Shown piece after piece: positions 1 through 64,000 of a stretch of DNA of 64,000 nucleotides (the stretch's first letter is position 1; every line of letters begins with the position of its first letter). The DNA is taken from contig NZ_CP019427.1 in the NCBI RefSeq assembly GCF_009834545.1, positions 3,106,001-3,170,000 of the forward strand, written 5' to 3'. Source of the DNA: Pseudomonas sp. S04 (GTDB lineage Bacteria > Pseudomonadota > Gammaproteobacteria > Pseudomonadales > Pseudomonadaceae). The notes beneath the pieces are model-generated. The model made no database searches. It was given only the letters and a program-made list of their open reading frames with translations, and had not been told where the DNA came from. Position numbers and translations under genes: made by a program.

Positions 1-1812
1 TGCTACGCCTCCGGTTTTGCCGAGACCGGCGCCGAGGGCCAGGCCCTGCAACAGCAACTGCTCGAGGCTGCCGGTGACATGGCCTTGCTCGGCCCCAACT
101 GCTACGGCTTGCTCGACTACCTGCACAGCTGCGCGCTGTGGCCGGTGGCCCATGGCGGCAAGGCGGTGGAGCGGGGCGTGGCCGTGCTGACCCAGAGCGG
201 CAATTTCGCCTACAACCTGTCGATGAGCGACCGCTCGCTGCCGGTGGCCTACATGGCATCGGTGGGCAACCAGGCGCAACTGGGCGTGGCGGAGTTGATG
301 GACGTGTTGCTCGACGAACCGCGAGTCACCGCCATCGGCCTGCACCTGGAAGGTCTGAAGAACGTCCCGGCCTTTGCCCGTGCCGCGCACAAGGCGCTGG
401 AGCAGGGCATCCCGGTGATCGTCCTGAAAACCGGAGTGTCGCAGATCGGCGCCGAGCTGGCGCTCAGTCACACCAGCTCGCTGTCCGGCTCAGATGCCCT
501 GTACGACGCGCTGTTTGCGCGCCTGGGGGTGATTCGGGTGAGTGGCCCGGTGAGCTTCGTCGAGACCCTGAAGGCGGCGGCCTGCGGTCGCTTGCCAACG
601 GGCAACAGCCTGATTGCGCTGGCCTGTTCCGGCGGCGATGCCGGGCTGATTGCCGACTACGCCGAACGTAACGAGCTGCGCCTGCCCAAACTCGACGCGG
701 GGCAAACCGCCGAGCTGGCGCAGGTCCTGCCCAGCTACGCCAACCTGGTCAATCCGCTGGACTTCACCACCGCCATCTGGGGCGATGGCGAGGCCCTCAA
801 CCGGATGCTCGACAGTGCCCTGCGCACCGAAGCCGACGCGGCCATGCTGGTGCTCGATTACCCCGCCCAGTTCACCGGCGAGCGCAAGGAGTGCGACCTG
901 TTGCTGGAGCTGTACTGCCAGGCACTGGTGCGCCACGGCAAGACTGGCTTCGTCACCTCGGCTTTTCCCGAGCTGCTGCCGGCCCATGCCCGCGAGCGCT
1001 TGCATGCCCAGGGCGTAGCTGCTTTGCAAGGAGTGGAAGACGGCCTGGCCGCCTGGGGCCGGATCGCCGGTTACCAGGCTAACCGCCAGGCGTTGCTGGC
1101 CCTGGGTGAATCAGCGTTGCTGCCGCTCTGTCCGCAGCCGCTGGCGGGGACGGGCCGGCTGCTCAATGAATGGGACTCCAAGCAGGCGCTGCGGGCCTTT
1201 GGCCTGCCGGTGCCGAATGGCGTGCGCAGCACCGTAGCGCAGGCCCTCGAGGAGGCCCAACGCCTGGGTTACCCCTTGGTGCTCAAGGCGCTCAGCGCCG
1301 AGTTGCCGCACAAGACCGAGGCCGGGGCCGTGGCGCTCAACCTCAAGGACGCCGCCGCCTTGACGGCCGCCCTGAGCAACATGGCGACCAGCATTGGCGC
1401 CTACGCCCCTGGCGTGGTCTTCGATCAGGTGCTGCTGGAACCCATGGCCAGCGCGCCGCTGGCGGAGTTGATTGTCGGCATCAAGCGCGAAAACGACTTT
1501 TGCCTGGCGCTGGTGATCGGTGCCGGTGGGGTCCTGGTGGAATTGCTCAAGGACAGTCGCAGCCTGCTGCTACCGACCACCGAGGGGGCGATTCGCAATG
1601 CCCTGCTGAGTTTGCGCAGTGCAGCCTTGCTCCAGGGCTTTCGTGGCCGTGCGCCGGCGGACCTCGAGGCACTGGTGGCCGCGATCCGCGCGGTGGCCGA
1701 CTACGCCTGCGAAAACGCCGGGCAGTTGCTGGAACTCGATGTAAACCCATTGTTGGTCGGTGCCCACGGCACGACCGCGGTCGATGCGTTGATTCGCCTC
1801 GGCCATGCGTGA
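1..1812 (+). CDS. NDP-forming acyl-CoA synthetase (5'-truncated by window edge)
   Basis: The frame is open from the first base, so the gene begins upstream and about 603 C-terminal residues are visible. The order fits the acetyl-CoA synthetase (NDP-forming)/protein acetyltransferase-like family: end of a CoA-binding Rossmann domain (LGPNCYG), succinyl-CoA-ligase-like domains with a SHTSSLSG loop where the family carries its phosphohistidine, and a C-terminal ATP-grasp domain (LVLKALS...HKTEAG; ending in ELDVNPLLV). Such enzymes make or break a CoA thioester with ATP or ADP. The stop at 1810-1812 lies 10 nt before the aruI start and overlaps its ribosome site, so the two are co-translated. That context suggests the substrate is an acid of the arginine route such as 4-guanidinobutyrate; this is inference. 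There is no GNAT domain at the C-terminus. Confidence 0.85.
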   Translation, partial: CYASGFAETGAEGQALQQQLLEAAGDMALLGPNCYGLLDYLHSCALWPVAHGGKAVERGVAVLTQSGNFAYNLSMSDRSLPVAYMASVGNQAQLGVAELMDVLLDEPRVTAIGLHLEGLKNVPAFARAAHKALEQGIPVIVLKTGVSQIGAELALSHTSSLSGSDALYDALFARLGVIRVSGPVSFVETLKAAACGRLPTGNSLIALACSGGDAGLIADYAERNELRLPKLDAGQTAELAQVLPSYANLVNPLDFTTAIWGDGEALNRMLDSALRTEADAAMLVLDYPAQFTGERKECDLLLELYCQALVRHGKTGFVTSAFPELLPAHARERLHAQGVAALQGVEDGLAAWGRIAGYQANRQALLALGESALLPLCPQPLAGTGRLLNEWDSKQALRAFGLPVPNGVRSTVAQALEEAQRLGYPLVLKALSAELPHKTEAGAVALNLKDAAALTAALSNMATSIGAYAPGVVFDQVLLEPMASAPLAELIVGIKRENDFCLALVIGAGGVLVELLKDSRSLLLPTTEGAIRNALLSLRSAALLQGFRGRAPADLEALVAAIRAVADYACENAGQLLELDVNPLLVGAHGTTAVDALIRLGHA

Positions 1813-1822
1813 GGATAAACAC

Positions 1823-3430
1823 ATGCACACCACACCATTGACCGGTGGCCAGGCCCTGGTTCGCCTGCTGGCCAACTACGGGGTCGACACCGTGTTCGGC
1901 ATTCCCGGGGTACACACCCTGGAGCTCTATCGCGGCTTGCGCGGCAGCGGCATCCGCCACGTCCTGACCCGGCATGAGCAAGGCGCCAGCTTCATGGCCG
2001 ACGGCTACGCGCGGGTCAGCGGCAAACCGGGAGTCTGCTTCATCATCACCGGCCCCGGGGTAACCAATGCCGCCACCGGTATCGGCCAGGCCTATGCCGA
2101 CTCGATCCCGATGCTGGTGATCTCCAGCGTCAACCACACCGCCAGCCTCGGCAAGGGCTGGGGCTGCCTGCACGAAACCCAGGATCAGCGCGCCATGACA
2201 GCGCCAATTACCGCGTTCTCGGCCGTAGCCTTGAGCACGGACGACCTGCCGCAATTGATTGCCCGCGCCTACGCGGTGTTCGACAGCGAGCGGCCGCGCC
2301 CGGTGCACATTTCCGTGCCGCTGGACGTCTTGTCGGCACCGGTGTCCCGCGACTGGAGCCAGGACGTGGTGGTGCGGCCCGGACGTGGCGCCGCGTGCGC
2401 CAGCGCCCTGGACCAGGCGGTGAGCAAATTGAACGCTGCCAAACGGCCGATGATCATCGCCGGAGGCGGCGCCCTGGACGCAAGCGCGCAACTGCAGCAA
2501 CTCAGCACCAGGCTGGCCGCGCCGCTGTTCACCAGTGTCGCCGGCAAGGGTCTGTTGCCGCCGCAGGCAGCACTCAACGCCGGCTCGTCGTTGTGCGTGG
2601 AGCCGGGCTGGCAGTTGATCGCCGAGGCGGACGTGGTGCTGGCAGTGGGCACGGAAATGGCCGACACAGACTTCTGGCGCGAGCGCTTGCCGTTGAATGC
2701 CGAGCTGCTGCGAGTCGATATCGACCCCCGCAAGTTCAGCGACTTCTACCCCTGTGCCGTGGCTTTGCACGGCGATGCCCGGCAAACCCTGGACGGCTTG
2801 CTCGAACGCCTGCCGTCCGGCCCGCGCGACGCCAGCGCGGCGATTGCCGCCGTCGCCGCCTTGCGCGAAGCGGTGCAGGCCGGTCACGGCCCATTGCAGT
2901 CGATCCACCAGGCGATTTTGCAGCGCATTGGCGCCGAACTGCCGGACAACGCCTTTATCAGCACCGACATGACCCAACTGGCCTACACCGGCAACTACGC
3001 CTTCGCCAGCCTGGCCCCGCGCAGTTGGTTGCACCCCACAGGCTACGGCACCCTGGGGTATGGCTTGCCCGCCGGGATCGGCGCCAAGTTCGGCGCACCG
3101 CAGCGTCCGGGCCTGGTGCTGGTGGGCGACGGTGGATTCCTCTACACCGCCCAGGAACTGGCGACCGCCGTCGAGGAACTGGACAGCCCGCTGGTGGTGC
3201 TGCTGTGGAACAACGACGCCCTGGGCCAGATCCGCGACGACATGCTGAGCCTGGACATCGAGCCGATCGGCGTGCTGCCGCGCAATCCGGACTTTGCCGC
3301 CCTCGGCCGAGCATTCGGCTGCACCGTCAGCCAGCCGCAGAGCCTGGCCGAGTTGCAGACCGATTTGCGCCACGGCTTCAAACGCAACGGCGTCACCCTG
3401 ATCGAGCTCAAGCATGCCTGCGCTCATTGA
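1823..3430 (+). CDS. aruI: 5-guanidino-2-oxopentanoate decarboxylase, ThDP-dependent (AruI-like)
   Basis: 535-aa acetolactate-synthase-fold enzyme. The N-terminal pyrimidine domain carries the ThDP-activating glutamate in RHEQGASFMADGYAR (about residues 49-63); the C-terminal domain carries the GDG...N diphosphate/Mg motif (GDGGFLY about 435, LLWNND about 30 residues later). In the known arginine transaminase pathway AruI decarboxylates 2-ketoarginine to 4-guanidinobutyraldehyde. The substrate call rests on adjacency to an AruH-like transaminase and an aldehyde dehydrogenase. The start at ATG 1823 is preferred over ATG 1805 because GAGGA at 1811-1815 lies 7 nt before it. It could be another oxo-acid decarboxylase, but it is not anabolic AHAS: no small subunit gene is nearby. 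Confidence 0.8.
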   Translation: MHTTPLTGGQALVRLLANYGVDTVFGIPGVHTLELYRGLRGSGIRHVLTRHEQGASFMADGYARVSGKPGVCFIITGPGVTNAATGIGQAYADSIPMLVISSVNHTASLGKGWGCLHETQDQRAMTAPITAFSAVALSTDDLPQLIARAYAVFDSERPRPVHISVPLDVLSAPVSRDWSQDVVVRPGRGAACASALDQAVSKLNAAKRPMIIAGGGALDASAQLQQLSTRLAAPLFTSVAGKGLLPPQAALNAGSSLCVEPGWQLIAEADVVLAVGTEMADTDFWRERLPLNAELLRVDIDPRKFSDFYPCAVALHGDARQTLDGLLERLPSGPRDASAAIAAVAALREAVQAGHGPLQSIHQAILQRIGAELPDNAFISTDMTQLAYTGNYAFASLAPRSWLHPTGYGTLGYGLPAGIGAKFGAPQRPGLVLVGDGGFLYTAQELATAVEELDSPLVVLLWNNDALGQIRDDMLSLDIEPIGVLPRNPDFAALGRAFGCTVSQPQSLAELQTDLRHGFKRNGVTLIELKHACAH

Positions 3431-3460
3431 CTTGATGGTTTGTTTGACGGAGGCAGGACC

Positions 3461-4643
3461 ATGCGTTTTTCCGATCTGACCCAACGTATCGCCGGCGACG
3501 GCGCCGCCGCCTGGGATATTCACTACCGTGCACTGGCCTTGCGCGAGCAAGGTGCAGACATTCTGCTGCTGTCGGTGGGCGACCCGGATTTCGACACCCC
3601 GGCACCCATCGTCCAGGCCGCCATCGACAGCCTGCTGGCGGGCAACACCCACTACGCCGACGTGCGCGGCAAACGCACTCTGCGTGACGCCATCGCCCGT
3701 CGGCACCAGGCGCGCAGTGGCCAGGCAGTCACCACTGAACAGGTGATCGTCCTGGCTGGCGCCCAATGTGCGCTGTTCAGCGTGGCCCAGTGTGTGCTCA
3801 ACCCGGGCGATGAAGTACTGGTCGCCGAGCCCATGTACGTCACCTATGAAGCGGTATTCGGTGCCTGCGGCGCGGTGGTGATCCCGGTGCCGGTGCGCTC
3901 CGAGAGCGGCTTTCGAGTGATGCCCGAAGACGTCGCCGCGCGCATCACCCCGCGCACCCGGGCCTTGGCGCTCAACAGCCCGCACAACCCTTCAGGGGCC
4001 AGCCTGCCGAGAAGCACCTGGCAAGCCTTGGCCGAACTGTGCATCGGCCATGACCTGTGGCTGATTTCCGACGAGGTCTACAGCGAGCTGCTGTTTGACG
4101 GCGAACACGTGAGTCCGGCCAGTCTGCCGGGCATGGCAGAGCGCACGGCGACCCTCAACAGCCTGTCGAAATCCCACGCCATGACCGGCTGGCGGATCGG
4201 CTGGGTGGTGGCGCCACCGGCGCTGGCTGCGCACTTGGAAAACCTTGCGCTGTGCATGCTCTATGGCCTGCCGGATTTCGTCCAGGATGCCGCCGTGGTC
4301 GCCCTCGACAACCACTTGCCAGAACTGGCGGCGATGCGCGAGGCCTATCGCCAGCGCCGTGACCTGGTCTGCGCAGTGTTGGCCGATTGTCCCGGGGTGC
4401 GGGCGTTGAAACCCGATGGCGGGATGTTCGTGATGCTCGATATCCGCGCCACTGGGCTCAGCGCCCAGGCGTTTGCCGACCGTCTGCTGGATCGCCACGG
4501 CGTTTCGGTGCTGGCCGGCGAAGCCTTTGGCCCCAGTGCGGCCGGGCATATTCGCCTGGGCCTGGTGGTCGACAGCGAACAACTGCGCGAGGCCTGCCAG
4601 CGCATCGCCCGTTGTGCCCATGAATTGATGGAGGCCCAGGCCC

Positions 4644-4651
<8 letters not shown>
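3461..4651 (+). CDS. aruH: Arginine:pyruvate transaminase (AruH-like), PLP fold type I
   Basis: 396-aa class I/II aminotransferase. Schiff-base lysine K237 lies in SLSKSHAMTGWRIGW; NSPHNPSG and the SDEVYSEL aspartate/tyrosine pocket motifs are present. AruH transfers the alpha-amino group of L-arginine to pyruvate, giving 2-ketoarginine and alanine, the first step of the arginine transaminase pathway. Start ATG 3461 is chosen over the in-frame ATG 3440 because GGAGG at 3449-3453 is spaced 7 nt before it. It sits 30 nt after aruI and overlaps the aldehyde dehydrogenase gene by 8 nt, so the three enzymes are one operon. Confidence 0.82.
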
Positions 4652-6059
<1,408 letters not shown>

Positions 6060-6083
6060 CGGTTGACGCCCCACAGGGTGTTT

Positions 6084-6105
6084 GCACCGGGCCATGGCCC
6101 GGTGC
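6084..6105. terminator. GC-rich hairpin between aldehyde dehydrogenase and ABC importer genes
   Basis: A perfect 22-nt palindrome (GCACCGGGCC followed by ATGGCCCGGTGC) 24 nt after the aldehyde dehydrogenase stop. No run of T follows, so it is more likely an intercistronic hairpin or partial attenuator than a full terminator. Confidence 0.35.
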
Positions 6106-6165
6106 CTTGCGTGGAGTTGGACCGGTAATCGATTAACAACGCAGCTTTTGATCAGAGGCCATGCA

Positions 6166-7767
6166 ATGAGCGATAACAACAACAAAATTACTCAAGCGAT
6201 CCATGCACATAGCTTCCCGCGCCGGGACTTCCTCAAGTACAGCGCGGCTGCGGCCGCCATGGCCGGTGCCTGCTCCATGGGTTTGCCGTTTGGCGCATTT
6301 GCCGAGGAGGCGATCCCCAAGCCCGGTGGCGTGCTGCGCCTGGGCCTGGCCGGTGGCAGCACCACCGACTCGCGCGATCCCGGCTCCTGGAGCGACACCT
6401 TCACCTTTGTCGGGTTCTCGGCGGTGTACAACACCTTGAGTGAAATCGCCGTCGACGGCAGCGCCATTCCGGAACTGGCGCTGAGCTGGGAGTCGAGCCC
6501 GGACGCGCGGGTCTGGACCTTCAAGTTGCGCCCGGGCGTGACCTTCCATAATGGCAAGAGCCTGAACAGCGACGATGTGGTGGCCTCGATCCAGCACCAC
6601 CTGGGCGAGAAGTCGACATCGGCGGCCAAGACCGTGCTCGGCGATGTCGCCAAGGTCAGCGCCCAGGGCCCGGACAGCGTGGTGTTCGAACTGCACTCGG
6701 GCAACGCCGATTTCGCCTATGTGGTTGCCGATTACCACCTGGTGATCATGCCCAGCAAGGACGGTCTGCCGGACTGGCAGTCTGCGGTCGGTACTGGCGG
6801 CTATCGACTCAAGGACTTCGAACCGGGCGTGCGCATGACCCTGGAGCGCAGCCCCGACTACTGGAAACCCGGCCGGGCGCACTTCGCCAGCGCCGAACTG
6901 ATCGCCATTGCCGATGGCGCCGCGCGGGTCAACGCCCTGGTGACCGGCCAGGTGGACGTGATCAACAAAGTCGACCTCAAGACTGTGGCGCTGCTCAAAC
7001 GCAACCCCAACCTGGTGATCGAGGAAACCAAGGGCGCCCAGCACTACACCTTTCCCATGTTGACCGACAGCCCGGTGTTCCAGAACAACGACGTGCGCCT
7101 GGCGATGAAGCACGCGATCAACCGCGAAACCCTGCTGGCCTCGGTGCTCTACGGCTATGGCCTGGTGGGCAACGACCACCCGATCCAGCCCGGCAGCCGG
7201 TTCATCAACAGCGCGCTGGAGCAACGCACCTACGACCCGGACAAGGCGCGTTTCCACCTGAAGAAGGCCGGCATGGATTCGCTCAAGGTACGCCTGCAAG
7301 CGTCCGATGCAGCCTACACCGGGGCCGTGGACGCGTCGGTGCTGTTCAAGGAGCAGGCCCGAGCCGCCGGGATCGACATCGACGTGGTGCGCGAGCCAGC
7401 CGACGGTTTTTTCTCCAACGTGTGGATGAAGCAACCCTTCACCACCTCGTTCTGGTACAGCAGCCTGACCGCCGACCGGATGTTCAGCATCGGGTACGCC
7501 AAGGGTGCGGCCTGGAACGAAACCCACTGGGATAACCCGCGCTTCAACCAGTTGCTCAATGCCGCCCGGGGCGAGATGAACGAGCCGCTGCGCCGCGAGA
7601 TGTACAACGAAATGCAGGCGCTGTGCCGCGACGACGGCGGGGCGATCGTGCCGTTGTTCGCCAGCTCCGTGGCGGCCCGTTCCAAGCGAGTCAGCCACGG
7701 CGGCCAGACCGCGCCGTATGGCGAGTTGGACGGGCTGCGGGTGATCGAGCGCTGGTGGCAGGCGTAA
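6166..7767 (+). CDS. ABC transporter substrate-binding protein, family 5, Tat-exported
   Basis: 533-aa SBP_bac_5 protein (DppA/OppA/NikA fold). A twin-arginine signal is visible: FPRRDFLKY at residues 17-25, a hydrophobic alanine-rich core and AFA before the mature start near residue 47. Typical family segments follow (WTFKLRPGVTFHNG). Family members bind peptides, opines, nickel or other amphipathic ligands for an inner-membrane importer. Start ATG 6166 is used; the upstream in-frame ATG at 6082 would add residues that do not belong before a Tat signal. It is followed, after a REP hairpin, by two permeases and an ATPase. The arginine operon upstream suggests an arginine-containing peptide or guanidino ligand, which is only inferred. 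Confidence 0.88.
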   Translation: MSDNNNKITQAIHAHSFPRRDFLKYSAAAAAMAGACSMGLPFGAFAEEAIPKPGGVLRLGLAGGSTTDSRDPGSWSDTFTFVGFSAVYNTLSEIAVDGSAIPELALSWESSPDARVWTFKLRPGVTFHNGKSLNSDDVVASIQHHLGEKSTSAAKTVLGDVAKVSAQGPDSVVFELHSGNADFAYVVADYHLVIMPSKDGLPDWQSAVGTGGYRLKDFEPGVRMTLERSPDYWKPGRAHFASAELIAIADGAARVNALVTGQVDVINKVDLKTVALLKRNPNLVIEETKGAQHYTFPMLTDSPVFQNNDVRLAMKHAINRETLLASVLYGYGLVGNDHPIQPGSRFINSALEQRTYDPDKARFHLKKAGMDSLKVRLQASDAAYTGAVDASVLFKEQARAAGIDIDVVREPADGFFSNVWMKQPFTTSFWYSSLTADRMFSIGYAKGAAWNETHWDNPRFNQLLNAARGEMNEPLRREMYNEMQALCRDDGGAIVPLFASSVAARSKRVSHGGQTAPYGELDGLRVIERWWQA

Positions 7768-7792
7768 GAAATTCTCGAAGCGATGAAAATCC

Positions 7793-7910
7793 CTGTGGGA
7801 GCGAGCGCCCGCTTGCGGCTTGCTCGCGATAGCAATTGGTCAGGCAACATTGATTTTGAATGGACCGCCGCCATCGCGAGCAAGCCGCAAGCGGGCGCTC
7901 GCTCCCACAG
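7793..7910. repeat. REPIN: perfect 38-bp inverted REP pair
   Basis: 7793-7830 and 7873-7910 are exact reverse complements over 38 bp with a 42-nt spacer; the arms begin CTGTGGGAGCGAGC, the sequence typical of Pseudomonas REP elements. It sits between the binding-protein gene and the first permease of one operon. Such hairpins commonly protect upstream mRNA from 3' exonuclease decay, which would raise binding protein over membrane components. The ORF running through it in frame with the permease is not counted as coding. Confidence 0.92.
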
Positions 7911-7932
7911 TAGAAGAATAAGGAACCGCACG

Positions 7933-8892
7933 ATGAGAAGTATTTTCAAGCTGTTGGGTCAGCGCCTGGCGCTGGGCCTGCTGTCCCTGTTCGCCGTATC
8001 GGTGATCATCTTCCTCGCCGTCGGCATGCTCCCCGGTGACATCGCCGAGGCCATGCTCGGCCAGTCAGCGACCCCGGAAACCGTGGCGGCCTACCGCGCG
8101 CAACTGGGCCTGGACCTGCCGCCATTGACCCGCTTCGGCCACTGGATCTGGCAGTTGCTGCAGGGCAACCTGGGGGTTTCGCTGGCCAACCAGCGGCCGA
8201 TCGCCGAGCTGGTCGGCAGCCGCCTGGGCAACACCTTCAGCCTGGCGCTGCTGGCGGCGCTGGTCTCGGTGCCGCTGGCCTTGTTGCTGGGCATGCTCGC
8301 GGCGTTGTATCGCAACAGTTGGTTCGACCGTTTGCTCAACACCTCGGCCTTGAGTGCGGTGTCGTTTCCCGAGTTCTTCGTGGCCTACCTGTTGATCCTG
8401 GTGTTCGCAGTCAAACTCAACTGGTTCCCGAGCATTTCCAACCTGGCTCCAGACGCCTCGCTGGGCACCATCCTCGAGCGCTCGGTGCTGCCGGTGGCGA
8501 CCCTGAGCCTGGTGGTGATCGCGCAGATGATGCGCATGACCCGCGCCTCGCTGATCAACCTGCTGGCCAGCCCCTACATCGAAATGGCCCGGCTCAAGGG
8601 CATCAGCCCGTCGCGGATCATCTTTCGCCACGCCCTGCCCAACGCGCTGGCGCCGATCGTCAACGTGGTGGCGCTGAACCTGGCCTACCTGGTGGTGGGG
8701 GTAGTCGTGGTCGAGGTGGTGTTTGTCTATCCCGGTCTTGGCCAGTTGCTGGTGGACTCGGTGGCCAAGCGCGACATTCCGGTGGTGCAGGCCTGCAGCC
8801 TGATCTTCGCGGCCACCTACATCCTGCTCAATACCAGCGCCGACGTGCTGTCGATTGCCAGTAACCCACGCCTGATGCATCCGAAGGAGTAG
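7933..8892 (+). CDS. ABC transporter permease, DppB type
   Basis: 319-aa BPD_transp_1 permease with about six membrane spans and an N-terminal TM helix (LLSLFAVSVIIFLAVGMLPGD). The EAA loop, contacting the ATPase, is in EMARLKGISPSRIIFRHALP. Start ATG 7933 is used rather than the open frame from 7783, which reads through the REPIN. It is 3 nt before the second permease gene; together they form the heterodimeric channel of the importer. Confidence 0.9.
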   Translation: MRSIFKLLGQRLALGLLSLFAVSVIIFLAVGMLPGDIAEAMLGQSATPETVAAYRAQLGLDLPPLTRFGHWIWQLLQGNLGVSLANQRPIAELVGSRLGNTFSLALLAALVSVPLALLLGMLAALYRNSWFDRLLNTSALSAVSFPEFFVAYLLILVFAVKLNWFPSISNLAPDASLGTILERSVLPVATLSLVVIAQMMRMTRASLINLLASPYIEMARLKGISPSRIIFRHALPNALAPIVNVVALNLAYLVVGVVVVEVVFVYPGLGQLLVDSVAKRDIPVVQACSLIFAATYILLNTSADVLSIASNPRLMHPKE

Positions 8893-8895
8893 ACC

Positions 8896-9735
8896 ATGAG
8901 CCTGCTTAAACAATTGCTCCGGGCACTGTTCCGCGCGCCGCTTAGCGCCCAGTTCGGCCTGCTGGTGATCGTGCTGTATGTCCTGGTGGCGCTGTTCGCC
9001 CCGCTGTTGGCGCCGTTCGGTGAAACCCAGGTGGTGGGCGAGGGCTTCGCGCCCTGGGGCGGCGAGTTCCTGCTGGGCACCGATAACCTGGGCCGCGACA
9101 TGTTCAGCCGCCTGGTCTACGGTGCCCGCAATACCCTGGGGATTGCCTTCCTGACTACGCTGCTGGCGTTCCTGCTCGGCGGCTTGAGCGGGTTGGTGGC
9201 GGCGATCAAGGGCGGCTGGGTTGACCAGGGCCTGTCGCGGGTGGTCGACATCCTGATGGCCATCCCGCAACTGATCTTTGCCTTGCTGATCCTCAGCGTG
9301 GTGGGCACCACGGCCACCTCGCTGGTGCTGGTGATCGCGCTGCTGGATGCAACCCGGGTATTTCGCTTGTCCCGCGCGGTGGCGATGAACGTGGTGGTCC
9401 AGGACTTCGTCGAGGCCGCGCGGCTGCGGGGTGAGGGCCTGTGGTGGCTGGTGACCCGCGAGGTGCTGCCCAATGCCGCGGCGCCGCTGATTGCCGAGTT
9501 CGGCCTGAGGTTCTGCTTTGTGTTCCTGTTCATCAGCGCGCTGTCGTTCCTCGGCCTGGGGATTCAACCGCCCACGGCCGACTGGGGCAGCATGGTGCGC
9601 GACAACGCGGTGCTGATCACCTTCGGTGACATCAGCCCATTGCTGCCGGCCCTGGCCGTGGCGTTGATCACGGTGAGCGTCAACTTCGTCGTCGACTGGA
9701 TGCTGCACAAATCCAGCGGTCTCAAGGAATGCTGA
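8896..9735 (+). CDS. ABC transporter permease, DppC type
   Basis: 279-aa partner permease. An N-terminal TM segment is followed by the DppC-type periplasmic motif LLGTDNLGRDMFSRLVYGARNTL (residues about 55-77) and an EAA loop (EAARLRGEGLWWLVTREVLPNAAAP). The stop overlaps the start of the ATPase gene (TGATG), indicating translational coupling. Confidence 0.9.
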   Translation: MSLLKQLLRALFRAPLSAQFGLLVIVLYVLVALFAPLLAPFGETQVVGEGFAPWGGEFLLGTDNLGRDMFSRLVYGARNTLGIAFLTTLLAFLLGGLSGLVAAIKGGWVDQGLSRVVDILMAIPQLIFALLILSVVGTTATSLVLVIALLDATRVFRLSRAVAMNVVVQDFVEAARLRGEGLWWLVTREVLPNAAAPLIAEFGLRFCFVFLFISALSFLGLGIQPPTADWGSMVRDNAVLITFGDISPLLPALAVALITVSVNFVVDWMLHKSSGLKEC

Positions 9736-11384
9736 TGATGAATACTGCCAAACCGCTGCTGGAAATCCGCAACCTGCACATCGAAGGTCACTACGAGGAC
9801 GCCTGGCACCCGTTGATCAAGGGCATCGACCTGACCCTGCAACGGGGCGAGGTGCTGGGCCTGATCGGCGAGTCGGGGGCCGGCAAGTCGACGCTCGGCC
9901 TGGCCGCCATGGGCTACACCCGCGATGGCTGCCGGGTCACTGGCGGATCGCTGCAGTTCGATGGCATCGACCTGTTGGCCGCCAAGCCCGAGACCTTGCG
10001 CAAACTGCGGGGGCTGCGCATCGCCTATGTCGCGCAGAGCGCAGCGGCGTCGTTCAACCCGGCCCATCGCTTGATTGACCAACACGTCGAAACCGCCGTG
10101 CAGAACGCCGGCATCAGCCGCGCGCAAGCCATGGCCGAAGCCGTCGAACTGTATCGGGTGCTGCGCCTGCCCAACCCCGAGCAGATCGGCCAGCGGTATC
10201 CGCACCAGGTCTCCGGTGGCCAGTTGCAGCGGGTCATGACCGCGATGGCGATGGCTTGCCATCCGGACCTGATCATCTTCGACGAACCGACCACGGCCCT
10301 GGACGTCACCACCCAGATTGAGGTGCTGGCGGCGATCCGCGATGCCGTGGCAACGTACGGCAGCGCTGCGATCTACATCAGCCACGACCTGGCGGTGGTG
10401 GCGCAGATGGCCGACCGGATCATGGTGCTGCGCCACGGCAAGCTGGTGGAAGAGGCCCAGACCCGGCAAATGCTCGACGCCCCGCAGCAGGACTACACCA
10501 AGTCGCTGTGGGCGGTGCGCAGTTTTCGCACCGAACCCAAGCCCTTGCCGCAGCAGGAACAGCCGTTGCTGGAATTGCGCAACAGCTGCGCCAGCTACGG
10601 CCAGCACCCGGTACTGCACGACGTATCCCTGAGCCTGTACCGTGGCCAGACGCTGGCGGTGATCGGTGAGTCCGGCAGCGGCAAAAGCTCCACTGCGCGC
10701 TTGATCACCGGCCTGCTGCCACCGACGGCCGGGCAGGTGCTTTACGACGGTCAGCCGCTGCCGGCGGATTTTCGCCAGCGCAGCAAGGAGCAACTGCGCA
10801 AGATCCAGATGATCTACCAGATCCCCGACACGGCGCTCAACCCGCGCCAGCGCATCGTCGACATCATCGGCCGGCCGCTGACGTTTTACCTCGGGCTCAA
10901 GGGCCAGGCCATGCGCGCCCGCGTGGCCGAGTTGCTGGAGATGATCGAACTCGATCCGGCGACCTTCATGGAGCGCCAGCCCCGGGAACTGTCCGGTGGG
11001 CAGAAACAACGGATCTGCATCGCCCGGGCGCTGGCGGCCGATCCGCAACTGATCATTTGCGACGAAGTGACCTCGGCCCTCGACCAACTGGTGGCCGAGG
11101 GTGTACTGAAACTGCTCAACCGTATTCAACAACAGCTCGGCGTCGCCTACCTGTTCATCACCCACGACGTGGCCACGGTGCGGGCGATTGCCGACGAGGT
11201 GCTGGTGATGCAAAGGGGCAGGGTGGTCGACCACGGCTCACGTGATGCCATCTTTACCCCGCCGCACCAGGACTACACCGGGCTGCTGTTTTCATCCGAA
11301 CCGCAAATGGACCCCGACTGGCTCGACCGGTTGCTGGCCACGCGCGCTGCACACCCTTCAACGCCGACGCTTGCAGACGTCTAA
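9735..11384 (+). CDS. ABC transporter ATP-binding protein, DppD-DppF fusion
   Basis: About 549-aa double ATPase. Domain 1 has Walker A GESGAGKST, signature SGGQLQR and Walker B DLIIFDEP; domain 2, from about residue 275, has GESGSGKSS, SGGQKQR and LIICDEV. One chain thus replaces the separate DppD and DppF subunits. Three ATGs are possible (9729, 9735, 9738); AAGGA at 9724-9728 leaves 6 nt before 9735 and none before 9729, so 9735 is preferred. It powers import through the two upstream permeases. Confidence 0.9.
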   Translation: MMNTAKPLLEIRNLHIEGHYEDAWHPLIKGIDLTLQRGEVLGLIGESGAGKSTLGLAAMGYTRDGCRVTGGSLQFDGIDLLAAKPETLRKLRGLRIAYVAQSAAASFNPAHRLIDQHVETAVQNAGISRAQAMAEAVELYRVLRLPNPEQIGQRYPHQVSGGQLQRVMTAMAMACHPDLIIFDEPTTALDVTTQIEVLAAIRDAVATYGSAAIYISHDLAVVAQMADRIMVLRHGKLVEEAQTRQMLDAPQQDYTKSLWAVRSFRTEPKPLPQQEQPLLELRNSCASYGQHPVLHDVSLSLYRGQTLAVIGESGSGKSSTARLITGLLPPTAGQVLYDGQPLPADFRQRSKEQLRKIQMIYQIPDTALNPRQRIVDIIGRPLTFYLGLKGQAMRARVAELLEMIELDPATFMERQPRELSGGQKQRICIARALAADPQLIICDEVTSALDQLVAEGVLKLLNRIQQQLGVAYLFITHDVATVRAIADEVLVMQRGRVVDHGSRDAIFTPPHQDYTGLLFSSEPQMDPDWLDRLLATRAAHPSTPTLADV

Positions 11385-11393
11385 GGAATCATC

Positions 11394-12107
11394 ATGAAAG
11401 TATTGATCGTCCACGCTCACCCCGAACCGAACTCCTTCACCGCGGCCCTGCGTGACCAGGCCGTGACCACCCTCAAGGCCCAGGGCCACGAGGTGCAGGT
11501 CAGCGACCTGTACGCGATGAACTGGAATCCGGTCGCCAGCAGCCAGGACTTTTCCTCGCGGGAAAACCCCGATTACCTGGTCTACGCCCTGGAACAACGC
11601 CTGGGGGTCAAGAGCCAATCCCTGGCCGCGGACATCCAGGGCGAGCTGGACAAGCTGTTGTGGGCCGACTTGCTGATCCTCAACTTCCCGATCTTCTGGT
11701 TCTCCGCCCCGGCCATGCTCAAGGGCTGGATCGATCGGGTGCTGGTGTCGGGCATTTGCTATGGCGGCAAGCGTTTTTACGATCAGGGTGGGTTGGCCGG
11801 GAAGAAGGCGCTGGTGACGGTGACCTTGGGGGGGCGTGAGCACATGTTCGGCGACGGTGCGATTCACGGCCCGCTGGAAGACATGCTGCGGCCGATCCTG
11901 CGCGGGACCTTGGCCTACGTTGGGTTTGATGTGCTGGAGCCGTTTGTCGCCTGGCACGTGCCTTATATCAGCGATGAGGCGCGCCAGACGTTTCTGGTGG
12001 AGTACGACCAGCGCCTGCAGCACCTGGCGGATGAACAGCCCCTGGTGTTCCCGCGACTGGCCCAGTTTGACGAGCAGTTGTATCCGCGGCCCCCAACCAT
12101 GGCCTGA
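11394..12107 (+). CDS. NAD(P)H quinone oxidoreductase, flavodoxin-2 fold
   Basis: 237-aa Flavodoxin_2 protein (NQO1/MdaB/KefF group). The N-terminal VLIVHAHPEPNSFTAAL is the FMN/FAD phosphate loop, with FPIFWFSAPAMLKGWIDRV for flavin and quinone contact and a late TLGGREHMFG segment. It would reduce quinones by two electrons in the cytosol. It begins 9 nt after the ATPase stop, so it is the last gene of the operon. A quinone reductase also neighbours aruH in P. aeruginosa (from memory), which fits the context. Physiological substrate unknown. Confidence 0.85.
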   Translation: MKVLIVHAHPEPNSFTAALRDQAVTTLKAQGHEVQVSDLYAMNWNPVASSQDFSSRENPDYLVYALEQRLGVKSQSLAADIQGELDKLLWADLLILNFPIFWFSAPAMLKGWIDRVLVSGICYGGKRFYDQGGLAGKKALVTVTLGGREHMFGDGAIHGPLEDMLRPILRGTLAYVGFDVLEPFVAWHVPYISDEARQTFLVEYDQRLQHLADEQPLVFPRLAQFDEQLYPRPPTMA

Positions 12108-12120
12108 CCAGCCACCGGCC

Positions 12121-12134
12121 TTGATCGGGATCAA
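12121..12134. promoter_or_regulatory. Anr/FNR box upstream of the universal stress gene
   Basis: TTGATCGGGATCAA is an exact match to the TTGAT-N4-ATCAA consensus, centred about 75 nt before the ATG of the tandem Usp gene. Anr is the oxygen-responsive activator of pseudomonads and is known to drive several usp genes, so oxygen-limited induction is expected. Confidence 0.8.
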
Positions 12135-12201
12135 TACGCTAAACCCCCACGGGTGCAGTCTTGGGTCAATACTGAACATAACTTCATCCGAGAATCCGAC
12201 C

Positions 12202-13092
12202 ATGAGCCAGTACCAACGCCTGCTGCTGATCATCAACCCGGCCCTGCGCCAGTCGCCGGCCATCCAGCAGGCGGGTGCGCTGGCCGGGGCCAGCGGTGCG
12301 AGCCTGCACATCGTCGGGCTGATCAAGTCCCTGGGCATCCTTTCCCTGCTGGAGGGCGATGACTGGGCCAGCGCACGGGCCAGCTATCTGCAGGAACAGG
12401 ACCTCTGGCTCCAGGCGCAAGCCCATCAATTGCGAGTCAGCGGGGTTGAGGTCACGGCCTACACCACGTGGTCCGAAGACGTCAGGAGCGACATCCTGCA
12501 GCACGTCAGCGAACTGCAACCGGACCTGCTGATCAAGCAAGTGCAGCAGGAACCGTTGCTCAAGCGCACCTTCTTCACCCCGATGGACTGGCACCTGCTG
12601 CGCTATTGCCCGGTGCCGACCTACCTGGTGGGCGACCAGGCCCAGGCCTTGCCGCGCAAGATCGTTGCGGCCATCGACAGCGCCAATGATCAGCCACAGA
12701 ATCAAAAGCTCAACGAGCGGATCCTCAAGCAGGCCGAACGCCTGGCGTTGCAATGCGATGCCGAACTGCACCTGGTCACAGCCTGTGACATAACCGCCGA
12801 TTTTCTGGGTGACCTGGGCGCCGCCGGGTTGGCGTTGAGCGACTTGACCCGGCAATTGCGCCAGGACCTGGAAAACGCCTTCCTCAATACCGCCGAGCAT
12901 TTTGGCGTAGCGCCGGAGCACCGGCACTTCATCAAGGGTGATCCAGTCCAGGTGCTGGCCGAATTCGCCCATCAGAACCAGGTCGATGTACTGGTGCTGG
13001 GGCGCAATCAGTCGCGAGGCCTGGAAAAACTCATCGGCAGCACCACCGAGCATCTGCTGTACCAGGCGTCCTGCAGCGTGCTGGCAGTCTGA
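12202..13092 (+). CDS. Tandem-domain universal stress protein (UspE type)
   Basis: 296-aa protein with two Usp domains (about residues 1-150 and 151-296). The second half has the recognisable end VDVLVLGRNQSRGLEKLIGST...SCSVLAV, with G-x2-G-like nucleotide-binding spacing; the first half is more degenerate. UspE-type proteins aid survival under stress and anaerobiosis. The start at ATG 12202 is set by the MSQYQRLLLIINP onset; the longer open frame upstream runs through the quinone reductase gene. It is monocistronic with its own Anr box. Confidence 0.88.
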   Translation: MSQYQRLLLIINPALRQSPAIQQAGALAGASGASLHIVGLIKSLGILSLLEGDDWASARASYLQEQDLWLQAQAHQLRVSGVEVTAYTTWSEDVRSDILQHVSELQPDLLIKQVQQEPLLKRTFFTPMDWHLLRYCPVPTYLVGDQAQALPRKIVAAIDSANDQPQNQKLNERILKQAERLALQCDAELHLVTACDITADFLGDLGAAGLALSDLTRQLRQDLENAFLNTAEHFGVAPEHRHFIKGDPVQVLAEFAHQNQVDVLVLGRNQSRGLEKLIGSTTEHLLYQASCSVLAV

Positions 13093-13103
13093 CGGATATC
13101 CCT

Positions 13104-13220
13104 GTAGCCGCTGTCGAAGGCTGCGTTGGGTTGCGCAGCGACCCCCGGCGGATGTATTGCCGAGTTGAATGAACGTCGTGCGGCCGTTGACGCAGCCTCG
13201 CGCTGCTCGACAGCTGCTAC
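13104..13220. repeat. Imperfect inverted REP pair
   Basis: GTAGCCGCTGTCGA...AGGCTGCGT at 13104-13126 is the reverse complement of 13190-13220 apart from one substitution and an 8-nt deletion in the left arm. The GTAG-CAGCTGTCGAGC core is a common Pseudomonas REP. It fills most of the gap between the usp gene and the polyamine-binding protein gene. The rest of the gap (13221-13343) should hold the promoter of the latter. Confidence 0.75.
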
Positions 13221-13343
13221 GGTTCTGCGTTTGGGGGGCGGGCGTCCACCCCCATTCGGGGTATGGTGCCGTTGCGTTAATCCGCCAATAGTAAGCACGT
13301 CCGCTCATCCAGAGCCGAGTCTGCTTATAAGGTGGAATGTGCA

Positions 13344-14447
13344 ATGCGCAAGGCACTACACGTGTTTTCCAGTCTGTTGCTAGCTCCCTTGTCCTGGGCG
13401 GTGCATGCCGCCGAGGTGAACGATGCCCACACGCTGCGGCTGTACAACTGGGCGGACTACATCGGTGAAAGGACCCTGGCCGACTTTGAACAGGCCACGG
13501 GGATCAAGGTCATCTACGACACCTTCGATGCCTACGAGACGGTGCAGGCCAAGCTGCTCACCGGCCACTCCGGTTACGACCTGGTGGTGCTCAATGCCTC
13601 CCTGGTGCCGCCGCTGATCAAGGCCAAGGTGTTCCAACCCCTGGACAAGCAGCAACTGCCGGGTTGGAGCAACCTGGACCCCAAGGTGCTGCAGGACCTG
13701 CAGGGCTACGATCCCGGTGTGGCCTATTCGGCGCCCTACACCTGGGGCAGCAATGGCGTGACCTACAACGTCGACATGATCAAGGCCCGCATGCCCGATG
13801 CCCCTATCGGTTCGCTGGCGATGATCTTCGATCCCAAGATTGTCTCGCGCTTCGCCGACTGCGGCGTGACCCTGATCGATGCGCCCACCGAAGTCATCCC
13901 CCTGGCATTGACCTACCTGGGCCGTGACCCCCGCAGCGCCGCGCCGGCCGACCTCAAGGCCGCCCAGGACCTGTTGCTGTCGGTGCGACCCTACATCAAG
14001 AAATTCGACTCGGTGAACTACCTCACCAGCCTGCCCAATGGCGATGTCTGCATGGCGATGACCTGGTCCGGCGATTACGCCACCGCCCAGGCCCGGGCGG
14101 AGGAGGCCAAGCTGAAGATCAACCTGGCGTACTTCGTGCCCAAGGAAGGCTCGCTGATCTGGTTCGACAATATGTACATCCCCAGTGACGCGCCCCACGT
14201 GGCCAACGCCCACAAGTTCCTCCAGTACCTGTTGCAACCCCAGGTAATGGCCGACGTCAGCAACTACATCCACTACGCCAACAGCAACCAGGCCGCCACC
14301 GCGTTGCTGCAGCCCGAGGTGCGTGACAACCAGGCGATCTACCCCGACGCGGCCACGCGTGCGCGGCTGTTTGCGCAGAAGACCCAGGATGCCAAGGACA
14401 TGCGCGCCATCACTCGGGTCTGGAGCACGGTAAAGACCGGGCTCTGA
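13344..14447 (+). CDS. Polyamine-type periplasmic binding protein (PotF/SpuD family)
   Basis: 367-aa SBP_bac_8/PotF-like protein with a Sec signal (MRKALHVFSSLLLAPLSWAVHA, cut near residue 22) and the family N-terminus LRLYNWADYIGERTL, then AYETVQAKLLTGHSGYD and PYTWGSNGVTYNVD. PotF-family proteins bind putrescine or spermidine. The start is ATG 13344, with AAGGTGG at 13329-13335; a GTG at 13332 is in frame but lies within that ribosome site. No ATPase or permease is linked, so it must use a distant importer or act as a sensor. The next gene is a class III transaminase. Confidence 0.87.
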   Translation: MRKALHVFSSLLLAPLSWAVHAAEVNDAHTLRLYNWADYIGERTLADFEQATGIKVIYDTFDAYETVQAKLLTGHSGYDLVVLNASLVPPLIKAKVFQPLDKQQLPGWSNLDPKVLQDLQGYDPGVAYSAPYTWGSNGVTYNVDMIKARMPDAPIGSLAMIFDPKIVSRFADCGVTLIDAPTEVIPLALTYLGRDPRSAAPADLKAAQDLLLSVRPYIKKFDSVNYLTSLPNGDVCMAMTWSGDYATAQARAEEAKLKINLAYFVPKEGSLIWFDNMYIPSDAPHVANAHKFLQYLLQPQVMADVSNYIHYANSNQAATALLQPEVRDNQAIYPDAATRARLFAQKTQDAKDMRAITRVWSTVKTGL

Positions 14448-14514
14448 GTCAGTGTCGGCTCGCTCCCACCTTGATTATCCCAGCTGATTGATCATCACCT
14501 TCGAGACCTTTGCC

Positions 14515-15933
14515 ATGACCACACCCAACACCGAGTTCTTCAACCAGTTCGATAACGCCCAACTGGTCAAGGCCGACAAGGCCCACCACATGCACGGCTA
14601 CCACGTGTTCGATGAGCACCGGCAAAACGGCGCGCTGAACATCGTCGCCGGCGACGGCGCGTATATCTACGACAGTGAAGGCCAGCGCTTTCTCGATGCG
14701 GTGGGCGGCATGTGGTGCACCAACATCGGCCTGGGCCGCGAGGAAATGGCCCTGGCGATTGCCGATCAGGTCCGGCAACTGGCGTACGCCAATCCGTTCT
14801 CCGACATGGCCAATGCGGTGGCAATCGAGCTTTGCGAAAAACTTGCCAGCCTGGCTCCCGGCGATCTCGACCACGTGTTCCTCACCACCGGTGGTTCGAC
14901 TGCGGTCGACACCGCCTATCGACTGATCCAGTACTACCAGAACTGCCGTGGCAAACCGCAGAAGAAACACATCATTGCCCGCTACAACGCCTATCACGGC
15001 TCGACCTGCCTGACGATGTCGATCGGCAACAAGGCTGCTGACCGGGTGCCGGAATTCGATTACGCCCATGAGTTGATCCACCACGTCTCCAACCCCAACC
15101 CGTACCGCGCCCCGGATGGCATGGACGAGGCGCAGTTCCTCGAATTCCTGGTCCAGGAGTTCGAAGACAAGATCCACAGCATCGGTGCCGACCGGGTCGC
15201 GGCGTTTTTTGCCGAGCCGATCATGGGCTCCGGCGGGGTGATCATTCCCCCTGAAGGTTATCTGCAGCGCATGTGGCAGGTGTGCCAGGCCCACGACATC
15301 CTGTTTGTCGCCGATGAAGTGGTGACCTCGTTCGGCCGCCTGGGCAAGTGGTTCGCCTCCAGCGAGCTGTTCGGCGTGCAGCCGGACATCATCACCACCG
15401 CCAAAGGCCTGACCTCGGCCTACCTGCCGCTGGGGGCGTGCATTTTCTCGACGCGGATCTGGGACGTGATCGCCGAGCCCGGCCAAGGGCGCTGCTTCAC
15501 CCACGGTTTCACCTACAGTGGCCATCCGGTGTGCTGCACCGCGGCGCTGAAGAACATCGAGATCATCGAGCGCGAGAACCTGCTGGCCCACGTGCAGGAG
15601 GTGGGCAGCTACCTGGAACAACGCCTGGCAACCCTGCGTGGTTTGCCGCTGGTGGGCGATGTGCGCTGCGAGAAACTCATGGCCTGCGTCGAGTTCGTGG
15701 CCGACAAGGCCAGCAAGGCGCTGTTTGCCGACGAGGTCAACATCGGCGAGCGGATTCATCTGCGGGCCCAGGCCAAGGGGTTGCTGGTGCGGCCGATCAT
15801 GCACCTGAATGTAATGTCGCCGCCGCTGATCATCACCCATGCCCAGGTCGACGAAATCGTCGAGACCCTGCGCGCGTGCATCCTCGAGGTCGCCGCCGAA
15901 CTCCAGGCCCTGGACCTGTACGCCGGGCGATGA
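14515..15933 (+). CDS. Class III aminotransferase (polyamine/omega-amino acid:pyruvate type)
   Basis: 472-aa PLP enzyme of normal length. The PLP lysine is in [16 protein letters not shown], the PLP aspartate in [16 protein letters not shown], with [13 protein letters not shown] for phosphate binding and [10 protein letters not shown]. Relatives include SpuC putrescine-pyruvate aminotransferase and GABA or beta-alanine transaminases. Lying 67 nt after a polyamine-binding protein, it probably deaminates a diamine or an omega-amino acid; the exact substrate cannot be read from sequence. ATG 14515 is chosen; a TTG at 14488 would add nine atypical residues. Confidence 0.85.
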
Positions 15934-15986
15934 GCAGCCGCGGCCTGCCTATGCGCGGTCCTGGCTCACCGGCTAGACTGCGCGGC

Positions 15987-16838
15987 ATGAGCAAAGCCCA
16001 GGACCACACACTGATCGCCATGCCCTGGCGTGCCCTGCATCAATGGCACGCCGGGCTGGCGCACGCCTTTACCCGGATCGATACGGCGGATGCGTTGCGC
16101 TGCCTGGCGCAGGCCTTGGGACACCTGGTGTCGGTGGAATCGGTGATGATCAGCCTGGAGCGCAAGGACCAGCCACCCCAATCCTTGTACCTGCAAGGCA
16201 TTCCCGAGCAGTACCGGGAGTCGGTGATCGAACGCTATTTCTCCGGCGGTTACCTGCTCGACCCGTTCTGCCTGGCGGTGGAGCAGGGCCTGGCGGAAGG
16301 CTTCTATCACCTGGAAGAAATCGCCCCGGACGACTTTTTCGACAGCGACTACTACAAGGCCTACTACCTCAAGGGCGGTTGTTCGGAAGACAGTTATTTC
16401 ATTGTCGATGTCGGCAATCAGAGCAAGGTGTCCCTGAGCCTGTTCCAGGGCTTTGGCGGCCAGGCCTTGAGCACCGGGCAACTGGACCTGCTGCGCGCAG
16501 TCGAGCCTATGGTCCGCCAGTTCATCCGCCAGTTTGCCCAGTGCAACCGGCTGATCACCCAACAGGAGGCGGTAGCTGCACCTGCGACGGTCGATCTCAA
16601 ACCGAGTATCCAGCACGCCTTCGAGCATTTCGGTTGTGAGGTGCTGACCGAGCGTGAGCGTGAAGTGGCGCACATGGTGCTGCGCGGCCACTCGGTCAAG
16701 TCGACGGCCAACGAACTGCGGATCGCCGCAGAAACCGTGCGCATGCACCGCAAGAACCTGTACCTGAAGTTGGCGATCAACTCCCAGTCCGAGTTGTTTG
16801 CGCTGTTCATCGAGTGGCTGCGCCAAGACCGCATCTGA
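15987..16838 (+). CDS. LuxR-type helix-turn-helix transcriptional regulator
   Basis: 283-aa protein with a C-terminal LuxR/GerE HTH at about residues 218-278 (LTEREREVAHMVLRGHSVKSTANEL...TVRMHRKNLYLKL). The N-terminal ~200 residues are not an obvious autoinducer domain: the invariant W/Y/D pattern of acyl-homoserine-lactone receptors is not evident. It starts 53 nt after the transaminase on the same strand and probably regulates that gene pair. Start ATG 15987 is used; ATG 16020 is an alternative. Confidence 0.8.
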   Translation: MSKAQDHTLIAMPWRALHQWHAGLAHAFTRIDTADALRCLAQALGHLVSVESVMISLERKDQPPQSLYLQGIPEQYRESVIERYFSGGYLLDPFCLAVEQGLAEGFYHLEEIAPDDFFDSDYYKAYYLKGGCSEDSYFIVDVGNQSKVSLSLFQGFGGQALSTGQLDLLRAVEPMVRQFIRQFAQCNRLITQQEAVAAPATVDLKPSIQHAFEHFGCEVLTEREREVAHMVLRGHSVKSTANELRIAAETVRMHRKNLYLKLAINSQSELFALFIEWLRQDRI

Positions 16839-16847
16839 CCAGGTGGT

Positions 16848-17219
16848 TTAACTTTTAATCAGTACTCTGACTTCACCGTGCTTATCCACGACGCCGGTTA
16901 TTTTTTTGGTTAGCGTGTAGCTACCACCATCGTCATTGCTGTTTTTATCATCGAGCTCAACGGTGATTTGTTCTCCCGGCGCGTAGCCCTCTGTTTTTAT
17001 AAGAAGCCCTGATACATCTCCACTGGGCAGGTTTTGGATTTCGGCAGAAAAATCGCTGTTCATCCACTGCGCTGAAATGATTTTTTTAGCATCCGTGTCA
17101 GGTGCTGTTTTCACCGTTTCAGCGGTGGCCGGGATCAGGTCGGGATAAATGACACTGCTACAGCCTGCTGTTAGCACGCTGAGTAAGAAAATCATTGTGG
17201 GCCACTGCAATGTGTTCAT
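16848..17219 (-). CDS. Small predicted lipoprotein
   Basis: 123-aa protein, family not recognised. The N-terminus is a lipoprotein signal: hydrophobic IFLLSVL followed by lipobox LTAGC with C20 as lipidation site; +2 is serine, which would favour outer-membrane sorting. The mature part is polar and beta-rich, with an acidic DDKNSNDDGG stretch. Base composition is visibly more AT-rich than the flanking genes. It lies 4 nt downstream of the TPR gene and is convergent with the LuxR gene. Role unknown; an envelope function paired with the TPR protein is the simplest guess. Confidence 0.7.
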   Translation of the reverse strand: MNTLQWPTMIFLLSVLTAGCSSVIYPDLIPATAETVKTAPDTDAKKIISAQWMNSDFSAEIQNLPSGDVSGLLIKTEGYAPGEQITVELDDKNSNDDGGSYTLTKKITGVVDKHGEVRVLIKS

Positions 17220-17223
17220 TTTT

Positions 17224-18738
17224 CTACGCTGGCCTCACAGGGGCATCGGTCATGCGGACCAAGGTATCGATTATCTTGCGCATGTTTTCAAACACCTCAT
17301 CCTGGGCGTCAGCAGCGGCTTTGAATTTCCCAGGTTCGGGAAATTTCCCCCCAAGTGAGTGTGGCGCGGCCCAGCTCTGTATTGCCCGGTACTCGGAACC
17401 GATGCTGAAATAGAAATAGAGTTGGTAGAAGAGCCAACCGCGATCGTTGGGGTAACGCTGTGCGAACTTGGCCATTTGTCGTTGCGCCTCGATGTAGGAG
17501 GCCAGGGTTTTTTCGTCCAACCCTCGGTCATCGTAAAACCTGGCCATAGTTTCGTGGCTGGCGACCAAGTCCATCTGCCACTGCGCATTGCTCGGCTCCA
17601 CTTGAATCAGCCGGGTTCGTATTGCCAAGGCTTGGGCATAATGAGCCAGCACTTCTGCCTCTAGTTTTGCGCCTGGCCCATTGTTGTCGTTTTTAATCGC
17701 TGCAAAATCCATGTGCGCCACTGCAAGTTCGCGTTGCCATTGGTTGTTGCCAGGGTCCAAGGCAGCCAAATCCTGGTACAAGCCAAATTGATCGGTCACG
17801 GCGTCACGTGCTGCTGCCCATTTCCCCCGCATTACCAGGGCTTCGCCGATCTTGCCGAAGGTCACTGCCAACTCGCGGACGAACAGTGGATTGGTTTCAT
17901 TGCTCCTGAGCACTTTTATACGTATTGCCAAGGCCTCATGGTATTCAGCGGGCAAGGTGCCGGTCATTGAATTCACCCGGTCCGCAATTTCCTCGTAGGT
18001 TGCCGCGAGATCGCGTTGCAACTGCTGGTTACCAGGCGCTGACTTTGCCAGGCGCAGCAGAATATCCAGGGCCGGCTGATAGTAGGCCCTGACTTCTTCG
18101 ACCCCCATATGGCCCGGGTTGGTTCTTGTGTAGTTCACCGCGAGTGCTTGTTGCCACTTGCTGTTGTTGGGCTGCAAGGCGACCAGTTGTTGGTAAACGA
18201 TACGGGCCCTGGTGAAGTAACGTCGGGCAGCGTCACGGTAGCTCCAGAGTATTTGCTCCGAGTCTGCTGCCGCGCCAGGTTCCAGGCGTTGCACCTTGGG
18301 CATGAGCTTACTGGTGTATGGGTGGGCCTTCAGGTTGTTCCGGGCCAGCTCCAGAGCGGCCCGGTAACCGGCGTTGTAAGGGAATGGTTGCCTCGCCCTC
18401 AGGGTTTGCAGGTCACCCATGCGATCCAGCGCCACGGCCAGCGCATACTGTGCATCGGTATCACGCGGATGTTGTTCGGCGTAGGTGGATGCCGCAATCA
18501 CCTGCGTATTAGCGCGCTGCAATTCGGTGTTTGTCTGAAAAACCTGTTCATCCCCAAGATTGCTCGGTTGAGCGCTGGCAAACGCTGCCGTCGTCAACAA
18601 GCCAAGTAGCATTGTTGCCATGAAAAGAGACTGCTGCCATTTGCGCAAAGCGCAGGCTGATTGACCAATAGGCAGGCGAAATGGGCCTTCTAGTGCGGGC
18701 AAAAGATACGGGTTATTCGCTTTTGTCTTGAAATTCAT
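17224..18738 (-). CDS. TPR-repeat protein with N-terminal membrane/signal segment
   Basis: 504-aa protein. A hydrophobic segment at about residues 39-56 (FMATMLLGLLTTAAFASAQ) acts as signal or anchor, followed by a series of roughly 40-50-residue helical repeats with recurring 'N..WQ..LA..Y...' phrases (SKWQQALAVNYTRT, NQQLQRDLAATYEE, NQWQRELAVAHMDF, NAQWQMDLVASHETM), typical of degenerate TPR units. It probably scaffolds protein contacts in the periplasm. ATG 18738 is preferred over the upstream ATG 18780 because GGAAG precedes it by 9 nt. It is co-transcribed with the lipoprotein. No specific family recognised. Confidence 0.75.
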   Translation of the reverse strand: MNFKTKANNPYLLPALEGPFRLPIGQSACALRKWQQSLFMATMLLGLLTTAAFASAQPSNLGDEQVFQTNTELQRANTQVIAASTYAEQHPRDTDAQYALAVALDRMGDLQTLRARQPFPYNAGYRAALELARNNLKAHPYTSKLMPKVQRLEPGAAADSEQILWSYRDAARRYFTRARIVYQQLVALQPNNSKWQQALAVNYTRTNPGHMGVEEVRAYYQPALDILLRLAKSAPGNQQLQRDLAATYEEIADRVNSMTGTLPAEYHEALAIRIKVLRSNETNPLFVRELAVTFGKIGEALVMRGKWAAARDAVTDQFGLYQDLAALDPGNNQWQRELAVAHMDFAAIKNDNNGPGAKLEAEVLAHYAQALAIRTRLIQVEPSNAQWQMDLVASHETMARFYDDRGLDEKTLASYIEAQRQMAKFAQRYPNDRGWLFYQLYFYFSIGSEYRAIQSWAAPHSLGGKFPEPGKFKAAADAQDEVFENMRKIIDTLVRMTDAPVRPA

Positions 18739-19033
18739 CTTGATGCTTCCGTGCAAATAACTCGCAATCCTATGGGTCACACTAAATTAGCTCATTTCCC
18801 ACGCACATTGGGGAAGGGGCAGCCCAACCTGATCTCAAGGCTTGACGATTCGAGGTTATTAACTATGATTAATCTTTGATCGCAATGATGCATTACGATT
18901 CATGATGTGGCCCGGCACGACAAAGGCGAGGACAAGCAATTGATGACTCGCTTCAACCAGGCATGACGCTGCGCCGCGCCACTGGCGGCCAAGTGCCCAA
19001 AAAATAGCATTTCGCTGCATTGGAGTAATGATC
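18739..19033. promoter_or_regulatory. Divergent intergenic region between TPR gene and toxin-antitoxin pair
   Basis: 295 nt without a credible ORF. It must hold the promoters of the TPR/lipoprotein pair (leftward) and the antitoxin (rightward). It is AT-richer than the surroundings; a GGGAAGGG octamer lies at 18811-18818. No clear palindromic operator was seen. Confidence 0.4.
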
Positions 19034-19306
19034 ATGGTTACTACCGCCAAGACCCGATCCGTCACGGCTCATGTCCCTGTGCAACTGGCTGAGAAGGTCG
19101 ATTTGATGGCTGAGCGCCTTGAGCGCTCCAAGAACTGGATCGTCAAACAGGCCCTTTCTGCCTGGATTGACCAAGAAGAAGAACGCAGTCGCCTGACCCG
19201 AGAGGCCTTGGCTGATGTGGACGCCGGCCGGGTAATTGACCACCAGGCTGTCCAGGCTTGGGCCGACAGCCTGAGTACAGAATCCCCGCTGCCAGTGCCG
19301 CGCTGA
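19034..19306 (+). CDS. CopG/ribbon-helix-helix antitoxin (ParD-like)
   Basis: 90-aa protein. The N-terminal RHH fold is suggested by SVTAHVPVQLAEKVDLMAERLERSKNWIVKQALSAWI (residues 8-44), followed by an acidic, helical tail (EALADVDAGRVIDHQAVQAWADSL) of the kind that wraps the toxin. GGAG at 19022-19025 lies 8 nt before ATG 19034 and only 2 nt before ATG 19028, which decides the start. The stop overlaps the toxin ATG (TGATG), the usual coupling in type II modules. The antitoxin would also repress its own promoter. Confidence 0.88.
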   Translation: MVTTAKTRSVTAHVPVQLAEKVDLMAERLERSKNWIVKQALSAWIDQEEERSRLTREALADVDAGRVIDHQAVQAWADSLSTESPLPVPR

Positions 19307-19581
19307 TGGAGTTGAAGTGGACCAGCAAGGGGCTTTCCGACATTGCCCGGCTGTATGAGTTTCTGGCCGCGGTGAACCAGCCCGCCGCCGCGCATACGAT
19401 TCAACAGCTCACGGCTGCTCCTCGTACGTTGCTGACAAATCCACGCATTGGCGAACGGCTTGAAGAGTTCCAGCCACGGGATGTGCGCCGAATTATTATC
19501 GGCCACTACGAGATGCGGTACGAGATTCAGGGTTCCACCCTCTATCTGCTACGCCTGTGGCACACACGCGAGGATCGATAA
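19306..19581 (+). CDS. parE: ParE/RelE-superfamily toxin
   Basis: 91-aa protein starting MELKWTSKGLSDIARLYEFL, the usual ParE onset, with RVGER-like LTNPRIGERLEEF, then DVRRIIIGHYEMRYEI and the C-terminal LRLWHTREDR. ParE toxins poison DNA gyrase; RelE relatives cleave mRNA. The R-x-[WH]-H-x-R ending and the RHH partner favour ParE. Translation is coupled to the antitoxin by a 1-nt overlap. All family landmarks are present, so the pair looks intact. Confidence 0.88.
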   Translation: MELKWTSKGLSDIARLYEFLAAVNQPAAAHTIQQLTAAPRTLLTNPRIGERLEEFQPRDVRRIIIGHYEMRYEIQGSTLYLLRLWHTREDR

Positions 19582-19675
19582 TGCGTGGATCGGACACATA
19601 AAAAACACCGATGGGGTGACAGCGTACCGGGGCAACCCGCCACCCGATACGCTGCAAGTTGAGGGTTTGCGTGGC

Positions 19676-20503
19676 TCACGCGCCTTGCGGCGTTTCACCC
19701 CGTGCCAGGCGGGCGTTGATCTGCTCGATCACTGCCGGCAACTCGGCAATGGTGTCGATCAGATAGTGCGGGCGGGCGCCTTCGAAGGTTTGGCTGATGC
19801 GGGCGTGTGCTTCGGCCAGTTGCTCGGGGCTCAGTGCCTGGAACTGTTCGTAGGTCAAGCCCAGGGCGTTGCCGGAGCAGGTCAGGGCGACTGTCCACAT
19901 GCCGGCGCTGCGGCCTTCGAGGATACCCGGCCAGGTGTCGTCGACCTTGACGCATGCGGCGACGTCGCTGATTCCCAGGGCGATCACGTTAGCCAGGGCC
20001 TGTGCCGGATACGGACGGCCGTTGGGCACTTCGTCGGTGGCTACCACATGATCGGCGACGTAGCCGTTGGCCCGGGCCAGCTCTACCACCTTGGCCATCA
20101 CCACCGCCGGATAGCCGGAGCAGGATCCGATTTTCAGACCCTGCTCGCGGAGCGCGGCGATGGCCTCCAGGGCGCCTGGGATCAGGGCTGAGTGCAGGGC
20201 GATTTTGTCGATCTGCAGCGGCATAAACCGTTCATAGAGTGCAGTGACGTCTGCATCGGTCGGCAGGCGGTCGAACACGGCACGGTAACGTTCGGCAATC
20301 TGCGGTTGATTGCACAGCGTGCGGATGTGGTCCCACTTGCCCATGCCCATCGGGCCACGGGCCTCTTCCAGGGACACGGCAACGCCGAACTCGGCAAAGG
20401 CTTCGACGAAAATCTGCGTGGGGGCAAAGGAGCCGAAGTCGACGACGGTGCCGGCCCAGTCCAGGACCACGGCTTGCAGGTGGCGCGGTTGTTGATAGTG
20501 CAT
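19676..20503 (-). CDS. phnX: Phosphonoacetaldehyde hydrolase (phosphonatase)
   Basis: 275-aa HAD-family enzyme of normal length. The nucleophile loop is [11 protein letters not shown] with D15; the Schiff-base lysine is K56 in [19 protein letters not shown] and [12 protein letters not shown] give the remaining HAD motifs. It splits phosphonoacetaldehyde into acetaldehyde and phosphate. It is the last gene of a minus-strand phosphonate locus, 82 nt after a LysR gene. The usual partner PhnW (2-aminoethylphosphonate transaminase) is absent from the window. Confidence 0.95.
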
Positions 20504-20585
20504 GGTAGATCTCCAGTGTGTGGGTAGGGGGCGGCCGTCCTTCGTGCAAGGAAGTAGGGCGCAAAGGTCAATGGGTACGGTGTTG

Positions 20586-21458
20586 TCAGGTGGTCGGTAT
20601 CGGGCTTGAGTCGAACAGCTCGGCGATCATTGGCCGGTTGCGGCGGATGCCCAGGCAGCACAGGTGGTAATCGATGGCGAACGGGTGATCGACGAAGGTG
20701 ATGGGTTTGGTGCCCGGGGTCTGGGCGTACTCGACAGCCGAGACAAAACCAATGCCGATGCCCTTGGCGATGGCGTGGACAATGGCTTCGCGGCTGTTCA
20801 ATTGCATCACGCAGTTGAGTTCGACGTTCAACCGCGTGCAGCTTTCCTCCACCAGTTGCCGGGTCCGCGAACTCTTCTCGCGCAGCACCCATTTCTCGGC
20901 ACTGATCTGCTCGACATGCACCTGTTCTTGCTGTGCCCAGGGATGGTCGTCACGGACCACCGCGATGATCGGGTAGCGCCGGTACAGCTGGGTGTCGAAG
21001 CGCTGGTCGAACTCGGACAGGGCGAGGATCGCCACGTCGATGTCGAAGTTGAACAGTCGCGCCAGGGTCTCCTTTTCCGGGCTGAATGAGGTTTCCAGCT
21101 CGATGTCCGGATGCTGCTGCATCAGTTCATAGGTCAGGTTCATCGCGATAGGCGGCGAAACCGCCCCCAGGCGCAACATGCCAGTCTTGCGTTGCTTGAA
21201 ACTGTGCAGCAGCTGCACGGCTTCGTCCTCCTGGCCGAACAGGCCCTGGGTAATCCCGTAGAGCTGGTGCCCGGCCGAACTCATGTCGATAAAGCGACCA
21301 CGGCGGTGGAACAGTTCCACCGAGAACTTCTTCTCCAGGGCGTTGACCTGCTCGCTGACCGTTGGCTGGCCGATGCACAGGTATTCGGCCGCCAGGGTGA
21401 AGCTGCCGGTTTTGGCCACGGCGTGAAAGGAACGGAGCCACTTGTGGTACTGGTACAT
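20586..21458 (-). CDS. LysR-family transcriptional regulator (phosphonate locus)
   Basis: 290-aa LTTR. The winged HTH is in [36 protein letters not shown] (about residues 11-46), followed by a periplasmic-binding-like effector domain (LRLGAVSPP onward). The start is ATG 21458 ([11 protein letters not shown]); the longer frame adds an unlikely arginine-rich lead. Relatives near phnX act as activators responding to an aminophosphonate. It lies between the MFS gene and phnX on the same strand. Confidence 0.85.
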
Positions 21459-21498
21459 GAGTGCGCCTGCCTGTGAGTCGAAACGGGGTGCCGAGCCA

Positions 21499-22794
21499 TC
21501 AACGCCTGATGAACAGCGCGACCAGCGCACTGCACAGGCAGGCCGAGGTCACCACGATGAAGATCAGCGAGGTATTGCCGGTACTGTCGAGCATACTGCC
21601 GATCAGGGGTTCCGCCAGGCCAGCGAACAGATAGGAGGAGAAGTTCATCACCCCAGTGGCCGTGCCCGCCCGCTTGGCGCCGACCAGATCCGGGCACAGC
21701 GCCCAGAAGCTGGAGGCCGGGCCATAGACGAAGAACCCGCAGAGGAACAGCGCCACCAGGCCGATCATGCTGTGGGGCGGCAGGCTCCACATCCACAGGC
21801 TGGTCGCCGCGCCGAGGAACATGTAGAGCATGATCGCCAGGTAACGCTTGGAGCCGAACAGCTTGTCCGACACCCAGCCATTGGTCAGCGCGCCGATCGC
21901 CATGCCCACGGGCAGGGCCACGGTGATCCACTTCGGATCCACCAGGCTGTCGCCACTTTTCCAGTCGGCACCGAGAAAATGCACCGGCACCCAGACGATC
22001 AGGCCGTAGCGGGCGGCGTTCTGGAAGCCCAGGGATACCGCGGCGATGATCAGCCGGGCATTTTTCAGGACTGCCTTGTAGCGCTGCGCGGAAGTTTCGA
22101 CCTCGCCTTGCGCCACCTCATGCTGTTTGTCGGCGGCATTGGCCACACCGGTGTCGGCCAGCGGTTCGAAGCCCAGGTCTTGCGGGCGTTCACGGGCAAT
22201 CAGGTAGAACAGGATACCGCCGGCCAGCATCAGCAACACCGGCAGACGGAAGATCCAGCGCCACTCCAGTTGCAGCACCTCCAGCACCACGATCGAGGTC
22301 ACGTAGGACAGCACCGAGGCGCACCCGGCGGCAAACACATAAAAGCCGTAGACCTTGCCGCGCTCGCCGGCGCTCCACCAGTTGGAGATCAGCCGGCTGC
22401 CCGGCGCCCAGCCCAATGCCTGGAAGTAACCGTTGATGCCCCAGGGCAGGATCAGGCTGGCAAACCCGGCAGAGAAGCTGGTCACCCAGTTGGCGCCGCA
22501 GGACAGCACGGCGCCCAGGGTCATGATCCGCCGGCCACCGAACTTGTCGGCAAGGTTGCCATTGATGGCCTGGCCGATGGCGTAGGCCCAGAGCATGGCG
22601 GCCGACACCCAGCCCAGGGTTTCCTTGCTCAGGCCAAACTCGGCCTGGATCCCTGGAATGGCAAAACCGAAGGTTTGCCGGCCGGTGTAGAAAAACAGGT
22701 AACAGAACATCGCCGCCAGCAACATGCGCCACTGGGCGACGCGGAACGAGGCCGTGTGGGTAGCGATACCAGGCAGGGTTTGGGCACGATTCAT
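21499..22794 (-). CDS. MFS transporter, organophosphate:phosphate antiporter-like
   Basis: 431-aa carrier with 12 predicted TM segments in two halves separated by a hydrophilic loop (about residues 195-235). FFYTGRQTFGFAIPGIQAEFGLSKETLGWV resembles the start of GlpT/UhpC-type proteins, which exchange phosphorylated solutes. In this locus a phosphonate is the likely substrate. AAGGAAAAG precedes ATG 22794 by 3-4 nt. The 127-nt gap to the upstream gene contains two short hairpin-prone stretches. Confidence 0.82.
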   Translation of the reverse strand: MNRAQTLPGIATHTASFRVAQWRMLLAAMFCYLFFYTGRQTFGFAIPGIQAEFGLSKETLGWVSAAMLWAYAIGQAINGNLADKFGGRRIMTLGAVLSCGANWVTSFSAGFASLILPWGINGYFQALGWAPGSRLISNWWSAGERGKVYGFYVFAAGCASVLSYVTSIVVLEVLQLEWRWIFRLPVLLMLAGGILFYLIARERPQDLGFEPLADTGVANAADKQHEVAQGEVETSAQRYKAVLKNARLIIAAVSLGFQNAARYGLIVWVPVHFLGADWKSGDSLVDPKWITVALPVGMAIGALTNGWVSDKLFGSKRYLAIMLYMFLGAATSLWMWSLPPHSMIGLVALFLCGFFVYGPASSFWALCPDLVGAKRAGTATGVMNFSSYLFAGLAEPLIGSMLDSTGNTSLIFIVVTSACLCSALVALFIRR

Positions 22795-22921
22795 GATCTT
22801 TTCCTTATTATTGTTCGCCCCTCGAGCCATCGCCCGAGGGTGACACCGATTTACCGGTGCCGCAGGAAATCGCCGCGGCCGGTGGCGCCGCAGGCAGTGC
22901 GTGTTGAGGTAAAAGCTGGAT

Positions 22922-24013
22922 CTAGGCCGCTTGGCAACCGATGAAGTTCTTGCCGCGCGCGCCCTGCAGGGCGAACTGGATGATGGCCTCGGCGTCCTGG
23001 GCGGTGACGCCGTAGTCGGCAAACTCGGTCTTCACGCCCACGCTGTGCAACAGGTCGCGCAACTGGGCCTGGGCCTTGGCCAAGTCGGTGCCGAAAACCC
23101 GTTGCAGGGTCTGGTCGCGCTCCTGGTCGTGACCCCAGGCCAGGCCCAGCACCAGGGGCAGGGTGAAGGAGCAGGCGATGCCATGGGACAGGCCGTGGCG
23201 CAGGGTCATTTCATAGGAAATGGAGTGGGCCAGTGCGGTCTTGGTGTTGGAGAACGCCATGCCCGCCTTGAGGGCGGCCAGGGCCATGCGCGAGCGCAGT
23301 TCCTGGCTGGACAGGTCGCGCAGCAACCGAGGCAGGCATTCGAGGATGTCCTCGATGGCCGCCACGGCGAAGGTGTCGGAAATCGGGTTGGCGTTGACGT
23401 TCCAGATTGCCTCCAGGGCATGGGACAAGGCGTCCAGGCCGGTGGAGACGGTGACGCTGGCTGGCACCGTCAACATCAGTTGCGGGTCGATGATCGCCAC
23501 TTTGGGCCAGGTGCAGTCCAGGTGCAGCGAGTATTTCTTCAGGCTGGCGCTGTCCCAGATGGTCGCCCAGGGCGTGACTTCGCTGCCGGTGCCGGCGGTG
23601 GTAGGTGCGGCAATCAGCAATTTGCTGCGGGCCGGGACAAAGGGCTTGCCGGTTGCCAGCAGGGTCAGCAACTCGTCGAAGCTCCCCGATTCGGTACCGA
23701 CAATCAGCGCCTTGGCGGTGTCGATGGCGCTGCCTCCGCCCACGGCGATGACCATGGCGCAGTCGCCGGCTTCGGCCCAGAAGCGTTCATAGGTGTCGCG
23801 CAGGTGCGCCACGTCGGGATTGGGCTGCACGTCTTCGATCACGTAGACCAGGCGATCACCCAGCAGCTCTTCGATCCGCGCCACCAGGCCCAGCCCGCGC
23901 GCTTCGGGGAATGTCACCAGGGCGACCTTGTGCTGTTCGGTAATCGCGGCCAACTGTTGCAGGCTGCCCCAGCCGAAACGAGTGTCTACCGGGTTGTGGA
24001 ATCGGGCGGTCAT
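22922..24013 (-). CDS. Iron-containing alcohol dehydrogenase (phosphonoacetaldehyde reductase type)
   Basis: 363-aa group III Fe-ADH. NAD-binding GGGSAIDTAK is at residues 92-101 and all four metal ligands are present: D194 and H198 in GLDALSHALEA, H263 in ALAHSISYEM and H277 in LRHGLSHG. Relatives such as PhpC interconvert phosphonoacetaldehyde and 2-hydroxyethylphosphonate. Next to PhnX it could feed 2-hydroxyethylphosphonate into the phosphonatase, an inference from context. Start ATG 24013 is chosen; upstream in-frame starts lie in the leader hairpin region. Confidence 0.82.
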   Translation of the reverse strand: MTARFHNPVDTRFGWGSLQQLAAITEQHKVALVTFPEARGLGLVARIEELLGDRLVYVIEDVQPNPDVAHLRDTYERFWAEAGDCAMVIAVGGGSAIDTAKALIVGTESGSFDELLTLLATGKPFVPARSKLLIAAPTTAGTGSEVTPWATIWDSASLKKYSLHLDCTWPKVAIIDPQLMLTVPASVTVSTGLDALSHALEAIWNVNANPISDTFAVAAIEDILECLPRLLRDLSSQELRSRMALAALKAGMAFSNTKTALAHSISYEMTLRHGLSHGIACSFTLPLVLGLAWGHDQERDQTLQRVFGTDLAKAQAQLRDLLHSVGVKTEFADYGVTAQDAEAIIQFALQGARGKNFIGCQAA

Positions 24014-24035
24014 CAGGGAGTTCCTTATTGTTGTT

Positions 24036-24068
24036 GGCGAAGTGGCCCCATACTCAGGGGCACTCGCC
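24036..24068 (-). promoter_or_regulatory. Leader hairpin before the Fe-ADH gene
   Basis: GGCGA-GTG-CCCC pairs with GGGG-CCAC-TTCGCC with two small bulges, 22 nt upstream of the Fe-ADH ATG in the 135-nt gap after phnE. No T-run follows, so it is an intercistronic or leader structure, not a clear terminator. Confidence 0.35.
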
Positions 24069-24148
24069 AACAGCTCAAATCGATAAATCGCAGGTTTGAA
24101 TCGGCTGGACCGATAACAGCCGGCAGCCGAAGGTGCGGCTAGCGCGGT

Positions 24149-24967
24149 TTAATGGTTGGAACCGCGCTGGATCGCATTGCGCAGCCTGCCGGACACCGCG
24201 TCGGCGATGACCACCATCAAGGTGATGACGATGATGCAGGTGGCGGTTTGTTCGTACTTGAACAGCTTCAGGCTGCTTACCAGCTCGAACCCCAGGCCGC
24301 CGGCGCCGACCATGCCGAGCACGGTGGCCGAGCGCAGGTTGACTTCGAAGCGGTAGAGGATCACCGCGATCCAGGCGGTAATCACCTGCGGCAGGACGCC
24401 AAACACAATCACCTGCAACGGCCGTGCCCCGGTGGCCTGCAGGGCCTCGATGGGGCCCTGGTCGATTTCCTCGATGCTTTCGGCGAAGAACTTGCCGAGC
24501 ATGCCCATGCCATGCAGCGCCAACGCCAGCACACCGGGAAAGGGCCCCAAACCCACCGCCGAGACAAAGATCAGGGCGAGGATCAGTTCGTTGATGCTGC
24601 GGGTGACGTTGAGAAACTGTCGCGTGGCGTGGAATACCAGGCGGTTGCGACTGAGGTTGCGCGCCGCCAGGAACGACAACGGAATCGCCAGCAGCACGCC
24701 GAGCAGGGTGCCCCAGATCGCGATCTGCAGGGTTTCGATGGCCGGTGCCAGCAAACGCGGGAGAATGCTCAGGTCGGGTGGCATGGTGCGGGCGAGGAAG
24801 TCGCCGATTTGCGGCAGGCCGCCGGCCAGTTCCGCAACGCTGAGCTGCGCGCCCTCGGCACTCCAATGCAGGGTCAGCACCACCGCCAGCACCAGCGCCG
24901 CGGTAGTCAGCCAGCTCCGCGCGCTGCGCGGCCGGTCGACGGTCCACAGGTAGTTGTTCGGTTGCAT
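24149..24967 (-). CDS. phnE: Phosphonate ABC transporter permease
   Basis: 272-aa BPD_transp_1 permease with an N-terminal TM and about six spans. FLNVTRSINELILALIFVSAVGLGPFPGVLAL and the EAA-like EEIDQGPIEALQATGARPLQVIVFGVLPQ are characteristic of PhnE. Start ATG 24967 lies 2 nt from the phnC stop; an in-frame ATG at 24991 overlaps phnC. It forms the channel with PhnC and PhnD. Confidence 0.93.
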   Translation of the reverse strand: MQPNNYLWTVDRPRSARSWLTTAALVLAVVLTLHWSAEGAQLSVAELAGGLPQIGDFLARTMPPDLSILPRLLAPAIETLQIAIWGTLLGVLLAIPLSFLAARNLSRNRLVFHATRQFLNVTRSINELILALIFVSAVGLGPFPGVLALALHGMGMLGKFFAESIEEIDQGPIEALQATGARPLQVIVFGVLPQVITAWIAVILYRFEVNLRSATVLGMVGAGGLGFELVSSLKLFKYEQTATCIIVITLMVVIADAVSGRLRNAIQRGSNH

Positions 24968-24969
24968 GC

Positions 24970-25767
24970 TCAAGCCCTCGATTCGCTGCACGGCACCAGC
25001 GCCAGCGCGCTGGTCGTCGGTGGCACTTCAAGTGCTGGTTCCTGGCCAGGGTAGATGCGTTGCAGGTCAGCCTCGCCCATGCTCGCCGGGTGGCCGTCGA
25101 ACACCAGGCGGCCGTGGGCCAGGCCGACAATCCGGTCGCCAAACTCACGGGCGTAGTCGACCTGGTGCAGGTTGCACAGCACGGTGATCCCCAGTTCCCG
25201 CGATGCATCGCGCAGGTACTGCAACACCAGGCGTGCGGTCTTGGGGTCGAGGCTGGCCACCGGTTCGTCCGCCAGGATCACCTGGGGACACTGGGCCAGG
25301 GCGCGGGCGATGCCGACCCGTTGCATCTGCCCGCCGGAGAGAGCGTCGGTGCGTTCGTTGGCCTTGTGCTCCAGCTCCACCCGTTGCAGGCATTGCCTGG
25401 CCAGGGCGACATCCGCCCGGCGGAACAGCTGCAGCACCGAGCTGAAGGTGGACACGGCGCCCAGGCGTCCGGTCAGGACATTCTTCAGCACGCTCAGGCG
25501 CGGCACCACGTTGTGGTGCTGGAAGATCATCGCCACCTGGCGGCGCAGCGTCCGCGGATCGCGGCAGGAGCGGGCATCGATGCCGGCCACCTGCAGGGTG
25601 CCGGAGTCGGCCTGGACCAGGCGGTTGATGCAGCGCAGCAAGGTCGATTTGCCGGCGCCGGATTGCCCCAGGATCACCACGAACTCGCCTTGGCCGACGT
25701 CCAGGTCGATACCGCGCAGCACCGGGTTGCTCCCGTAGTGCTTGGTCAATTGGCGGATGCTGATCAT
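24970..25767 (-). CDS. phnC: Phosphonate ABC transporter ATP-binding protein
   Basis: 265-aa ATPase: Walker A GQSGAGKST at residues 34-42, Q-loop FQHHNVVPRLSVLKNVL typical of PhnC, signature LSGGQMQR, Walker B VILADEP and H-loop LHQVDYA. It overlaps phnD by 4 nt and is followed directly by phnE. Energises import of phosphonates or phosphite. Confidence 0.94.
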   Translation of the reverse strand: MISIRQLTKHYGSNPVLRGIDLDVGQGEFVVILGQSGAGKSTLLRCINRLVQADSGTLQVAGIDARSCRDPRTLRRQVAMIFQHHNVVPRLSVLKNVLTGRLGAVSTFSSVLQLFRRADVALARQCLQRVELEHKANERTDALSGGQMQRVGIARALAQCPQVILADEPVASLDPKTARLVLQYLRDASRELGITVLCNLHQVDYAREFGDRIVGLAHGRLVFDGHPASMGEADLQRIYPGQEPALEVPPTTSALALVPCSESRA

Positions 25768-26630
25768 TTCATGCTCCGCAAATCCAGATCGAGCACCTTG
25801 GCGGTGTCGCGAACCACGTCGTAGGCGGCGTCGCTGGTGGGCTGGAAGCCGTCGAGCACGCCCTGGTCACCCCACGGCACATCCTTGATCGAGGCCAGGG
25901 CACTGGCGACCTTCTGTTGCAGGGCCGGGTCCAGGTCCTTGCGCCAGACCATCGGCGACTCGGGAATCGGCCGCGAACTCCAGACCACCTGGAATTCGTC
26001 CTGCTTGACCAGGCCCTTGCTCACCGCGCTGGCAAAAATCCGGTCGGCTACCGCAGCGGCATCCACCTTGTGGTTTTCCACGGCGAGGATGCTGGCATCG
26101 TGGGAGCCGGAGAAAATCACCCGGGAAAACAGCTGCGCCGGGACGAACCCGGCTTGCTCCAGGCCGGCCTTGGGGAACAGGTGGCCGGACGCCGAGCTGG
26201 GGTCGACAAAGGCGAAGGTACGGCCCTTGAGGTCGGCCAGCTCGCGGATGCCGCTGTCCTTGCGCGCGACAATCACGCTCTTGTAGGCGCTTTGCCCGGT
26301 TTTGCGGGTGACGGCGACCGCGAAGGCTTCGACCTCGGCCACCGAGGTGGCGAGGACGTAGGAGAATGGCCCCAGGTACGCGACGTCGAGCTTGCCGGCG
26401 CGCAGCGCTTCGATGATGCCGTTGTAGTCGGTCGCGACAAAGGGCACCACCGGCATGCCCAACCGGGTTTGCAGGGTATCGAGCACCTGTTTGCTGGCTT
26501 CGATCATCGCCTGCGAGTCTTCGGAGGGGATCAGGCCAATGGTCAGTTGGTCTTTGGCACTGGCCAGGCCGGCGGCGGTCAGGGCGAGGGCGATGCTGGC
26601 AACACGCAGGAATGAGCGAAGAGGTTTCAT
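25764..26630 (-). CDS. phnD: Phosphonate ABC transporter substrate-binding protein
   Basis: 288-aa PhnD/PtxB-type protein. Sec signal MKPLRSFLRVASIALALTAAGLASA is followed by LTIGLIPSEDSQAMIEASKQVL. The ligand-site landmarks ALRAGKLDVAYLGPFSYV and FVDPSSASGHLFPKAGL are present. It is the first gene of the minus-strand operon and is transcribed away from a divergent LysR gene. The ligand could be a phosphonate or phosphite; the neighbouring PhnX supports a two-carbon phosphonate. Confidence 0.92.
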   Translation of the reverse strand: MKPLRSFLRVASIALALTAAGLASAKDQLTIGLIPSEDSQAMIEASKQVLDTLQTRLGMPVVPFVATDYNGIIEALRAGKLDVAYLGPFSYVLATSVAEVEAFAVAVTRKTGQSAYKSVIVARKDSGIRELADLKGRTFAFVDPSSASGHLFPKAGLEQAGFVPAQLFSRVIFSGSHDASILAVENHKVDAAAVADRIFASAVSKGLVKQDEFQVVWSSRPIPESPMVWRKDLDPALQQKVASALASIKDVPWGDQGVLDGFQPTSDAAYDVVRDTAKVLDLDLRSMK

Positions 26631-26671
26631 GGCAATCCAGGGAGTGGTTTGGAGTTGCCTCAGGCTAGAAG

Positions 26672-26683
26672 TGTCACGTGACA
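26672..26683. promoter_or_regulatory. 12-bp palindrome in the phnD / lysR divergent promoter region
   Basis: TGTCACGTGACA is a perfect dyad in the 109-nt gap between the divergent phnD and LysR genes. Its position suits an operator for the LysR protein encoded alongside. Confidence 0.45.
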
Positions 26684-26739
26684 GTCATTCGATCAATTCA
26701 ATATGGCTTCAGGCAGTTAACTATTGATGGAGTCTATGG

Positions 26740-27615
26740 ATGTCCAGCGCAAAGATGCGAGCGTTCCTCGCCGTGGCCCGTCACGGCAGTTTCAGTGCCG
26801 GGGCACGGGCGATCGGCCTCAGCCAGCCGACCCTGACCACCCAGGTGCAAGCCATGGAACGACAATACAACCTGGAGTTGTTTCACCGCCGTGGGCGGCG
26901 CATCGAGTTGTCGGATGTCGGCCGGCAACTGCTGCCGATCGCCCAGGCGATGGCGGCCCTGGACCTGGACGCGCACAACCTGCTGCGCGATTCCGGCCGG
27001 CTCGACAGCGGCGAGTTGCGGTTGGGGGCGGTGGGGCCGTTTCATGTGATCGAGATGGTCGACCACTATCTGCAGCGTCATCCACGGATCGATGTGTCGA
27101 TCCGGGTCGGCAACTCGGCAGAGGTCCTGGCCGATCTCGAACGCTACGTGACCGACATCGCGGTGCTGGCCGGGCGGCACGACGATCCGGCGCTGTGTGC
27201 CGTGCATTACGCGCGCCACGCGATCATCCTGTTCGCCCACCATGCCCATCCCCTGGCTGCTCGCGGCTCGGTGCGTCTCGAAGAACTGGAGGGCCAGGCG
27301 CTGCTGCAACGCGAGCCCGGTTCCACCACCCGCGCGGTCCTCGACGCGGCGCTGCTGGCCGCGGGCGTGGTGCCGCGAATCGCCATGGAGATCGGCAGCC
27401 GTGAAGCCCTGCGCGAAGCCGTGGTCCGCGGAATTGGCCTGGGGGCGGTGTCCGAAGCCGAATTCATTGCCGACCCACGGATCCGCGCGATCCGCCTGGA
27501 AGGCGATCCGCTGTACACCGAGACGTACCTCTATTGCCTGGCGGAGCGACGCTCCAGCCGGCTGTTTTCATCGTTCTTCGAAGTCCTGCTGGCGGGGCAG
27601 GCCCAGGCTTCTTGA
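26740..27615 (+). CDS. LysR-family transcriptional regulator, divergent from phnD
   Basis: 291-aa LTTR. HTH in MRAFLAVARHGSFSAGARAIGLSQPTLTTQVQAMERQYNLELF (residues 6-48), then LRLGAVGPFHVIEMVD starting the effector domain. Start ATG 26740 has TGGAG about 8 nt before it; the overlapping ATG 26736 is in another frame. Divergent placement from phnDCE makes it the probable activator of that operon; with the second LysR at 20586-21458 the locus has two regulators. Confidence 0.87.
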   Translation: MSSAKMRAFLAVARHGSFSAGARAIGLSQPTLTTQVQAMERQYNLELFHRRGRRIELSDVGRQLLPIAQAMAALDLDAHNLLRDSGRLDSGELRLGAVGPFHVIEMVDHYLQRHPRIDVSIRVGNSAEVLADLERYVTDIAVLAGRHDDPALCAVHYARHAIILFAHHAHPLAARGSVRLEELEGQALLQREPGSTTRAVLDAALLAAGVVPRIAMEIGSREALREAVVRGIGLGAVSEAEFIADPRIRAIRLEGDPLYTETYLYCLAERRSSRLFSSFFEVLLAGQAQAS

Positions 27616-27640
27616 GCGTTAGGCCGGGCAGGGCGGCGGA

Positions 27641-28597
27641 TCATTCTAGGGCGCGCGGAGTGATGCCCGGCACCAGTGGCTTTTCCGCTAAGCCACCAAA
27701 GCTGTGGGAAGCGTCGACATAACGCATCGCCGACTTGACGTCTTTCCAGCCGACATAGCTCATCAGTGACTTGATATCCCAGCCATTGGCGGTCGCCCAG
27801 GTGGCAAAGCCGCGGCGCAGGGAGTGGCTGGTGTACAGCTCGGCGGGCACCCCGGCTCGGCGAAACAGGCGGCGCAGCAAGGGGATCAGGCTGTTGGCGT
27901 GCAAACCGTCCGGCGCCAGGTTGCCCCAGCGGTCCAGGCGCCGGAACACCGGCCCATAGGCAATGCCGGCGGCCGTGATCCAATTGCCATAGGCCTGCAC
28001 CGGGCAGAGCTTTTTCAGGGCCGGGGTCTGGAAGCGGGTCCCCAGGTGCTGGCGATCGCCTTTACTGTGGGGCAGGTAGAAGCTGATCCCGACCCCCGCT
28101 TGCAGCTCGGTGTGTTCAACTCGCAGGCGAGACAGCTCATCGCCGCGAAAGCCACGCCAGAATCCGATCAGCACCAACGCGGCATCCCGCCGACAGCGCA
28201 GCACGGTGGGCCAGTCGTACTGCTGGGCGGCCAGCGTTGCCTGGTGTTCCAGCCAGTCGATGGCCTGCTCCAGGTGTTGCAGCAACAGGGGCGCCGCCTG
28301 CTTCTCCTGCGCCGGATGCAAGGTGCGGATGCCCTTGATCATCTGCCGCACCGTCGGCGTCTTGGTCGGGTCGGGAAATCCCTGGGTGATGTGCCATTGG
28401 GCGAGGGCGGCCAGGCGTTGCTTCAAGGTGCTGATCGCCAGTTGATCGGCGTAGTCGGCCAGGTAGCGCACGATGCTGTCGCCCGTCGCCGGCAAGAACC
28501 CGCCCCAGGTCACTTCGAAGTGCTCCACCGCGGCACGGTAACTGCGCCGGGTGTTCTCCCGGGTACCGGCCTTGAGGTAGCGATCGACCTTGTTCAT
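27641..28597 (-). CDS. Tyrosine recombinase (site-specific integrase family)
   Basis: 318-aa phage-integrase-family protein. A SAM-like core-binding domain (about residues 1-95; TRENTRRSYRAAVEHF) precedes the catalytic domain, with all active-site residues visible: R151 (GFRGDEL), K179 (HSKGD), H258 and R261 (SHSLRRG), W284 (YVGW) and Y293 (MRYVD). It is intact, but no phage or ICE genes flank it and no tRNA or direct repeats were found, so it is a lone recombinase or relic of an element. It is convergent with the LysR gene. Confidence 0.9.
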   Translation of the reverse strand: MNKVDRYLKAGTRENTRRSYRAAVEHFEVTWGGFLPATGDSIVRYLADYADQLAISTLKQRLAALAQWHITQGFPDPTKTPTVRQMIKGIRTLHPAQEKQAAPLLLQHLEQAIDWLEHQATLAAQQYDWPTVLRCRRDAALVLIGFWRGFRGDELSRLRVEHTELQAGVGISFYLPHSKGDRQHLGTRFQTPALKKLCPVQAYGNWITAAGIAYGPVFRRLDRWGNLAPDGLHANSLIPLLRRLFRRAGVPAELYTSHSLRRGFATWATANGWDIKSLMSYVGWKDVKSAMRYVDASHSFGGLAEKPLVPGITPRALE

Positions 28598-28806
28598 TCA
28601 CAGCTCTCCGGACGCAAACGTATTGCTGCGGCATCCAACAACAGGATTTTTGCCTATTAGATTCGATAACGCTCAATTATTCCATCTTATAAACAGCGTT
28701 TTCAGCAGTGTGGAATTTCGTATAACCAGTATGTAAATACATGGTACGTACCACACGCACAAAAGCCCGCTGCAAATGCCCTGGCTCCGCAGGAGTTGCA
28801 GATTGA
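28598..28806. other. Upstream region of the recombinase gene
   Basis: About 200 nt, AT-richer than its surroundings, with a 10-bp palindrome GGTACGTACC at 28743-28752. It holds the recombinase promoter and perhaps its binding sites. No gene seen. Confidence 0.4.
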
Positions 28807-29013
28807 GCGCCATCCGAAGTTGATTGGGGATTTGCGGGTGTCGCGTTGCGCATTGCTGGCGCTGAAGCGGTACGCCAAGGCCTGGCCGTACAATTCGGTC
28901 AGGCCTTGGGCCGCGAAGGAGGGGAGCACGAATGGCGGATCGTCAGTGCTGACGTTGCCGAAGGCACCCGTGCCATGCTGGAGCGACGGGTGCCGATGTT
29001 TGCCGGTGAATGA
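28807..29013 (+). pseudogene. C-terminal remnant of an enoyl-CoA hydratase-like gene
   Basis: An open frame without a plausible start encodes about 68 residues ending in a stop. Its tail (SADVAEGTRAMLERRVPMFAGE) resembles the C-terminus of crotonase-family proteins (EG-R-A-(F/M)-LE-KR-P-F-G). A stop at 28804-28806 and no recognisable crotonase core upstream show that the rest of the gene is gone. It lies beside the lone recombinase, as expected at the edge of a past insertion or deletion. Assignment is by eye from a short tail only. Confidence 0.42.
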
Positions 29014-29032
29014 AGAGCAGTAACCCGCAGGT

Positions 29033-30298
29033 TCAGGCGGGCGCGACGTCAGCCCCGGCGGTGGCTCGGGCGTTCTTGCGCACGGCCTGGTACAGCAGGC
29101 TGGAGACCAGGAAGCCAACAATGGCCAGCAGGCTCATCAGGCTGAACACATAGTTGTAGCCTTGCTCGCCCGGGAAGTGGTCGAGGATCGAGCCGTAGAT
29201 GACGTAGGCGAACATGCCCGGTGCATAACCGATCAGGCAGCCGATGCCAAAGGCCGAGCCGGTGATGTGCTGGGGAATGCCGACTTCGCCCATGGGCGCC
29301 CAGAACACCCCACGCATGGAAAACACGATCAGCGCAAAAGACAGGGTGGCGGCCATGCCGGCGTAGATGTAACTCGGGCTTTTTGGAATCAGCATGATCA
29401 CGCCCATCAACGGCAACAGCGCCAGGAAAGCCCATTTCAGGTAGCGGCTGGTGCTCTTGAACTGCTTGTCGGCAATGAAGCCACCGGCAGGTCCGCCAAG
29501 GATTTTCAGGCAGTACTGGTTGATGATGCCGTAGGCACCGACCAGCGCCACCGGCAGTTGGTACATGTCCTTGAGGTAGGGAATGAAGTAGGTCAGGCCG
29601 CAGTACACGATATAGACCATGAACACGTTGAGGCTGACCAGCCAGATCCCCGGGACCTTGATGGCTTCCAACAGGTTCGACAGGCCGTTTTTTGCCTGCA
29701 CGGTGGTCGACGTGGTGCCGCCCTTGAGCAGGAACCAGGTCAGTGTCCCGGCCAGGATGTCGATCACCGAGTAGAACAGGATCGCCGATTTCAGCCCCGT
29801 TTCACCCGAACCCATGGCGACGAAGACCCCCAGCGCAGAAAAAGCCACCAGGGTATCGACCACGCCTCGGCCACCTTCCAGCAGCCCGAACAGGCGTCCT
29901 TGTTCCTTGTCGTCGCCCAGGTTGCGGATGGCCTTGAGCAGTGACGGCCAGAACAGGCAGTCGGCGCACACCGCCAGCAGGCTGAAGACAATCAACAGGT
30001 TGCTGAAGGGCGGGAAGGTCGCGAGGTACAGGCCCAGGCCGCCGGTACCCAGCAAGCCCAGGGGAATCAGCTTGCGCGTGTCGTAACGGTCGGCGAGCAT
30101 TCCGCCGACCACAAACAGCGCGGTCGCAATGATCGCGTTGGCGCTGAGCAGCAGGCCGATTTCAGTGTGGGTCAAACCCATGAACTCTTGCATGGGGATG
30201 TAGAAGGCGTCCTTGAGGTTCGCCAGTTTATAGATGGTGCCGCCACCGAGGATCAGGATCAGGAATCTGAGCCATTTGGCCTTGTCACGAGTTGTCAT
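29033..30298 (-). CDS. MFS transporter
   Basis: 421-aa carrier with 12 predicted TM segments; MLADRYDTRKL in the loop between TM2 and TM3 is the MFS signature. It is related to YihN-like carriers. Start ATG 30298 has GGAGA 7 nt upstream; the ORF extends 14 codons further without support. It lies 38 nt after the TIM-barrel gene and probably imports the substrate of that enzyme or of the larger locus beyond. Confidence 0.83.
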   Translation of the reverse strand: MTTRDKAKWLRFLILILGGGTIYKLANLKDAFYIPMQEFMGLTHTEIGLLLSANAIIATALFVVGGMLADRYDTRKLIPLGLLGTGGLGLYLATFPPFSNLLIVFSLLAVCADCLFWPSLLKAIRNLGDDKEQGRLFGLLEGGRGVVDTLVAFSALGVFVAMGSGETGLKSAILFYSVIDILAGTLTWFLLKGGTTSTTVQAKNGLSNLLEAIKVPGIWLVSLNVFMVYIVYCGLTYFIPYLKDMYQLPVALVGAYGIINQYCLKILGGPAGGFIADKQFKSTSRYLKWAFLALLPLMGVIMLIPKSPSYIYAGMAATLSFALIVFSMRGVFWAPMGEVGIPQHITGSAFGIGCLIGYAPGMFAYVIYGSILDHFPGEQGYNYVFSLMSLLAIVGFLVSSLLYQAVRKNARATAGADVAPA

Positions 30299-30336
30299 TG
30301 TTATTCTCCAAGCGTCGTCAGTGTGTCGCGTCGGGT

Positions 30337-31407
30337 TCAAGCGGGTGTGCAGGAGGCCAGGGTCAATTCGGCCAGGGTGCGCAACTCGGCCAGCAGGCCG
30401 CGCACGTAAGCGACCTGGTTGTTGGCCCAGCGGTGTTCATCGGCCAGCATGCGTTCCAGCGAGTAACCCGCTGGCAACGGCGTATCACTCATTTCCCGGT
30501 AGGCAATGAACGGGTCGGCGGACTCGTTGGTCTGGCGAAACGCCGGGGCTACGTAGTGGTTTTCCTGCTCGAGGATGAAGGCGATCACCTGGGGGCTGGA
30601 CTCGCCCAGCATCAGCAACTCGAACAGCATGCGGGCACTGGGCAAGTCGTCTTCGTCACTGCCTTGCAGCACGCCGTAATGGCCAAAACCACTGTGCTCA
30701 GGGACGATTTGCACGCCCTTGAGGTGGACCTGGCGAATGTGCGGCGCGAGGTTGTGCAGGGCCTGCAGCGGCTGTTCACAGGCATTGATCATGTTGCCGA
30801 AGTCGAACAGGGCATGCAGCCGGGGGTGGTTGAGGCGGCTGAGCAACTGGGCGATCTCGGCGCTCTTGAGTTCCTCGTGTTGCTCGAAGTCGAAGTACAG
30901 GTCATGGGCATCGGCCTGTTGCGCGAGGTAGCGCAGGTCGTTTTCGATCAGGTCCATGACCTGTGACAGTGAACCTTCGTAGCGTGAGTACACGCGGATG
31001 TTGCGCACGCCCAGGGCGCGGGCGATGGCGACCACTTGATCGACATCGGCTTGGCGAGTGCTGCTGATTTCCAGGTGCACTTCCAGGCCCAGGGCCCGGG
31101 CCTTGTCTGCAAACGCCTGCAACTGTGGGGCGCTCATCTGGCTCAGGCTGTTGGCCTCGCCGTCCAGCAGGTGCAGGCTCAAGCCCTGCAGCTCGTGGCG
31201 ATAGGCAAAGTCCAGGAGGTCGGCGGGGGTGACACGGCCGTGGGTGAGGTTGGTCAACAGGGGATAGGCGTGGGCAAACAGGCGCAGTTGGCCCAGGCGG
31301 TCGAGCAACTGGCGCGCCAGTTCCGGGGTCAGTGTTGCGGGCGCTTGGGCGGCGCCGGCCTTGTGACTGAGCAAGGCGCTGAAGCGTTGTTGGATCTTAT
31401 TGTTCAT
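30337..31407 (-). CDS. Xylose isomerase-like TIM-barrel protein (sugar phosphate isomerase/epimerase family)
   Basis: 356-aa AP_endonuc_2-fold protein. Probable metal ligands are E in VHLEISS, E in DFEQHEEL, D in ALFDFGNM and H in IRQVHLKG. The family covers isomerases, epimerases, dehydratases and lyases. The C-terminal ~80 residues (YVAPAFRQTNESADPFIAYREM onward) extend beyond the minimal barrel. First gene of a two-gene unit with the MFS carrier; the MocR gene lies upstream on the same strand. Reaction unknown. Confidence 0.75.
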   Translation of the reverse strand: MNNKIQQRFSALLSHKAGAAQAPATLTPELARQLLDRLGQLRLFAHAYPLLTNLTHGRVTPADLLDFAYRHELQGLSLHLLDGEANSLSQMSAPQLQAFADKARALGLEVHLEISSTRQADVDQVVAIARALGVRNIRVYSRYEGSLSQVMDLIENDLRYLAQQADAHDLYFDFEQHEELKSAEIAQLLSRLNHPRLHALFDFGNMINACEQPLQALHNLAPHIRQVHLKGVQIVPEHSGFGHYGVLQGSDEDDLPSARMLFELLMLGESSPQVIAFILEQENHYVAPAFRQTNESADPFIAYREMSDTPLPAGYSLERMLADEHRWANNQVAYVRGLLAELRTLAELTLASCTPA

Positions 31408-31519
31408 TCGAGTGGTTCCTGGTTCAGACACCGGGTCTACCGGCGCAACCTTTATCGCGCCAGTCAGGAACTCTCGATAGATCCATTATCGGTTAAATCA
31501 TAAGACCACTTGCCAGGCC

Positions 31520-33028
31520 TCAGCTTGCCGCGGGCAGGCACCCCATGTCGCGCAGGGCCTGGGCGAGTGCGGCGACTCGCGGCTGCGCCTGGTCCTCGGG
31601 GGTGCTGGCGAAGCCGATCAGCAACGCCGGTGGCTGGCGGTGCTCGATGCAGTAGTCGCTCAGGGCATAGGTGTAGATATGGCGCAACGTCAGCTCCCGG
31701 GCGATGAGCTGGTCATCCAGCTGCACGGGCAACCAGGCGATCAGGTGCATGCCGGCATCCACGGGCGTGACCTGGAAAAAGCTCCCCAGCTGTTGCTGCA
31801 ATTGCTCGACCAGCGCCTGCTGGCGGGCCTGGTACAGCGCGCGCATGCGGCGAATGTGGCCGAGAAAGTGGCCCTCGACCATGAAATCGGCAGTCACTGT
31901 CTGCAGCAGGGTCGGCGGGCTGCGATCCATGACCGCGCGCAGGGTGCAAAACGGCTCGATCAAGGCCTGGGGCAAAATCACGTAGCCCAGCCGCAGGGAG
32001 GGAAACAACACCTTGCTGAACGTGCCGACATAGATCACCCGTGCCCCCTGGTCCATGGCATAGAGCGCGGGCAGGGGGCGGCCGTGGTAGCGAAACTCAC
32101 TGTCGCAGTCATCTTCGATGATCCAGCTTTGCTGCTCCTCGGCCCAGTCGATGAGTTCCTGGCGCCGCGCGTAGCTCATGGTCACCCCCAGAGGGTGCTG
32201 GCGCGAGGGGGTGGTAAACACCAGGCGAGCGTCGGGACAACTGGCCAGGCCGTACTGCACGTCGATGCCCTGGTCGTCGATGGGCAAGGGCACCACGTGG
32301 CCACCCTGGGCCTGCAGGGCGATGCGCGCGGCGATATGCCCCGGATCCTCCATCCACACCCGGTCCTGGGGGTTGAGCAGGAGCATGCCCAGCAGGTTGA
32401 ACGCTTGCTGGGCCCCGGACACGATCACTACCTGCTCGGCAGAACAGTCGATCCCGCGAGCATCGAACACGTAGTGCGCGATCGCCGTGCGCAGGGCCTG
32501 TACGCCTTGCAGTTCGCCATAGCCGAGCATCGCCTTGCTCGGTTTGTGCAGGTGGCGGTTCATCAGGCGCTTCCACACAGCCTGGGGAAATGCATCGTAG
32601 GCGCTGTGGCTGGGCAGGAAGGAAGTCGGGCTGCCGGGCGCCCAGTCGGCATAGCTGATGCCCTGGAAATGGCTGCTGCGTAAAGACAATACCGAGTGAC
32701 TGAGGTCAGACAGGCGCGGCGGCTGGGGCAGGGCGTCAGGGGCGTTGGTGCTGCGGTTTTCCCACTCGGTGCCGACGTAGGTGCCCGCCCCGGTGCGCGA
32801 GGCCAGGAAACCCTCGGCCAGCAGTTGGTCAAACGCGTTGAGCAGGGTAATGCGCGACAGCCCCAGCTCCTTGCTCAACGTGCGGGTCGACGGCAGCCGC
32901 ACACCGCCCTGGATCCGGCCGTTGAGGATCTGCTTGCGAATCTGCAAATACAGCTGGCGGTACAGCGGTATGGAGCTGGTGCGGTCCAGCACGATGCCCG
33001 ACAGCAGCAAGCCAGAGGGGGATTTCAT
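31520..33028 (-). CDS. MocR/PdxR-type GntR-aminotransferase regulator
   Basis: 502-aa fusion. The N-terminal GntR winged HTH (about residues 20-85: PLYRQLYLQIRKQILNG...LPSTRTLSKELGLSRITL) is joined to a fold-type I aminotransferase-like domain (about 120-490), with the PLP lysine in VGTFSKVLFPSLRLGY and EDDCDSEF before it. MocR proteins sense PLP-bound amino compounds. It is divergent from the quinone oxidoreductase operon across a 237-nt gap, so it probably regulates that operon, itself, or both. Confidence 0.88.
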   Translation of the reverse strand: MKSPSGLLLSGIVLDRTSSIPLYRQLYLQIRKQILNGRIQGGVRLPSTRTLSKELGLSRITLLNAFDQLLAEGFLASRTGAGTYVGTEWENRSTNAPDALPQPPRLSDLSHSVLSLRSSHFQGISYADWAPGSPTSFLPSHSAYDAFPQAVWKRLMNRHLHKPSKAMLGYGELQGVQALRTAIAHYVFDARGIDCSAEQVVIVSGAQQAFNLLGMLLLNPQDRVWMEDPGHIAARIALQAQGGHVVPLPIDDQGIDVQYGLASCPDARLVFTTPSRQHPLGVTMSYARRQELIDWAEEQQSWIIEDDCDSEFRYHGRPLPALYAMDQGARVIYVGTFSKVLFPSLRLGYVILPQALIEPFCTLRAVMDRSPPTLLQTVTADFMVEGHFLGHIRRMRALYQARQQALVEQLQQQLGSFFQVTPVDAGMHLIAWLPVQLDDQLIARELTLRHIYTYALSDYCIEHRQPPALLIGFASTPEDQAQPRVAALAQALRDMGCLPAAS

Positions 33029-33146
33029 TGCACACTCGTCTACAGGAGGTTGGGGTTGGGCTGAAGTGGCTTGCGGCCAAGGTTACCCATAGGCCTGGGA
33101 TAAGTCATCCACGGTACCTTGAAGCCGTTGATCCGGCGCGCTCGAT

Positions 33147-33185
33147 TGTCACGAAATGAAAAGCCATTGTCGTCTGATGAGAAGC
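33147..33185 (+). promoter_or_regulatory. Putative AraC-type direct-repeat site (copy 1)
   Basis: 39-bp motif matching 41891-41929 at 31 of 39 positions in the same orientation. It contains two ATGA(A/G)AAGC half-sites with a 21-bp period, the spacing expected for an AraC-family activator on one DNA face. It ends 80 nt before the ATG of the quinone oxidoreductase gene. The AraC protein encoded at 40618-41664 is the candidate ligand; MocR is the alternative. Confidence 0.6.
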
Positions 33186-33265
33186 GGGGCCGCAGGCTGA
33201 GTCCTACAGTCCAATCAGCACAATTCGATGCCGCATGCCTATCTTGCAATGGAGAATAAGAAAAC

Positions 33266-34246
33266 ATGGCCAAAGCCGTCCGCTTTTACGAACCCGGTGG
33301 TCCCGATGTACTTCGCCTTGAAGACGTCGAAGTCGGCGAACCCGGTCCCGGCCAGGTTCGTCTTCGTCATGTGGCGGTCGGCCTGAACTATGCCGACACC
33401 TACTTTCGCAATGGCACCTACCCGATCCCAATGCCCAACGGCATGGGCGTGGAAGCTTCCGGGGTGGTCCAGGCCATTGGCGAAGGGGTCAGCAACGTAC
33501 AGGTTGGCGACCGTGTCACCTACACCGGCTTTCTCAACACCCTGGGGGCCTATAGCACCGAGCGCCTGATCCCGGCCGCGCCGCTGATCAAGCTGCCGGA
33601 AACCATCAGCTTCGAAACCGCCGCCGCCATGACCATGCGTGGCCTGACAGCCTCGTACCTGATGCGCCGCATCTATGACTTCAAACCCGGTGACAGTATT
33701 CTGCTGCACGCAGCCGCCGGTGGCGTGGGCCTGATCGTTTCGCAATGGGCCAAGCTGCTGGGCCTGACGGTGATCGGCACCGTGTCGACCGAGGCCAAGG
33801 CCGAAGTTGCCCGCGCCCACGGTTGCGACCACGTGATCAACTACAGCCACGAAGACGTTGCCCTGCGGGTGCGTGAATTGACCGATGGGGTAGGGGTCAA
33901 CGTGGTGTTCGACAGCGTTGGCAAAAACACCTTCATGGGCTCCCTCGATTCCCTCAAGCGTCGTGGCCTGCTGGTATGTGTCGGTACCGCTTCCGGTCCG
34001 ATCCCGCCATTCGACCCAGTGCTGCTGGCGATGAAGGGCTCGTTGTTCATGACCCGCCCGGCGCTGGCGGACTACATCTCGGACCCGGCAGAGAAGGCCG
34101 CCCTGGCCGGTGAACTGTTCGAGCTGGTCGGCAGCGGCCAGATCAAGATCGAGATCAACCAGCACTACGCCTTGCAGGACGCCGTCCAGGCCCATCGGGA
34201 CCTGGAGTCACGCAAGACCACGGGCTCGTCGATTTTCGTCATCTAA
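33266..34246 (+). CDS. NADPH:quinone oxidoreductase-type MDR protein (QOR family)
   Basis: 326-aa zinc-free medium-chain reductase. N-terminal catalytic domain, then a Rossmann nucleotide motif LLHAAAGGVGLIVSQWAKLLG (about residues 142-162) and QDAVQAHRDLESRKTTGS near the end, diagnostic of QOR. No structural-zinc cysteine cluster. Relatives reduce quinones, enones or enoyl-CoA. First gene of the plus-strand operon, 14 nt before the dioxygenase gene; probably reduces an unsaturated or carbonyl intermediate. Confidence 0.87.
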   Translation: MAKAVRFYEPGGPDVLRLEDVEVGEPGPGQVRLRHVAVGLNYADTYFRNGTYPIPMPNGMGVEASGVVQAIGEGVSNVQVGDRVTYTGFLNTLGAYSTERLIPAAPLIKLPETISFETAAAMTMRGLTASYLMRRIYDFKPGDSILLHAAAGGVGLIVSQWAKLLGLTVIGTVSTEAKAEVARAHGCDHVINYSHEDVALRVRELTDGVGVNVVFDSVGKNTFMGSLDSLKRRGLLVCVGTASGPIPPFDPVLLAMKGSLFMTRPALADYISDPAEKAALAGELFELVGSGQIKIEINQHYALQDAVQAHRDLESRKTTGSSIFVI

Positions 34247-34260
34247 GGGAGCCGCCTGCC

Positions 34261-35109
34261 ATGAGAGTCGAACAATTGACCTGCAGCATCGGCGCGGAAC
34301 TGATCGGCGTCAGCCTCGCCGATGCAGTCCACGACGACGGTCTTTTTGCCGAGATTCGTGCCCAGTTGCTCAAGCACCGGGTGGTGTTCCTGCGTAACCA
34401 GGACATCAGCCGCGCCGAGCATGTGGCCTTCGCCCGACGCTTCGGCGAGCTGGAGGATCACCCGGTGGCCGGCAGCGACCCGGATCACCCGGGCCTGGTG
34501 CGCATCTACAAGAATCCCGACCAACCGATGGACCGTTACGAAAACGCCTGGCACACCGACGCCACCTGGCGTGAAGCACCGCCCATGGGTTGCGTGTTGC
34601 GCTGCGTGGAGTGCCCGCCAGTGGGTGGCGACACGATGTGGGCGAACATGGTGGAGGCCTACGCGCGGCTGCCGGAAGACGTGAAGCTGAAGATTGCCGA
34701 GCTGCGCGCACGCCACAGCATCGAAGCCAGCTTCGGCGCCGCCATGCCGATCGAAAAACGCCTGGCGCTCAAGGCCATGTACCCGGATGCCGAGCACCCG
34801 GTCGTACGGACCCACCCGGAAACCGCTGAAAAGGTGTTGTTCGTCAACGCCTTCACCACCCATTTGAGCAACTACCACACCCCCGAGCGGGTGCGTTTCG
34901 GCCAGGACGCCAACCCGGGCGCCAGCGAACTGCTGCGCTACCTGATCAGCCAGGCCTATATCCCCGAGTACCAGGTGCGCTGGCGCTGGCAGCCCAACAG
35001 CATCGCCATCTGGGACAACCGCAGCACCCAGCATTACGCCGTCATGGACTACCCACCGTGCCATCGCAAGATGGAGCGGGCCGGGATCATCGGCGACAAG
35101 ACCTACTGA
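34261..35109 (+). CDS. TauD/TfdA-family Fe(II)/2-oxoglutarate dioxygenase
   Basis: 282-aa enzyme with the full facial triad: H98 and D100 in AWHTDATW and H258 in STQHYAVMDY. R269 or R273 in CHRKMERAG is placed to bind 2-oxoglutarate. Relatives hydroxylate taurine, alkyl sulfates, 2,4-D or gamma-butyrobetaine, releasing the adjacent group. The substrate is not determined; a YeiH-type anion exporter in the same operon makes a sulfonate worth testing. Start ATG 34261, with AGGGAG 8 nt upstream. Confidence 0.88.
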   Translation: MRVEQLTCSIGAELIGVSLADAVHDDGLFAEIRAQLLKHRVVFLRNQDISRAEHVAFARRFGELEDHPVAGSDPDHPGLVRIYKNPDQPMDRYENAWHTDATWREAPPMGCVLRCVECPPVGGDTMWANMVEAYARLPEDVKLKIAELRARHSIEASFGAAMPIEKRLALKAMYPDAEHPVVRTHPETAEKVLFVNAFTTHLSNYHTPERVRFGQDANPGASELLRYLISQAYIPEYQVRWRWQPNSIAIWDNRSTQHYAVMDYPPCHRKMERAGIIGDKTY

Positions 35110-35195
35110 AACACCGCAACGGCATTCGCACTCGTACAAGCGCTGCCCGGGCACGATCCCAGGTGCGCGAACAACCATAATAAAAGGAGTAACTC

Positions 35196-36248
35196 ATGCA
35201 ATTCTTTGACGATTCCCTGCACCCGGAAAACATGGAGAAGGTGGTCATCACCGTGGCCCCTTACGGCCCGGAGTGGATGCCCGAAGACTTCCCGGAAGAC
35301 ATCCCCCTGACCATGGATGAACAGGTGCAAAAGGCGGTCGATTGTTATGAGGCAGGTGCCACGGTCCTGCACCTGCATGTACGCGAGTTGGACGGCAAGG
35401 GCTCCAAGCGCCTGTCCAAGTTCAACGAACTGATTGCCGGCGTACGTGAAGCCGTGCCAGACATGATCATCCAGGTCGGCGGCTCGATTTCCTTTGCCCC
35501 GGAAAGTGATGGCGAAGCGGCCAAGTGGCTGTCGGACGACACCCGGCACATGCTGGCTGATCTGCAGCCCACGCCAGACCAGGTCACGGTAGCAATCAAC
35601 ACCACCCAGATGAACATCATGGAGCTGCTGTATCCGGAGTATCTGGAGGGCACTTCCCTGGCCAACCCGGGTATCCAGGCTGCGTATAGCGAAATGACCG
35701 TGCCGGCCGGCCCGGCCTGGGTCGCCGAGCACTTGCGCCGCCTGACCGCAGCCGGTGTGCAGCCGCACTTCCAACTGACCGGCATGCACGCCCTGGAAAC
35801 CCTCGAGCGCCTGGTGCGCAAGGGCATCTACATGGGGCCGTTGAACCTGACCTGGATCGGTATCGGCGGCGGCTTCGACGGCCCGAACCCGTTCAACTTC
35901 TTCAACTTCATCCACCGCGCGCCGAACGGTTGCACCCTGACCTCCGAATCGCTGCTCAAGAACGTCATGCCGTTCAACACCATGTCGATGGCCATGGGCA
36001 TGCACCCGCGCGTGGGCAATGAAGACACTATCATTGATCACAAGGGCGATCGGTTCAGCTCGGTTGCGCAGATCCAGCAAACCGTGCGCATCGCTCATGA
36101 ACTGGGTCGCGAGATCGCCAGCGGCAAAGAAGCCCGTGAGATCTACCGAATCGGTGTGCAGTACCAGAGTATCGAAGAAACCCTGTTGGCCAATGGTATG
36201 GCCCCCAACCGCAAGGTGGGCGAGAAAGGTGTGCCGCAACGCGGCTGA
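35196..36248 (+). CDS. BKACE-family beta-keto acid cleavage enzyme (3-keto-5-aminohexanoate cleavage-like)
   Basis: 350-aa TIM-barrel protein. The zinc pair H59/H61 lies in TVLHLHVRELDGKGS; IQVGGS and TWIGIGGGFDGPNPFNFFNF are further family landmarks. BKACE enzymes condense a beta-keto acid with acetyl-CoA, giving acetoacetyl-CoA (or another CoA thioester) plus a shortened acid; known substrates include 3-keto-5-aminohexanoate and dehydrocarnitine. It is longer than the usual ~275-310 aa, mostly by an N-terminal lead and inserts, so it probably falls in a less-studied subgroup. Ribosome site AAAAGGAG precedes ATG 35196. Confidence 0.87.
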   Translation: MQFFDDSLHPENMEKVVITVAPYGPEWMPEDFPEDIPLTMDEQVQKAVDCYEAGATVLHLHVRELDGKGSKRLSKFNELIAGVREAVPDMIIQVGGSISFAPESDGEAAKWLSDDTRHMLADLQPTPDQVTVAINTTQMNIMELLYPEYLEGTSLANPGIQAAYSEMTVPAGPAWVAEHLRRLTAAGVQPHFQLTGMHALETLERLVRKGIYMGPLNLTWIGIGGGFDGPNPFNFFNFIHRAPNGCTLTSESLLKNVMPFNTMSMAMGMHPRVGNEDTIIDHKGDRFSSVAQIQQTVRIAHELGREIASGKEAREIYRIGVQYQSIEETLLANGMAPNRKVGEKGVPQRG

Positions 36249-36256
36249 TCGCTGAC

Positions 36257-36283
36257 GCGGGGGAAGTTCAAGGCTTCCCCCGC
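36257..36283 (+). other. Intercistronic hairpin after the BKACE gene
   Basis: GCGGGGGAAG and CTTCCCCCGC form a perfect 10-bp stem with a 7-nt loop, 9 nt after the stop. No T-run follows, so it may stabilise the upstream mRNA or lower downstream expression instead of ending transcription. Confidence 0.5.
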
Positions 36284-36339
36284 ACTGCGTTGCTACAAGC
36301 TCGATAACAACAATTACAACAATGTTTCGAGGAGGCTGC

Positions 36340-37671
36340 ATGGCCTTTCACCCCATTGCCGCAGACGATGACGACGCCAGTGGTGTCGGTGTTGCGCGCA
36401 AATATGCCTGGATCGTCTTTGCCCTGACGTTCGGCCTGTTGATTTCCGATTACATGTCGCGCCAGGTGCTCAACGCGGTCTTTCCGATGCTCAAGGGCGA
36501 GTGGGCCCTGAGTGACGGCCAGTTGGGCCTGCTCAGCGGCATTGTCGCGCTGATGGTTGGCTTGCTGACCTTCCCTTTGTCGTTGCTGGCGGACCGCTTC
36601 GGTCGGGTCAAGAGCCTGGCGTTGATGGCGCTGCTGTGGAGCCTGGCCACCCTGGGTTGCGCGCTGGCCCAGGATTACCAGCAGATGTTCATTGCCCGCT
36701 TCATGGTGGGCGTGGGCGAGGCGGCCTACGGCAGCGTGGGTATTGCCGTGGTGATCTCGGTGTTTCCCAAGCACCTGCGGGCCACCCTGACCAGTGCGTT
36801 CATGGCTGGCGGCATGTTCGGTTCCGTGCTGGGCATGGCCCTGGGCGGCGCGATCGCGGCCAAGCTCGGCTGGCGCTGGTCGTTCGCCGGCATGGCGTTG
36901 TTTGGCCTGCTGCTGGCGGTGCTGTACCCGATCATCGTCAAGGAGGCACGCATTGCTCCGCAGCGGGCCAGCCAGGCCGCGAACAAGGTCGCCGCGGCGG
37001 TCAAGCGGCCGCTGCGTACCCTGTGTTCCAGCCCTTCGGTGATTGCCGCCTATATCGGCAGTGGCTTGCAGTTGTTCGTGGGCGGCACGGTGATTGTGTG
37101 GATGCCCAGCTACCTCAACCGTTACTACGACATGGCCACCGGCAAGGCCGGCGGCGTCGCAGCGATCATTGTGTTGTGCAGCGGCGCCGGGATGATCCTG
37201 TGCGGCATCCTCAGCGACCGCCTGTGTCGGCAATCGGCCCAGCGCAAGGTGTCCCTGGCAATCGCCTATTGCCTGGGCAGTTGCCTACTGCTGTCGGCAG
37301 CGTTCGCCTTGCCGCCAGGCCCTGCGCAGTTGCTGCTGATTTGCCTGGGGATGCTGATTGCGGCCGGGACGACCGGTCCTGCCGGGGCCATGGTTGCCAA
37401 CCTGACCCACTACTCGGTGCACGGTACGGCCTTTGCCACATTGACCCTGGCCAACAACTTGCTCGGCCTGGCCCCGGGGCCATTCATCACCGGCAAGGTG
37501 TCGGATGTGATCGGCCTGCAGGCGGCGTTTCAACTGGTGCCACTGGTGAGCATCGCGGCGGCCGCGGTGTTCTTTTACGCCAAGTGTCACTACCACAAGG
37601 ATATTGCCCGGCTTCAGGGCGAACAGGTCAACGATTCGGTTGGCCACGCGGTTGTAGAGGTGAAAGTGTGA
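36340..37671 (+). CDS. MFS transporter
   Basis: 443-aa carrier, 12 predicted TM segments. Signature LLADRFGRVKS between TM2 and TM3; FMVGVGEAAYGSVGIAVVISVFPKHLRAT is typical of the anion/organic acid:H+ symporter branch (ExuT/sialate-like). Start ATG 36340 follows GAGGAGG; ATG 36322 lies before that site. The stop overlaps the DsbA-like start by 4 nt (GTGA). Probable importer of the locus substrate. Confidence 0.87.
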   Translation: MAFHPIAADDDDASGVGVARKYAWIVFALTFGLLISDYMSRQVLNAVFPMLKGEWALSDGQLGLLSGIVALMVGLLTFPLSLLADRFGRVKSLALMALLWSLATLGCALAQDYQQMFIARFMVGVGEAAYGSVGIAVVISVFPKHLRATLTSAFMAGGMFGSVLGMALGGAIAAKLGWRWSFAGMALFGLLLAVLYPIIVKEARIAPQRASQAANKVAAAVKRPLRTLCSSPSVIAAYIGSGLQLFVGGTVIVWMPSYLNRYYDMATGKAGGVAAIIVLCSGAGMILCGILSDRLCRQSAQRKVSLAIAYCLGSCLLLSAAFALPPGPAQLLLICLGMLIAAGTTGPAGAMVANLTHYSVHGTAFATLTLANNLLGLAPGPFITGKVSDVIGLQAAFQLVPLVSIAAAAVFFYAKCHYHKDIARLQGEQVNDSVGHAVVEVKV

Positions 37672-38333
37672 GTGCTCGTTTACAGATTGATGTGTTTTTC
37701 GATTTCATCTGCCCCTGGTGCCTGATCGGCAAGCGCCAGCTGGAGCGGGCCCAGGCGTTGCTGCTCAGCCAGCAACCCGGGGTGAAAATCATTACCCAGT
37801 GGCACGGCGTGCAGTTGTTGCCGCACATGCCGGTCGGCGGGCAGCCCTTCGCCGAGTTCTACAGTCGCCGCCTGGGCAGCGCCGAAGCCGTCGGCCAACG
37901 CCAGTCCCAGGTGCAGCAGGCGGCGAACGCGGTGGGGGTGAGCATCGATTTCAGTCGCATCGCGACCATGCCCAATACCGCCGATGCCCACCGTTTGCTG
38001 GAGCGGGCCAGTCAAATGGGTTCGCCAGAGCAGCGCGATGCCTTGCTGGAACGTTTGTATGGTGCCTATTTCCAGCAGGGCGAGGACTTGGGATGCCGGC
38101 AGACCCTGCTGGCCATCGCTCAGGACTGCGGGTTCGAGGTCGCGGCGCTGGAGGATTGTCTGCGCGGCGATGGCCAGGAGTTTGTCGGTCATGGCGCTGG
38201 CGCCGCCAGCGGGGTGCCGTGTTTTCAGTTCGATCGACACCTGACGATGGTCGGCGCGCAACCGGCCGAAGCCCTGTTGGGCGCGATGCGCGAAGCCCTG
38301 CTGGAAAGCCAGCGTGAGCGGCAACCGGCATGA
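37668..38333 (+). CDS. DsbA-family thioredoxin-fold oxidoreductase (FrnE-like)
   Basis: 221-aa cytosolic DSBA-fold protein without a signal peptide. Active-site C15-P-W-C18 in FDFICPWCLIGKRQLE. The FrnE subgroup includes disulfide isomerases and proteins of aromatic or polyketide metabolism. It is likely to start at GTG 37668, with GAGG 7 nt upstream and a 4-nt overlap with the MFS gene; no ATG gives the conserved N-terminus. The stop overlaps the Rieske gene by 4 nt. Role in the pathway unknown; possibly handling a thiol- or CoA-bound intermediate. Confidence 0.82.
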   Translation: MSARLQIDVFFDFICPWCLIGKRQLERAQALLLSQQPGVKIITQWHGVQLLPHMPVGGQPFAEFYSRRLGSAEAVGQRQSQVQQAANAVGVSIDFSRIATMPNTADAHRLLERASQMGSPEQRDALLERLYGAYFQQGEDLGCRQTLLAIAQDCGFEVAALEDCLRGDGQEFVGHGAGAASGVPCFQFDRHLTMVGAQPAEALLGAMREALLESQRERQPA

Positions 38334-38656
38334 ACCGGCGGGTCCCTGTGCCTGCCGGAAAACTCCCGCAGGCAGGCGGTCGCGCACTGCTGGATCTGGA
38401 AGGTAAAAGCCTGGCGCTGTTCAACGTCGACGGCGAGCTGCTGGTGATCGACGACAGCTGTCCCCATCAGGGCTCGTCGTTGTGTGGCGGGCGCCTGGAG
38501 GGGCGAGTGATTCAATGCTGCGCCCACGGCCTGCGCTTCGATCTGCGCACGGGCTACCTGCTCAATTCCACCGCACTCAAGGTTGCCCAGTATCCGGTCG
38601 AGGTCATCGACGACCAGGCATTTATCGTTTTCCCTTGCGAGGAGTCCGCGCCATGA
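38330..38656 (+). CDS. Rieske-type [2Fe-2S] ferredoxin
   Basis: 108-aa Rieske domain protein. Cluster ligands are C44 and H46 in DDSCPHQGSS and C63 and H66 in IQCCAHGLRF. The size fits a stand-alone ferredoxin or a NirD-like subunit, yet no Rieske oxygenase or reductase gene is present, so its electron partner is missing or elsewhere. ATGA overlaps on both sides couple it to the DsbA-like and YeiH genes. Confidence 0.87.
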   Translation: MNRRVPVPAGKLPQAGGRALLDLEGKSLALFNVDGELLVIDDSCPHQGSSLCGGRLEGRVIQCCAHGLRFDLRTGYLLNSTALKVAQYPVEVIDDQAFIVFPCEESAP

Positions 38657-39663
38657 GCGCCATCGCTCTTACCCGTATTCATAGCCGCACCCGCGAACTG
38701 GCGCCGGGGTTTGTAGTCAGCCTGATCGTCGCGGCAGCGGCGTCGTTTTTGTCCGAGCACTACGGTGCGCCGGTCATGTTGTTCGCCTTGCTGCTGGGCA
38801 TGGCCCTGAACTTCCTCGCCGGTGAAGGCACCTGCAAGGCCGGCATCGAGTTCACGGCGCGCACCGTATTGCGCATTGGCGTGGCCTTGCTCGGCATGCG
38901 GATTACCCTGGAACAGATCGCCGCGCTGGGCTGGAAACCGGTGGCCCTGGTGGTGATCCTGGTAGTGGTGACCATCGGTGTCTCGGTGATCGCCGCCAAG
39001 GCCCTGGGGTTCCAGCGCCTGTTCGGCATGCTCACCGGTGGCGCCACTGCGATCTGTGGCGCCTCGGCGGCCCTCGCACTGGCGGCGGCCTTGCCCAACC
39101 ACCCGCAAAAAGAACGGGCCACGCTGTTCACGGTGATCGGGGTCTCGGCGTTGTCGACCCTGGCGATGATCCTGTACCCGATGATCGCCAATTGGCTGGA
39201 GTTGTCGCCGCAAGTGGCCGGGGTGTTCCTTGGCGCGACCATCCACGATGTCGCCCAGGTGGTGGGGGCCGGCTACAGCATGTCGACCGAGACCGGGGAT
39301 ACCGCCACGGTGATCAAGTTGATGCGCGTGGCCATGCTCCTGCCGGTGATCGTCTGTGCGGCCATGGTCACCCGGATGCAAGGCGCCGATACGACGGGCA
39401 AGCGCCCGCCGTTGCTGCCCTGGTTTGCCGTGGGTTTCCTGCTGCTGGCCTGCATCAACAGCACCGGCTGGGTCGCCCCGGTGGTGCAGGGCACGGTCAA
39501 CGAGCTGTCACGTTGGTGCCTGGTGGTGTCCATCAGCGCCCTGGGGATGAAGACCCAGCTCAAGGAGCTGGCTGCGGTGGGGATCAAGCCGATCCTGCTG
39601 ATGGTCGGGGAGACAGTATTCCTGGTGGTGCTGGTGCTGTTGTTGCTGCACTGGGGGCTGTAA
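38653..39663 (+). CDS. YeiH-family putative sulfate/anion exporter
   Basis: 336-aa membrane protein with about ten TM segments; LLGMALNFLAGEG, LGMRITLEQIAALG, GGATAICGASAALALA and GATIHDVAQVVGAGY are YeiH (UPF0324) hallmarks. Members are annotated as putative sulfate exporters and occur in sulfonate loci. It is the last gene of the operon before a strong terminator. It may expel sulfite or sulfate if the dioxygenase desulfonates its substrate; inference only. ATG 38653 overlaps the Rieske stop. Confidence 0.88.
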   Translation: MSAIALTRIHSRTRELAPGFVVSLIVAAAASFLSEHYGAPVMLFALLLGMALNFLAGEGTCKAGIEFTARTVLRIGVALLGMRITLEQIAALGWKPVALVVILVVVTIGVSVIAAKALGFQRLFGMLTGGATAICGASAALALAAALPNHPQKERATLFTVIGVSALSTLAMILYPMIANWLELSPQVAGVFLGATIHDVAQVVGAGYSMSTETGDTATVIKLMRVAMLLPVIVCAAMVTRMQGADTTGKRPPLLPWFAVGFLLLACINSTGWVAPVVQGTVNELSRWCLVVSISALGMKTQLKELAAVGIKPILLMVGETVFLVVLVLLLLHWGL

Positions 39664-39681
39664 CCCCTCCACAAAGCTCTC

Positions 39682-39709
39682 GGCCGGCGCCACAAGCGCC
39701 GGCCTTTTT
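39682..39709 (+). terminator. Rho-independent terminator of the BKACE operon
   Basis: GGCCGGCGC / GCGCCGGCC, a perfect 9-bp GC stem with a CACAA loop, followed at once by TTTTT. It lies 18 nt after the YeiH stop. Confidence 0.93.
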
Positions 39710-39779
39710 CACGGTGACTGTGCCAGCGGTCGCCGTTTTTTTTTGCCCAGATATCCAACTATGTTGGCTGTGCTGGCCC

Positions 39780-40584
39780 CATCGCGGCATCGGTATCTAC
39801 ACAACTGTGGTGCGACCAGGATGTTGGATTAGACCGAGTACATATCCATTTCTTCGGTAACGGCCTCCTATGGTTCCGCCTGACGGCGGCTCACTTTTGA
39901 ACAGCGCAAAAGTAAGCAAAACGCTCTTGCCCCACCACTTGGCACCTCGCTTGGGCTCGGTGTGCCCTCACTCCGGCTTGAATCCGTGGGCCGCCGCCAC
40001 GCGCCATCCATGGCGCGGGGCGGCTAACCCGGCGTCCTGCCGGGTTACCCACGGCTTCAAGCCTGCGTTCGGCCAGCGTGGTTAACGGGGCGCCCAGGAT
40101 CAAAAGCCAGAGCCAGATCAAAAGATTGCTGACTTCGTCAGCGTCTTAGGAAGTAGAAGCCACACCGCGCATGCCCTAGCGATCAGGTCGGCTCTAAGGC
40201 CGCCTCGCTTTGTTTTTGATCCTGGGCGCCCCATTAACCACGCTGGCCGTACTTCGATATTGATTTGGGGGGTAAACCGGCAGGACGCCGGTTTAGCCGC
40301 ACTGGGCCAGGGAGGGCCCATTGCGGCGGCCCCCCAAATCAATGTCGGAGTACGGGCATGCCGAGCCTAAGCGAGGCACCGAGTGGTGGGGAAAGAGCGT
40401 TTTGCTTACTTTTGCGCTGTTCAAAAGTGAGCCGCCGTCAGGCGGAACCATAGGAGGCCGTTACCGCAAGAATGGATATGTACTCCGCCTAATCCAACAC
40501 CCCAGAGGCCCAGAGGCCGCCACACGAGCAAGCTCCCTCGCCACAGGCCGCTACAACCTTGTGTAGATACCTATGCCCGCGATG
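39780..40584. repeat. 805-bp composite element with nested inverted repeats
   Basis: Three nested inverted pairs. Outer ends 39780-39804 and 40559-40584 match with one mismatch and one gap. The main arms 39823-39967 and 40354-40498 are both 145 nt and differ at 12 positions (92% identity), with an ~85-nt core identical. Inner arms 40070-40105 and 40214-40249 match at 35 of 36. The centre carries further short hairpins, and the right flank has a REP-like GAGCAAGCTCCCTCGCCACAGG stretch. No credible protein is encoded. It looks like one of the intergenic repeat families of P. fluorescens-type genomes, present here as two inverted copies. Confidence 0.85.
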
Positions 40585-40617
40585 ACGGTCCAGAGCGTAC
40601 TCAGCCCGTGCCGGCGC

Positions 40618-41664
40618 CTACAGTTCGCCGGGGAGGGGAGGCAGGTCGATTGGCTGTTTGCTGCCCTGTTTTTGCGCGCTGCGCCAGGCTGCTGGGGGCA
40701 TGCCGAACTGGGTGATGAACCAGCGGGTAAAGGAGCTGGCCATGGAGTAGCCAAGCATGTCGGCGATGCGTCCCAAGGTGTAGTTGGGGTTGTCCAGGTA
40801 GCGCAGCACCAGGTCGCGCCGGACCTCGTTGACCAGGTCGTTGAAGGCGCAGCCATCTTCCTTGAGCCGGCGCTGCAGGGTGCGCACGTTCATGCCCTGG
40901 GTCTGGGCGATCTGCTCGATGGTCGCGCGCCCCATGGGCAGCAACAGATAGATGGCCTTGCGCACCTCAAACAACATCGAGGCGCCCTCGTGGCTCAGCA
41001 ACGAGTCCAGGTAGCTCTGTGCATAGCGGGCCATGGCCGGGTCGGCATGGGGGTTGGTCATGTCCAGGCTGGCATCGGAACAGACAATGCCGTTGAACTC
41101 ACTGCCGAACTCCAGGGTGCAGCCAAACAGCCGCCGATGCAGTTGCAGGTTATCGGGAGGCTGGTGGGTGAAATGCACGCGGTAAGGATGCCAATGGCTG
41201 CCGAGCAAGGCGGCGCACAGGCGGAACATCACCCCGATTGCCAGCTCAGTGGCCTGGCGCGAGGGCATGGGCGTCTCGGTGACCACTTCTTCACGAATGA
41301 TCACCATCTTGCCGGCTTCTTCGATGAAAATCGCCAGCGAATCGTTCATCAGGTGCCGGTAGTGCACCACCACCTGCAAGGCATCGCGCAAGGTCCGCTG
41401 GTGGCTGAGCAACAGGCTGACCACGCCGAAATCCGAGAGTTGGCGCGACTCGGCCATGCTCAGGCCGAAGGTCTGGCAGCCACTGGCCAGGGCCGAGTCT
41501 TCCAGCAGGCGCACGGCGGCATCGATCGGGATGCGCTGTTCCGGGGCGAGCAACTGGGCGCGGCTGAGGCCGACCCCGGCCATCACATCGCGTGGGTTGA
41601 ACCCCAGGTACTGGGTGACTTCCAGGTAGTTGGTCAAGACGGCGGCGCGAACAAGCTTGGTCAT
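40618..41664 (-). CDS. AraC-family transcriptional regulator (Arabinose_bd type)
   Basis: 348-aa regulator. The N-terminal ~190 residues form the 'arabinose_bd' sensor domain common in pseudomonad regulators of lipid and amine catabolism. C-terminal double HTH at about residues 235-335 (ATIEQIAQTQGMNVRTLQRRLKEDGCAFNDLVNEVRRDLVLRYL...YTLGRIADMLGYSMASSFTRWFITQFGMPPAAWR). It is divergent from the alpha/beta-hydrolase gene. A 21-bp-period direct repeat in that gap, and a near copy before the quinone oxidoreductase operon, are its likely sites. Confidence 0.9.
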   Translation of the reverse strand: MTKLVRAAVLTNYLEVTQYLGFNPRDVMAGVGLSRAQLLAPEQRIPIDAAVRLLEDSALASGCQTFGLSMAESRQLSDFGVVSLLLSHQRTLRDALQVVVHYRHLMNDSLAIFIEEAGKMVIIREEVVTETPMPSRQATELAIGVMFRLCAALLGSHWHPYRVHFTHQPPDNLQLHRRLFGCTLEFGSEFNGIVCSDASLDMTNPHADPAMARYAQSYLDSLLSHEGASMLFEVRKAIYLLLPMGRATIEQIAQTQGMNVRTLQRRLKEDGCAFNDLVNEVRRDLVLRYLDNPNYTLGRIADMLGYSMASSFTRWFITQFGMPPAAWRSAQKQGSKQPIDLPPLPGEL

Positions 41665-42018
41665 GCGGAAGTCTTTCCTGAGCCGATTGCGATGGAAGCG
41701 AGCGGGGCGACTATATCCAGCACCTGATCAATTGAACAGTTGTGAAGTCAGCACTAGTCTGCCGCCAATTGTGCTCCGGGGCAGGCGCGCTGACACCCGC
41801 CATCGGCGTCCACCCATTGATTACAGTGGGCTGGCGCGCAACCGTCGAGTTTTTTGACCAACGGTCGTGCCAACGCCCCGGCGGCAAATTTGTCATCAAA
41901 AGAAAAGTCACTGACGTCTAATGAAAAGCACCGGGGGTAGGCGCTCTTTAATGTCAGCACTACAAAAAGCTTCTGGCGATAGAGCCAGTCGAGTCATCGA
42001 GAAAGCGTAGGTGTTGAA
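41665..42018. promoter_or_regulatory. Divergent control region between araC-type and hydrolase genes
   Basis: 354 nt without a gene. It contains the direct-repeat motif at 41891-41929 and must hold promoters for both divergent genes. The rest shows no other clear structure. Confidence 0.55.
41891..41929 (+). promoter_or_regulatory. Putative AraC-type direct-repeat site (copy 2)
   Basis: AAGAAAAGT and ATGAAAAGC half-sites start 21 bp apart. The 39-nt unit matches 33147-33185 at 31 positions, same strand, ending 89 nt before the GTG of the hydrolase gene, nearly the same distance as copy 1 from its gene. Confidence 0.62.
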
Positions 42019-42585
42019 GTGGACAAATTGCAGACTGCCGCAACCGTTCTGATCGTACCGGGCTTGCGCGAGCACGTTGCCGAGCATTGGCAAACGTTGC
42101 TGGCCGAGCAACTTTGCAAGGTGCGCAGCGTTCCCCCACTGACCACCGATAAACTGGACTGCGCCAAGCGCGTCGAGGCGATCCAGCACGCGCTCGAGCA
42201 GATCGACGGGCCGGTGATCCTGGTGGCCCACAGTGCCGGTGTGCTGATGGTCGCGCACTGGGCCGCCCGCCACACACGTGCGATCAAGGGCGCCCTGTTG
42301 GCCGCGCCACCCGACCTCGATGCCGCCTGGCCGCAAGGCTACCCATCCCCTGAAACCTTGCGCACCCAAGGTTGGGACCCGCTACCCAATGGCCCTCTGC
42401 CGTTCCGCAGCCTGGTCGCCGCCAGCACCAATGATCACCTGGCCAGCCTACAAGCCGTGCAACGCATGGCCCAGGGCTGGGGCGCCGAACTGCGCAACGT
42501 CGGCGCGGTCGGTCATCTCAACCCGGCCGCGGGCTTCGGCCCCTGGCCACAGGCCTACACCCTGATCCAGGAACTGGATCGTTAG
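42019..42585 (+). CDS. Small serine alpha/beta hydrolase (RBBP9/YdeN family)
   Basis: 188-aa RBBP9-type hydrolase. The nucleophile serine is in VAHSAGVLMVAHW (elbow A-H-S-A-G), acid D in AASTNDHLA and histidine in GAVGHLNPAAGFG. Size matches the family. Start is GTG 42019; no ATG lies near the VLIVPGL strand. Substrate unknown, probably a small ester. Positioned between the AraC gene and the DUF1302 operon; it may precede that operon on a common message, since the 129-nt gap shows no terminator. Confidence 0.83.
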   Translation: MDKLQTAATVLIVPGLREHVAEHWQTLLAEQLCKVRSVPPLTTDKLDCAKRVEAIQHALEQIDGPVILVAHSAGVLMVAHWAARHTRAIKGALLAAPPDLDAAWPQGYPSPETLRTQGWDPLPNGPLPFRSLVAASTNDHLASLQAVQRMAQGWGAELRNVGAVGHLNPAAGFGPWPQAYTLIQELDR

Positions 42586-42640
42586 TCCAGGCACCGCAAG
42601 ACCCCGAGTCAACCGGCTATTGCCCTCATTGCTGATTAGC

Positions 42641-42665
42641 GTCAACCCCTGGAACAAGGGGTGAC
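42641..42665. promoter_or_regulatory. Inverted repeat upstream of the DUF1302 gene
   Basis: GTCAACCCCT and AGGGGTGAC pair with a one-base bulge, about 50 nt before the DUF1302 ATG. It could be an operator or a weak hairpin; there is no T-run. Confidence 0.3.
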
Positions 42666-42714
42666 GAGAGGGCGGCTGCGCTTAAAACAACTACAAAAAG
42701 GCGGAGACACGTTA

Positions 42715-44727
42715 ATGCACAACAATAAGAGTCACGGTTTCACCCCATCGCGTTACACCTTGCTGGCCTCGGCCATCCTCGCCGCCAGCATGCCGGTGGC
42801 CCACGGTTTTGAACTCGACACGGGGAACCCGGACTGGACCGCGCGCCTGGACAACACCGTCAAGTACAACTACGGGGTGCGTACTGAAAGCGCCGACAAA
42901 CGCATGTTGGCGACACCCAACAACAACGATGGCGACTACAACTTTCGCAAGGCCGGTACCAACATCAGCAACCGTATCGACCTGTTGACCGAGATGGACG
43001 TGGTCTACAAGAACAGCATGGGTTTTCGGGTCAGCGCCGCCAGCTGGTACGACAAGGCCTATGAGAACGCTGGCTCGAACTCCAATCCGTTCGTCAACGG
43101 CAACGATGCGCGCTCCGGCCTGGTGGCCAATGACCCACGCCTGGCGGGTGTCACGGGCGACAATGTCGGCAACGGCAGCCCGCACCTGAGCAACTACGCC
43201 CAGCGTTACTACACCGGGCCGTCCGGGGAAATCCTCGACGCGTTCGTGTTCTACAGCACCGAAGTGGGCGAGGAGTCGTTGCTCAGCGTCAAGGCCGGCC
43301 AGCACAACGTGTTCTGGGGCGAAACCCTGCTCAACCCGGTGCACTCGGTCAGCTACGGCCAATCGGGCCTGGACCTGGCCAAGCTGGCGGCGTCGCCGGG
43401 CACTGAAGCCAAGGAGCTGTTCGTTCCGCGTAACCAGCTGTCGATGTCGTTCACCGTGAATCCGGAGCTGACCGTCGGCGCCCAGTACTTCCTCGACTGG
43501 GACGCCGCGCGCCTGCCGGAAGCCGGCACCTACTATGGCGGCTCCGACCTCGTGGGCTTCGGCGCGCAATCCTTCCTGCTCGGCAACACCAACTCCGTGG
43601 TCCCGGGCAGCCCGCTGGGCTGTGGCCTGGCACCGTGCAACGGCTTGACCAACGTGCGTCGTGGGCATGACCTGACGCCGGGCAGCAGCGGTGATTGGGG
43701 CGTGATGGCCAAATGGTCTCCGGCCTGGCTGGACGGCACCCTCGGCGTCTACTACCGCAACACCTCGGACATCCTGCCGCAAGCCTGGTTGAACGCCACC
43801 GGGCTGAGCTCGGCCAACCCCAGCGGCACCCCGCCGACCGGGCAAGTGCCGGCCGTGATCAACACCCTCAACTCGTTGAGCACCAGCACCTACCAACTGG
43901 CCTATGCCGACAACATCCAGGTGTTCGGCCTGAGCCTGTCCAAGGACGTCGGTGGGGTGAGCGTCGGCTCGGACCTGAATATCCGCCACAACATGCCGCT
44001 GGCGAGCATTCCGGCGATTGTCAGTTCTTCCGGGCCACTGGGCCTGGGCGCCGGCCTTGGCCTGTTGCCGGCCCGTACTGCCGCCACCGGTGTGGTCTAT
44101 GACACCCCGAGCCGGGGCGACAGCATGAGCGCCACGGGCGACACCTTGCACTGGACCCTCAACGGTCTGGTGAGCCTGCCAAAAAGCCCGCTGTACGACT
44201 CGGCCAACCTGCTCGCCGAGCTGTACTACAGCAACCTGCTCAAGCTCGATGACAAAAACGAGGCGCTGTACAAGGGCAACGGCAGCTATCGCGGGATCGA
44301 CGCGCCAACCCGCGACAACTGGGGCATTGCCGTCAACTTCACGCCGACCTGGTACCAGGTATTCCCGGGCGTCGACCTCAACATGCCGCTGTCGGTCAAC
44401 GTCGGTCTGGACGGTGTCTCGCCAGTCTCCGGCGGGGGCGCCAAGGACACCGGCAACTACGCAGTCGGCTTCGGCGCCGTGGCGTACAACAAATACTTTG
44501 TCGACCTCAAGTACGTCGATTCCTTCGGCAAGTCCGACAAGTGTGACAACAGCGGTTCGAGCACCGGCGCAGCCAATGCCGGCAGCGGCGACGGCTCGAC
44601 CCCGAACGCCTTCAGCGGTAACGAAAACTACGCCTGCTATGGCGGGGGCTACTCAGCCTTTTCCGGTGGCGGAGCCACTACCCAAGACCGTGGTGCCCTG
44701 TACCTGACGATGAAAACCACGTTTTAA
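42715..44727 (+). CDS. DUF1302-family outer-membrane-associated protein
   Basis: 670-aa secreted protein with signal RYTLLASAILAASMPVAHG and mature start near FELDTGNPDW. Alternating-hydrophobicity strands, aromatic ends and a C-terminal phenylalanine (LYLTMKTTF) look like an outer-membrane beta-barrel. DUF1302 proteins almost always pair with DUF1329 and an RND carrier in loci for hydrophobic substrates. Start ATG 42715, with GGAGA 8 nt upstream; the in-frame 42661 start is not supported. First gene of a six-gene operon. Confidence 0.88.
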   Translation: MHNNKSHGFTPSRYTLLASAILAASMPVAHGFELDTGNPDWTARLDNTVKYNYGVRTESADKRMLATPNNNDGDYNFRKAGTNISNRIDLLTEMDVVYKNSMGFRVSAASWYDKAYENAGSNSNPFVNGNDARSGLVANDPRLAGVTGDNVGNGSPHLSNYAQRYYTGPSGEILDAFVFYSTEVGEESLLSVKAGQHNVFWGETLLNPVHSVSYGQSGLDLAKLAASPGTEAKELFVPRNQLSMSFTVNPELTVGAQYFLDWDAARLPEAGTYYGGSDLVGFGAQSFLLGNTNSVVPGSPLGCGLAPCNGLTNVRRGHDLTPGSSGDWGVMAKWSPAWLDGTLGVYYRNTSDILPQAWLNATGLSSANPSGTPPTGQVPAVINTLNSLSTSTYQLAYADNIQVFGLSLSKDVGGVSVGSDLNIRHNMPLASIPAIVSSSGPLGLGAGLGLLPARTAATGVVYDTPSRGDSMSATGDTLHWTLNGLVSLPKSPLYDSANLLAELYYSNLLKLDDKNEALYKGNGSYRGIDAPTRDNWGIAVNFTPTWYQVFPGVDLNMPLSVNVGLDGVSPVSGGGAKDTGNYAVGFGAVAYNKYFVDLKYVDSFGKSDKCDNSGSSTGAANAGSGDGSTPNAFSGNENYACYGGGYSAFSGGGATTQDRGALYLTMKTTF

Positions 44728-44767
44728 CTCACGAATCGCTGACTCGAATCAGCAGGAGAATAACAAG

Positions 44768-46126
44768 ATGAAATTCGTGCACACCGTGTTGGCCGCTTCA
44801 CTGGCCCTGGTCATAGCCGGCCAGGCCCAAGCCGCCGTCTCCGCCCAGGAAGCCGCCAAGCTGGGCAGCAGCCTGACCCTGGTCGGGGCAGAAAAGGCCG
44901 GCAATGCCGATGGCTCGATTCCCGCCTACAGCGGCGGCCTGACCACGCCACCGGCCAGCTTCAAGGCCGGCGACAGCATGCGTCCGGACCCTTTTGCCGA
45001 TGAGAAGCCGGTGCTGGTGATCGACGGCAAGAATGCCGAGCAGTACAAGGGCGCGCTGACGGCGACCACCCTGGAGCTGGCCAAGCGTTTCCCGACCTTT
45101 CACGTCAACGTCTACCCGACCCACCGCACCGTCACCTTGCCCAAGGCCGTGCTGGACAATGGCCTGAAGAACGCCACCGGCGCCAAGTCCCTGGACGGCG
45201 GCCTGGCCATCGACAACGTGCTGCCCGGCGTACCGTTCCCGATCCCGCAGTCGGGCAACGAGGCGATGTGGAACTTCCTGCTGCGCTACCAGGGGGTCAA
45301 CATCAACTCCAAGTACGACTCCTGGAACGTCGACTCCGCCGGCGTGGCGAGCCTGGCGATCACCGGCCAGGCAATGATTTCCTACCCGATCTACGAAAAC
45401 CTCGCGCAGCCCATCAGCAGTGCCGACGTGTACTACCAGATGAAGCTGTCGTACACCGGTCCTGCACGCCGGGCCGGCGAAGCGATCATGCTCAAGGACG
45501 CCGCCAACCCGCTGCAACAACCACGTCGCGCCTGGCAATACCTGCCTGGCCAGCGTCGCGTCAAGCTGGCCCCGAACCTGGCCTACGACACACCGAACCC
45601 AGGTACCGCCGGCGCGGGCACCTACGACGATGTATTCGTGTTCAACGGGGCGCTGGACCGCTACGACTGGAAGCTGGTGGGCAAGCAGGAAATGATCGTG
45701 CCCTACAACACCTACAAGCTGACCTACGCCCAGGATCCGAAGGCGCTGGCGACCCCCAATCACCTGGCCCCGGACTATGTACGCTGGGAAAAACACCGGG
45801 TGTGGGTGGTCGAGGGCAACCTCAAGGCCGGCGCCCGGCACATCTACCAGAAACGCCGCTTCTACCTCGATGAAGACAGCTGGACCGCTCTGGCCTCAGA
45901 CCAGTACGACGCCCGTGGCCAACTGTATCGCGGCTCCTTCGCGTTTCTCAGCCAGAGCTATGACAAGCAGATCCCGGATTCCACGCCTTTCATGATCTAC
46001 GACCTGGTCGGTGGCTCCTACAACATCAACGGTGTGGTCGGCCCGTACGGCGGCATCAAGTACATCGAGCCACTCTCCAAGGCGCAGTGGTCGCCGGAGT
46101 CCCTGGCAGGTTCGGGCATTCGCTGA
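44768..46126 (+). CDS. DUF1329-family periplasmic/outer-membrane protein
   Basis: 452-aa protein with a Sec signal (MKFVHTVLAASLALVIAGQAQA) and the DUF1329 pattern: AKLGSSLTLVGAEKAGNADGSIPAYSGGL at the mature N-terminus, RRAWQYLPGQRRVKLAPNLAYDTPNP in the middle and YEKHRVW-like VRWEKHRVWVVEG later. The fold relates to LolA/LolB-like lipid-binding barrels, suggesting carriage of a hydrophobic molecule across the periplasm. 40 nt after DUF1302; GGAG precedes ATG 44768. Confidence 0.88.
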   Translation: MKFVHTVLAASLALVIAGQAQAAVSAQEAAKLGSSLTLVGAEKAGNADGSIPAYSGGLTTPPASFKAGDSMRPDPFADEKPVLVIDGKNAEQYKGALTATTLELAKRFPTFHVNVYPTHRTVTLPKAVLDNGLKNATGAKSLDGGLAIDNVLPGVPFPIPQSGNEAMWNFLLRYQGVNINSKYDSWNVDSAGVASLAITGQAMISYPIYENLAQPISSADVYYQMKLSYTGPARRAGEAIMLKDAANPLQQPRRAWQYLPGQRRVKLAPNLAYDTPNPGTAGAGTYDDVFVFNGALDRYDWKLVGKQEMIVPYNTYKLTYAQDPKALATPNHLAPDYVRWEKHRVWVVEGNLKAGARHIYQKRRFYLDEDSWTALASDQYDARGQLYRGSFAFLSQSYDKQIPDSTPFMIYDLVGGSYNINGVVGPYGGIKYIEPLSKAQWSPESLAGSGIR

Positions 46127-46149
46127 TCGGCAAGGACGCCAGGTGTCAA

Positions 46150-46187
46150 CGCCAGGCCACACGGTTGTGTGGCCTGGCGCAGTTTTT
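46150..46187 (+). terminator. Intra-operon terminator/attenuator hairpin
   Basis: CGCCAGGCCACAC and GTGTGGCCTGGCG form a perfect 13-bp stem with loop GGTT; three bases later comes TTTTT (46183-46187). It lies between the DUF1329 and YCF48-like genes of one operon, so partial termination probably gives more of the first two proteins. Confidence 0.8.
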
Positions 46188-46202
46188 CGAAGAGGACGCG
46201 GT

Positions 46203-47276
46203 ATGGGTTCGTACAAAAAGTACCTGCAATGGGCGCTGGGCGCCGTGCTTGCCGTTGGCCAGGGCCTGACATTGGCCGCTGGCTACGTCGATGTCCTGGA
46301 CCTGCCAGCCAAAGTCAGCCCGCTGGCGGTGCGCAGCCCGTTGTCAGGCATGGCGCGGGCCGGCGAGCGACTGATCGCGGTCGGCCAGCGTGGCCATATT
46401 CTGTATTCCGACGACAGCGGCACCCACTGGCAACAAGCCGTGGTGCCGGTGAGCGCGGATCTCAACGCGGTGAGTTTTCCATCGCCAGCACAAGGCTGGG
46501 CGGTGGGTAACGACGGCGTGGTGTTGCACAGCAGCGATGCTGGGGCGAGCTGGACCAGACAACTCGACGGACGCCAGATCGGCGCCTTGCTGGTCAAGCA
46601 TTACGGCGACCTGGCCAGGGCCGAGCCGGATAACGAGCGCTGGGCGCAACTGGCAGACGAAGGCCAGCGCATGGTGGAGCAGGGCGCCGACAAGCCGTTG
46701 CTCGACGTCTGGTTCGCCAACGACCAACTCGGTTATGTGGTCGGCGTGTTCAACCTGATCCTGCGCACCGAGGACGGTGGCTTGACCTGGACGCCGTTCC
46801 AGGACCGCACCGACAACCCCCAGGGCTTTCACCTGAACGCCATCGCCTCCACCGGCGATGCGCTGTACATCGCCGGCGAGCAGGGCTTGATGCTGCGCTG
46901 GGATGAGGCCGGGCAACGCTTCGTGGCCTTGACTACGCCTTACCAGGGCAGCTTTTTCGGGGTGCTCGGCAAACCCGGCGAGGTGCTTGCCTACGGCTTG
47001 CGCGGCAACGTGCTGCGCAGTGTCGATGGCGGCCTGAGCTGGATGCCGCTGGACACGGGCCTGCACACCAGCATCACCGCCGGCCTGCTCGACAGCAAGG
47101 GCCAGTACCACTTGTTCACCCAGGGCGGGCAGGTGCTGCTGAGCCAGGGGCCTGGCGCGCAGTTGCACCTGGTGCCGCAAGCCGCGCCCACACCGGTGAC
47201 CGGTGCCACCCAGGCCGTCAATGGCGCGCTGGTGGTAGTGGGCAGCCGTGGTGCACGGGCGCTGGCCGCCGAATAA
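46203..47276 (+). CDS. YCF48/BNR-repeat beta-propeller protein
   Basis: 357-aa secreted protein (signal to about residue 26, LTLAAGY). Repeats of the form 'W.AVG..G.IL.S.DGG..W' recur (IAVGQRGHILYSDDSGTHW, WAVGNDGVVLHSSDAGASW, YVVGVFNLILRTEDGGLTW, YIAGEQGLMLRWDEAG, LAYGLRGNVLRSVDGGLSW), the signature of YCF48-like propellers. Its role in such operons is undefined; a periplasmic adaptor for the RND protein is plausible. Start ATG 46203; the upstream open frame crosses the hairpin. Confidence 0.83.
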   Translation: MGSYKKYLQWALGAVLAVGQGLTLAAGYVDVLDLPAKVSPLAVRSPLSGMARAGERLIAVGQRGHILYSDDSGTHWQQAVVPVSADLNAVSFPSPAQGWAVGNDGVVLHSSDAGASWTRQLDGRQIGALLVKHYGDLARAEPDNERWAQLADEGQRMVEQGADKPLLDVWFANDQLGYVVGVFNLILRTEDGGLTWTPFQDRTDNPQGFHLNAIASTGDALYIAGEQGLMLRWDEAGQRFVALTTPYQGSFFGVLGKPGEVLAYGLRGNVLRSVDGGLSWMPLDTGLHTSITAGLLDSKGQYHLFTQGGQVLLSQGPGAQLHLVPQAAPTPVTGATQAVNGALVVVGSRGARALAAE

Positions 47277-47307
47277 GACCTCGAATCCTTAGAGCGAGAA
47301 CCCAGAC

Positions 47308-49849
47308 ATGGGCAATATCAAGCAAGACACCATGCCGGTCATCCGCGACGTGCGTGACTTCGACCAACGCTCCGGCAACCGCCTGGAGCGCCTGGTGTTC
47401 AACTACCGGCCGCTGTTCATGCTGCTGATGGCGCTGGCGACCCTGGTGCTGGGCTATATGGCCGCCACGCGCCTGGAATTGCGCCCCAGCTTTGAAAAAA
47501 TGATTCCGCAAAGCCAGCCCTACATCCAGAACTACCTGGAGAACCGCCAGTCCCTGCGCGGCCTGGGCAACTCGGTGCGGGTGGTGGTCGAGACCACCCA
47601 GGGCGATATCTTCGACCCGGCCTACCTGGACGTGCTCAAGCAGGTCAATGATCAGTTGTTCCTCACCGAAGGCGTCGACCGCGCCTGGATGAAGTCGTTG
47701 TGGAGCCCGGCCGTACGCTGGACTGAAGTCACCGAGGAAGGCTTCCAGGGTGGTCCGGTGATGCCCGATACCTATGAGGGCAAGCCCGAGCAGATCGAGC
47801 AGTTGCGCCAGAACATCGCCCGGGCCGGCATCGTCGGCAGCCTGGTGGCCAGTGACTACAAGTCGAGCATGCTGATCATCCCGCTGCTGGACAAGGCCGC
47901 CGCCGGTGGCCAGCCGATCAACTACCATGCGTTCTCGCAGATGCTCGAAGAGCAACTGCGCGACAAGATCGAGTATGCCGGCGACAAGGCCGCCCACGCG
48001 TCCGGGGAGGAGGGCAAGGGCCCGTACAAGGTCCGGGTGATCGGTTTCGCCAAACTGATGGGCGACCTGATCGATGGCCTGATCCAGGTGATGATGTTCT
48101 TCGGCCTGGCGGTAGTGACCTCGCTGCTGATCATCTACCTCTATACCCGTTGCGTGCGCAGCACCTTGCTGGTGGTTGGCTGCTCGCTGATCGCGGTGGT
48201 CTGGCAACTGGGCATCGTCGCCTGGCTGGGTTATGCCATCGACCCCTATTCAGTGCTGGTGCCGTTCCTGATCTTCGCCATTGGCGTGTCCCATGCCGCG
48301 CAGAAAATGAACGGGATCATGCAGGACATCGCCCGTGGCACCCACAAGTTGATCGCCGCGCGCTACACCTTTCGCCGCCTGTTCATTGCCGGGGTCACCG
48401 CACTGCTGGCGGACGCCGTGGGGTTCGCGGTGCTGATGCTGATCGACATCCCGGTGATCAAGGACCTGGCCATCAGCGCCAGCATTGGCGTTGCGGTGTT
48501 GATCTTTACCTCCTTGTTGTTGATGCCGGTGGCGCTGTCCTATGTCGGTGTCGGCCGCAAAGCGGCCGAGCGTGCCCTGAAGATCGACACCCGGGCTGAC
48601 GGCCACAAGGGCTTTGGCAAGCTGTGGGACTGGCTCGACCGTTTCACCAGCGCCAAGTGGGCCACGGGCGCAGTGCTGGTGGCCTTGGTGATGGGCATCG
48701 GCGGCTTCATGATCAGCCTGCAGCTGCAGATCGGCGACCTGGAAAGTGGGGCCCCGGAGCTGCGCGCCGATTCTCGCTACAACCGCGACAACGCCTACAT
48801 CACCCAGCACTACGCGCTGTCCAGCGACCTGTTCGCGGTGATGATCAAGACCGCCCCCGAAGGCTGCCTGAACTACAAGACCCTGGTACTCGCCGACCGA
48901 CTGGCCTGGGAGCTGCAGCAGTCACCGGGCGTGCAGGCGACCACCTCGCTGGTCAATGCGGTGCGCCAGATCACTGCGGGCACCTATGAGGGCAACCCCA
49001 AGCTCAACAGCATCCAGCGCAACCAGGACGTCTTGAACTATGCGGCCCAGCAGGCCTCGGTCAACTCCCCGGAGTTGTTCAACACCGATTGCTCGCTGAT
49101 GCCGGTGATTGCCTACCTCAAGGACCACAAGGCCCAGACCCTGGATGAGGTGGTGGCCATCGCCGATAAATTCGCCCGCGACAACAGCAGCGAAGATCGC
49201 CAGTTCCTGCTGGCCGCCGGCAGCGCCGGGATCGAGGCAGCCACCAATATCGTGGTACGCGAAGCCAATCGCAGCATGCTGCTGTATGTCTACGCGGCGG
49301 TCACGCTGTTCTGCCTGATTACCTTCCGCAGTTGGCGGGCAACCCTGGTGGCGCTGCTGCCTTTGGTGCTGACCTCGATCCTTTGCGAAGCGCTGATGGT
49401 GGTCATGGGCATCGGCGTCAAGGTCGCGACCCTGCCGGTGATCGCCCTGGGTGTGGGGATCGGCGTGGACTACGCCTTGTACCTGCTCAGTGTGCAACTG
49501 CAGTACCAGCGCCAGGGCCTGCCATTGGCCCAGGCCTACCGCAATGCCGTGTCGTTCACCGGCCGGGTCGTGGGCCTGGTCGGCATCACCCTGGCCGCCG
49601 GCGTGGTGTGCTGGGTCTGGTCGCCGATCAAGTTCCAGGCGGACATGGGCATCCTGCTGACCTTCATGTTCCTGTGGAACATGCTGGGTGCGCTGATCCT
49701 GATTCCGGCCCTGTCGTACTTCCTGCTGCGAGACCCGGCGCTGGAGCGTCGGCTGGCAGCCGAAAACCCCGTGGCCCCCGCCGGTGCAACCGGTACATCC
49801 CAACGTCAGGGCACACCTGATGCACTGACAACTTGTGAGAAAGCCAACT

Positions 49850-49857
<8 letters not shown>
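47308..49857 (+). CDS. RND/MMPL-family transporter
   Basis: 849-aa membrane protein with two repeats, each a TM helix, large periplasmic domain and five TM cluster: first cluster about residues 250-420, second about 650-825 (ALGVGIGVDYALYLLSVQL). It is of the MMPL/hydrophobe type, lacking AcrB-like docking hairpins, with no membrane-fusion or TolC gene nearby. With DUF1302/DUF1329 it probably moves a hydrophobic compound through the envelope; direction unknown. Overlaps the acyl-CoA dehydrogenase gene by 8 nt. Confidence 0.87.
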
Positions 49858-51634
<1,777 letters not shown>

Positions 51635-51657
51635 TTGAACGGACAAGGAACCCCAGC

Positions 51658-53301
51658 ATGATCGCGACAAAAATCATTCCACCGGCCGCCGGCGCCTATG
51701 CCTATCCTCTGCTGATCAAGCAGTTGCTGCTGTCCGGGGTGCGCTACGAGCCAGGGCGGGAAATCGTCTACGCCGACAAACTGCGCTACAGCTACCAGAC
51801 CCTCAATAAGCGGATCCGCCGCCTGGCCAACGCCTTGACCGCCGCCGGCGTCAAGGCCGGGGACACCGTGGCCTTGCTCGACTGGGACAGCCACCGCTAC
51901 CTGGAGTGTTTCTTTGCCGTGCCGATGATCGGCGCGGTACTGCACACCGTGAACATTCGCCTGTCGGCGGAGCAGGTGCTCTTCACCATGAACCACGCCG
52001 AGGATGACCTGGTGCTGGTGCATGATGACTTCCTGCCCCTGGTCGAACAGTTGCAAGGGCAACTGACGACGGTCAAAGGTTACCTGCAACTGACCGACGA
52101 GACGGCAGCCGACACCTGCCTGCCGGTGGTGGGGGAGTACGAGCAACTGCTGGCCGAGGCCGCGGACCAGTACGCCTTCCCCGACTTCGATGAAAACTCG
52201 GTGGCGACGCTGTTCTACACCACGGGCACCACCGGCGACCCGAAAGGCGTGTATTTCACCCACCGCCAACTGGTGCTGCACACCCTCAATGCGGTGGGCA
52301 CCCTGGGGGTCTATCAAGGCCTGCCGCTATTGCGCTCCGATGATGTGTACATGCCCATCACCCCGATGTTCCATGTGCATGCCTGGGGCGTGCCCTATGT
52401 CGCCACACTCATGGGCCTCAAGCAGGTGTACCCGGGGCGCTATGAGCCCAATCGCCTGGTGCAGTTGTACCGTGAGGAGAAGGTTACGTTTTCCCACTGT
52501 GTGCCGACCATTTTGCAGATGATCCTCAACTGCGAGGCTGGCAAGCACAGTCGTTTTGATGGCTGGAAGATGCTCCTCGGCGGCAGTGCGCTGACCCTGG
52601 GCATTGCCAGCGAAGCCAGCGCCAGGGGCATCCAGGTGCACAGTGGCTACGGCATGTCGGAAACCTGCCCGGTGCTCTGCACCACCTACCTGCGCACCGA
52701 GGATCTGCAGCAACCGATGCAGGACCAACTGGCAACGCGCATCAAGACCGGGGTGCCGGTGCCAATGGTCGACCTGAAAATCATCGATGCCGCAGGCAAT
52801 GATGTGCCCCACGACGGCGAAGCCCAGGGCGAAATCGTGGTGCGCGCACCCTGGTTGACCCAGGGTTATCTGAAGGAGCCGCAAAAGGGCGCCGAACTGT
52901 GGCAGGGCGGTTGGCTGCACACTGGCGATATGGCATCGATCGATGCCATGGGCGGTGTGGAAATCAAGGACCGGATCAAGGATGTGATCAAGACGGGCGG
53001 GGAGTGGATCAGTTCCCTGGAACTGGAAAGCCTGATCAGCGAGCACACGGCAGTGATGTCGGTGGCAGTGGTGGGCATTGTCGACGAGCAGTGGGGTGAA
53101 CGGCCCATGGCCCTGGTGGTGTGCGAGCCCGGGCATTACCTCGACCGCAAGATCCTCGAAGCGCACTTGCAGAGCTTTGTCGACATCGGGCGGATCAACA
53201 AGTGGGCGATCCCCAAGCAATTCAAGTTCGTCAGCGAGATCCCCAAGACCAGCGTCGGCAAGATCAACAAGAAGCTGATCCGCGAGCAAGCAACCAGCTG
53301 A
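51658..53301 (+). CDS. AMP-forming acyl-CoA ligase (fatty-acid/DmdB-like)
   Basis: 547-aa adenylate-forming enzyme. P-loop LFYTTGTTGDPKGVYFTH, core GYGMSETCPV, hinge WLHTGDMASID, A8-type DRIKDVIKTGGEW and catalytic lysine in PKTSVGKINKKLI are all intact. It activates a medium or long acid to acyl-CoA. Last gene of the DUF1302 operon, 23 nt after the dehydrogenase. It converges with the MscS gene; no clear terminator in the 24-nt gap. Confidence 0.88.
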   Translation: MIATKIIPPAAGAYAYPLLIKQLLLSGVRYEPGREIVYADKLRYSYQTLNKRIRRLANALTAAGVKAGDTVALLDWDSHRYLECFFAVPMIGAVLHTVNIRLSAEQVLFTMNHAEDDLVLVHDDFLPLVEQLQGQLTTVKGYLQLTDETAADTCLPVVGEYEQLLAEAADQYAFPDFDENSVATLFYTTGTTGDPKGVYFTHRQLVLHTLNAVGTLGVYQGLPLLRSDDVYMPITPMFHVHAWGVPYVATLMGLKQVYPGRYEPNRLVQLYREEKVTFSHCVPTILQMILNCEAGKHSRFDGWKMLLGGSALTLGIASEASARGIQVHSGYGMSETCPVLCTTYLRTEDLQQPMQDQLATRIKTGVPVPMVDLKIIDAAGNDVPHDGEAQGEIVVRAPWLTQGYLKEPQKGAELWQGGWLHTGDMASIDAMGGVEIKDRIKDVIKTGGEWISSLELESLISEHTAVMSVAVVGIVDEQWGERPMALVVCEPGHYLDRKILEAHLQSFVDIGRINKWAIPKQFKFVSEIPKTSVGKINKKLIREQATS

Positions 53302-53325
53302 AACCCGGGTGGCCGCTGCCGGCGG

Positions 53326-55713
53326 TCACTCCGTTGCCGCCGGTTTGGCCAGGGAGATGCCGGCGGCTCCCAGGCGCTTGAGGATCTCGAACAGCAGGTC
53401 GCTCTTGATCTTGCCGACAACTCTCGGGCTACTGACATAGCCGGTGACGGTCAGGGTGATGCCGTCGGGCGTCAACTTGCTGAAGCGCACGAAGGGGGCA
53501 GGGTGGTCGAGGATGTTCTCGTGTTCGCAGTAGGTGTTGAACAGCAGGTCGTTGACCTGCTCGGGATCGATATCCAGCGCGAAGGTCAGCTCCAGCGTTG
53601 CCACCCCCTGGGCGCTACCGCCCAGGGTCACGTTGCGCAGGTTCTGGGAAATCAGCTGGGAATTGGGGACGATCACTATGGAGCGGTCGCTGAGCTGGAT
53701 TTCCGTGGCCCTGACATTGATCCGCCGAATGTCGCCTTCGACCCCACTGATACTGATCAGGTCGCCGACCTTGACCGGGCGCTCGGTCAGCAGGATCAAG
53801 CCGGAGACGAAATTCTTGACGATCTCCTGCAAACCAAAACCAATGCCCACCGACAATGCACTGACGATCCAGGCCAGGTTGGTCCACTGCACGCCCAGCG
53901 ATGACAGGGTGAGCAGAATCACCAGGGCGTAACCGATATTGGCAAACAGCGTGCTCAGGGACGCACACATGCCGGGGTCCATCGCGGTCTTGGGCAGGAA
54001 CTCGTTGTCCAGCCAGCGGCGCAGTGAGCGGATCAGGTAGATGCCAATCAACAACGCCAGCACCGCGTTGAGCAAGTGCCCGGGAATGATGTTCAGTTTG
54101 CGCAAGCCCGCACCGCCGAGAATCTCCAGGGCCTGGGCGAACAGTTGGCCGAAGGTGGTGCCAACGCCGCCCACCAGCAGCGCAATCAAGGCGAACAACA
54201 GCATGCTCGCGCGGCCAACCCCCGACAGCACAGTCGAAACCTGCTCCAGGCGTGCATCGCCAATCCCCAGCAACTGCTTGAGCGCCTTGCCGCTGGCTTG
54301 CCTGGGGGAAAACAGGTACTCGCAAAGGTCCTTGAACAGCTGTATCAGCAGGTAGAAACCGGAGAACACAATGAAGATCCAGACCATTTCATAGGTGATG
54401 AACCGGGCCAGCGAGATGTAGCCAATCAACAGCGCCAGCATGGAGACCACGATCGCCAGGCTGGCGAACGCGTACATCAGCCCGGCCAGGGTGGTGCCGG
54501 CCTCCGGGGCCTCACCGCTGGCGGCCACGGCCCGGCGGATCTTACTGGTGCGCAACAGCAGGATCGCAAGGATCAGGGTCACGATCAGCGCAGTCACCCC
54601 ACGCCCGAAAATCACCGCCTGGGGGCTCATGCCGCTGACGTTGGCGATCTGCGACAGCGTCACCAGGACCAGCAGCACGCCCGCCAGGATCTGCGGAAAG
54701 TGTTCCATCGCCAGGGCCACAGGGTCGGCAATCGCCGGCAGTCGCCAGGAAGGATGGCGGGTCGAAAGCAAGGCGCGGCTCAGGCCGGTAATCAGCACGC
54801 AGGTGTACACCAGCTTTTCGATTTCTTCGGCCAGGCTTTGCAGCATGGGGGTCAATGGCAGTTGCCGCGTCACCGCATAAAACAGCAACTGCAAGGCGCA
54901 GGTAGCGGTCAGCAACGTGGCCAGGATCGACGCCAGTGCCAGGGAACTACGGCGCAACCGGCCTTCGGGCATGCGATGAATGCACACCCAGAACAGCCCC
55001 CGCTCAGCGACGCTGCGGCCCAGGGTCCAGACCGCCAGTGCCAGCAGCAGCAACAAACTGCTGACCAGGCGCTGGCCCGGCTGCCACACCGAGGCCAGGG
55101 TGGCGCCAATTTCCTGCAACACCGCACGGAGCCGTTGCCGGTCTTCAGCTTGCGGGGCAATCAACGGCCGCCAGAAGTTCGGGCTGAGGATACTGTTGAT
55201 ACGCTGCGTCACTTCGCTTTCCAGCAGACTGCGGCGCAGGGCGGCAATCTGGGTGGTCAGCTCGGTGGCACTGGCCTTGAGCCCGGCCAGGGCTTTCAAA
55301 CTGCTGTCGAGCTTGTCTTTCTGCTCGATGATATGGATGCGCTGGATCGCAATGTCGGTATTTTCCGGCGCCTGTTCGTCAGCGGAGGCGGGGCCCAGTA
55401 CCCCCAATTGGGCCTGGAGCTGGGCCTGCACCGGCAGCAGCGCCGACTGCTGCCGCTCGACGTCGTTAAGGTAGGTCTGAATCAAATCCTGCAGGCTGAC
55501 CAGTTCGGACAGGGTGTCGGCCAGCGACACCTGCTGCTTGAGGCCATCGAGCCGGGCCTGCAAGCCCGGCAACTCATTCTGCGCAACGACGAACATCGCC
55601 TGATCAGCCTTGGCCACCAGGCTGGCTGGGCTGGAGTCCGCGGCCGAGGCAATGGACCCCGACCCGCACAGGACGAGCACCAGCAACCACATCGATTTCC
55701 ACGCATTGCCCAT
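53326..55713 (-). CDS. Mechanosensitive channel, large MscS/MscK-like with DUF3772
   Basis: 795-aa membrane protein. Signal/TM at the N-terminus, a periplasmic coiled region (about 30-190, DUF3772-like), about ten TM helices, then the MscS core at about residues 575-790: pore helix and VGIGFGLQEIVKNFVSGLILLTERPVKVGDLISI, followed by the beta domain (GVEGDIRRINVRATEIQLSDRSIVIVPNSQL). It releases solutes on osmotic downshock. It is 40 nt downstream of ppk2 on the same strand. Confidence 0.9.
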   Translation of the reverse strand: MGNAWKSMWLLVLVLCGSGSIASAADSSPASLVAKADQAMFVVAQNELPGLQARLDGLKQQVSLADTLSELVSLQDLIQTYLNDVERQQSALLPVQAQLQAQLGVLGPASADEQAPENTDIAIQRIHIIEQKDKLDSSLKALAGLKASATELTTQIAALRRSLLESEVTQRINSILSPNFWRPLIAPQAEDRQRLRAVLQEIGATLASVWQPGQRLVSSLLLLLALAVWTLGRSVAERGLFWVCIHRMPEGRLRRSSLALASILATLLTATCALQLLFYAVTRQLPLTPMLQSLAEEIEKLVYTCVLITGLSRALLSTRHPSWRLPAIADPVALAMEHFPQILAGVLLVLVTLSQIANVSGMSPQAVIFGRGVTALIVTLILAILLLRTSKIRRAVAASGEAPEAGTTLAGLMYAFASLAIVVSMLALLIGYISLARFITYEMVWIFIVFSGFYLLIQLFKDLCEYLFSPRQASGKALKQLLGIGDARLEQVSTVLSGVGRASMLLFALIALLVGGVGTTFGQLFAQALEILGGAGLRKLNIIPGHLLNAVLALLIGIYLIRSLRRWLDNEFLPKTAMDPGMCASLSTLFANIGYALVILLTLSSLGVQWTNLAWIVSALSVGIGFGLQEIVKNFVSGLILLTERPVKVGDLISISGVEGDIRRINVRATEIQLSDRSIVIVPNSQLISQNLRNVTLGGSAQGVATLELTFALDIDPEQVNDLLFNTYCEHENILDHPAPFVRFSKLTPDGITLTVTGYVSSPRVVGKIKSDLLFEILKRLGAAGISLAKPAATE

Positions 55714-55753
55714 AGCTGCGCCCGGTCCTGTGGTGAATCACTTGCCCTGGGGC

Positions 55754-56566
55754 TCAGAACCGTTCGGCGATGTATTTGAACGGATAGTTGATAGTCTTGT
55801 ACTCGCCGACCTTGCGCTTGGGCAGCCTGACTCGTGGTTGCTTGATGGCTTCGTAGGGAATGTGCTCCAGCAGGTGAGTGATCACATTCAGCCGCACCGA
55901 CTTCTTGTTCTCCGAGCGGGCCACATGCCAGGGCGCCCACCCCGAATCGGTAGCCTGGAACATCTCGTCGCGCGCACGGGTGTATTCATCCCAACGGTTG
56001 TAGGACTTGATATCCATGGGCGAGAGTTTCCAGGTCTTGCGCCCGTCGGTGATGCGCTCCTTGAGGCGACGGCTTTGTTCCTCCGGACTGACCTCCAGCC
56101 AGTACTTGAACAGCAGGATCCCGGAGTTGACCATCAGCCGCTCGTAACCCGGCGTCAGCTCAAGGAACCCGCGCGCCTGATCCTCGGTGCAGAACCCCAT
56201 GACCCGTTCCACACCCGCGCGGTTGTACCAACTGCGGTCGAAAATCACCACTTCGCCAGCGGACGGCATGTGCGGCATATAGCGCTGCAGGTACATCTGC
56301 GATTTTTCCCGCTCCGACGGAGCAGGCAAGGCCACCACCCGAAAGATCCGCGGGCTGACGCGCTCAGTCAGCGCCTTGATCGTGCCGCCTTTGCCCGCAC
56401 CATCACGGCCTTCAAACACAATGACCACCTTGGCCCCCGTGGCAACCACCCATTGCTGCAACTTCACCAGCTCGACGTGCAGGGCGGCAAGTTGCTTCTC
56501 GTAGTCCTTGCGACCGAGCGGCGCGGGAGGCTGCGCTTTCGCAAGCGCCTGTTTCTTCTTGCTCAT
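55754..56566 (-). CDS. ppk2: Polyphosphate kinase 2
   Basis: 270-aa single-domain PPK2. Walker A G53-RDGAGKGG, Walker B VVIFDRSWYNRAGVERVMGF (about residues 107-126), lid-region RRLKERITDGRKTWKLSPMD and SYNRWDEYTRARDEMF. It transfers phosphate between polyphosphate and nucleoside di- or monophosphates, typically running toward NTP synthesis. Length fits one-domain class I/III enzymes. N-terminus is lysine-rich. Confidence 0.93.
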   Translation of the reverse strand: MSKKKQALAKAQPPAPLGRKDYEKQLAALHVELVKLQQWVVATGAKVVIVFEGRDGAGKGGTIKALTERVSPRIFRVVALPAPSEREKSQMYLQRYMPHMPSAGEVVIFDRSWYNRAGVERVMGFCTEDQARGFLELTPGYERLMVNSGILLFKYWLEVSPEEQSRRLKERITDGRKTWKLSPMDIKSYNRWDEYTRARDEMFQATDSGWAPWHVARSENKKSVRLNVITHLLEHIPYEAIKQPRVRLPKRKVGEYKTINYPFKYIAERF

Positions 56567-56692
56567 TAACCAAACTCCGATAGGGATCCGAACTCAAGCG
56601 TAGTCAGGATAACCGCACAACGCTAACTGCACCGGACATAGATCAGTAACTGTGGAGTAGGGTGATCGGAAACGACTCAACGCCCACTGATA

Positions 56693-56728
56693 TATAACTC
56701 AACTAAATAGACCTTTAGTTGAGTTATA
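56693..56728. repeat. Perfect AT-rich inverted repeat
   Basis: TATAACTCAACTAAA and TTTAGTTGAGTTATA, a 15-bp stem with loop TAGACC, 127 nt upstream of the ppk2 start. No T-run follows; it may be an operator, a bidirectional terminator relic or part of a mobile relic. Confidence 0.65.
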
Positions 56729-56803
56729 AGTTATAGGAATATCAAGGGCAGGGCACACCCCGCATTTAATGGATGAATGCTTAAGATGCTCCCTATTATG
56801 TAG

Positions 56804-56817
56804 GAGCGAGCTCGCTC
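56804..56817. repeat. Single REP element core
   Basis: GAGCGAGCTCGCTC, a 14-bp palindrome within TAGGAGCGAGCTCGCTCGCG, the common Pseudomonas REP core. Confidence 0.7.
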
Positions 56818-57515
56818 GCGAAGAACGTCAACGATAACGCGCAAATCCAGTAAATCCCCATCATCACCAGCACAACGAACCCGGAAATTGTGGAATAGGG
56901 AAATAGCCAACATCGTCAAAAAAGCCGAAAAACTGCTATTTCCTACAGCAGCCGAAACCACGAAAGGCCCGAAATACAGGGCTTCCAGCGCCTTCAGGTG
57001 CATACCAGCAGAACAAATACGGATAAGCGTTCGTACGAAGAACCGAGGTCCATATCAATCAGGCTCGGCGCCATGACCGCCACAGAACGGCAACACACGC
57101 TGGACGTTGCGGATGGCAAAGGCGGATTTACGTCCCAGGATGGTTGAACCCGTAACCACGGCGATCCAGGGCAATCGTAAGACCCCGGGAGTTTTTCATT
57201 GCGTACACAACAGAACACCCAGGCCGACGGCTAAGCACGTAAGCGCCATAAACCAATTCATAACCTGGCAGGTAAAGCAGCCACAGCTGGAACTGACGAG
57301 CGCCCAACAGCGCGAAACTATCCAACGTGGTGCTGATGAAAGTACTGAGATCGTCGTTGGTCAAGGTAGCGGATCATCACCAGGAACGTGGTGCACAAGA
57401 GGCATTGGGATTGCCAGTGACATCGCAAGGCAGCAAGCTGGACCTGGGGGGCTGATTAGAAGGTAGTGCCTGTCTTCAAATCTGACCTCCAGAGCCCCTG
57501 GGCTCCCCACACGAT

Positions 57516-57543
57516 ACTTCGCATAATGTATATTATGTTAAAT
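57516..57543. other. dif: dif: chromosome dimer resolution site (XerC/XerD)
   Basis: 28 bp consisting of ACTTCGCATAA (XerC arm), a 6-bp centre TGTATA and TTATGTTAAAT (XerD arm). It matches the E. coli dif sequence, recalled from memory, at 25 of 28 positions; all differences are in the outer four bases of the XerC arm, while centre and XerD arm are identical. It lies in non-coding DNA between ppk2 and the CitE-like gene. Confidence 0.93.
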
Positions 57544-57679
57544 GAAGTATATGTTCATCGCACACCACTTCGCAAACCGTCATACAACTCCACAAATCTG
57601 CGGACGATTTCCCTCACGCCGATCCTCAACCGACCTAGCCACCCACGCGACCAGATCGGCGTTACTCAACACAACCCCG

Positions 57680-58501
57680 TTAACCGTGACAAGCCCTCGC
57701 CAATAACATTCGCGCTCTACCCAGCACCGGCGCATCGACCATTGCTCCATCAACCTTGAACGCTGCCTCACCAGACTCAGCCGCGCTGACCACGCGTTGC
57801 GCCCATGCCATTTCTTCAGCACTGGGTGCCAGCGCTGCATGCACCACCGGTACCTGGCGCGGATGAATGCACAAGGCGCCAGCCATGCCCATGTCGCCGC
57901 CACGGCGCATGAACTCGGCCAGTCCGCTGTCGTCCTCGAAGGCTGGATAGACGCTGTCCATTGGCGGTTGCAGGTGGTTCACCCGCGAATGCAGCAACAG
58001 CGCAAAACGGGTCTGGTCGAACACGGTTTCAGCGCCTGGGCTGCCAGGTTTCAAACCCAGGTCAAGCGCGAGATCGAGCGCCCCGAACGTCAATCGCTGC
58101 ACGCCGGCACACGATGCAATGGCGCCTATTGAAAGCACGCCCAGAGCGCTCTCGATGATCGGCCAAACAAGTTTCCCGCTACTTGCAACGTGGTGCACCT
58201 GGGCTGCTGATTCGGCCTTTGGCAGCACAATTGCGATCACTCCCGGCTGCTGGCGACAGAGCTCCAGGTCAGCTTCATGTTCAGCGGTTCCCGCCGCATT
58301 GATCCGTAGCAGAACGCGGGCATCCGGCTGCTGCTGGAAGAAAGCCGCCAGATGCTCACGGGCCGATGCTTTATCCGCCTGAGCCACCGCATCTTCGAAA
58401 TCGACAATCACCACGTCGGCACCACTGGCCAACGCCTTGGCAAAACGCTCAGGACGGTTGCCCGGCACAAACAGCGCCGAGCGCACCAACAGACTGGACA
58501 T
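57680..58501 (-). CDS. CitE-like CoA-ester lyase (HpcH/HpaI family; probable citramalyl-CoA lyase)
   Basis: 273-aa TIM-barrel lyase. SALFVPGNRPERFAKAL at the N-terminus, VVIVDFEDAVAQADKA with the Mg-binding acid, LLRINA, IVLPKAES and late ALCIHPRQVP are CitE/MclA hallmarks. Family members cleave malyl-, citramalyl- or citryl-CoA. With the CoA-transferase and hydratase upstream it matches the lyase of itaconate degradation (citramalyl-CoA to acetyl-CoA and pyruvate). Start ATG 58501; last gene of the operon, 13 nt after the CoA-transferase. Confidence 0.85.
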   Translation of the reverse strand: MSSLLVRSALFVPGNRPERFAKALASGADVVIVDFEDAVAQADKASAREHLAAFFQQQPDARVLLRINAAGTAEHEADLELCRQQPGVIAIVLPKAESAAQVHHVASSGKLVWPIIESALGVLSIGAIASCAGVQRLTFGALDLALDLGLKPGSPGAETVFDQTRFALLLHSRVNHLQPPMDSVYPAFEDDSGLAEFMRRGGDMGMAGALCIHPRQVPVVHAALAPSAEEMAWAQRVVSAAESGEAAFKVDGAMVDAPVLGRARMLLARACHG

Positions 58502-58514
58502 ATATACGCCTCCC

Positions 58515-59729
58515 TCAACCGTTCTGGACAATGCCTGCTTCACTCAGGTGTTGAATGTCTACTGCGCTGTAACCCAGCTCGGCGAGGACGGCGCCGCTGT
58601 GCTCTCCCAGCCCCGGTACCGCCGCCATGCGCGGTGCAAATGCGTTGCTGTTAGCCGGCGGCAACAGCGTCGGCAGGTTGCCTACCGGGCTGGCGACTTC
58701 TGTCCAGCGGCCTCGTGCCTTGAGCTGCGGATGCTCCCAGACACCCGACATATCGTTGACCTGGGCGTTGGCGATTTGCGCGGCATCCAGTCTTTCGATA
58801 ATGGTCGCGGCGTCCAGCTGTGCGAAGACATCGACGATGATCGCGCGCAAGGCCTGGCGGTTGTCCGAGCGTTTGAAATTGGCGCTGAAGCGTTCGTCGT
58901 CGCGCAGCTCGGGACGTTGAAGTACTCGTTCGCAGAATTGCCCCCATTCGCGCTCGTTTTGCAGGCCGATCATCACCGTACCGCCGTCGCCTGACGGGAA
59001 CGGTCCATAGGGATAAATCGTCGCGTGGGACGCGCCTGTGCGCTGCGGCGGCGTGGCGTCTTCGAAGGCGTAGTACAGCGGGAAGCCCATCCATTCCACC
59101 AGGCTTTCCAACATCGAAATCTCGACACGACTGCCCTGCCCGGTCCTGCCCCGCAGCAGCAGTGCCGAGAGAATGCCGCTGTAGGCGTACATGCCGGCAG
59201 AAATGTCGGCAATCGAGCAACCCGCCTTGGCCATGCCCTCCTCTGCGGCGTTACCGGTCACGGAGAGAAAGCCGCTTTCGCTCTGGATCAGCAGGTCGTA
59301 GGCCTTCTTGTCCTGGTAGGTGCCGCCTTCGCCATAGCCGGAAATGTCGCAGACAATCAGTTGCGGGTAGTCCTTGTGCAGTGCCTCGAACGACAAGCCC
59401 ATACGCGCGGCGGCGCCCGGTGCAAGGTTCTGTACCAGCACGTCCGCTTGCTGCAAGAGTTGCTCGAGAATGACTTGGGCTTCCTGCTGTTTGAGATCAA
59501 GCGCGAGGCTTTCCTTCGAGCGATTGGTCCAGACGAAATGCGAGGCCATGCCGCGCACGCGTTGGTCATAGCCACGGGCGAAGTCGCCGCTGCCAGGACG
59601 CTCGACCTTGATCACCCGTGCGCCGAGATCCGCCAGTTGCCGCGTGCAGAATGGCGCGGCGATCGCGTGTTCCAGGCTGACAACGGTAATGCCATCGAGA
59701 GGGCGTAGATTCAGGGTCTTATCAGTCAT
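58515..59729 (-). CDS. Class III (CaiB/BaiF) CoA-transferase, probable itaconate/methylsuccinate CoA-transferase
   Basis: 404-aa family III CoA-transferase. LDGITVVSLEHAIAAPFCTRQLADLGARVIKVERPGSGD at the N-terminus; the catalytic aspartate is in GCSIADISAGMYAYSGIL. Full length for the family. It would move CoA from succinyl-CoA to a dicarboxylic acid. The P. aeruginosa itaconate enzyme Ict is of this family, and the gene order with lyase and dehydrogenase supports a related substrate. The longer ORF upstream of ATG 59729 lies in the dehydrogenase gene. Confidence 0.86.
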   Translation of the reverse strand: MTDKTLNLRPLDGITVVSLEHAIAAPFCTRQLADLGARVIKVERPGSGDFARGYDQRVRGMASHFVWTNRSKESLALDLKQQEAQVILEQLLQQADVLVQNLAPGAAARMGLSFEALHKDYPQLIVCDISGYGEGGTYQDKKAYDLLIQSESGFLSVTGNAAEEGMAKAGCSIADISAGMYAYSGILSALLLRGRTGQGSRVEISMLESLVEWMGFPLYYAFEDATPPQRTGASHATIYPYGPFPSGDGGTVMIGLQNEREWGQFCERVLQRPELRDDERFSANFKRSDNRQALRAIIVDVFAQLDAATIIERLDAAQIANAQVNDMSGVWEHPQLKARGRWTEVASPVGNLPTLLPPANSNAFAPRMAAVPGLGEHSGAVLAELGYSAVDIQHLSEAGIVQNG

Positions 59730-59740
59730 GAATTGGGCCC

Positions 59741-60901
59741 TCAAAAGCTGCGCGGCAGTTCGAGCAGGTGCTCGGCGACGTAGGACAGGATCAGGTTGGT
59801 CGAGATCGGCGCGACCTGGTACAGGCGCGTTTCGCGGAATTTGCGCTCCACGTCGTACTCGCAGGCGAAACCGAAACCGCCGTGGGTTTGCAGGCACGCA
59901 TTGGCGGCTTCCCATGAAGCCTTCGCGGCCAGGTACTTGGCCATGTTGGCGCTGGCGCCAGCGTTGATCCCGCTGTCGTACTCTTCACAGGCGCGCCAGC
60001 GCATCAGGTCGGCCGCTTCGATTTCGATATGGGCCTCGGCAATTGGAAATTGCACGCCCTGGTTCTGCCCGATGGGACGGCCGAACACCACGCGGTCGCG
60101 GGCATAAGCGCTGGCCTTCTCGACGAACCAGCGACCGTCGCCGATGCACTCGGCCGCGATCAGGGTGCGCTCGGCGTTCAGGCCGTCGAGGATGTATTTG
60201 AAGCCCTTGCCCTCCTCCCCGATCAGGCTGTCGGCAGGAATCTGGAGGTTGTCGAAGAACAACTCGTTGGTCTCGTGGTTGACCATGTTGGCGATCGGCT
60301 GCACGGTCAGGCCGTTGCCGATGGCTTCACGCAGGTCGACCAGGAAAATCGACATGCCCTCGGACTTTTTCTTCACCTGCGCCAGCGGCGTAGTGCGCGC
60401 CAGCAGGATCATCAGGTCGGAATGCTGGATGCGTGAGATCCACACCTTTTGCCCGTTGATCACATACTTGTCGCCCTTGCGCACGGCGCTGGTCTTGATT
60501 TTGGTGGTGTCGGTCCCGGTGGTAGGCTCGGTGACGCCCATCGATTGCAGGCGCAGTTCGCCGCTGGCGAGTTTCGGCAGGTAATAGCTTTTCTGCGCCT
60601 CGCTGCCGTTTCGCAACAGGGTGAACATGTTGTACATCTGCCCGTGCACAGTGCCGGAGTTACCACCGCAACGGTTGACTTCCTCGAGGATCACCGAGGC
60701 TTCGGCAAGGCCCAGGCCCGAGCCGCCGTATTGCACCGGGATCATCGCCGCCAGCCAACCGGCCTTGGTCAATGCCTCGACGAAGTCTTCCGGGAAGCCT
60801 TTTTGCTCGTCGATTCCACGCCAGTAGGCGGCATCGAATTCAGCGCACAACGCACGCACACCTTCTCGGATCGCATTGAGTTCATCACTGTGGGGATTCA
60901 T
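59741..60901 (-). CDS. Acyl-CoA dehydrogenase, probable branched or 2-methyl acyl-CoA substrate
   Basis: 386-aa ACAD of standard length: GVTEPTTGTDTTKIKTSA, WISRIQHSD and CLQTHGGFGFACEYDVERKFRE. The usual C-terminal catalytic glutamate motif (Y-E-G-T) is replaced by YQVAPIST, whereas E244 in GLNAERTLIAAE occupies the position used as base by isovaleryl-CoA dehydrogenase. That supports a 2-methyl-branched substrate such as methylsuccinyl-CoA. 11 nt from the CoA-transferase. The P. aeruginosa itaconate cluster also contains an ACAD of undetermined role (from memory). Confidence 0.85.
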   Translation of the reverse strand: MNPHSDELNAIREGVRALCAEFDAAYWRGIDEQKGFPEDFVEALTKAGWLAAMIPVQYGGSGLGLAEASVILEEVNRCGGNSGTVHGQMYNMFTLLRNGSEAQKSYYLPKLASGELRLQSMGVTEPTTGTDTTKIKTSAVRKGDKYVINGQKVWISRIQHSDLMILLARTTPLAQVKKKSEGMSIFLVDLREAIGNGLTVQPIANMVNHETNELFFDNLQIPADSLIGEEGKGFKYILDGLNAERTLIAAECIGDGRWFVEKASAYARDRVVFGRPIGQNQGVQFPIAEAHIEIEAADLMRWRACEEYDSGINAGASANMAKYLAAKASWEAANACLQTHGGFGFACEYDVERKFRETRLYQVAPISTNLILSYVAEHLLELPRSF

Positions 60902-60949
60902 CGATTTTCCTCGGTTCTTGTTAGGGGGTTGCCAGGCAAAAGCAACCCA

Positions 60950-61786
60950 TCAGTCGAAAGTCAGTTCGGCGCGTTGGGCGATTCCGGCCTCGTTGCCGGC
61001 CCACAGTTCAGCTTTGCCGGGCGCGTAGAGACGCCCGCCAACGATGAAGGGTTGCGGCGAAATCAGCGGTCGGATGCCGCGATATTCAAAGCGACGGATA
61101 TTTGCCTGCGGATTGGCCCGGCAAAAGGCGCGCAGGTTGAGTGTGGCGATCAGAGGTCCTTGCACCACCAGGCTGGGGTAGCCTTCGGTTTCGGTGACAT
61201 AAGGCCAGTCGTAGTGGATGCGATGGCCGTTGAACGTCACGGCGCTGTAGCGAAACAACAAGGTCGGCGTGGGCGTGACCGACTCCTGCCAACCCGCCAG
61301 GGGCAACGCTTCGCCACTGTCGAGTTTGGGTGGGGTCGGATCGCGGTAGACAATGTCCTGCTCCTCGCGAATCGCCAGCTGCCCGTCCTGCATGTAGTCA
61401 TGACGCAGGGTTGCGAACAGCAGCGAGCCGCTGCGTCCGGTCTTTTCCTCGACCTTCAATACGGTCGTGATACGGGTGGCTTCAGCGCCGACGCGCAGTG
61501 GTTGCACAAACTCCACGCGTCCGCCCGCCCACATCCGGTTGCGATTCTGCGCAGGCGGCAGGATTCCACCCCGGGCCGGATGGCCGTCGTCACCAAGACC
61601 AGCCTCATCTACCGCAGGTTGAAAGAATGCCCAATGCCACAGCGCCGGCAATGCTTGGCCCACAGCAGGAGGTTTTTCGCCCAACGTTGCAGCGATGCGC
61701 TTGACCAGGCTGGCGCTCAGATGCTCAGTTGTCTGTTCGCTGCGCCCGATCAAGGCGGCATAGGGGGAGTCGGTCATGGAGTTCAT
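60950..61786 (-). CDS. MaoC/HTD2-type hydratase (mesaconyl-C4-CoA or itaconyl-CoA hydratase-like)
   Basis: 278-aa double hot-dog protein. The conserved block FNGHRIHYDWPYVTETEGYPSLVVQGPL (about residues 188-215) is that of mesaconyl-C4-CoA hydratase and HTD2-like enzymes; GGRVEFVQPLRVGAEATR lies in the first hot-dog. It would add water to an unsaturated C5 CoA ester, giving citramalyl-CoA for the lyase. ATG 61786 has AGGA 9 nt upstream; ATG 61777 is an alternative. Confidence 0.83.
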   Translation of the reverse strand: MNSMTDSPYAALIGRSEQTTEHLSASLVKRIAATLGEKPPAVGQALPALWHWAFFQPAVDEAGLGDDGHPARGGILPPAQNRNRMWAGGRVEFVQPLRVGAEATRITTVLKVEEKTGRSGSLLFATLRHDYMQDGQLAIREEQDIVYRDPTPPKLDSGEALPLAGWQESVTPTPTLLFRYSAVTFNGHRIHYDWPYVTETEGYPSLVVQGPLIATLNLRAFCRANPQANIRRFEYRGIRPLISPQPFIVGGRLYAPGKAELWAGNEAGIAQRAELTFD

Positions 61787-61908
61787 GCACAAAAATCCTG
61801 TCAGGGCGCGTATGCCCTATGCTCGGATGTTCGTGCGTCGCGCAGAACTCCCCTGCTCGGGGGGGTACGACAAGCCGTCGTTGAAACGGCTACGGGATAG
61901 ACGGGTAC

Positions 61909-62772
61909 TCAGCTTTCGAATTGGCTGAGCGTGCAATACAGGTCGAAGGCCAGGTAACGCGACTGCCTGTCGCGCATGACCTTGGCCATCGCCACGTCCG
62001 GATCGCGACTGAAAAAAATCCGCCCACGCTGGCTGACGAGGTGATCGAGCAAGCGCTCTTTCTCGCCGATCAGGCATTCGGGGTTGCGGTCATAGCCGCT
62101 AGTGACCGCCAGTTCCAACCAATGGCTACCGGGGATCAAGTCACCCGCGAACAGCACCGGCCCACCCGGCATAGCGATTTCCGGCAGCAGTTGCCCGGGG
62201 GTGAAACCATCACTGAGATGAAACTGCCAGCCACTGCCAAGCAGGTCACTGTCGACGCCATTGAGCAACGTCAGGCGAGCGCTGTCTTCCAGTCGGTGAA
62301 GCAGTGGCGAGATGAACAGTGCGCGGTCTCGAGGATGTGGCCGACGGGCACGCTCCCAATGACGCTCACCCACCAGGTAGCGGGCGTTCGGGAACAACAG
62401 TCGCGGTATGTCGCCGTCCTCGATGGCGCTCAGCAACTGGGACGATAGCCGGGCGTGCAGGTGAACCAACACCACGACATCGATATCGGCCTCGCCCAAG
62501 CCATGCTGGGCCAGCGAATCGAGCAGGCCCTTGGGGTGTTGTTGGCAGCGACACGTTCTGGGTAACGGTGCCAGCAGCGCTTCACTGCCAGCCAGCACCA
62601 GAATGTTGTTGCCGTTCTCTTGCACCAGCAAGGCACGTGAGGCGAGGCGGATCTGGTTGTCGTGGTCGGGGCGGACCCAGTCGGCCCAGCGCGAGCGCGG
62701 AGTATTGCCGAACATTACCCCGCCATCGAGCCTGCGCCCCGGGCCGTCCAATGCGCAAATGCGACGGTTCAT
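61909..62772 (-). CDS. Degenerate metallo-beta-lactamase-fold protein
   Basis: 287-aa MBL-fold protein of usual length, but with most metal ligands lost. The HxHxDH motif is HLHARL (H104 and H106 remain; D and H replaced by R108 and L109), the GHTPGH histidine position is GFTPGQ (189-194) and the final His is replaced (SRDPDV). D211 in FAGDLIPG is kept. It is therefore unlikely to bind two metals and may be a non-hydrolytic partner. It lies in the middle of the C5-CoA operon (gaps 122 and 53 nt). Function unknown. Confidence 0.75.
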   Translation of the reverse strand: MNRRICALDGPGRRLDGGVMFGNTPRSRWADWVRPDHDNQIRLASRALLVQENGNNILVLAGSEALLAPLPRTCRCQQHPKGLLDSLAQHGLGEADIDVVVLVHLHARLSSQLLSAIEDGDIPRLLFPNARYLVGERHWERARRPHPRDRALFISPLLHRLEDSARLTLLNGVDSDLLGSGWQFHLSDGFTPGQLLPEIAMPGGPVLFAGDLIPGSHWLELAVTSGYDRNPECLIGEKERLLDHLVSQRGRIFFSRDPDVAMAKVMRDRQSRYLAFDLYCTLSQFES

Positions 62773-62825
62773 TGAGTGTTGTACCTTGCGTGAGGACGTC
62801 GATCGAGACTTCTTTGCACCAATGC

Positions 62826-63941
62826 TTACGAGCGCCAGACAGCCGCGAGGTCGTCGCCCTCAAGGCCGGCCATGACCTGGGCCGTGTGCGCGCCGCGAGT
62901 CGGAATCGCCCCCGGTGTCGCGACCTGGCCATCGAAGCGCGGCGCAGGGCTGGCTTGCAGCATGCCGTCGCGCTCGAAGTACACGCCCCGCTCCACCATG
63001 TGTGGATGCTGCGCGGCTTCACGTGGGCTCAACACCGGGGCAAAGCACACATCGCTGCCCTCGAGCAGGTCACACCAGTGGGCGCGTGGCTGGCTGGCAA
63101 ATGTCTCGGCCAGCAACCCGCGTAGTTCGTCCCAACGTTTCACATCCCACTGCTTGGCGAAGCGCGGATCATCCTGCAGGCCGAGTTTTTGCAGCAACAG
63201 CGCGTAGAACTGCGGCTCCATCGAGCCCAGCGCGACATATTGGTCGTCGGCGCAGCGATAAGTGGCATAGAAGTGCGAGCCATCGTGAACGCTCTTGCCG
63301 CGCTGCTCCTGGAGCAAGCCACGACGCGACAGCGACATCATCAACTGCATCATGTGCGCCGAGCCATCGACGATGGCGGCATCGACCACCGTGCCCTTGC
63401 CGGTCTGCCGGGCGTTGAGGACTCCGGCCAATACACCGACCGCCAGGTACAGCGCGCCGCCGCCGATGTCACCGATCAGGGTGATCGGCGATGAAGGCGC
63501 TTCTCCAGCGGTACCGCTGTGGTACAGCGCACCGGACAACGCGATGTAGTTGTTATCGTGACCGGCGGCGCTGGCCATCGGGCCGTTCTGGCCCCAGCCG
63601 GTCATGCGCCCATAAACCAGCCGTGGGTTGCGCGCCTGGCACTCTTGCGGACCAAGGCCAAGACGTTCCATGACGCCGGGGCGCATGCCCTCGATCAAAA
63701 CGTCAGCGCTCTCGATAAGTTTCAGCACCGCTGCGCGCCCTTCAGGGCTTTTCAGGTCAGCCACCACCGAGCGCTTGCCACGGTTCAGCGGGTTGGCCGG
63801 CGCGTTGGCTTCGCCAGTGATCGAGACGGATTCCGCACGCTCGACAGCGATCACCTCCGCGCCCAGATCGGCCAGGTGCATGGCACAGAACGGCCCCGGG
63901 CCGATGCCACAGATTTCTACGACTTTGATACCTGACAGCAT
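62826..63941 (-). CDS. Alpha-methylacyl-CoA racemase-like CaiB/BaiF protein
   Basis: 371-aa family III protein of AMACR type. The proton-transfer pair is conserved: H128 in AAGHDNNYIALSG and D158 in LIGDIGGGALYL, matching H126/D156 of the mycobacterial racemase. These enzymes epimerise 2-methylacyl-CoA esters. A racemase here fits a pathway with a chiral methyl-branched CoA ester. First visible gene of the operon; 59 nt of upstream sequence remain in the window, with TTTTTTCC/AAGGAAAAAAC-type ribosome site before ATG 63941. Confidence 0.85.
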   Translation of the reverse strand: MLSGIKVVEICGIGPGPFCAMHLADLGAEVIAVERAESVSITGEANAPANPLNRGKRSVVADLKSPEGRAAVLKLIESADVLIEGMRPGVMERLGLGPQECQARNPRLVYGRMTGWGQNGPMASAAGHDNNYIALSGALYHSGTAGEAPSSPITLIGDIGGGALYLAVGVLAGVLNARQTGKGTVVDAAIVDGSAHMMQLMMSLSRRGLLQEQRGKSVHDGSHFYATYRCADDQYVALGSMEPQFYALLLQKLGLQDDPRFAKQWDVKRWDELRGLLAETFASQPRAHWCDLLEGSDVCFAPVLSPREAAQHPHMVERGVYFERDGMLQASPAPRFDGQVATPGAIPTRGAHTAQVMAGLEGDDLAAVWRS

Positions 63942-64000
63942 GTTTTTTCCTTATTTGTCGGGACCTGACAACCGGGCATCGAACGCCCGTGATTGGCCAA
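63942..64000. other. Upstream end of window
   Basis: 59 nt upstream of the racemase gene. A short dyad (GGGCATCGAACGCCC) at about 63976-63990 is present; no gene can be recognised. Confidence 0.3.

Follow-up and report, generated by a model that had tools for sequence, protein, structure and literature searches.

What compound might be processed by a bacterial gene cluster that combines a quinone reductase, a TauD-like dioxygenase, a DUF849 protein, and a predicted sulfite exporter? Such a cluster is found in Pseudomonas sp. S04 (GCF_009834545.1, NZ_CP019427.1, 3,106,001-3,170,000), that is, within a stretch of 64,000 nt which here is described as the window and to which all positions refer. 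The original prediction was of a single catabolic unit, organized around a MocR regulator and fitting no known pathway. Our literature search listed no paper on this gene set.

Genes and their operon

The genes which had been named are real, all of them intact open frames with profile matches to the claimed domain, i.e., two MFS carriers, a xylose-isomerase-like TIM barrel, a MocR/PdxR-type regulator, an NADPH:quinone reductase (QOR), a TauD/TfdA dioxygenase, a PF05853 protein, a DsbA-fold protein with a CPWC motif, a Rieske protein, and a PF03601 protein. Seven of these, on the + strand, look like one operon, with intergenic gaps of 14, 86, and 73-91 nt followed by GTGA/ATGA overlaps that join MFS2, DsbA, Rieske, and YeiH. 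First is the QOR (33266..34246, +), an MDR-family protein (Pfam ADH_N, ADH_zinc_N) which scores 361.9 bits with NCBIfam PRK10754 versus a cut-off of 348. There then come the Fe(II)/2-oxoglutarate dioxygenase (34261..35109, +; PF02668) and the 350-aa DUF849 protein (35196..36248, +; PF05853), which with the QOR form the core. The MFS2 carrier (36340..37671, +, with a start perhaps at 36322) has as best NCBIfam match a D-galactonate transporter subfamily, below cut-off. Its stop is overlapped by the GTG start of the FrnE-like DsbA-fold protein (37668..38333, +; PF01323), after which are a Rieske-type 2Fe-2S ferredoxin (38330..38656, +; PF00355) and the YeiH-family membrane protein (38653..39663, +), a predicted sulfite/sulfate exporter. 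Located 3' of YeiH is an intrinsic-terminator-like element (39682..39704, +), i.e., a 9-bp G+C hairpin with a T-run, recognized by consensus pattern match only.

Extent of the conserved unit

Conservation was considered using two sets of loci, with gene calls outside of the window based on homology and codon-position G+C, and with lineage assignments that for some relatives' genomes are inferred. The 80 closest loci are those of the closest DUF849 relatives, the best 80 of 458 found; their flanks are of at most 10 kb, and counts among them for genes to the right of the block are lower bounds. The 56 further loci were chosen for a matching dioxygenase or DUF849 protein and include five from Pseudomonas. 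What is conserved is the block QOR–TauD-like dioxygenase–DUF849–MFS–DsbA–Rieske–YeiH, which is unbroken in 79 of the 80 closest loci, in keeping with the earlier view of a conserved, catabolic-looking gene set. In the one remaining locus the block is interrupted by a contig end. Taken individually, the QOR is present in 79 of these 80 loci, and the dioxygenase, MFS2, DsbA, Rieske, and YeiH in all of them. Among the 56 further loci, 45 have the QOR close to the dioxygenase, with MFS2 found in 37, Rieske in 15, YeiH in 12, and DsbA in 10.

The − strand genes behave differently. MocR (31520-33028, −) is seen in 19 of the 80 closest loci, and the TIM barrel (30337-31407, −) and MFS1 (29033-30298, −) each in 18. 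From 24 loci in which the TIM barrel is not beside the block, ten were fetched, and the cassette stands alone in all ten. MocR–TIM barrel–MFS1 thus is a separate cassette rather than part of the core, even as the DUF849 gene is present in 35 of the 40 Pseudomonas genomes that have the TIM barrel (Fisher p about 1e-23, kinship ignored). The idea of one functional unit around MocR therefore is not borne out, for although the + strand genes are a conserved block, the MocR side is optional and elsewhere free-standing. Nor do the borders 29033..39663 hold, as on the left this cassette is separable while on the right the unit extends to AraC, hydrolase, and DUF1302 genes, which usually come next.

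The AraC-type regulator (40618..41664, −; Arabinose_bd and HTH_18), found in at least 72 of the 80 closest and 39 of the 56 further loci, is the likely regulator of the cluster. It is followed by a small alpha/beta serine hydrolase (42019..42585, +; PF06821; at least 65 of 80 and 33 of 56 loci), the gene for which lies within the core operon in several relatives. Envelope genes identified by domain matches, i.e., DUF1302, DUF1329, YCF48-like, and MMPL/RND, occupy 42718..49857 (+), with DUF1302 in at least 63, DUF1329 in at least 49, and YCF48-like in at least 41 of the 80 closest loci, MMPL being beyond the flanks. This envelope set is often tied to hydrophobic compounds. A related set is near the core in Azoarcus, and DUF1302/PF07044/COG1033/COG4447 genes have been linked to aromatic compounds in Betaproteobacteria (PMC6449761). 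Further along are an acyl-CoA dehydrogenase (49850-51634, +) and an AMP-forming acyl-CoA ligase (51658-53301, +), a ligase of this type being encoded no more than 8 kb from the dioxygenase in 25 of the 56 further loci.

The core trio itself is widespread, the QOR, dioxygenase, and DUF849 genes occurring together in Paraburkholderia, Azoarcus, Novosphingobium, Caballeronia, Rhodococcus, Tsukamurella, and Streptomyces. Matches to the dioxygenase at E <= 1e-120 come from 92 of 249 genomes in a family taken as Burkholderiaceae, and matches to the DUF849 protein at E <= 1e-60 from 61 of 298 Pseudomonas genomes. Members in plasmid records are annotated as “TauD/TfdA family dioxygenase” and “3-keto-5-aminohexanoate cleavage protein”, against the latter of which names the residues described below argue.

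A TauD-like dioxygenase with an altered amine site

Residues were compared across 141 dioxygenases, that is, the window protein plus 140 of 143 extracted, three having been dropped for length. Invariant in all 141 are the Fe ligands H98, D100, and H258, the 2-oxoglutarate residues R269 and T125, and also H67 and R273, which occupy the columns of His70 and Arg270, the sulfonate anchors of TauD. In these three respects the window protein is the same as TauD (1GQW, 3PVJ) and 5VN6. The taurine amine site, which in TauD consists of Asn95 and Tyr73, instead is changed: the Asn95 column is Glu in 141 of 141, and the Tyr73 column is Ala in 113, Val in 21, and Tyr in just one. The Val102 column is mostly Ala and the Phe104 column mostly Trp. 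Also unlike TauD, the window gene has no tauABC linkage. The host genome does possess a separate TauD, with Asn95 and Tyr73 kept (as judged by eye) and located beside tauBC-like frames, so the window dioxygenase should serve another substrate.

The nearest solved structure, 5VN6 (E 4e-166), is of a close relative that is named taurine dioxygenase, though we found no substrate test for it. In terms of bit scores versus PDB chains, the window protein is closer to TauD (184) than to RdpA-type enzymes (141) or TfdA (73). The sulfate-ester dioxygenases AtsK and Rv3406 have the TauD fold in common with it but are more distant than is TauD (134-154 bits). They serve to scavenge sulfur and are not known to have a DUF849 or QOR protein as partner. 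The histidine anchor is found in AtsK and in unassigned TauD homologues as well, i.e., it is not taurine-specific, and a carboxylate substrate therefore is possible.

A DUF849 protein lacking the usual catalytic base

At 350 aa this protein is, as had been noted, longer than known members, with 13 related PDB chains ranging from 275 to 334 residues. It has the DUF849 TIM-barrel fold that is a feature of BKACE membership, and it shares with BKACE/Kce enzymes (Kce, 2Y7D-G; BKACE15, 8RIO/8RIP/9HNF) the Zn ligands H59, H61, and E276 along with an Arg/Asp pair. H59, H61, R272, and E276 are present in 131 of 131 clade sequences, i.e., the window protein and 130 of the 132 that were extracted, two having been too short to keep, a sample rich in near-identical Pseudomonas proteins, while D277 of the pair is present in 21 of 21 sequences. 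Where it differs is that the column of the catalytic base (E171 of BKACE15, E143 of Kce) is Gln193, as it is in 130 of the 131 clade sequences, whereas the Glu is kept in 39 of 39 comparators, these being the best-scoring DUF849 loci only. Other differences are Gln138 where 38 of those 39 have Asn, a lengthened loop following strand 3, and an extended C-terminus. In BKACE15, E171L leaves no activity and E171D 5% (PMC11961710), and the same paper states that earlier work had proposed Arg as the base. The predicted ‘BKACE cleavage’ consequently is doubtful, and with Gln193 in place of the catalytic base Glu171 the window protein ought not to be classed among the canonical BKACE enzymes.

BsfD, of flavophos biosynthesis, is likewise a DUF849 protein with chemistry other than that of BKACE, and in it a segment inserted beyond strand 3 places a basic residue beside a strong acid group (PMC12871164). 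BsfD, however, keeps the catalytic Glu, as seen in chain 9zsc, an assignment to BsfD that we base on its Phe at residue 166, the number used in that paper. The word “dioxygenase” is absent from that paper's main text. Two loci (L119, of Diaphorobacter, and L181) possess a canonical-kind DUF849 protein and an SDR near the 350-aa one, and this co-location suggests separate jobs for the two kinds. The host genome too has another DUF849 gene with the catalytic Glu kept, flanked by frames that by eye resemble a betaine/carnitine binding protein and a carnitine dehydrogenase.

YeiH and sulfite

The window YeiH matches PF03601 at 244 bits, above cut-off, but TIGR00698 at 160.4 bits, under the cut-off of 232.6, and is the sole copy in the host genome (E <= 0.001). 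In Salmonella, YeiH is the main sulfite-resistance factor (PMC12880088). The window has a membrane protein of the same family as that of the Salmonella YeiE/YeiH pair, but this scores below the NCBIfam YeiH cut-off, has no adjoining LysR gene, and sits instead in a putative catabolic operon. Of the 12 further loci with YeiH near the dioxygenase (n=56), three are Pseudomonas. YeiH recurs near the dioxygenase in Novosphingobium (L117), in one genome of another class (L157), in one genome of another family (two loci, L158 and L159), and also in Rhodococcus (L114) and Streptomyces (L115), where identity is only 30-31%. YeiH is absent from all 20 loci L168-L187, of the family taken as Burkholderiaceae. 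Given that absence, and its presence in only 12 of the 56, sulfite release need not be general.

Possible pathways

Our tentative reading, offered with well under even confidence, is that this cluster is induced by, and breaks down, an organic anion that is partly hydrophobic, with an organosulfonate or a closely similar acid as the likeliest candidate. It is from gene content, conservation, and residues, as observed, that we infer the reactions, substrate, step order, and induction. MFS2 and envelope proteins would import the substrate. The dioxygenase would then hydroxylate the acid-bearing carbon such that sulfite leaves and a carbonyl stays, with the sulfite exported by YeiH. The Zn-dependent DUF849 enzyme would act on the carbonyl product, by a reaction unable to use the usual BKACE base, with fragments perhaps channelled to beta-oxidation by the small hydrolase together with the acyl-CoA ligase and dehydrogenase, and with QOR, DsbA, and Rieske probably dealing with reactive or redox by-products. 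The predicted pairing of a sulfonate with a sulfite-exporting YeiH is thus strengthened by the intact anchors and by the sulfite resistance that YeiH confers in Salmonella, even as its BKACE-cleavage end has become doubtful. Counting against a sulfonate are the lack of a sulfonate ABC importer in the block, the below-cut-off score of the window YeiH, and the patchiness of YeiH outside the closest loci. Nor are we aware of a natural sulfonate that would account for every one of the genes.

The dioxygenase might instead attack an ether or other heteroatom-substituted carboxylate, e.g., an aryloxy or alkoxy acid, as TfdA-family enzymes use carboxylates. A phenol or alcohol would result, with the QOR taking a quinone and YeiH being an accessory found in only some lineages. 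The frequency with which the QOR is near the dioxygenase in the further loci, the 20 loci without YeiH, and the aromatic link of the envelope genes all are consistent with this, but we consider it unlikely given that the protein is nearer to TauD than to RdpA-type enzymes or TfdA and that YeiH recurs across unrelated lineages. Somewhat less likely still, in our estimation, is that the carbon end of the original prediction is right and the DUF849 protein, with a re-tuned site, carries out acetyl-CoA-dependent cleavage of a beta-keto acid made by the dioxygenase, yielding acetoacetate and an acyl-CoA (perhaps propionyl-CoA). Retention of the Zn ligands and of the R272/D277 pair would suit such a reaction, as would the earlier proposal of Arg as base, an acetoacetate-CoA ligase after the core in two Streptomyces loci, and methylcitrate-cycle genes after it in one Caballeronia locus. 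The Gln in place of Glu171, with the behaviour of the BKACE15 mutants, nevertheless argues to the contrary, as do the canonical-kind DUF849 protein and SDR of loci L119 and L181 and the rarity of those neighbours, with acetoacetate-CoA ligase near 2 and prp genes near 1 of the 56 further loci.

There is, lastly, the carnitine/betaine-like route that was part of the original prediction, in which a dioxygenase like gamma-butyrobetaine hydroxylase acts prior to oxidation and BKACE cleavage. TauD-fold hydroxylases do make carnitine and some DUF849 enzymes do cleave 3-dehydrocarnitine. This route has become very improbable, however, as the dioxygenase has an altered amine pocket and has TauD as its nearest kin, with betaine hydroxylase absent from its 26 PDB matches at E <= 0.001, and neither a hydroxy-acid dehydrogenase nor a betaine importer was found in the block. 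Among the window genes scanned, carnitine dehydrogenase and a betaine/carnitine binding protein were not found, with the carnitine-dehydrogenase-like frame of this genome adjoining instead the other, Glu-keeping DUF849 gene.

Significance

Returning to the organosulfonate reading, it is possible, if speculative, that the 350-aa DUF849 proteins represent a novel kind of enzyme, one that has given up the BKACE base and operates alongside its own TauD paralogue in a widespread but as yet undescribed soil pathway, in which oxygenation would cut a C-S bond and Zn chemistry would then split or rearrange the carbonyl product. The wide occurrence of these genes (92 of 249 and 61 of 298 genomes) implies that a common soil substrate along with its pathway seem to be missing from current maps. 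Were that pathway solved, many annotations would be put right, DUF849 might gain a new reaction, and the mineralisation of a class of acids, possibly sulfonates, might be explained.

Core operon

The original prediction joined the genes at 29033-39663 into a single catabolic unit. All of the genes that it listed are found, each an intact frame carrying the domain assigned to it, but the real unit is instead the block which runs from QOR to YeiH (33266-39663). That block lies on the + strand with short gaps, and in its last four genes each stop overlaps the next start by 4 nt. A hairpin resembling a terminator is found 3' of YeiH (39682-39704). The host genome is a single contig of 6.1 Mb.

Conservation was judged from 80 named loci, i.e., those with the closest DUF849 proteins (75 from Pseudomonas and 5 from Acinetobacter). 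The order QOR–TauD-like–DUF849–MFS2–DsbA–Rieske–YeiH is contiguous in 79/80. The sole exception, locus L082, starts at a contig end, with QOR alone missing. Flanking genes are AraC (at least 72/80), the small hydrolase (65/80), DUF1302 (63/80), DUF1329 (49/80), and YCF48-like (41/80), all being lower bounds as flanks extended at most 10 kb. Conservation does not, however, extend to MFS1 and TIM (only 18/80) or to MocR (only 19/80).

Between YeiH and AraC (39786-40577) there is a near-palindromic element of about 790 bp, with arms of 172, 73 and 39 nt, in which no conserved gene-sized frame was found. As its first half, used as a query, has 89 matching pieces in the host genome, the element belongs to a repeat family, probably of a few dozen copies. 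Related pieces occur in several Pseudomonas relatives. Further along (57680-63941) is another CoA-linked catabolic set, consisting of a CitE/RipC-like C-C lyase and an acyl-CoA dehydrogenase along with MaoC-like and CaiB-like frames, the latter two named by eye.

MocR–TIM–MFS1 cassette

Among 298 Pseudomonas genomes (the window's counted), 40 encode the TIM protein and 61 the DUF849 protein; 35 have both, but at most 8 kb apart in only 16 of these. Ten loci were fetched from the 24 where TIM and DUF849 are apart or DUF849 is absent, and in 10/10 MocR–TIM–MFS1 forms a cassette of three genes with no dioxygenase block beside it. Standing alone in this manner, the cassette (- strand, 29033-33028) is thus a separate module, one which tends to share genomes with the DUF849 block. 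This tendency (35 genomes, uncorrected for kinship) speaks partly for the original prediction's grouping of the two sides. Between a LysR gene and this cassette is a tyrosine recombinase (Phage_integrase) gene, 27641-28597, which may mark an insertion point.

Dioxygenase

The nearest structure to the window dioxygenase is 5VN6, followed by TauD. Across 141 dioxygenase sequences there is no variation at the Fe ligands, at the 2OG arginine, or at the equivalents of TauD His70, Arg270 and Thr126. The amine site of TauD is not retained: Glu fills the Asn95 column in 141/141, and Ala or Val the Tyr73 column in 134/141. The host genome's other TauD, which adjoins tauB-like and tauC-like frames (named by eye), retains both residues. 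Given that contrast, the window protein would seem to be a TauD paralogue that acts on another acid. Its anion anchors fit a sulfonate, but the His among them is seen in AtsK as well.

Spread across lineages

The dioxygenase is found in 14/398 Pseudomonadota genomes at E <= 1e-100 (the window's genome counted) and, at E <= 1e-120, in 92/249 genomes of a family taken to be Burkholderiaceae. QOR, dioxygenase and DUF849 occur together on annotated plasmids of Azoarcus, Novosphingobium, Rhodococcus, Tsukamurella, Streptomyces and Caballeronia, along with an AraC regulator, MFS carrier, small hydrolase and acyl-CoA ligase in varying combinations. In Diaphorobacter about 11 kb separates the dioxygenase from the 350-aa DUF849 gene.

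A further 56 loci, all with the dioxygenase, were picked by match to it or to DUF849, and their counts therefore indicate company rather than prevalence. Within 8 kb of the dioxygenase are QOR (45), DUF849 (44, thus missing in 12/56), AraC (39), MFS2 (37), hydrolase (33), AMP ligase (25), porin (23), Rieske (15), YeiH (12), TctC (12) and DsbA (10). One Pseudomonas locus (L166:4901-12615) has a paralogous QOR-dioxygenase-DUF849-MFS cluster, followed by two SDRs, an HD-domain protein and an FAA-hydrolase gene, and probably serves a different substrate. In loci L123, L124, L157 and L159, sister dioxygenases (64-71% identical) keep other company: an alpha/beta-hydrolase of another kind and a ChrR-type cupin, which in L123 and L124 bears the annotation '2,4-dihydroxyacetophenone dioxygenase family'. 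This set is possibly a second module, for dicarbonyl or hydroxyketone cleavage.

Proposed mechanism and its rivals

In Salmonella, YeiH has been shown to be the main sulfite-resistance factor (PMC12880088), and the window's YeiH is the sole copy in its genome (E <= 0.001). The 12/56 loci with YeiH within 8 kb of the dioxygenase are L114, L115, L117, L148-L150, L153, L157-L159, L164 and L165; L148, L164 and L165 belong to Pseudomonas, L149, L150 and L153 to another genus of the Pseudomonas family, L158 and L159 come from one genome, and the two copies from actinobacteria (L114 and L115) show only 30-31% identity. With YeiH found in 0/20 of loci L168-L187 as well, and the window's own copy scoring under the NCBIfam cut-off, the cluster's link to sulfite is suggestive but not general.

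A literature search, with most subscription journals outside its reach, found no paper on such a set of genes. Each part comes from a known family; as far as that literature extends, their combination is undescribed, and likewise the loss of the catalytic Glu across the whole DUF849 clade. That the DUF849 protein is an ordinary BKACE seems unlikely, and the carnitine route, which the original prediction had coupled to BKACE cleavage, highly improbable.

The analysis shows gene content, conservation and residues only, and every reaction of the following route is inferred. An organic acid would be imported and then oxygenated at the carbon carrying its acid group; sulfite would be lost and subsequently exported; a Zn-dependent DUF849 step with changed chemistry would come next; and the fragments would enter beta-oxidation via the hydrolase, acyl-CoA ligase and acyl-CoA dehydrogenase. 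A TfdA-like version, with a carboxylate as the acid, is conceivable if rather doubtful. The sulfonate version is, tentatively, the best fit.
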